This document shows, piece after piece, positions 1 to 22,620 of a DNA stretch of 22,620 bases (position 1 is the stretch's first letter; each line of letters begins with the position of its first letter). The DNA is from a virus. The notes below the pieces were generated by a model, which had not been told where the DNA came from, ran no database searches, and saw only the letters and a list, made by a program, of their open reading frames with translations. Made by a program: the position numbers and the translations under genes. The stretch is taken from positions 1 through 22,620 of IMG/VR virus record IMGVR_UViG_3300017989_002588. The stretch is one strand, 5' to 3'.

Positions 1-190
1 CTTGCCACATTTCTTCAAATAATTTTAATGCTTTCACCCGTTGTAGAAATGTTAAATTTTCATACAACAAACAAGCGGTTCCTTTACATTTCGGACAATA
101 ATCCGGTGCCCAACTTCCCCCACCTTCAAAAAATGTATCGTGGATTAAACATTTCTCACAAAATAATTCTAAATCATGAAATTTTCTCAT
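1..190 (-). CDS. Zn-ribbon protein, 3' part cut off by window edge
   Basis: An open frame begins with ATG at 190 and runs off the left edge, giving 63 visible residues. Two Cys pairs are visible: FCEKC near residues 10-14 and YCPKC near 31-35. Spaced like this, they suggest a single zinc ribbon. The rest is polar with a helical C-terminal part (ENLTFLQRVKALKLFEEMW). The start codon follows the stop of the upstream 43-residue ORF by one base, so translation is probably coupled; its own SD (GGAAAAA) is weak. No family is recognised. Zinc binding is inferred from the Cys spacing only. Confidence 0.6.
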   Translation of the reverse strand, partial: MRKFHDLELFCEKCLIHDTFFEGGGSWAPDYCPKCKGTACLLYENLTFLQRVKALKLFEEMWQ

Positions 191-191
191 T

Positions 192-323
192 TTAATTTTT
201 TCCAATGGGTCTATAAAAAGTCTTCCAACAAGCTTTCCAATATTCCTTATATAATTCAACTGCAAAATTAACAATCATACCATGAGCATATTCTGTCGCA
301 ATAAACTTTAATATGTTCCCCAT
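192..323 (-). CDS. small hypothetical protein, 43 aa
   Basis: A 43-residue ORF starts MGNILKFIATEYAHGMIVNF and ends RPIGKN. It has a very good ribosome site (GGAGGG, 330-335) about six bases before ATG, and it stops one base before the next start, which supports it as a real gene. The N-terminal half is moderately hydrophobic and the C-terminal half is aromatic and basic (YKEYWKACWKTFYR), so membrane association is possible but no clear TM segment is seen. Function is unknown. Confidence 0.55.
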   Translation of the reverse strand: MGNILKFIATEYAHGMIVNFAVELYKEYWKACWKTFYRPIGKN

Positions 324-347
324 TCCCTACCCTCCGTTAATTTTTTT

Positions 348-393
348 AATGCGGACCCTACAGCTCCTCACTACTGTAGGATTTACCCGCATT
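348..393 (-). other. two-part hairpin directly after tRNA-Val
   Basis: Arms AATGCGG (348-354) and CCGCATT (387-393) pair perfectly over 7 bp. Inside them CCTACAG (357-363) and CTGTAGG (374-380) pair over another 7 bp. Read on the minus strand, this leaves a 6/2 internal loop and a 10-base apical loop containing GAGGAG. The structure starts one base after the discriminator of tRNA-Val and ends just before an A-rich tract and the SD of the 43-aa ORF. It is not followed by a T run on the minus strand, so it is not an intrinsic terminator. It may be a processing signal, a stability hairpin or a tRNA remnant; the choice is inference. Confidence 0.5.
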
Positions 394-394
394 G

Positions 395-466
395 TAGCCA
401 CGAGTGGATTTGAACCACTGACGCTCGCCTTGTAAGGGCGACGCTCTCCCTCTGAGCTACGCGGCT
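395..466 (-). tRNA. tRNA-Val (UAC)
   Basis: A complete 72-base cloverleaf folds on the minus strand. Acceptor AGCCGCG (460-466) pairs with CGTGGCT (396-402) with one G-U pair. The D stem is GCTC/GAGC. The anticodon stem is TCGCC/GGCGA around loop CTTACAA, giving anticodon UAC. The T arm AGTGG-TTCAAAT-CCACT is canonical. The discriminator is A (395) and CCA is not encoded, so a host nucleotidyltransferase would have to add it. It is third in a three-tRNA cluster and reads GUA, an A-ending codon likely to be favoured in this AT-rich genome. Confidence 0.95.
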
Positions 467-471
467 ATATT

Positions 472-558
472 TGGAGCCTCCGGTAGGATTCGAACCTACG
501 TGGGGTATAACCCGCCGGCTTACAAGGCCGGTGCTATCGACCACTAAGCGACGAAGGC
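472..558 (-). tRNA. tRNA-Thr (UGU), with a long variable arm
   Basis: The body is 84 bases (475-558) and CCA is encoded (474-472). The acceptor GCCTTCG pairs with CGGAGGC with one T-G pair. The D stem is short (GCT/AGC). The anticodon stem is CCGGC/GCCGG around CTTGTAA, giving anticodon UGU (Thr). The T arm is GTAGG-TTCGAAT-CCTAC. The variable region is 15 bases and can form GGGT/ACCC with a 3-base loop, as in class II tRNAs (Ser, Leu, bacterial Tyr); canonical tRNA-Thr has a 4-5 base variable loop. G1-C72, C2-G71 and G35-U36 match known threonyl-tRNA synthetase identity elements. The discriminator is U73. Confidence 0.85.
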
Positions 559-559
559 A

Positions 560-648
560 TGGAGGAAGAGGTAGGATTCGAACCCACGGAGCTTTTGACA
601 CCCTCTAGTTTTCAAAACTAGCGCCTTAAGCCACTCGGCCACTCTTCC
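560..648 (-). tRNA. tRNA-Ser (UGA)
   Basis: A class II tRNA of 86 bases plus encoded CCA (562-560). The acceptor GGAAGAG/CTCTTCC is fully paired. The D stem is GCC/GGC. The anticodon stem CTAGT/ACTAG encloses TTTGAAA, giving UGA (Ser, reads UCA). It has the long variable arm expected for Ser and a T arm GTGGG-TTCGAAT-CCTAC with one G-U pair. The discriminator is U, whereas bacterial tRNA-Ser usually has G73. The 5' end lies one base after the stop codon of the upstream ORF, so the cluster is probably co-transcribed with mRNA and released by processing. Confidence 0.93.
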
Positions 649-649
649 A

Positions 650-880
650 TTAACAACCCACATCACTAGGATCATCAGTGTGGGCTTCATCTTTTTTACT
701 ACATCCGTCACATTTAATTCCGCCATCACACGTGCAAAACATGCTTTTCAAAATTTTCATACCAATATAAGGTTGATCCCCTTCTCCTTCTTCTCGATCA
801 CCCCCAACAATATGAATCTGTTTTGTTTTAGGATCAATCATTAGATTTAACCTCACCCAGCCATCTGGATATTTTTCCAT
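650..880 (-). CDS. small Cys-rich hypothetical protein, 76 aa
   Basis: The ORF starts with ATG at 880 behind a strong SD (AAGGAGATTAAAG). The N-terminal half looks like a beta-hairpin region (WVRLNLMIDPKTKQIHIVGG). The C-terminal half carries FCTCDGGIKCDGCSKKD, four Cys in a CxC-x5-CxxC arrangement that could bind one zinc, followed by an acidic/His tail ending in Cys. It stops immediately before tRNA-Ser. No family recognised; metal binding is inferred. Confidence 0.7.
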   Translation of the reverse strand: MEKYPDGWVRLNLMIDPKTKQIHIVGGDREEGEGDQPYIGMKILKSMFCTCDGGIKCDGCSKKDEAHTDDPSDVGC

Positions 881-899
881 CTTTAATCTCCTTCCTTGT

Positions 900-1315
900 G
901 TAGATAGATAGTAATAGTATCATCTATTCCTTATAATTTGCTACCACCTTTTCTATAGTCTTACCACTATCATTCAATATATATGCAATAGTGTCGTAAA
1001 TTATAGAAAATTCTTCACCATTTTCTCTTCTACAAACAAAAACAACTGTATTCCAATCTTTAGCCTCATAATCTGTAGATATGTCTTTATTATATTGTAT
1101 ATTCTCATAATCCAGTATCATAATATCGTGATTACGAGTAACCTCATCCAATAATTCTGTTCTTCTAAATGTTGTTTTGCTAATTTTTCTTATATCATCC
1201 AGCATCCACCAATCTTGATTTATTTGATCTTTTTTGATTCCTGGATACCTTTCTATCTTTAGTATCATGTCTGTCTCCTTTTTATTTGTCTATTTACTGT
1301 CTACTATCTATCTAC
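900..1315. repeat. 13-bp inverted repeat flanking the 114-aa gene
   Basis: GTAGATAGATAGT at 900-912 has its exact reverse complement at 1303-1315. The two arms sit just outside the 924-1268 gene, in its 3' and 5' untranslated parts, and the right arm touches the stop codon of the 29-aa ORF. The sequence is low-complexity (TAGA repeats), so chance or replication slippage could explain it. Paired in RNA, it would join the two ends of the gene's message. Confidence 0.5.
924..1268 (-). CDS. hypothetical protein, 114 aa
   Basis: The start at 1268 has a clear SD (AAGGAGACAGAC before ATG). The product is polar and charged with a Trp-rich segment (QDWWMLDDIRKI, near 19-30) and alternating beta-type stretches (DWNTVVFVCRRENGEEFSII), suggesting a small soluble alpha/beta protein. 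No signal peptide, TM segment or metal site is seen, and I do not recognise a family. It lies between an A/T-rich gap and the 76-aa Cys protein and is bracketed by a 13-bp inverted repeat. Confidence 0.7.
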   Translation of the reverse strand: MILKIERYPGIKKDQINQDWWMLDDIRKISKTTFRRTELLDEVTRNHDIMILDYENIQYNKDISTDYEAKDWNTVVFVCRRENGEEFSIIYDTIAYILNDSGKTIEKVVANYKE

Positions 1316-1404
1316 TATTTAAAAACTTGCATCAAATGTACAATAAAACACCCACATGCATAAATTGCTAATGGGATGCTTATAATATAAAATAAAACAT
1401 CCAT
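1315..1404 (-). CDS. 29-aa single-span membrane peptide
   Basis: Residues MDVLFYIISIPLAIYACGCFIVHLMQVFK form almost entirely one hydrophobic helix. The ATG at 1404 follows the TAA of the 84-aa ORF by one base, and a purine-rich AAGGGTGGG lies upstream, so translational coupling is likely. A longer 74-codon frame (start 1539) reads through the upstream gene in another frame and is not preferred. Micro-membrane peptides are common in phage early/accessory regions; the function is unknown. Confidence 0.5.
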   Translation of the reverse strand: MDVLFYIISIPLAIYACGCFIVHLMQVFK

Positions 1405-1405
1405 T

Positions 1406-1660
1406 TTATCTATCCCACCCTTCTCTAGACTTCCAATGAGGAATTGTCTTAGGAGGATCTGGCCAAGGTTTTGGTGGATATACTTTACCGCCCTTAACTT
1501 TCCCCCTGCTTTTAATATTATTGCGTATGGAATAAACACCTAAAGACGTAATCAATAATCCAAATATAAATACGCCTTTAAACATAAGCATTATTCCTAA
1601 GCCGGCAATTATCACCGCCACCACCAAATCTCCAAAATCACACGGTTGTTGAAAAGTCAT
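1406..1660 (-). CDS. small membrane protein, 84 aa
   Basis: ATG at 1660 follows AGAGGTGAATA. Residues about 10-45 (DLVVAVIIAGLGIMLMF, then GVFIFGLLITSLGVYSI) form one long or two closely spaced TM segments. The tail is basic then Pro/Trp-rich (VYPPKPWPDPPKTIPHW) and probably cytoplasmic. It is the third of a run of short ORFs encoding hydrophobic or basic peptides. A holin-like role cannot be excluded, but no lysis enzyme is adjacent. Confidence 0.65.
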   Translation of the reverse strand: MTFQQPCDFGDLVVAVIIAGLGIMLMFKGVFIFGLLITSLGVYSIRNNIKSRGKVKGGKVYPPKPWPDPPKTIPHWKSREGWDR

Positions 1661-1669
1661 TATTCACCT

Positions 1670-1816
1670 CTATATAATAATACTTAAAAGACAAAGCGCA
1701 CAAAGTATTAATACTGGTATTCCAATAACCGGTATCCCTTTAGAACATGTAAATACACAAAAAGCTGCACCACATAGAAGCATAACTAAATTGTTTCTTA
1801 AAGTTTTATAGTCCAT
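1670..1816 (-). CDS. small membrane protein, 48 aa
   Basis: I place the start at ATG 1816 (MDYKTLRNNLVMLLCGAAF) because GGAGA lies just upstream at a good distance. A longer 76-codon version starting at 1900 is possible, but it has no SD and overlaps most of the better-supported ORF at 1806-1952. Residues 10-24 and 28-48 are two hydrophobic stretches separated by CSKGIP, giving a two-span hairpin. The first bases overlap the end of the upstream ORF. Function unknown. Confidence 0.5.
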   Translation of the reverse strand: MDYKTLRNNLVMLLCGAAFCVFTCSKGIPVIGIPVLILCALCLLSIII

Positions 1817-1952
1817 ACCATCTCCAATAGACAGAGCGGTAGCGGTTAGCTGCAATCCAAACCCAATTTGGAATAGATTTATTAACAGCATAATCTGCAT
1901 CCATGAATAAATGGAATATCCTATTACTCCAACAAATTGGTTTTCTACGCAT
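1806..1952 (-). CDS. basic aromatic-rich peptide, 48 aa
   Basis: The ORF runs from ATG 1952 (MRRKPICWSNRIFHLFMDAD) to GL at 1809. It begins five bases after the stop of the 44-aa ORF and its stop overlaps the SD/start of the next small gene, so it fits the tiling of the operon. It is unusually rich in Trp/Tyr/Arg (WVWIAANRYRSVYWRWYGL). The SD is weak (GAGA), so coupling to the upstream gene would be needed. It could be a chance frame, hence the moderate confidence. Confidence 0.4.
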   Translation of the reverse strand: MRRKPICWSNRIFHLFMDADYAVNKSIPNWVWIAANRYRSVYWRWYGL

Positions 1953-1957
1953 TTTCT

Positions 1958-2092
1958 CTACCATACCCTTTTCTTTTCGTCATATTCTTTTTGTGCTTGC
2001 TCATTTGTTTTGTTTTCATCCAACTGAGCTAATATAATGCCATAATCCTCATGATACTCTCTTTTCTTATCTCTACCTTTTTCTTCACACAT
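1958..2092 (-). CDS. charged hypothetical peptide, 44 aa
   Basis: ATG at 2092 sits behind an excellent SD (AAGGAGTTTAAT). The 44 residues are almost all charged (MCEEKGRDKKREYHEDYGII; EQAQKEYDEKKRVW) and predicted helical, with no TM segment. The gap of ten bases to the 67-aa gene upstream makes co-transcription likely. No family recognised. Confidence 0.6.
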   Translation of the reverse strand: MCEEKGRDKKREYHEDYGIILAQLDENKTNEQAQKEYDEKKRVW

Positions 2093-2102
2093 ATTAAACT
2101 CC

Positions 2103-2306
2103 TTAAAATTTTACTTCGGTGAAAATAAAATCTCTTACATCTTCTATAGTTTTAAAATCACACTTATCTAAATGCATATGTTTCTGATTGCCTATAACTT
2201 GAGTTTCCCATTCATTTTCTGCTTCACTAACACTAGCTACAATACCTTTCTCTTTATTAGAAATAAAATAAAAACCACCATTCAATTCAGAAATGTTTAT
2301 GCCCAT
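2103..2306 (-). CDS. hypothetical protein, 67 aa
   Basis: The start at 2306 lies inside the 3' end of the UDG gene (10-base overlap) and has its own SD (AAGGAGAAAATTAA). The sequence looks like a small alpha/beta protein: GGFYFISNKEKGIVASV forms a hairpin, and KTIEDVRDFIFTEV a C-terminal helix. Overlap with the glycosylase gene implies translational coupling, but a functional link is not shown. No family recognised. Confidence 0.65.
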   Translation of the reverse strand: MGINISELNGGFYFISNKEKGIVASVSEAENEWETQVIGNQKHMHLDKCDFKTIEDVRDFIFTEVKF

Positions 2307-2866
2307 TTAATTTTCTCCTTATAACATTCTATTGCAATTTTAAAATCGTGAATAACTTTCGGGTAATCCATACTTTCTATACCACCCTTCCTTGCCAAAT
2401 AAGAAGGATGATATGTAGGTACTATCATAATGTCTTTATAATACAAAATTTTTCCACGCAATTTACCTATCGGTAAATCTACATCTGTTAAATCTTGAGA
2501 TGCATCTGCACCAAGTGTTATAATCACATAGGGATTTAATAAACGGATTTGTTCCGCCAAAAAAGGACGGCAGGAATCTATCCATTTTTTAGATAGAGAT
2601 TTCCCTGCCGCAACGAAACATTTGACTAGATTAGTTATATACACATCGTTGTAGGTTAGATTTACTTCGTCTAATATTATATCTAAAAGTTTTCCAGCTC
2701 TACCAACAAAGGGTACTCCTGCCAAATTTTCATCGCGCGCGGGAACCATCCCACATATCATGATTTTAGCCTCAGAATTTCCTTTATCAAATACCGGATT
2801 TATTCGTCCTTTGTATAGATCACAACCAGTACAACTAGCTGCAGTCTGCCTTAGTTTATCAAGCAT
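2297..2866 (-). CDS. uracil-DNA glycosylase, family 4-like (Fe-S)
   Basis: The 189-residue product is expected to remove uracil from DNA by cleaving the N-glycosidic bond. Four Cys match the [4Fe-4S] ligands of family 4 UDGs: C12, C15 (CTGC), C83 (TNLVKC) and C99 (DSCRPFL). The core VPFVGRAGKLLD (51-62) and the C-terminal YHPSYLAR motif (H153) are typical of the family. Motif 1, usually GExPG, reads GMVPARDEN (39-47), so the usual Glu is Met here. Length is normal for the family. It starts at 2866 behind GAGGATAGG. With dUTPase and dCMP deaminase in the same window, the phage evidently manages uracil in its DNA. Confidence 0.88.
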   Translation of the reverse strand: MLDKLRQTAASCTGCDLYKGRINPVFDKGNSEAKIMICGMVPARDENLAGVPFVGRAGKLLDIILDEVNLTYNDVYITNLVKCFVAAGKSLSKKWIDSCRPFLAEQIRLLNPYVIITLGADASQDLTDVDLPIGKLRGKILYYKDIMIVPTYHPSYLARKGGIESMDYPKVIHDFKIAIECYKEKIKWA

Positions 2867-2945
2867 GCCTATCCTCTTTATTTTTTAAATCTCATTGCTT
2901 TACCTATCCTTCATCCGATACAGAAGCTGAAAAACAATGAGCTGA

Positions 2946-3374
2946 TTATTCATCATCTTCAAACAATTCTAATCCAGGATTCTTAATAGATTCCTCGACA
3001 AGTTGTTTGGTTGATTCAAAAATTTCAGAGCTATAGATTCTTTTTTCATCTTGAGCAAGCTCTATGTATTTCTTATAAGTCTCTTCTGAAGCTTTAGCTT
3101 TTTTAGAAACCTTACATCCCAATTGTTTTGCTTTCCTATTTATACAGGCCGCGATTTTTTTCTTTGTAGCCGCTGAAAATTTCGATCTACCTAGATAAGT
3201 TTTAGCAACAGCGACATGTTTGCAGTCTGGCACAGGAAAAGATCTGTTTGGGCCACAAAAGGTACTGGATTTCAGTTTTTTTCTATCTTTCGTGGTGAGC
3301 TTTTTACTTGTCTCTATTGCTCTTTCAGCCCTTTCAATCACAGCTTTCAATGTCTTTTCGCCACAACAACCCAT
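2946..3374 (-). CDS. conserved phage protein with GPNRSFPVPDC motif, 142 aa
   Basis: Residues 36-90 (STFCGPNRSFPVPDCKHVAV, then YLGRSKFSAATKKKI and ACINRKAKQLGC) resemble a short domain often seen in phage head/prohead-associated and uncharacterised proteins, with the pattern F-x-GPxRSFPxxDxxH. The N terminus is MGCCGEKTL with a basic helix. The C terminus is acidic (ELFEDDE). Six or more Cys suggest metal binding or disulfides. The SD is TAGGAGGAAG. A structural role is possible by analogy, but no capsid gene is in the window. Confidence 0.65.
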   Translation of the reverse strand: MGCCGEKTLKAVIERAERAIETSKKLTTKDRKKLKSSTFCGPNRSFPVPDCKHVAVAKTYLGRSKFSAATKKKIAACINRKAKQLGCKVSKKAKASEETYKKYIELAQDEKRIYSSEIFESTKQLVEESIKNPGLELFEDDE

Positions 3375-3392
3375 GACTTACTTCCTCCTAAT

Positions 3393-3566
3393 TTATTGTC
3401 TACCTCTTTGAATACCACGGCCTCTACCTTTAGGGGAGCCGCCTCGACCCCGACCTTTGCCGGATCGATTACCTCCGCCTCCACCAATTCTTTTTGGTGT
3501 AGGTACCCCTTTATTCTCACTCTTTGGACCTTTACCATCAGGACCAGTTCCGTCTCTACCTGGCAT
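3393..3566 (-). CDS. Gly/Arg-rich peptide with MPGRDGTGPDGKGP start, 57 aa
   Basis: ATG at 3566 follows GGTGGTGAT. The N-terminal MPGRDGTGPDGKGP closely resembles the start of small DUF5320-type proteins (MPGxDGTGPxGxGPxTG). The rest is low-complexity and basic (GGGGGNRSGKGRGRGG, GRGRGIQRGRQ) and probably disordered, with RGG-like features that could bind nucleic acid. A 76-codon frame overlapping it (3347-3577) is out of frame and lacks such a signature. The GC-rich stretch contrasts with the AT-rich surroundings because of the Gly/Arg codons. Confidence 0.7.
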   Translation of the reverse strand: MPGRDGTGPDGKGPKSENKGVPTPKRIGGGGGNRSGKGRGRGGSPKGRGRGIQRGRQ

Positions 3567-3580
3567 AATATCACCACCTT

Positions 3581-4159
3581 TTATTTAAATAAACTATAAA
3601 ATGTTTCCACAAATCTCTCAGGTGTATTGTTATCGAACCACCCTAAAATTTTACCATTTTTAGTTATTATTCTTTTAGCTGCATAAGCCATGTCAGCTAT
3701 AAGAGGTAAAGTATCTTCATCTACTCTATCGTAACAATCTATAAAAATAAAATCAAATCTTTGTTTAGTTTCATGCATATAAACAAGTCCATCCAGATTT
3801 AAAATCGTATGTCTTTTTTCAGGATAGACAGCATATTCATTACCATAATCATCTATAGTAAGCTTCTTATAAACATTTATAACGTCTTCATTTATCTCTA
3901 CCGTAGTTAAACTCCTAGCTCTAGGACAAGATAAAATATATTTTGAAGCCACCCCTAAACCTAAACCTATTTCTAGACAAGCTCCTTTTGGAAAATCATT
4001 TAATTGCCATATATAATCTTCCAATTCACTTTCTAAAGCCCATAAATTATGGCCAGGCCCAATCTCCAGATATAACTCATTGTTAAGACGATAAATTTTA
4101 GCATTTCCACTTTCCGCAACTAATTCCCCGTCTCTAAAATAAATCAATCCTTTATCCAT
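3581..4159 (-). CDS. spermidine-synthase-like methyltransferase
   Basis: The 192-residue protein has a class I Rossmann fold. Motif I is CLEIGLGLGVASKYIL (61-76), the acidic end of beta2 is TTVEINEDVINVYKK (85-99, E88) and post-beta4 is FDFIFIDCYDR (135-145). This arrangement is closest to the spermidine synthase/spermine synthase-like branch, but it lacks that family's N-terminal beta domain and is shorter. The substrate (polyamine, small molecule or nucleic acid) cannot be told. SD GGAGACGTTAA precedes ATG 4159. Confidence 0.7.
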   Translation of the reverse strand: MDKGLIYFRDGELVAESGNAKIYRLNNELYLEIGPGHNLWALESELEDYIWQLNDFPKGACLEIGLGLGVASKYILSCPRARSLTTVEINEDVINVYKKLTIDDYGNEYAVYPEKRHTILNLDGLVYMHETKQRFDFIFIDCYDRVDEDTLPLIADMAYAAKRIITKNGKILGWFDNNTPERFVETFYSLFK

Positions 4160-4189
4160 TTAACGTCTCCTATCTCTAACAAGGTTAAA

Positions 4190-4486
4190 TTATTCTGCAG
4201 GAGCCTTAGGGATATCTACCGCTTTTTCAAAATCAAAAACGAGCCTTATCTCTACTCCATCAGCTTTTTTCTCATCATATTCAGGACCAGATTCATACAT
4301 AGCTTTGATGTGTTTATTATACTTTACACCAACAGTTCCACTTTGAGAAATTGGGAGAAAAATTCCTAAAAGAGCATTAACTTCATCACTTACATATTGC
4401 ATCCATTTTAATGCTTGTTTTTGTTTTTCAGTTAATTCAGGTTCTTCCTTTTTAACTTCTTCTTTTATTTCCTTTTCTTTTGACAT
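4190..4486 (-). CDS. acidic hypothetical protein, 98 aa
   Basis: SD AAGGAGAGCTAGA precedes ATG at 4486. The first 25 residues are a Lys/Glu-rich helix (MSKEKEIKEEVKKEEPELTE). Then come WMQYVSDEVNALLGIFLP and a beta-like C-terminal half (GVEIRLVFDFEKAVDIPKAP). No TM segment is long enough to call. It sits between the metallopeptidase and methyltransferase genes with short spacers. Family unknown. Confidence 0.65.
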   Translation of the reverse strand: MSKEKEIKEEVKKEEPELTEKQKQALKWMQYVSDEVNALLGIFLPISQSGTVGVKYNKHIKAMYESGPEYDEKKADGVEIRLVFDFEKAVDIPKAPAE

Positions 4487-4497
4487 TCTAGCTCTCC

Positions 4498-4968
4498 TTA
4501 TTTCTTAGTAAGTTTTTTAAGCTCCTTTTCCTGCTCATAAACATCAGTTACTAAAGTTGCAAGCTTAAATCCCCAATCAGGATCGTCTTCATTTAATTTT
4601 ACCTCTGCGACAAAATCCTCTATATCATGGGGCAGTAGTTTTCTTTTGCCATTTTCATCAACAAATACATGCCTTAACTCATGGGAAAGCAATCGTATTC
4701 TATCCTTTTCATTAGCTAATTCCCATGCTTTTCTATCAACGATTAAAATATAATCATAACCGCCAACTTCAACTTCATGTTTTGTAAAATATTTAATTTT
4801 TTCATTAGCAACTTCAACAGATGCTAAACATATCTTACCTTTACTCACACGTTTCTTTGTATCAAACATTAATTTGATGTTTAAATTAGCACATGTATTT
4901 GGAAACCTCTCCTCTGCTACTTTTAAAAACACCTCTACTAAACTATCATCAGCATCTTCGTATCTCAT
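4498..4968 (-). CDS. putative phage zinc metallopeptidase
   Basis: The 156-residue protein contains LLSHELRHVF (93-102), a zincin HExxH motif (H96, E97, H100), followed by LLPHDIEDFVAEV (111-123). The HExxH plus pHDxEDF arrangement matches the 'putative phage metallopeptidase' family (PhageMetallopep). An N-terminal alpha/beta part (residues 1-90) includes YDYILIVDRKAWE, also typical. Its target is unknown; such proteins are usually cytoplasmic and lack a signal peptide, as here. SD GGAGAAGGTT precedes ATG 4968. Confidence 0.75.
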   Translation of the reverse strand: MRYEDADDSLVEVFLKVAEERFPNTCANLNIKLMFDTKKRVSKGKICLASVEVANEKIKYFTKHEVEVGGYDYILIVDRKAWELANEKDRIRLLSHELRHVFVDENGKRKLLPHDIEDFVAEVKLNEDDPDWGFKLATLVTDVYEQEKELKKLTKK

Positions 4969-4982
4969 AACCTTCTCCTTTC

Positions 4983-5219
4983 CTATTGATTTCTTTTATC
5001 ATTAAAATGCTTTTGTAATTTTCTCAAATCAGCAGCTAAAGCTTTTGAATTTTCAAGTTTTTTATTAGCTTTAGACTTCTTCTTTTTCTTTTTTGTTTTG
5101 ATCTCACCTTCGTGGCGTCCTTTCTTATCAAAACAAACTCGTCTGTATTTATTCCCTTTTAATGTTTCGGTTATAACCTTGCCTCCGGAATTCACACAAT
5201 TTATGAAATCTTGTGGCAT
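4983..5219 (-). CDS. Lys-rich small phage protein, 78 aa
   Basis: SD AAGGAGAGGTTT precedes ATG 5219. The N-terminal 40 residues (FINCVNSGGKVITETLKG, RRVCFDKKGRHEGE) form a small Cys-containing domain of a type I have seen repeatedly in phage and prophage hypothetical proteins. Then comes a strongly basic linker with six consecutive Lys (KKKKKKSKANKK) and a helical tail. Nucleic acid binding is plausible from charge but unproven. Confidence 0.6.
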   Translation of the reverse strand: MPQDFINCVNSGGKVITETLKGNKYRRVCFDKKGRHEGEIKTKKKKKKSKANKKLENSKALAADLRKLQKHFNDKRNQ

Positions 5220-5241
5220 AAACCTCTCCTTCCTAAAAATT

Positions 5242-5251
5242 ATGGGACCCG
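5242..5251. repeat. 10-bp element complementary to the hsp20 5' UTR
   Basis: ATGGGACCCG at 5242-5251 is the exact reverse complement of CGGGTCCCAT at 5792-5801. The first lies 15 bases after the hsp20 stop and 22 bases before the next start. The second lies in the hsp20 leader and overlaps the leader hairpin arm by four bases. In hsp20 mRNA the 3' copy could pair with the 5' leader. Confidence 0.45.
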
Positions 5252-5266
5252 CAGATATTTTAAATT

Positions 5267-5761
5267 TTAATCAATATCTATTTTAATTGGACTATCTTTA
5301 TCTTCTATCTTTTGTTTACCAATTACACAATTAACTATCCCATTTTCATAATTACATTTTATATTATCGACATCAACTTCTTTGGTAAAGTTGATAACTC
5401 GTCTAAATGATCGGCTAGAAATCTCTCTAACCAAACATTTCTTATCGTCGCTTTCATAATCCTCTTTCTTACTTCCCTTAATTAAAAGCACATTATCTTT
5501 TAATTCTAATTCCAAATCATCCTTATTAAAGTCCGCCACTGCGATTTTGACTTCATAATTATCATCAGTTTCATAAACATTTATCTTAGGCATTGAAGAT
5601 TTGGGTTGTAAATCCGTGAAAAATCTCACGTCAACATCCGTGTCCTTCAAATAATCGTCAAATCGCTTATACATCTCCTCGAAAAAATTATCGAAACGAC
5701 CGAAAATGGATAGCCCGCTCATAGAGCCAGGTCTAATCATAATATCTTTCTTATTTTTCAT
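5267..5761 (-). CDS. Hsp20/alpha-crystallin small heat shock protein
   Basis: The 164-residue chaperone should bind unfolding proteins as an oligomer without ATP. The N-terminal arm (1-56) contains FGRFDNFFEEMYKRFDDYL. The alpha-crystallin domain spans about 57-152 with PKINVYETDDNYEVKIAV (beta2-3), the DLELELKDNVLLIKGSKK strands and the family signature CNYENGIVNCVI (A-x-x-x-n-G-v-L type). A C-terminal IKI (159-161) matches the IxI anchor motif. Hsp20 genes occur in several large phages and may help fold virion or replication proteins. It has its own promoter (5807-5835) and a leader hairpin reaching into the SD GGGAGG. Confidence 0.92.
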   Translation of the reverse strand: MKNKKDIMIRPGSMSGLSIFGRFDNFFEEMYKRFDDYLKDTDVDVRFFTDLQPKSSMPKINVYETDDNYEVKIAVADFNKDDLELELKDNVLLIKGSKKEDYESDDKKCLVREISSRSFRRVINFTKEVDVDNIKCNYENGIVNCVIGKQKIEDKDSPIKIDID

Positions 5762-5772
5762 CTTTTAATCCT

Positions 5773-5795
5773 CCCGTAGTTTTTATTTCTACGGG
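5773..5795 (-). promoter_or_regulatory. leader hairpin overlapping the hsp20 SD (candidate RNA thermometer)
   Basis: CCCGTAG (5773-5779) and CTACGGG (5789-5795) form a 7-bp stem with a 9-base A/T loop. In the mRNA the 3' arm CTACGGG runs straight into AGG, so part of the SD GGGAGG is paired. The predicted start site leaves a leader of about 40 bases that is nearly all this hairpin. The location before a small heat shock gene fits the known pattern of RNA thermometers (ROSE, fourU and others), but only part of the SD is covered. The regulatory role is inferred. Confidence 0.5.
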
Positions 5796-5806
5796 TCCCA
5801 TACATA

Positions 5807-5835
5807 TAATATAATCATTAATTCACGTTTGTCAA
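5807..5835 (-). promoter_or_regulatory. promoter, type 1, for hsp20
   Basis: TTGACA (5830-5835) is followed after 15 bases by TTATATTA (5807-5814), with TAATG just upstream of the latter. Two other copies of the same architecture occur at 12875-12903 and 22101-22129. All three start ACTTGACAAA and keep TAATG-N-TTATATTA. It lies in the gap right after the stop codon of the cREC gene. Confidence 0.85.
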
Positions 5836-5838
5836 GTA

Positions 5839-6183
5839 TTAAAATGACAACTCAGAAAAAAAATCTGCATTAAAAGGTATATGAACTGCTTGAGGCAATG
5901 CTGCCATCATCCTTTTTGTTGCAGGCTCGTTCCATGAATGTATTATTATAATCGCATTATTGTTTTTGTTTTCTGGATTGTTAGCTAAATATTCAGCAAC
6001 ATCCATACCACAACCATTATCTTTTCCAAGATCGTGATCCAAAAACAGGTATCCAAACGTGCTTTCTTCTAAATATTCAATTGCTGATTGCGCGTTTTCT
6101 GTTACAGTTACATCCCACTTGGGGAATCTATCTAAAAAGAAATTGACACGGTAGCCATCATCCTCTAAAACAAAAGCCTTCAT
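5839..6183 (-). CDS. cREC-type receiver-like domain protein, 114 aa
   Basis: A free-standing receiver fold with LEDD at the N terminus (E7, D8, D9), FLDHDLGKDNGCGMDVAEYL (47-66) and IIIIHSWNEP (78-87). The LDHDLG...G-x-DVAxxL and HS-x-N motifs match the cREC ('cyclic-phosphate processing receiver') family rather than classical response regulators. That family was proposed from genome context to act in RNA repair on 2',3'-cyclic phosphate ends; I know of no firm biochemical proof. No kinase or ligase of RNA repair is visible nearby, although the phage does carry tRNAs. SD AAGGATT precedes ATG 6183. Confidence 0.7.
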   Translation of the reverse strand: MKAFVLEDDGYRVNFFLDRFPKWDVTVTENAQSAIEYLEESTFGYLFLDHDLGKDNGCGMDVAEYLANNPENKNNNAIIIIHSWNEPATKRMMAALPQAVHIPFNADFFSELSF

Positions 6184-6195
6184 AATCCTTTTCCC

Positions 6196-6507
6196 TTATT
6201 TTACTGCTTCATAAATAAATGAAGCGTATCCATATGCCCCACATATCAATACAAATAAAGCAATTCCCACAGTCCAAAATGTTTTTGACTTAACAAACAC
6301 AGAGAAACAATCCTTCGCCCTTTCCATACAATACGCATTCTTATCATCTATTTTAGATTCAACAGAATCAAATCTTTCTTTAGTATTCTCTTCCATCTTA
6401 TCAAAATGTACATTCGTTCTTGCTTCAAATTTATCAAATTTTTTACATAAATTCTCAACGTTAGTGTTGACAGTAATCAACATGTCGTGGTCTTTGCTAT
6501 CCATCAC
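6196..6507 (-). CDS. coiled-coil protein with C-terminal TM segment, 102-103 aa
   Basis: The frame opens with GTG (6507) followed by ATG (6504); SD GGAGATGAA is 5 or 8 bases away, so either could be used. Residues about 10-55 are a heptad-like helix (VENLCKKFDKFEARTNVHF; ERFDSVESKID). Residues about 75-95 (FWTVGIALFVLICGAYGYA) form one TM span near the C terminus. The layout resembles XhlA/holin-associated or tail-tape chaperone-like small proteins, but the sequence is not diagnostic. A lysis role would need an endolysin nearby, and none is seen. Confidence 0.6.
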   Translation of the reverse strand: MMDSKDHDMLITVNTNVENLCKKFDKFEARTNVHFDKMEENTKERFDSVESKIDDKNAYCMERAKDCFSVFVKSKTFWTVGIALFVLICGAYGYASFIYEAVK

Positions 6508-6558
6508 TTCATCTCCGTAATAAGATTATAGGGCTAAATTAACCAACCATCGGAGTGC

Positions 6559-6765
6559 TTAAGGAAGTTCTTCGCTTTCAATCTTCCTACCACACATAGG
6601 ACAAAACCTTACTTTAATTCCATACCTATGTACTTGGGTATATCCTTCATTAGAAGTAAGTTCCATCCAAGATAGAACCCACCCATAAGGCGGGTTCCAC
6701 TTAAATAATTCTTTATCTGCTTTTTTTAATAATTTATAGTCGTTGCAATCACAAAATTCTTTCAT
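6559..6765 (-). CDS. small zinc-ribbon protein, 68 aa
   Basis: N-terminal FCDC (residues 4-7) and C-terminal RFCPMCGRKIESEELP give two Cys pairs for one zinc ribbon. The ending FCPMCGRKI is a very common finish of small phage Zn-ribbon proteins. The middle (WNPPYGWVLSWMELTSNE, then HRYGIKVR) is probably a beta sheet carrying the knuckles. SD GAGGAATAATTA precedes ATG 6765. Function unknown. Confidence 0.7.
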   Translation of the reverse strand: MKEFCDCNDYKLLKKADKELFKWNPPYGWVLSWMELTSNEGYTQVHRYGIKVRFCPMCGRKIESEELP

Positions 6766-6779
6766 TAATTATTCCTCTA

Positions 6780-7301
6780 TTAGTGTGTAAATCCGCCACC
6801 ACTATATGCCTCGTGGAAATCATATTTTCCACCAAAGGATCTCCAACCTTCTGAAGGCCAATTCTTCATATGAGTTAATCCACTAGCGTTAACAAGATTT
6901 GTGTCCATAACGTCAAATTTTGGGAAGCTGACTGGATAGCTTTTTGATTTTGTTCCCTTATCATCTGTATCCATGCCCATTTTGAACATCTCATCATTTC
7001 TAGTGTATTTAACCGTGGAGCCCCATACTAATGGGTTCTCATTCATTTCGGCATCCTGTGTCCATCCATGAATACCAAATTCTGCAGCACCTTCCAAATA
7101 ACCTTTTTGTTCAAAACCATAGACAACTTTGGTTTTATCAGCAGTGCTTCTTTTACCTATCCAAAGTGCTCCAAAATTAGAGATTTTCATATCAAGAGCC
7201 CGTCTAATTGGTGTCTTAACATCAGTTCTTGTGTAAGCGTCTTTATCAGGTTCTGGAACCCCTACATGTGGTATTTGGTAAAATTCCCATTCATTACCCA
7301 T
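6780..7301 (-). CDS. orphan 173-aa protein, probably highly expressed
   Basis: I recognise no family. The protein is soluble, rich in Gly, Trp, Lys and Asp, with aromatic turns (KISNFGALWIGKRST, FGIHGWTQDAEMNENPLVWG) and a Gly/His tail (EAYSGGGFTH). There is no signal peptide, TM segment or Cys. It has a dedicated promoter (7358-7389), a leader hairpin and one of the strongest SDs in the window (GAGGAGGAAAG), which suggests high expression as for a structural, internal or host-takeover protein. That role is inference from expression signals only. Confidence 0.7.
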   Translation of the reverse strand: MGNEWEFYQIPHVGVPEPDKDAYTRTDVKTPIRRALDMKISNFGALWIGKRSTADKTKVVYGFEQKGYLEGAAEFGIHGWTQDAEMNENPLVWGSTVKYTRNDEMFKMGMDTDDKGTKSKSYPVSFPKFDVMDTNLVNASGLTHMKNWPSEGWRSFGGKYDFHEAYSGGGFTH

Positions 7302-7327
7302 TTCTACTTTCCTCCTCTACGTATTCT

Positions 7328-7350
7328 GAAAGGCCACATTCTTGCCTCTC
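7328..7350 (-). promoter_or_regulatory. leader hairpin at predicted 5' end of the 6780-7301 mRNA
   Basis: On the minus strand GAGAGGC (7344-7350) pairs with GCCTTTC (7328-7334), 7 bp with one G-U pair, around a 9-base loop. It begins at or within a few bases of the start site expected from the TATAAT at 7358-7363. A 5'-terminal hairpin can protect an mRNA from 5'-end-dependent decay, which would fit high expression. Confidence 0.4.
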
Positions 7351-7357
7351 TAATTAT

Positions 7358-7389
7358 ATTATATTACAAAAATCGAGATTTATTAAGAA
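7358..7389 (-). promoter_or_regulatory. promoter, type 2, for 6780-7301
   Basis: TTCTTAATAAA (7379-7389), six variable bases, then TTTTTGTAATATAAT (7358-7372). The same two boxes with identical spacing occur at 8539-8570. A perfect TATAAT forms the -10 and TTAATA, 17 bases upstream, is a weak -35. The upstream box covers the stop codon of the dCMP deaminase gene. Confidence 0.8.
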
Positions 7390-8204
7390 TTATTTTCAAT
7401 AAAATTATATAATCTTAATTTAACATCGCTATTCTCTAGCAACCACCCGCTTAATTCATCATAAAGTGCTTCGGAAGTTACTATCAATTCTTCTATACCC
7501 GCTTGTATAATTTTAATCATACATTCTTTACAAGGAACACCGCAGGTCATATACATTTTGGAACCTTTAGCGGCAATACCTAATCTAGCACACATGTTTA
7601 TACAATTAGCTTCTGCATGAGCTGCTATACAAACTTCAATTCCTTGGCCAGATTTAAACCCCATAGTTCTTCTTGGACACACACCTTCTTCTAAAACAAC
7701 ATCTTTATCTAATAAATCTGTTCGGCGATCACATCTCATTATACCACGGGGCGGGCCATTGTAACCTGTAGCAATTATTACTTTATCCTTAACTAAAATA
7801 GCACCTATTCTTCTTGATAAACACTTAGAATTTCTGGCTATCTGTCTACAGATATTGTAAAAATACTCATCCCAATTTTCTATTGGTTCATCATTCACAC
7901 TGTAATGATCTATCTCAACCATTTTAATTTCAGTAGGTGTATCGTTAATATGAACCATAACAATTGCGTTAAAAATTTTGGCGGGTAATTCCATTTCAGG
8001 ATGATTTCTTTTTACTTCATCTAAACATTGTGTATATGTGTAACCAAGAACATTACTAGTTTTTACAATATTTAAAGCATTTACCACATCTCTTTGCGCC
8101 ACAAAAGATGAACCACCATAATTAAATATTAAAGCTTCTAAATCCGTTTCTCCAACATTAAGCTTTCTGTGCTCCTCATAAAGAGCGTCCTTTTTTAATT
8201 CCAT
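7383..8204 (-). CDS. dCMP deaminase with N-terminal extension
   Basis: The 273-residue protein should convert dCMP to dUMP, feeding dTTP synthesis. The C-terminal deaminase domain (about 110-265) has the Zn site AAHAEANC (H196, E198) and GVPCKEC (C225, C228), plus the substrate-side RRIGAILVKDKVIIATGYNG, as in T4-type dCMP deaminases. Extra Cys (C158, C176, C192) may hold a second zinc, as in T4. Residues 1-110 are additional to the usual 150-190 residue enzyme and show no recognisable domain. SD AAAGGAGAGGTT precedes ATG 8204. Confidence 0.88.
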   Translation of the reverse strand: MELKKDALYEEHRKLNVGETDLEALIFNYGGSSFVAQRDVVNALNIVKTSNVLGYTYTQCLDEVKRNHPEMELPAKIFNAIVMVHINDTPTEIKMVEIDHYSVNDEPIENWDEYFYNICRQIARNSKCLSRRIGAILVKDKVIIATGYNGPPRGIMRCDRRTDLLDKDVVLEEGVCPRRTMGFKSGQGIEVCIAAHAEANCINMCARLGIAAKGSKMYMTCGVPCKECMIKIIQAGIEELIVTSEALYDELSGWLLENSDVKLRLYNFIENNS

Positions 8205-8214
8205 AACCTCTCCT

Positions 8215-8496
8215 TTAATCCTCGTCTTTTTTCAAAAAATATTCGGTTATCTCATTACTGAGTATTGGCGACCAAGATAGTTCTGCGTCATTTAAACTGT
8301 TTTTTATTTTAAATTTTTCTTCTTCAGATTCATATTGAACCAAAACAGTTCTTTCCACTGCAAAACACACTGGGCACCTGACATCTACAACAATTGCGGC
8401 TTCTTTCTCTAATGGCTTAACCATACACTTTCCCCGTACACCACAATCACATTCATAGATAATTACATTTCCCTCGTTCTTCAAAATCTTAACCAT
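8215..8496 (-). CDS. zinc-binding hypothetical protein, 93 aa
   Basis: C16, C18 and C24 (YECDCGVRGKC) and C41, C44 (VRCPVC) could coordinate zinc in a ribbon. The C-terminal half is acidic/helical (YESEEEKFKIKNSLNDAEL; EITEYFLKKDED). It is first in a two-gene unit with dCMP deaminase, ten bases apart, and has a dedicated type 2 promoter. SD GAGAGGAAAAGAAG precedes ATG 8496. A regulatory or enzyme-partner role cannot be decided. Confidence 0.65.
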   Translation of the reverse strand: MVKILKNEGNVIIYECDCGVRGKCMVKPLEKEAAIVVDVRCPVCFAVERTVLVQYESEEEKFKIKNSLNDAELSWSPILSNEITEYFLKKDED

Positions 8497-8515
8497 CTTC
8501 TTTTCCTCTCAAACC

Positions 8516-8537
8516 ATATTAGGGTTGCCCCTAATAT
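8516..8537. promoter_or_regulatory. 9-bp inverted repeat at the start site of the type 2 promoter
   Basis: ATATTAGGG (8516-8524) and CCCTAATAT (8529-8537) are perfect inverted copies with a 4-base spacer. On the minus strand the loop is GCAA, a GNRA tetraloop. It begins two bases downstream of the TATAAT and spans the expected transcription start, so it may be a repressor operator or a stable 5' hairpin. Confidence 0.5.
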
Positions 8538-8538
8538 A

Positions 8539-8570
8539 ATTATATTACAAAAAGACGGTTTTATTAAGAA
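8539..8570 (-). promoter_or_regulatory. promoter, type 2, for 8215-8496 and dCMP deaminase
   Basis: TTCTTAATAAA (8560-8570) and TTTTTGTAATATAAT (8539-8553), separated by six bases, repeat the arrangement at 7358-7389. It lies just after the stop of the radical SAM gene, which ends at 8573. Confidence 0.8.
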
Positions 8571-8572
8571 AT

Positions 8573-9322
8573 TTAGTTTCCTAGCGCTTCATACTTTATT
8601 AAATCAATAACAAAACTGTCTTCTAACACTTTTTCGTTGTATCTATCCACAATCCTGTCTTTAAATAAATCAAAATTTGCAGGGTCTGGATTCGTAAATG
8701 TAAGATAGAATTCTGCGCCCGAAGATACCAGATTATCAAAATTCTGCCAAAATATTCCCCAGTCAATTTTATTATTGGTGTTTCTGAGGTGATCTTCATT
8801 TGTAACCCCTTTAATATTTACTGCATATAATGCATTTAATCTTTTTAACTTACTTAAATCTGGGTATAATTTCTCCGTCAACAATAAATCACTATGAAAT
8901 ATAAACTGTTGAGGAAGAATATCCAAAATCTCATGCCAGTGATTAATATATAATGCTGGACTTCCACCCATCAAATGAAATACACCACATCTATATTTAC
9001 CATACGCTCTTAAGAATTCATTGAAAACTAATTGCCTGGACGTATATTTCTTATACCTACCCCATATCCCATCATTCGTTACGTAGCAATAAGGACAATT
9101 CAAATGACACCCATACAACTGAACAACAAATTGTTTAGCAATATTACCATGCATCTTATTTAATAAATAAGGATTAAGTCTTTTGGCAGCTATCTCAGGA
9201 AATTGATCATACCCACCACCACCACGATACGTATCGCATATACGAAAGTCATGGAATATATCTTCTTCCCTGACATCTTTTAATTGGCGTCCCTGTATAG
9301 GACATACTTTCCATTTATACAT
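8573..9322 (-). CDS. radical SAM protein, 249 aa
   Basis: The motif LYGCHLNCPYCYV (69-81) gives CxxxCxxC (C72, C76, C79), the [4Fe-4S] site that cleaves S-adenosylmethionine to a 5'-deoxyadenosyl radical. FHLMGGSPALY (115-125) supplies the SAM-binding GG(E/S)P-type motif. At 249 residues it covers a compact radical SAM core with no extra Fe-S domain. The substrate is unknown; QueE-like or activase-like roles are possible but the surrounding residues are not diagnostic. It starts one base after the stop of the 49-aa ORF and belongs with the methyltransferase, YkgJ-like and GP88-like genes just upstream. Confidence 0.82.
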   Translation of the reverse strand: MYKWKVCPIQGRQLKDVREEDIFHDFRICDTYRGGGGYDQFPEIAAKRLNPYLLNKMHGNIAKQFVVQLYGCHLNCPYCYVTNDGIWGRYKKYTSRQLVFNEFLRAYGKYRCGVFHLMGGSPALYINHWHEILDILPQQFIFHSDLLLTEKLYPDLSKLKRLNALYAVNIKGVTNEDHLRNTNNKIDWGIFWQNFDNLVSSGAEFYLTFTNPDPANFDLFKDRIVDRYNEKVLEDSFVIDLIKYEALGN

Positions 9323-9323
9323 C

Positions 9324-9473
9324 TTATCCCCTAAATTTTATTCCTAATTCTTCTTCCACGCGTCTTAAAACTTCTTTAGCAAACTTTTCCTGCTGAACAG
9401 GATCAAGTCCTAAATCTTCTGCCATAGCCATAAATTTACGTATTAATTCTTGTTTTTTAGTTAATTCTTCCAT
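9324..9473 (-). CDS. small helical protein, 49 aa
   Basis: ATG at 9473 lies inside the end of the methyltransferase gene (13-base overlap), and TAA is one base before the radical SAM start. The product (MEELTKKQELIRKFMAMAED ... KEVLRRVEEELGIKFRG) is charged and predicted to be two amphipathic helices. The SD is poor, so expression likely depends on coupling. Its tight fit between two genes and codon-like composition support it. It might be a partner of the radical SAM enzyme, by position only. Confidence 0.6.
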   Translation of the reverse strand: MEELTKKQELIRKFMAMAEDLGLDPVQQEKFAKEVLRRVEEELGIKFRG

Positions 9474-9937
9474 AACACACATTTATCTTTTGATTTTCTT
9501 AATTTATCCCAACCATTATTCAAAAAATAATCCACCATGCTGTCAAAATTATATTCATAAGCATCTTTGGCCGGATACATTTCTATCATAAGAACGGCAT
9601 TCCTTTTCGCGCGCGAATTCATTTCGCTCATAACTTTATATCTTGTATCCTCATCAAGAAACATAAGAATATAATTTGCCAACAATATATCATATTTCTT
9701 ATTTGGCAACGGGTCTTCTCCCAACACACACTTAAGTCCAAAATCTACAGCCATGTCTATAGGATCAACATTATACCCTAACCCCATCATATATCTGGAA
9801 TTTCTACCATTCCCACAACCTATATCCAAAACTCTGCCGGCAACTGGAAATAATTTTGTATTCTTCTTTAAATATGGGGTAGGAACATCCTTACCGCACC
9901 TCACACACCAACGGCCATTCATATATTTTCTACTCAT
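9461..9937 (-). CDS. class I SAM methyltransferase with N-terminal Cys pair
   Basis: Motif I is GRVLDIGCGNGRNSRYM (34-50), followed by YDILLANYILMFLDEDTRY (post-II/IV region) and a late-strand VLMIEMYPAKDAYEYN. An N-terminal WCVRCG (C11, C14) is probably half a zinc knuckle. At 158 residues the fold is minimal; the typical fold needs about 200, so the substrate-binding cap is small. The target is unknown. The ATG at 9937 overlaps the stop of the YkgJ-like gene (TAATG), and SD GAGG lies within that gene. Confidence 0.72.
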   Translation of the reverse strand: MSRKYMNGRWCVRCGKDVPTPYLKKNTKLFPVAGRVLDIGCGNGRNSRYMMGLGYNVDPIDMAVDFGLKCVLGEDPLPNKKYDILLANYILMFLDEDTRYKVMSEMNSRAKRNAVLMIEMYPAKDAYEYNFDSMVDYFLNNGWDKLRKSKDKCVLWKN

Positions 9938-10128
9938 TATTCCTCACAATAGTAATCTCTACAAAGTTTAGGTCTTTGTTCATATATAGTACAAACATTA
10001 TCCCCCTTTAAATAAGGACAACGTTTTCGCCATATTAATTTTTTGAAATTAAAAGACAATATAATCCTATCTCTAATATAAAGATTTCTACAACATTCAC
10101 CACATCTATCACAATCATCGTCTATCAA
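9937..10128 (-). CDS. YkgJ/UPF0153-like Cys-cluster protein, 63 aa
   Basis: Eight Cys are arranged C6-x2-C9-x2-CC (12-13), then RCPYL (C37), VCTIYEQRPKLC (C46, C56) and YYC (C61). This is the signature of the YkgJ-type CxxCxxCC family, thought to bind Zn or Fe. The member is truncated compared with the usual 90-120 residues but retains the diagnostic CPYLxxxxxCxIYExRPxxC segment. The start appears to be TTG at 10128, inside the end of the GP88-like gene. YkgJ proteins have no established activity; proximity to a radical SAM gene suggests a metal or Fe-S role. Confidence 0.75.
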   Translation of the reverse strand: MIDDDCDRCGECCRNLYIRDRIILSFNFKKLIWRKRCPYLKGDNVCTIYEQRPKLCRDYYCEE

Positions 10129-10753
10129 AACAACCTGCCTTTATTTCCCTACACACTTGACAATTTACAAAGTGTGTTATGGATGAATCTATTAAGTCAA
10201 CACAAAAAAATGGACCACAATAACCACCTCGTACTGTATAATCCGGAGAATACATCTGAGAAGTACCTTCGATATAATTTGGTATAGAAAACATACCAGA
10301 TTTACCTTCTGCATATTCTAATTTTTCTATTGTTAAAGCAAATATATTTGGCCATAATTTCCATAATTCCTCATTTCTTGTAAACCCCATTTGTACTATA
10401 TAATTTGGAACTGATTCGATAACCTCAGAAATTCTTTGTATATTTTTTGTTTCACAATCACCAGTCCCAAACCAATGTAAAATTGGTGTTTGTAAACCAT
10501 CTAACTCCTTTTCTATTTTATTTATTAATTTATTTATAGGCCAATTTATAAAACTATTATATATTTCCCACATTTCTTCTTGTGTTATATTTTTAGTCTC
10601 GAAATCATACAATGAATCATTAACAGCATAACAATATTTTCTACACGTTTTTGTAGAAAATTCACATGTTCCATTAGGAGGTAATCCTATAGGAAAAAAC
10701 ACACCCCCAGTAGCTGTAAAGGGTCTTAATATTTTCATATGTTTTCTACTCAT
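10115..10753 (-). CDS. GP88-like Cys-rich phage protein, 212 aa
   Basis: The start is placed at ATG 10753 because it overlaps the TGA of the small membrane ORF (ATGA). An upstream GTG frame to 10819 would only read the other gene out of frame. The motifs NGTCEFSTKTCRKYCYAV (C30, C37, C41), PILHWFGTGDCET (90-102) and YIVQMGFTRNEELW match the 'gene product 88' phage family, which often has the pattern C...C-x3-C-YA and HWxGxGD. More Cys close the protein (YCGPFFC; NCQVCREIKAGC). Fe-S binding is likely by the spacing. The activity of this family is not established to my knowledge. Confidence 0.65.
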   Translation of the reverse strand: MSRKHMKILRPFTATGGVFFPIGLPPNGTCEFSTKTCRKYCYAVNDSLYDFETKNITQEEMWEIYNSFINWPINKLINKIEKELDGLQTPILHWFGTGDCETKNIQRISEVIESVPNYIVQMGFTRNEELWKLWPNIFALTIEKLEYAEGKSGMFSIPNYIEGTSQMYSPDYTVRGGYCGPFFCVDLIDSSITHFVNCQVCREIKAGCFDRR

Positions 10754-10875
10754 TTTAAAATATCCCATAAAATTACAGCTAAAAGACATAACGTTATTGG
10801 GAAACCAAAAAACCACCACTTATAAAATTCAATATTATATTTTGCAGTCGTTACTATCTTCAATTCTCTATCCAT
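10750..10875 (-). CDS. 41-aa single-span membrane protein
   Basis: ATG at 10875 has a strong SD (AGGAGAGGTAG) and overlaps the end of the 71-aa gene. Residues 1-18 are polar (MDRELKIVTTAKYNIEFY), followed by KWWFFGFPITLCLLAVILWD, a TM segment with an aromatic belt. TGA overlaps the next ATG (ATGA). The ORF is below the usual length cut-off and easily missed. Function unknown. Confidence 0.65.
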   Translation of the reverse strand: MDRELKIVTTAKYNIEFYKWWFFGFPITLCLLAVILWDILK

Positions 10876-11083
10876 CTACCTCTCCTGGACCTACATCTAT
10901 AGTCAAATTACCATCTTCACGTAAATATGCTTCTTTTAAAACCTCAAAAATATAAATTTCTTCATTATCTAATTTTACAGGTGTGCCATCAGGCTCAAAC
11001 ATTCTTATCATGTTTCCAACTTTCAACTCTTTGAATTCAACACCTACCCACACACCATCTTCAAACTTTTCTATACTTCTCAT
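10868..11083 (-). CDS. conserved small phage protein (FRMFEPDG-like), 71 aa
   Basis: I choose ATG 11083 (MRSIEKFEDGVWVGVEFKEL) because AAGGAAGGTAGAT precedes it and it lies just after the methyltransferase stop; a longer frame to 11146 reads through that gene. The segment EFKELKVGNMIRMFEPDGTPV resembles small beta-rich proteins found in many phages (KxGDxFRMFEPDGxPV). No catalytic residues are apparent. Function unknown. Confidence 0.65.
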   Translation of the reverse strand: MRSIEKFEDGVWVGVEFKELKVGNMIRMFEPDGTPVKLDNEEIYIFEVLKEAYLREDGNLTIDVGPGEVDG

Positions 11084-11085
11084 AT

Positions 11086-11580
11086 CTACCTTCCTTCCAC
11101 TATCCCTATGGTACAATGTTGTGCACCACCATGAGCAAAAACACATAATTCTTTTAAATCAAAACCTCTTTTTCTACCCATAAACGTCGAATGATAACCA
11201 AAACTTATAACAATACCATCATCTTCCAGGATTTTTGGTATCTCATCAGCTATCAATTTGAATCTGCTATTGAGATTTCCATTATACATTTCCATTGATT
11301 TGCGATATGAATAAGGTGGATCTAATAAAATAGTGTCAAACTTATCTTCTGAATTATGTTCTGCCCATCCTCTTACAAATTCCAATGCGTCAAAATTAAA
11401 TTCAGCATTCATGGCGGGGTCCACATCATTTCTAAGTTCAGGTACATTCAACTTTGTTTTACCCGCAAAAAGATTTAAAACCATACCTTTACATCTATTT
11501 TCCACCCATTCTTTAATCTTTGGTGATTCAAATGTATATCTTTTAAGATTTGTTCTTATCAATATTACTTTAGTATCCAC
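11086..11580 (-). CDS. amino-methyltransferase (DPPY), probably DNA adenine-type
   Basis: The 164-residue protein has motif I VLNLFAGKTKL (34-44) and the catalytic motif IV LLDPPYSYRKS (86-95, D87-PP-Y90), the DPPY signature of N6-adenine and N4-cytosine methyltransferases. No target recognition domain is visible, so the enzyme is minimal and its specificity is unknown. It could also act on RNA. GTG at 11580 is used as start, overlapping the ligase TAG by one base, with SD GAGAGG. Phage methyltransferases commonly protect DNA from host restriction. Confidence 0.75.
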   Translation of the reverse strand: MDTKVILIRTNLKRYTFESPKIKEWVENRCKGMVLNLFAGKTKLNVPELRNDVDPAMNAEFNFDALEFVRGWAEHNSEDKFDTILLDPPYSYRKSMEMYNGNLNSRFKLIADEIPKILEDDGIVISFGYHSTFMGRKRGFDLKELCVFAHGGAQHCTIGIVEGR

Positions 11581-12854
11581 TATAAATCCTCTCTCACACG
11601 ATGTAATCTAGGAAATCTCATTAAACCTTTGGAACCATAATCCTGAAACTTAATCTCAACAATCTTTCCCATAAGTTCATCTATATTTTCTGTATAATAA
11701 TATCTAAATTTCAAATCATATCCCGAACCAACCTTGCAAATTTTATCATTATATGTGTGTTGACGAACCCAAAGCTTAACAAGCAGTGTTTTTGTTACCA
11801 TAACACCATCTTCTATAACAGGGAAATCATCAAACAAATAATCTACCACCGTACAATCAGCATATTGTTCACCAGTTTCACTGTCTAAAGATTCCTTTAA
11901 CTTTAAAATAGCATCCGAACGTTTAAAATTATACAACACATCAGGGTCCCTAAGCATTATGCCTTCATACCCCTCAGCAAAAGCTTTATCTAATTCCTCA
12001 TAAACATTTTCATCCTCAACTAAATGTTGATCCAACGCATGTAAATATTTCATTCCTGCCGTCATTTCTTTGGTCGGAATAGCCATTCCAGAATCGCTCT
12101 GAGTCAAAAAACTCTGCACATAGCCCACAATAAAAACGTTAAAATCAATATCGAATGCTGTACCTTGGGTAAATCCCATAACCATTCCCTGAACATCTGC
12201 AAACGCTATACCATGTTTGTAAGCTTCACCATCTACAAATGTATAACCAAACTTCTCATATAACAACTCAAGGTCATCTCTAATGTGATCTAAAGTTAAT
12301 ATTTTCTTGCCTTTACGAGTGAAAAATCCCCACTCACCCTCGTGCCTTAAAGCTATACACCTTATACCGTCAAGCTTATAAGAACATAAACGTGGTTTTC
12401 TAATAAAACTTTTTTTCTTTTTGGATTCTTCATACTTATTCGCAAGTTGCACCTCAAATTCAGGCACAATATCAGGAAAGGTTTTTAATAAATTTTTGAC
12501 ACCTATACCGCACTTCCAATTTTTATCCAAGGTTCCCAATAATAAATCCTGGGAACCCTCATTTAATTCTGATAAGATCGGAATTATAGCCTCTCGGTTT
12601 TGTTTTGGAGACTTGGATTCCTCACAAAAATCAAGAACCTCTGCAACCTTTTCCTTTACATCATTTAAACTTTTATTTCCTGGAGAAGGTATTTCTTTTT
12701 TAGCTAATTTCAAATGATAAACTCTGAATGGATCATAAGCCGCTCTGATTAAATCTCTTAGAAAATCAGAATCATAACTAACTAAAATACCACATTTCTC
12801 CGAAGGCTTACTTGTAGCCCGAACCTCACTCAACAAATTCGATAAATCTTTCAT
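11580..12854 (-). CDS. ATP-dependent DNA ligase
   Basis: The 424-residue enzyme seals nicks in duplex DNA. Motif I is SYKLDGIRCI with adenylated Lys K160. Also present are motif Ia/Ib FFTRKGKK (177-184), motif III FVDGEAY (206-212), motif IV EGIMLRD (297-303) and motif V ILKLKE (316-321). The C-terminal OB fold includes VVDYLFDD and VEIKFQD. Residues 1-150 form an extra N-terminal alpha domain, as in T4-like and archaeal/eukaryotic-type ligases. It starts its own transcription unit (promoter 12875-12903), with SD GAGGGGAAATAACT. Confidence 0.94.
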   Translation of the reverse strand: MKDLSNLLSEVRATSKPSEKCGILVSYDSDFLRDLIRAAYDPFRVYHLKLAKKEIPSPGNKSLNDVKEKVAEVLDFCEESKSPKQNREAIIPILSELNEGSQDLLLGTLDKNWKCGIGVKNLLKTFPDIVPEFEVQLANKYEESKKKKSFIRKPRLCSYKLDGIRCIALRHEGEWGFFTRKGKKILTLDHIRDDLELLYEKFGYTFVDGEAYKHGIAFADVQGMVMGFTQGTAFDIDFNVFIVGYVQSFLTQSDSGMAIPTKEMTAGMKYLHALDQHLVEDENVYEELDKAFAEGYEGIMLRDPDVLYNFKRSDAILKLKESLDSETGEQYADCTVVDYLFDDFPVIEDGVMVTKTLLVKLWVRQHTYNDKICKVGSGYDLKFRYYYTENIDELMGKIVEIKFQDYGSKGLMRFPRLHRVREDL

Positions 12855-12874
12855 AGTTATTTCCCCTCTACTTA

Positions 12875-12903
12875 TAATATAAGCATTATTTTCGATTTGT
12901 CAA
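12875..12903 (-). promoter_or_regulatory. promoter, type 1, for DNA ligase
   Basis: TTGACA (12898-12903), 15 bases, TTATATTA (12875-12882), with TAATG just before the latter. Matches the copies upstream of hsp20 and the adhesin gene. It lies in the gap between RNase HII and ligase. Confidence 0.88.
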
Positions 12904-12913
12904 GTAACTTTTT

Positions 12914-13561
12914 CTATTTTCCCACTCTTTTATAGCTTAATCTATGGTACGGACACGGCCCGTACTTTTTTAAAGCTGTTAAATGGGATTTTGTTAAATA
13001 TCCCTTGTTCTTATCCCAATCATAGATCGGGAATTTCTTATGTAAACTTCTCATTATATTATCTCTTGTTACCTTGGCAACAATACTTGCTGCAGCAACA
13101 GAAATTGATTTGTTATCTCCTTTTATTATTTGTCTTTGGGGAATCGTAGTTCTTAATTCGACCCTCCCATCAATCAGAAGGTAATCACAACTCTCTAAAT
13201 CATACACCGCTTTGCTCATAGCCAACCTAGTGGCCTCCAAAATATTTATCTCATCAATTATATCATTGTTAATAATCCCTATACCATAATTACAGACTTT
13301 GACCAAATCTTCGTAAGCTTCCTCACGTCGTTTCGCTGTTAATTTTTTGGAATCTTTTACTTTACCGGCTTCTAATAAAGTTTTAACATGCCCATTAGGA
13401 ATAATTACAGCCGCAGCTACAACTGGGCCGGCTCCTGGACCATATCCAACCTCATCTACACCAGCAATATATTGAAAACCTTTATTAATAGCGGACATTT
13501 CTAAGGAATAATCAGGAAGCTTGCCGTTCTTGTTAAGCTTTCCGTTATTATTTTTAGCCAT
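12914..13561 (-). CDS. rnhB: ribonuclease HII
   Basis: The 215-residue enzyme cuts RNA in RNA/DNA hybrids and at ribonucleotides in DNA. Catalytic residues are D36 and E37 in AGVDEVGYGPGAGPVVAAAV, D131 in LLIDGRVEL and D167 in SIVAKVTRDN. The Lys/Ser region KVKDSKKLTAKRRE is also present. The usual GRG of family members (GVDEAGRGPLAGP) is GYG here (39-41); in known RNase HII this loop contacts the ribonucleotide, so specificity may be altered. A basic Asn/Lys-rich 20-residue N terminus precedes the core. It could remove primers or misincorporated rNMPs together with PolA and ligase. Confidence 0.92.
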   Translation of the reverse strand: MAKNNNGKLNKNGKLPDYSLEMSAINKGFQYIAGVDEVGYGPGAGPVVAAAVIIPNGHVKTLLEAGKVKDSKKLTAKRREEAYEDLVKVCNYGIGIINNDIIDEINILEATRLAMSKAVYDLESCDYLLIDGRVELRTTIPQRQIIKGDNKSISVAAASIVAKVTRDNIMRSLHKKFPIYDWDKNKGYLTKSHLTALKKYGPCPYHRLSYKRVGK

Positions 13562-13570
13562 CGGCTCTCC

Positions 13571-13948
13571 TTATTTATTTTTTGTTCCAGTCGTAGTGAA
13601 TCTACTTAAGTCCCCAGTCAAAGGAAATTTTTCATTTCCGGAAGGCTTGTAAATTCTAGACTCTTTTACCTGCTCTCTTTGCTCCGCTTTTTGTTTTCTT
13701 ATTTCCTCTCTTACTCTTTTCATTTCCGCTTTTCTAGTTTGCTTATCTAACTCAATCTGAGCATGGGGAAGTCTGGTAGTAGGTAGAACCTCTTTAATTT
13801 TAATTTTCTCTGGATCGTGCTCAAACTTATCACAATGTCTTTTCTTGTTTAGAGAAACAGAAACTTTTTTAGTGATACAAAATCCTCTGTATTGTGATTT
13901 ACATTCAGCACAACGAACTTTTCTACCTTTTTTTTCTTTCTTCGCCAT
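13571..13948 (-). CDS. basic zinc-binding hypothetical protein, 125 aa
   Basis: VRCAECKSQYRGFC (11-24) and KKRHCDKF (about 35-42) offer four Cys for a zinc site. This is followed by a long Lys/Arg/Glu helix (KAEMKRVREEIRKQKAEQRE) predicted as coiled coil, and a Thr-rich tail. The small N-terminal Cys domain recurs in phage hypothetical proteins next to replication genes. Nucleic acid binding is plausible from the charge. SD GGGGGTATTATT precedes ATG 13948; the gene is ten bases before RNase HII. Confidence 0.65.
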   Translation of the reverse strand: MAKKEKKGRKVRCAECKSQYRGFCITKKVSVSLNKKRHCDKFEHDPEKIKIKEVLPTTRLPHAQIELDKQTRKAEMKRVREEIRKQKAEQREQVKESRIYKPSGNEKFPLTGDLSRFTTTGTKNK

Positions 13949-13959
13949 AATAATACCCC

Positions 13960-14553
13960 CTATCTTTTGTGAATACCTAAGTGTCGCTTAAGTTCCTTAA
14001 AATTATCAACCCTAACAAATTTACTTGCATCAAAAGAATCACGATTCCAAGGTCTAGTCATTAATATTAAACCTTTTCTCCATCGTTTCTTATATTTATA
14101 CATAGATTCAAGATGCACTTCATGATCATCAATATAACAATCAAGATTTAATGAGCGCCCAAGTGGTCCTTTTTCTCCATAACCCGTATGATGTACAGTG
14201 TTAAATGGTATACTATATTTCCTCAACCACTTGATAGTTTTTGCTTCATATCCAAGTTCTCTTGAAGTGATGAAATGAATAGAGTGACCTTGCCTAGTTA
14301 ATTCCCTTATAAGTGCTGGTGCTTCTCTGTAAGGTTTAGCTTTAATTTGGAAATCAATATCCTTCACAACACTTAAAGATTTTTTCGCTATCTCTGTGTT
14401 GTATTCTTCATCCAGTACATAAGCATTTTTAAACAAATCATGTTCCACAAAATCTTCTATCGTCCATTGTATATTAAATTCCTCGTTAATATAATTCACT
14501 AATAAGTCACCTAACGCAACTATTACCTCATCAAGATCAAATCCTAATTTCAT
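13960..14553 (-). CDS. HAD-type 5'(3')-deoxyribonucleotidase-like
   Basis: HAD motif I is GFDLDEVIVALGD (D6, D8), motif II FITSRE (T/S) and motif IV YIDDHEVHL (acidic pair), in a 197-residue protein with an alpha cap (30-80). The family is NT5C-like 5'-nucleotidases, which remove phosphate from (d)NMPs. It lies immediately after the ribonucleotide reductase gene, in line with a role in balancing dNMP/dNTP pools. SD AAGGAGGAAAA precedes ATG 14553. An alternative is a nucleic acid 3'-phosphatase, but no such signature was seen. Confidence 0.82.
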   Translation of the reverse strand: MKLGFDLDEVIVALGDLLVNYINEEFNIQWTIEDFVEHDLFKNAYVLDEEYNTEIAKKSLSVVKDIDFQIKAKPYREAPALIRELTRQGHSIHFITSRELGYEAKTIKWLRKYSIPFNTVHHTGYGEKGPLGRSLNLDCYIDDHEVHLESMYKYKKRWRKGLILMTRPWNRDSFDASKFVRVDNFKELKRHLGIHKR

Positions 14554-14562
14554 TTTTCCTCC

Positions 14563-16296
14563 TTATATATCACAAGAGCCACCCGCACATTGAGCAACCA
14601 TCATGTCTTCGGTTATTTCTTTATCTTCTAATACATGTTCTTTAACTTCCTTCTCTGAAACTCTATTCAATATTTGACCCTCTCTACTTTTATCTATGTA
14701 TACTGTTACGCCTTTTAAATCATAAATATATTCAAGCATTAAATCACTTAGCTCGTCTGGTGTTGTATCCGCTGGCATATTAATTGTCTTGGAAATAGCC
14801 CCGTCAACATATTTCTGCACAATTGCTTGTGTTTCGAAATGATCTGCCGGCTCTAAATCATCCGTATCTACATACCAATCTTCAATTTCTTTTTCTGTAC
14901 CATTCGCTAAAGCTTCTTTATAGACAGGGTGGACATACATTCTATCACTCACCCTATCAGATCTTAAATAAGCTTTGAGAAACAGTGGTTCTATACTAGA
15001 AGTAACCTCAGGTAGTAAACTAATAGTCCCTGTTGGAGCTACCGCCATTAAACTCACATTTCTAATACCGTGTTTCTTTATAGACATTCTCATAGCCGCC
15101 GGAAGAGTTCTAACAAAATGGGCTTTGCCATAATTTACTGGATCAAATTTAGGAAAAGCTCCTTTTTCAATAGCAAGCTCTATAGAAGCTTCGTATACAA
15201 TATCTCTTATAAATCTCATTAATCTTTCTATTTCGTATATAGCTTCCTTAGAACCATATCTTAGTTTTTTAGCAAATAAATATTCCGCTAATCCCATCAC
15301 GCCAATCCCTATACGTCTTCCATTATGTGCATTAATATCTATTTCTTTCAAAACATATTTATTAATGTCTATAATATTATCTAAAAATCTTACGGCCAAC
15401 CTTAAAACATATTCCATTTTCTTCCAATTAGTTGTAGTCCGGCCTTTAACAAAATTAGAAAGAACTATTGAACCCAAATCACATACACCATAAGCTCCGA
15501 GTGGAACTTCTCCACAAGGATTCGTACTTTGAATAGGATCAAAATAATATGAGTTATTACTCTGGAGATTTCTCCAGTTCAATAATCCAGGTTCGGCACA
15601 TTTAACCATGTTTTCTATAATTTTATTCCATATTTCACGAGCTTTTATAGTTCCATAATTTTGTTGAGCAAATTTAAACTGCCAATCCTTATCCGATTCC
15701 ACCGCCTCTAAAAAATCCTCATTAACAGCTACAGAAAGATTATAGTGTCTTAATTTTCCATGCGTTAATTTTGCATCTATAAATTCTAAAACATCTGGAT
15801 GAGAAACATGCATACATGCAAGAGCTGCAGCTCTTCTACTTCCACCAGACTCTATTGTATTTGCAAGAGCATCTGATGATTCTAGAAAACTAACTGGGCC
15901 TGATGAATTACCACCTTTTCCCTTTATAGCTGTACCCCTTGGTCTTAGATAGGAAAAATTACAACCTACACCGCCGCCTTCGCTCCATAAAATTAAAGCA
16001 TCTTTCATAAATTGTCCTATCTCTTCTATTGAATCTCCTATAGGCAGAACATAACAATTAAATAATGATCCTCTTGCCCGTCTCGTATTTCTCAAAATTC
16101 TTCCGCCTGGGAGAAAATCCATATTATATATCATTTCAGAAAAATCCTCGATATATTTAAGAGCATTTCCATTTTCAACTCTGCCGGCTTCTGAACCTAC
16201 TCTTTGTGCACAATCCTCCCACGTTTCTCCTTCCATAAAATATCTATTTTCAGCAATGGTTGTTGCATTAACACTTAGTTTATCATTTCCACTCAT
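14563..16296 (-). CDS. nrdJ: adenosylcobalamin-dependent ribonucleotide reductase (class II)
   Basis: The 577-residue enzyme reduces ribonucleotides to deoxyribonucleotides with a coenzyme B12 radical. C81 (FNCYVLP) and C272 (VCDLGSI) are the redox pair, and C261 in NPCGE (259-263) is the thiyl radical Cys with N259 and E263. The 11-residue spacing of C261 and C272 matches class II enzymes, unlike class I. LRPRGTAIKGKGGNSSGPVS, VAPTGTISLLPEVTSSIEP and a C-terminal CAGGSC pair for thioredoxin-type re-reduction are present. There is no ATP-cone and no R2/NrdB gene. The short length is common in phage NrdJ. It needs B12 from the host. Confidence 0.95.
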   Translation of the reverse strand: MSGNDKLSVNATTIAENRYFMEGETWEDCAQRVGSEAGRVENGNALKYIEDFSEMIYNMDFLPGGRILRNTRRARGSLFNCYVLPIGDSIEEIGQFMKDALILWSEGGGVGCNFSYLRPRGTAIKGKGGNSSGPVSFLESSDALANTIESGGSRRAAALACMHVSHPDVLEFIDAKLTHGKLRHYNLSVAVNEDFLEAVESDKDWQFKFAQQNYGTIKAREIWNKIIENMVKCAEPGLLNWRNLQSNNSYYFDPIQSTNPCGEVPLGAYGVCDLGSIVLSNFVKGRTTTNWKKMEYVLRLAVRFLDNIIDINKYVLKEIDINAHNGRRIGIGVMGLAEYLFAKKLRYGSKEAIYEIERLMRFIRDIVYEASIELAIEKGAFPKFDPVNYGKAHFVRTLPAAMRMSIKKHGIRNVSLMAVAPTGTISLLPEVTSSIEPLFLKAYLRSDRVSDRMYVHPVYKEALANGTEKEIEDWYVDTDDLEPADHFETQAIVQKYVDGAISKTINMPADTTPDELSDLMLEYIYDLKGVTVYIDKSREGQILNRVSEKEVKEHVLEDKEITEDMMVAQCAGGSCDI

Positions 16297-16317
16297 ATTA
16301 TTCTTCTCCTTTTATTT

Positions 16318-16761
16318 TTAAATACCAGTTGATCCAAATCCACGTGGACCTCTAACGCTACTACCCAATTCATCATCACCAACATCAAGAAAATGACCTA
16401 TAAACACAGGAGAAAACTTCATTTGCGCTACTCTATCACCTTCCTTGATAGCCACAGGTTCATTTCCTAAATTTATCAAAGGTATTTTTACCTCCCCACG
16501 ATAACCAGAATCAATAGTTGCCGGAGTATTTACTATGGTTAATCCTTTCTTAAGAGCCCAACCACTTCTTGGTCGTACTTGAGCTTCAAATCCTTCAGGA
16601 ATTTCCATGGCAAAACCCGTTCTTGCTAAACACCTATGTCCTGGTTTTAATATGTAATCCTCAATAACATACAAATCACAACAAGCATCTCCTCTTTTAG
16701 AATAAGTAGGAGCTTTAGCCTTATCACTTAATTTTTTAAAATAAATTCTTAAATTATTCAT
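16318..16761 (-). CDS. dut: dUTP diphosphatase (dUTPase), trimeric type
   Basis: ATG 16761 is chosen because it overlaps the polymerase TAA (TAATG); a 10-residue longer frame has no better SD. All five family motifs are present in 147 residues: GDACCDLY (24-31), VRPRSGWAL (62-70), TIDSGYRGEVKIPL (82-95, D84 and Y87), GDRVAQMKF (108-116) and RGPRGFGSTGI (137-147). It hydrolyses dUTP to dUMP plus pyrophosphate, keeping uracil out of DNA and supplying thymidylate synthesis. It works with the UDG and dCMP deaminase in this window. Confidence 0.96.
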   Translation of the reverse strand: MNNLRIYFKKLSDKAKAPTYSKRGDACCDLYVIEDYILKPGHRCLARTGFAMEIPEGFEAQVRPRSGWALKKGLTIVNTPATIDSGYRGEVKIPLINLGNEPVAIKEGDRVAQMKFSPVFIGHFLDVGDDELGSSVRGPRGFGSTGI

Positions 16762-18671
16762 TATTTTATTAATCCTCCACACTTTCCACAAATTACATCA
16801 CCATTATCATTTAAAACCATTTCTGTATGACCACATTCCTCGTCATTAATCTTATTCTCACAAGAATTTTTGAGCCAACATGGGCCAATCAATCCATCTG
16901 TTTCCATAGGAATTAAATGAAAATATGCACCAAAACCATCGATCAAAGATTTTTCTATAATCTTCCGCACCTCATATCTTTGATCATATTTTGCTTCCAC
17001 AACAACCTCATCATGAACACTCAACAACAACCGTGCATCATATTCACTTTTCTCTAATCTATCTACCAAATAAATCATTGATTGTTTGATTGTATCAGCA
17101 TTTCCACCTTGAATAGGCTGATTAGTTCCTTTCCTTTCAACAGCAGCACAAACTTTTTTGTATTCAGGGTGATTGTAAGGTGGAATATTGTAAAATCTTT
17201 TTCGTCCACTAATAGACATACTATATCTATTTCTCACAGCATCTCTTTTAGAACGAGTCAAATAATCTTTAATCCCTCTATATCTTTCAAAGTAAGCATC
17301 TAAAGTTTCTTCTGCTTCTTTCTCATGAATACCCAATCTACGAGCAAGCCCAAACTTAGACAACCCATAAGGAATACCAAAGTTAATTGCTTTAGCAGCG
17401 TCTCTCATTGGCCTTGTGACTTCATCTATACCTATCCCTCTAATTTCTGAAATGGTACGTCTGTGCAAATCAATACCTTTTTTAAAACAATCAATAAAAA
17501 TAGGATCTTGAGATAAATTCCCTAATATTCTTAACTCTGCACCAGACATATCAGCAGTTATTAAACAATATCCATCTTTGGAAACAAAACAATTTCTATA
17601 TTTTTGCTTCTTGGGAATATTTTGAAGATTAGGATCAGAGCTACTTAACCGGCCGGTGGAAACCATTTGCTTAAACCCTGTATGTAATCTTCCAGTTACT
17701 TCGTTAATTCGCGCTATCAAACTTTCACCATATGTAGAAATAAACTTTTGGGCTTTTCTATAATTTAATAATGCATCTATAACTGGCAAACCTTTGTACT
17801 TCTGTAAGGTTCCAACAGCTGTATCAGGTAAGTCTAATCCGTGTTTGTTTAAAATCTTTTTCAACTGCACATTACTATCGATATTTATTAAAGATACTCC
17901 AAATAATGTCGTTTGACTTTCATGTTGAGATAAAATCTTAATTACCTCTTCTCCATATTCCTTTTTCTCTGCTCCGATTTCATCTAAAATTTTTCTCTGT
18001 CTATTTGCATCTAAAATAATACCATTCAATTCCATTTCGCACATAGGCTTTGTGAACTCAAATTCCAACCTACAAACATCATGGAAATTATGTTGATCTA
18101 TTTTTGGTAATTGAAGATCTCTTATCAAACGCAGTACAGAAACATCATTACCAGCATATTCTAATTGAAAAGGTTTAAACACTTGATTGTAATTCATAAA
18201 TGTACCACGTGGTTCTTTTTCCATCGTCAAACCAAGATATCTAAACACCAAAGCTTCCAAACTATATTTAGATTTCTTTCCCAAATAAAGTAATTGTTCA
18301 ACCAACATTGTATCATAAATATTTTCTATATAAAAACCAAAATGAAGCTTAATCATTTTCATATCAAACACAGCATTCTGCAAAAGTCTAAGTTGATTAT
18401 TCCCTGTAAGAATAGGTTTCAACACCTGCGGATCAACTGTGCTGTGATCTGTATCATTTCTTACATCAAATATATAACACCTATTAGGCAAACCTATTTG
18501 AACTAAAGATATTTTACCCGCATAAGGATCTAATGCTGTTGTTTCTGTATCAACCTCTATGATAGGATATTTACTTATATCTTCTACCGCCAACCTAGCT
18601 TCTTCATTTGTTGTTATATATGTGTAATTAGGTTTAGGTAATCCAATTACGTCTACTTCAAAAACACTCAT
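16761..18671 (-). CDS. family A DNA polymerase with 3'-5' exonuclease and C-terminal zinc ribbon
   Basis: The 636-residue replicase or repair polymerase has a proofreading exonuclease with Exo I VDTETTAL (D41, E43), Exo II NAVFDMKMI (D103) and Exo III YAGNDVSVL (D176). Polymerase motif A is DMSGAELRIL (D374), B is RDAAKAINFGIPYG (R423, K427, F431, Y435) and C is SVHDEVVV (H553-D554-E555). No 5'-3' exonuclease domain is fused. A tail after the polymerase core has ECGHTE (C613, H615) and VICGKCGG (C628, C631), a zinc ribbon not usual in the family. The start overlaps the clamp loader stop by TAATG. Confidence 0.96.
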   Translation of the reverse strand: MSVFEVDVIGLPKPNYTYITTNEEARLAVEDISKYPIIEVDTETTALDPYAGKISLVQIGLPNRCYIFDVRNDTDHSTVDPQVLKPILTGNNQLRLLQNAVFDMKMIKLHFGFYIENIYDTMLVEQLLYLGKKSKYSLEALVFRYLGLTMEKEPRGTFMNYNQVFKPFQLEYAGNDVSVLRLIRDLQLPKIDQHNFHDVCRLEFEFTKPMCEMELNGIILDANRQRKILDEIGAEKKEYGEEVIKILSQHESQTTLFGVSLINIDSNVQLKKILNKHGLDLPDTAVGTLQKYKGLPVIDALLNYRKAQKFISTYGESLIARINEVTGRLHTGFKQMVSTGRLSSSDPNLQNIPKKQKYRNCFVSKDGYCLITADMSGAELRILGNLSQDPIFIDCFKKGIDLHRRTISEIRGIGIDEVTRPMRDAAKAINFGIPYGLSKFGLARRLGIHEKEAEETLDAYFERYRGIKDYLTRSKRDAVRNRYSMSISGRKRFYNIPPYNHPEYKKVCAAVERKGTNQPIQGGNADTIKQSMIYLVDRLEKSEYDARLLLSVHDEVVVEAKYDQRYEVRKIIEKSLIDGFGAYFHLIPMETDGLIGPCWLKNSCENKINDEECGHTEMVLNDNGDVICGKCGGLIK

Positions 18672-19723
18672 TATCTTTTCGCCCTCTTTAACATAAAAAT
18701 TATTTTAAACATATAGTTCCACATTTTGTGGTCGCCAAGCTTTCCTGATTCGTATATTGGTTGGGTTATTATATCCAATATATCAGAATACTTTTTTCCT
18801 TTTCCTATAGTGGTTGCTCTTTTTAGTTGCCAAACAAACCATCCTGCAACAGCCATTCTTACCTGCTCTGCTGGCATATTCATTTTTGGATAGAGTTTTT
18901 TTACTTCTGTCCAATTACATCCCAATAAAGCTTTGCTTAACTCTATAACTTGGGGATCAGTTTCGTCCACTAAAACACCAGTGACTTCTTTAGCAACATT
19001 TATAGTCCAAGACCCCTCATCATTAACTTTCTTGAGCCAAGGTAAAGCATCTCTTGGAACACCATCAGCCTCGTCTGCAAGATAAAATATGATTTCATCT
19101 TTGTAAGGCATACCTTCAAATTCTGCTACGTTCTTCAACAAATCAAAAATTAAATCAACCGATAACTTTCCGAAATGCATAGAAGTAACTCTTCCGCCGG
19201 AAAAAGCTTTCTTTAATTTCTGTGGTTCATTCGTACAAAAAATAATATATACATGAGCATAACCATCTTCCACCACTTTTAACAAAAGATTTTGGCTTGC
19301 TGAGGTTAATTCATGAGCTTCATCAAAGATTAACACCTTGTATTTAGAACTAAATGGTGCTCCAGGCAACTCTCTAACTATATCTTCCACATCACCTTTT
19401 CTACCCGATCTACCAACGTTAATTTCCATAACATCTATACTATTATGATTCATTATAGCATCACAAGACCGGCATTTAAGACATGGTTCTGAACCTGGAT
19501 TGTCCAAACAATTCAGTCCCAAAGCTATAATTCTTGCCATAGTCGTCTTCCCACAACCAGGATCGCCTGTGAATAAAAGCGTGTGTGGGGTCGTTCCTTC
19601 CATTAACCATTTTTCCACTATTTTTCTGTTAGTTTCATGTCCTAACATCTCGCCAGTTTTCAATGGTCTATAAAGAACATTTAAATCATTACTTCCTGTC
19701 CTTGTTTCTCTTCTTACAAGCAT
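18671..19723 (-). CDS. DnaX-like sliding-clamp loader ATPase
   Basis: The 350-residue AAA+ protein has Walker A GDPGCGKTT (53-61), the DnaX-type zinc knuckle C72-x8-C81-x2-C84-x2-C87, Walker B LIFDEAHEL (131-139) and sensor 1 FCTNEP. It resembles the gamma form of bacterial DnaX without the tau C terminus. The SRC-type arginine-finger motif is not present as such; the nearest is GGRVTSMHF (176-184). In this phage it presumably loads a clamp (host or phage) for the neighbouring PolA-type polymerase. SD GAGGAATAAAAC lies at the end of the adhesin gene three bases upstream. Confidence 0.92.
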   Translation of the reverse strand: MLVRRETRTGSNDLNVLYRPLKTGEMLGHETNRKIVEKWLMEGTTPHTLLFTGDPGCGKTTMARIIALGLNCLDNPGSEPCLKCRSCDAIMNHNSIDVMEINVGRSGRKGDVEDIVRELPGAPFSSKYKVLIFDEAHELTSASQNLLLKVVEDGYAHVYIIFCTNEPQKLKKAFSGGRVTSMHFGKLSVDLIFDLLKNVAEFEGMPYKDEIIFYLADEADGVPRDALPWLKKVNDEGSWTINVAKEVTGVLVDETDPQVIELSKALLGCNWTEVKKLYPKMNMPAEQVRMAVAGWFVWQLKRATTIGKGKKYSDILDIITQPIYESGKLGDHKMWNYMFKIIFMLKRAKR

Positions 19724-19726
19724 GTT

Positions 19727-22081
19727 TTATTCCTCTATATAATAATATTTAAACCTTGAATTTGTTTCATTTCCTTTGTTTTCTTCTATCACAATCGCAC
19801 AACTTGTAGTTGCTAAAAATATAGTGTCATTGACAACATACACATCATTAATTCCAGAAATTGTGGGGAGTATGCCATCCCCTGATGTATAAAGATAAGT
19901 TGAATTATCATTATACACAGTCTTTAAATTATTCTCATAAATATAATAAGATGTCCTATTTCCTAATTGAAAACATTTATCTGCTACAATTGAACTATTA
20001 GTATAAACCCCACTATGAGTTGTTAAATCAAATATATGCGCACCACTAAGCGTGGCCACACATAAATAATCATCTTCCCCATGTATATAACTTACACATT
20101 CACTGTTTATATCGGGATAGTTTTTATAAATACTTAGATCATTATAAATCGCGCCGGAAATAGAACTCATCGGAGATTTTAAAACACCAGAATCAAAGGT
20201 GCTTATATATAAATAATCATCGTTGGCCCACACAGCACCAGCATATCTTGGAGTATAATCAATCACCCCCAATAAATTTTCAGATAAAACACTGTAAACA
20301 CCTATACCAGATACCATAGTTTTAAATATAAAATCACCACTTACCCAAACATTAGCAACACCGGATATAGTAGGCGGTGGTGGCGGTGGGGGCGGTAATT
20401 CACCAAACGTTATAAAATCATCCCAATGGCTGTAATAATTTGCTTTAATCCAGGCTGCCGACCTTTCACATAAAGAGATACGGAATTCATCTACTCCTCC
20501 GGTATAATGATAAGTATTACCACCAGAAGAACTTCCATCAGACCTTGCGGCTATACTTAAATTAGCATTGGATTGTAAACTACGAACCACTGTATGGCTA
20601 CTATCAAAAGAACCATTAACATAATAATCTAAACTGGTGGAATCATAATCATATACAAAAGCCGTCTGCGTCCATTCACTTCCAGTTATTGTTGCGGTGG
20701 ATTCAAATGCATTATCTCCTTGAAATTCATACCAACGCAACTTTGTGGTCACAAACATATCCCATCTTTCAGTATCACCAGCATTATAACCACTGAACCA
20801 TGTATTTTGGGTACCATCTCTTTTGATTATTCCTTCAAAAGTTACTGGGCCGGTGGGTAAATTATTTGTGTTATAACTAGACGTTAGATAATCATTACTA
20901 CCATCAAATTCTATAGCCTTACCAATTTTTCCAGCAACTAAATCATTGGAATCCATAGAACCATTAGGAGTAAAATGCCTCATATAATAAGTGGAATCTA
21001 AAACACAATTTGAACCGCCGGAAGGGTCCTGAGCCATATGCCAAACACCAGCATAATTATTAGTCCAAACATATGTAGCAGCATCATCTCCTGTATCACC
21101 TATATAATAAGTGTTGCCACTTGTAGTGGAATCATAATATAAATATAAAACTGTACCAGAAATTGATGAAATATTTGGAACTTTAGCCCACAAAACAGCC
21201 TTTTCATTAACCCAATCCCAACTTTCAATTTCCGTATAAAGTTGATTATAACTTTCATCTACTACAGCAATATTCTTAGTTCCACTGATGGAGATAAGTT
21301 CATCAAAAATATCTGTAGCATCATAATTACTTATACCTACTCCTGAAGCTAAAGTTATACAAACAGGGAAATCTGTTAAATCCTCATCCACTTTCGAAAT
21401 ATCTACAGATATTCTAAATCTATTTGCCCAATCATTAGGATCAAACAGCGGGCCAGTGGGTATTGAATTATAATAAGATCCATAAGCAGGCCCATACCCA
21501 TTTGTTGGAGTAGCGACGGTGTCTAATGTATCTGGGGTACCTGTACATAAATAACAATAATACGCATTATTAGTTTCTGTCTTTGATATAACACTTTCTG
21601 ATATATTAGTCCAATCTCCATACACTACATGTGCATAACCACGCTGTAAATAACAATTCTCAACATAAAACTTATTAAGTGCCATATTATTTGGGTCTAA
21701 TGAGTATTCATTAGTACCTGCTATTATTATACATCTGTTAAAATATACACTTAAATTAGAGTTAGAATTGGTTATTAAAAAATCAACTGACCAAGTGCTT
21801 AGAACTCTTGTTAATTTAACACCCTCTATAAAAACAGATTTAGCTGAACCTGGCGCATAATTTATATTAATAGGATAACTACTAGAAGGTGCATTTATTA
21901 TAACATCACCGTTTTCAGGCGTAAATGTATTACCAAGCAAACTTACATGTTTGTCTATAGTAACACCCTCATTATAAGTCCCTGGGTCAATAATTATCAA
22001 ATCATTATTGCCTGGTGCTGCAGTTATAGCACTGCTTATTGTTGTATAAGTTCTAGTTGCACCTACACGAAATATAGCCAT
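19727..22081 (-). CDS. multidomain phage adhesin / tail-fibre-like protein (beta-helix, DUF2341, LamG-like)
   Basis: ATG 22081 (MAIFRVGATRTYTTISSAIT) is better than the TTG two codons upstream. In order, the 784 residues hold: a pectin-lyase-like beta-helix (about 1-200, IIIDPGTYNEGVTIDKHVSL); a DUF2341 domain (about 215-345, NRFRISVDISKVDEDLTDFP); a LamG/concanavalin-like domain (about 345-560, GKIGKAIEFDGSNDYLTSS; VDEFRISLCERSAAW); a run of eight Pro near 565; then Ser/Gly/Tyr-rich repeats to the end, perhaps a propeller. These are carbohydrate- or surface-binding modules. No signal peptide. A tail fibre/receptor-binding role is inferred. Confidence 0.75.
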   Translation of the reverse strand: MAIFRVGATRTYTTISSAITAAPGNNDLIIIDPGTYNEGVTIDKHVSLLGNTFTPENGDVIINAPSSSYPININYAPGSAKSVFIEGVKLTRVLSTWSVDFLITNSNSNLSVYFNRCIIIAGTNEYSLDPNNMALNKFYVENCYLQRGYAHVVYGDWTNISESVISKTETNNAYYCYLCTGTPDTLDTVATPTNGYGPAYGSYYNSIPTGPLFDPNDWANRFRISVDISKVDEDLTDFPVCITLASGVGISNYDATDIFDELISISGTKNIAVVDESYNQLYTEIESWDWVNEKAVLWAKVPNISSISGTVLYLYYDSTTSGNTYYIGDTGDDAATYVWTNNYAGVWHMAQDPSGGSNCVLDSTYYMRHFTPNGSMDSNDLVAGKIGKAIEFDGSNDYLTSSYNTNNLPTGPVTFEGIIKRDGTQNTWFSGYNAGDTERWDMFVTTKLRWYEFQGDNAFESTATITGSEWTQTAFVYDYDSTSLDYYVNGSFDSSHTVVRSLQSNANLSIAARSDGSSSGGNTYHYTGGVDEFRISLCERSAAWIKANYYSHWDDFITFGELPPPPPPPPTISGVANVWVSGDFIFKTMVSGIGVYSVLSENLLGVIDYTPRYAGAVWANDDYLYISTFDSGVLKSPMSSISGAIYNDLSIYKNYPDINSECVSYIHGEDDYLCVATLSGAHIFDLTTHSGVYTNSSIVADKCFQLGNRTSYYIYENNLKTVYNDNSTYLYTSGDGILPTISGINDVYVVNDTIFLATTSCAIVIEENKGNETNSRFKYYYIEE

Positions 22082-22100
22082 TAACAATTACCTCTTCCAT

Positions 22101-22129
22101 TAATATAACCATTATTTTTGATTTGTCAA
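22101..22129 (-). promoter_or_regulatory. promoter, type 1, for the adhesin-replication unit
   Basis: TTGACA (22124-22129), 15 bases, TTATATTA (22101-22108). The -35 and much of the spacer lie inside the last codons of the KdsC-like gene (DLTNQK). Same architecture as 5807-5835 and 12875-12903. Confidence 0.88.
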
Positions 22130-22615
22130 GTCTTTTATTACATATTTTAGCAATTCATAGAGTTCACATAATACACCCCCGCCGCCGAAAGTTGCTAGCG
22201 GATAGTCAATTACATTCCTAACTGACTCTGGAGCATCATTTGAACAGAATGTCACCTGAGACATCTTTATATTCTCTATATCTGTATAAGTAGACCCTAC
22301 ATACAAAACATTTTCTGGAGTTACATTATATCTTCTCATTATATTTACCAAAACTTTCTTCTTATCCTTCGGTGCATGAAAAAAGGGAACATTCTTATTT
22401 TTACACACGCTATAATTAACATAATCATCAGTAGATATAAATACAAATTTAAATACCTTCTTTAATTTGTTAATAGCTTCAAAATCTCTCATACAATATT
22501 CTTTAAACACCGCATTTCCCATGACATCAAAAGCAGTTATGCCTTCTGTTATAACTCCATCTATTTCGCTCACGATAATCTTTATATCTTTACATCTTTC
22601 TTTTAATTTTTCCAA
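22112..22615 (-). CDS. KdsC-like HAD protein with altered active site
   Basis: The 167-residue sequence aligns over its length with KdsC-type (Kdo-8-phosphate/sugar-phosphate) HAD proteins: IKIIVSEIDGVITEG (11-25), FISTDD (59-64), KDKKKVLVNIM (83-93), VLYVGSTYTDIENI (103-116) and GGGGVLCELYELL near the end. In active family members motif I is DxDG and motif IV GDDxxD. Here these read EIDG (nucleophile Asp to Glu17) and GSTYTD (an Asp to Ser108). The protein may be catalytically weak or a pseudoenzyme. Its start appears to be TTG 22615 right after an in-frame TAA; the SD is off-window. Confidence 0.72.
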   Translation of the reverse strand: MEKLKERCKDIKIIVSEIDGVITEGITAFDVMGNAVFKEYCMRDFEAINKLKKVFKFVFISTDDYVNYSVCKNKNVPFFHAPKDKKKVLVNIMRRYNVTPENVLYVGSTYTDIENIKMSQVTFCSNDAPESVRNVIDYPLATFGGGGVLCELYELLKYVIKDLTNQK

Positions 22616-22620
22616 TTAAA

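Follow-up and report, generated by a model that had tools for sequence, protein, structure and literature searches.

A conserved element that occurs twice in a 22.6-kb DNA fragment from an uncultured virus (an IMG/VR record; this whole stretch of DNA is referred to as the window) is best explained as an ordinary host promoter of the sigma70/sigmaA type, joined to a 5' hairpin that would protect the mRNA, and specific to individual genes. We assign this explanation a probability of roughly one-half. Nearly all genes of the window lie on the minus strand. Its genes include those for a DNA polymerase of the A family, a clamp loader, ribonucleotide reductase, RNase HII, ligase, dCMP deaminase and an Hsp20-like protein, as well as three tRNAs; some of these names come from reading the translations. 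The Rfam matches in the window were limited to the tRNAs.

The pattern TTCTTAATAAA-N6-TTTTTGTAATATAAT matches the window exactly twice, at 7389-7358 (copy 1) and 8570-8539 (copy 2), both on the minus strand. These remained the sole matches with up to three mismatches allowed, and no match was obtained in 100 dinucleotide shuffles. A first-pass annotation had reported both sites, with 26 conserved positions out of 32; its locations and N6 spacing hold, and the correct count is 27 of 32, with one base of the "N6" also agreeing. All five differences fall inside the six-base spacer. A simple sigma70 scan reads each site as TTAATA-N17-TATAAT. In copy 1, the -35 element TTAATA (7381-7386, within CTTAATAAA) shares bases with the dCMP deaminase stop codon (7385-7383), and the T-run, TG element and -10 hexamer, TTTTTGTAATATAAT, occupy 7358-7372, with TATAAT at 7358-7363. 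The corresponding parts of copy 2 are found at 8562-8567 and 8539-8553, with TATAAT at 8539-8544. The claim that both sites sit at the 3' end of the upstream gene holds for copy 1 and needs refining for copy 2, which starts 2 bases past the stop of a radical-SAM gene (8573).

Copy 1 is proposed to drive a 173-aa gene (6780-7301, minus strand), after which comes a 68-aa gene (6559-6765, minus strand). Copy 2 is proposed to drive a 93-aa gene (8215-8496, minus strand), the zinc-ribbon-like product of which has four invariant cysteines, with the dCMP deaminase gene (7383-8204, minus strand) second in the unit. The 173-aa protein had no match in Pfam or PHROG, nothing credible in a PDB profile search, and no counterpart in isolated phages or in GTDB genomes; its AlphaFold model was unusable (mean pLDDT, 39.9). 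Several open reading frames are far longer in relatives than in the window: ribonucleotide reductase (1,222 versus 577 aa), the polymerase (1,076 versus 636 aa) and the deaminase (680 versus 273 aa). The long frames (G005:191366-195034, G005:197880-201110 and the G018 deaminase on L095) probably contain inteins or insertions.

Relatives of the virus were gathered via the polymerase and the 173-aa protein; the nearest of them, G001 (45.8 kb), is syntenic with the window. The element was found upstream of the 173-aa ortholog in 11 genomes (the window, G001, G003, G005, G009 to G014, and G016), right behind the preceding gene and in front of orthologs of 43 to 65% identity. An IMG/VR-wide scan with TGTACTATAN{7,8}TAGAGGG showed that G014, G016, and G018 have a copy ahead of the 93-aa gene. 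Both copies are present in G014 and G016, just as in the window. In G018 the sole copy precedes the 93-aa gene, and the 173-aa gene lies directly behind the deaminase gene. The sole copy of G001, G003, G005, and G009 precedes the 173-aa gene, and no promoter element was seen at the 93-aa gene of these four genomes. One extra copy was found in G019, in front of a gene for a sliding-clamp-like protein, the ortholog of which in G009 instead follows a promoter of another kind, type 1, described below. The exact 32-base pattern had no match in an IMG/VR scan, because the relatives diverge in the box and the spacer. The conservation in relatives bears out the view that the sites are promoters under selection, placed in front of short units and differing in detail from type 1.

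A profile built from 15 sites was scanned over approximately 1.43 Mb of related phage contigs. Element sites scored 23.7 to 38.9 bits, and other matches scored at most 16.8; at that low cutoff there were 32 matches in all versus 26 in shuffled sequence. The sites in G010 and G012 scored just 14 to 15 on account of a gap one base longer, 8 instead of 7. The motif search that the first-pass annotation had proposed as a check thus yielded no further copy inside the window and further copies in relatives. The temporal regulation that it read from two promoter classes is not favored, and a genome-wide temporal class is rejected, since strong matches occur at only two (rarely three) genes, with one or two per genome. 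The element is gene-specific, dedicated to those genes.

Type 1 promoters, CTTGACAAA...TG-N2-3-TATATT, form a many-copy, family-wide class of the sigma70 type. In the window their TTGACA begins at 5835, 12903 and 22129 on the minus strand (-35/-10 at 5830-5835/5808-5813, 12898-12903/12876-12881 and 22124-22129/22102-22107), and they are also present in G003, G005, G010, G013, and others. The family-wide consensus is C-TTGACA-AA...TG-N2-3-TATANT. In the element described here (type 2), the box is C-TTAAYA-AA in the window, in G014 and in that G016 copy which precedes the 93-aa gene, and T-TTAACA-AA in G001; the C-TTAAYA-AA form lies one or two changes away from the type 1 box. A TG lies 2 to 3 bases ahead of the -10 hexamer in 55 of 71 type 1 sites and 3 bases ahead of it in type 2. 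Because TTGACA served to collect the type 1 sites, a comparison of -35 strength is circular, which leaves only the shared flanks and the TG as fair evidence.

In a set of 15 type 2 sites, an average of 3.47 of 6 positions agreed with TTGACA at a spacing of 17, as opposed to 0.7 to 2.3 at other spacings, and the mean best match over spacings of 16 to 18 was reached by none of 5,000 shuffles. A -35 hexamer is thus found within the usual 16 to 18 bases, namely TTAATA at 17, weaker than the consensus; a perfect -35 was found at none of the type 2 sites. The -10 hexamer is close to TATAAT, being TATAAT in both window copies and TATAAT, TATACT, TATAGT or TATATA in relatives, four of which have TATATA in this register. 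The canonical extended -10, an optional feature in which TG lies one base before the hexamer, is absent, the TG being 3 bases away. The string TGTAMTATA is invariant at eight positions, with one A/C position, over 16 sites, which exceeds what sigma70 requires. TGTAA is found in all window and G001 sites, and TGTAC in all those of other genomes. Judged by its sequence, the upstream box is most plausibly a weakened -35, which would make types 1 and 2 variants of one sigma70-type grammar. The suggestion in the first-pass annotation of a distinct class served by an alternative sigma factor or an activator is not favored, given the -35-like hexamer at a 17-base spacing and the TG and TATANT common to type 1.

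What is new here is that the conserved block runs on into TAGAGG and that a hairpin is predicted in the leader at most sites. Conservation extends past the -10 to TAGAGG, and the transcription start was therefore placed at its first A, at 7351 in copy 1 (the A of TAGAGAGG, also supported by the distance from the -10) and at 8532 in copy 2 (the A of TAGGGG), both on the minus strand; the starts predicted earlier near these positions are the same. The predicted transcript opens with a hairpin at 14 of 16 type 2 sites (all but those of G018 and G019), as opposed to 15 of 61 type 1 leaders (Fisher test, 7e-6). The median fold was -7.75 kcal/mol for type 2 and -1.0 kcal/mol for type 1 leaders. Comparison with shuffles of each leader gave a combined p of 2e-8, a value computed as if the sites were independent, although their relatedness makes them not fully so.

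In copy 1 the predicted hairpin is GAGAGGC-N9-GCCTTTC (7328-7350, minus strand, -9.6 kcal/mol). In copy 2 it is AGGG-GCAA-CCCT (8521-8532, minus strand, -5.8 kcal/mol counted from the predicted start), or a longer one, 8517-8536, if transcription starts further upstream. Arm sequences vary while pairing is preserved (GAGAGGC/GCCTTTC, AGGG/CCCT, CAGGGTT/AACCCTG, GAGGG/CCCTC, GGTCC/GGACC, GAGGC/GCCTC, CGGGG/CCCCG), and loops span 3 to 11 bases. This covariation was judged from a list of the individual hairpins rather than by a formal covariation test, a MAFFT alignment of the leaders having misaligned the stems. The Shine-Dalgarno sequence lies outside the hairpin, and the ATG is at +34 to +50. 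In known bacterial mRNAs, hairpins at the 5' end impede 5'-end-dependent decay and have a stabilizing effect (PMC3997798). As a role for the leader hairpin, such protection is a better fit than that of operator, terminator or translation switch. An operator palindrome was dropped because the arm sequences are not conserved, and a terminator because no T-run follows the hairpin on the minus strand.

A hairpin also lies in the leader of the hsp20-like gene (5267-5761). It reads CCCGTAG-N9-CTACGGG and runs into the Shine-Dalgarno sequence (5762-5812, minus strand), and the G003 and G009 leaders could likewise mask theirs (CTCC...GGAG). Going by these sequences, the leader is a possible RNA thermometer for a phage Hsp20. 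The gene is also flanked by an inverted repeat: TATGGGACCCG before it is approximately the reverse complement of GCGGGTCCCATA after it (intergenic regions 5219-5267 and 5761-5839).

In the explanation we prefer, the host RNA polymerase most likely reads both type 2 sites, each of which combines a -10 of TATAAT and a TG element with a T-rich spacer of 17 bases and an imperfect -35 that reads TTAAYA in place of the TTGACA usual in the phage. At a distance of one or a few bases from the 5' end of the mRNA, a small stem-loop would form, leaving the Shine-Dalgarno sequence downstream of it free. The stem-loop most likely shields the 5' end from decay, so that the 173-aa protein and the 93-aa/dCMP deaminase unit would be expressed strongly and steadily. 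Four features count against this model: the near invariance of TGTAMTATA, the TG at 3 bases rather than 1 from the hexamer, TATATA in four relatives, and the missing hairpin in G018 and G019.

The relatives appear, from their sequences, to carry transcription machinery of their own, recalling phages AR9 and P23-45 (PMC5312081, PMC10770324). A 1,178-aa open reading frame in G005 (113000-116536, plus strand; L019:13000-16536) has weak homology to RpoB (360-472) and RpoC (816-891) and an LDFDGD motif, and the same kind of single polypeptide is encoded in G010 (88625-91915) and G011 (71265-74657); these are probable fused beta/beta' phage RNA polymerases. Giant open reading frames contain LDFDGDQ some 2,500 residues in, in G005 (near 2471, minus strand), G008 (5319-18923, plus strand, 4,534 aa) and G009 (64278-87560, plus strand, 7,760 aa). 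By analogy with Thermus phage P23-45, they possibly join a virion RNA polymerase to a giant virion protein. A protein with sigma70 region 2 (Pfam PF04542, phrog_351) is encoded in G010 (72825-73775, minus strand), G011 (57359-58114, minus strand) and G005 (133645-134418, plus strand). The phage sigma gene suspected to lie outside the window is thus present in these three relatives, and nothing links it or the RNA polymerases to the type 2 sites. An intergenic element without sigma70 layout, TWAACTAACYT..TATA..TAG, occurs above the level of shuffles in G005 (7 sites), G011 (5), G003, G009, and G010 (3 each), and others.

A sigma-like protein in three relatives would suit an unlikely alternative, in which the host RNA polymerase requires a phage activator, or a phage sigma factor, that reads TGTAMTATA, the T-run or TAGAGG, offsets the weak -35 and imposes delayed (middle) timing. 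The near invariance of the 9-mer over 16 sites, none with a perfect -35, is in line with this, as is the TGTAA/TGTAC split between genomes, which looks as if copies change together. However, the -35-like hexamer is retained at the exact sigma70 spacing, and one or two sites per genome are few for an activator regulon. The aligned sites contain no MotA box (no TGCTT), and a search with the MotA profile (PF09114) had no match, its control also being silent. The exchange of the element in G019 for a type 1 promoter in G009, before orthologous genes, also argues against an activator. A further reading that we likewise consider unlikely makes TGTAMTATA-N7-TAGAGG a separate promoter class, served by a sigma protein, activator or polymerase that the phage encodes, with a tiny, deeply conserved two-unit regulon coupled by design to the 5' mRNA hairpin.

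Quite unlikely is a promoter for a phage RNA polymerase, either the 1,178-aa enzyme or that of the giant reading frames. Related phages appear to encode such enzymes, and the virion polymerases of AR9 and P23-45 use extended AT-rich motifs with a purine start (PMC5312081, PMC10770324), but the sites have a correctly spaced sigma70-type -35, share their -10 and TG with type 1, and are too few for a main phage polymerase. The TWAACTAAC element, being of non-sigma70 type, is a better candidate for such an enzyme. As for a T7-like single-subunit polymerase, one or two sites per genome speak against it; PF00940 was not found, its control also being silent.

It is improbable that the promoter is ordinary and the hairpin regulatory, for example as a site where the 93-aa zinc-ribbon-like protein or the 173-aa protein binds for autoregulation. 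The hairpins do occupy the same position at 14 of 16 sites, in units that encode small proteins without assigned function, but, unlike in a protein-binding hairpin, the arms vary widely in sequence and the loops in both length and sequence, and the Shine-Dalgarno sequence is unmasked. In promoters of the N4 type the hairpin lies upstream of the start and has a short constant loop; here it lies downstream of the predicted start, on the wrong side, with loops of 3 to 11 bases.

In these large uncultured phages, two units thus stay under one dedicated promoter although their proteins have diverged to approximately 45% identity. That the promoter is kept despite such divergence suggests a need for high or precisely set amounts of the 173-aa protein, for which no relative is known. 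With the conserved block continuing into the leader hairpin, mRNA synthesis and stability would be coupled in one short cassette. As RNA polymerases and a sigma factor seem to be encoded within the family itself, sorting the sites into those of sigma70 type (types 1 and 2) and those of non-sigma70 type (TWAACTAAC) leads to testable predictions of which enzyme serves which promoter.

Among known systems, the early promoters of the AR9/phiKZ virion polymerases, AAATATATATTAT-N6-G or similar, occur in tens of copies per genome (PMC5312081). Like those of the P23-45 virion polymerase (PMC10770324), they resemble type 2 in having an extended AT-rich motif just before a purine start, in phages that encode RNA polymerases; they differ in sequence, whereas type 2 has a sigma70-type -35 and one or two copies per genome. 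T4 middle promoters (PMC2988021) similarly combine a good -10 with a nonconsensus -35, but they have a MotA box centered at -30, which type 2 sites lack, and type 2 sites have a -35-like hexamer at a 17-base spacing. The early "uber" UP/-35/TGn/-10 sigma70 promoters of T4 (PMC2988021) resemble type 2 in that their sigma70 hexamers are accompanied by further conserved positions and by an A-rich stretch ahead of the -35; unlike them, type 2 has a weak -35, a TG shifted by two bases, conservation into the transcript and one or two sites per genome. The ompA, papA and aprE mRNAs are stabilized by a 5' stem-loop (PMC3997798), with the hairpin a few bases from the 5' end and a single-stranded Shine-Dalgarno sequence downstream, an arrangement that is also predicted here; in contrast to those mRNAs, the predicted hairpin of type 2 is coupled to a conserved promoter sequence.
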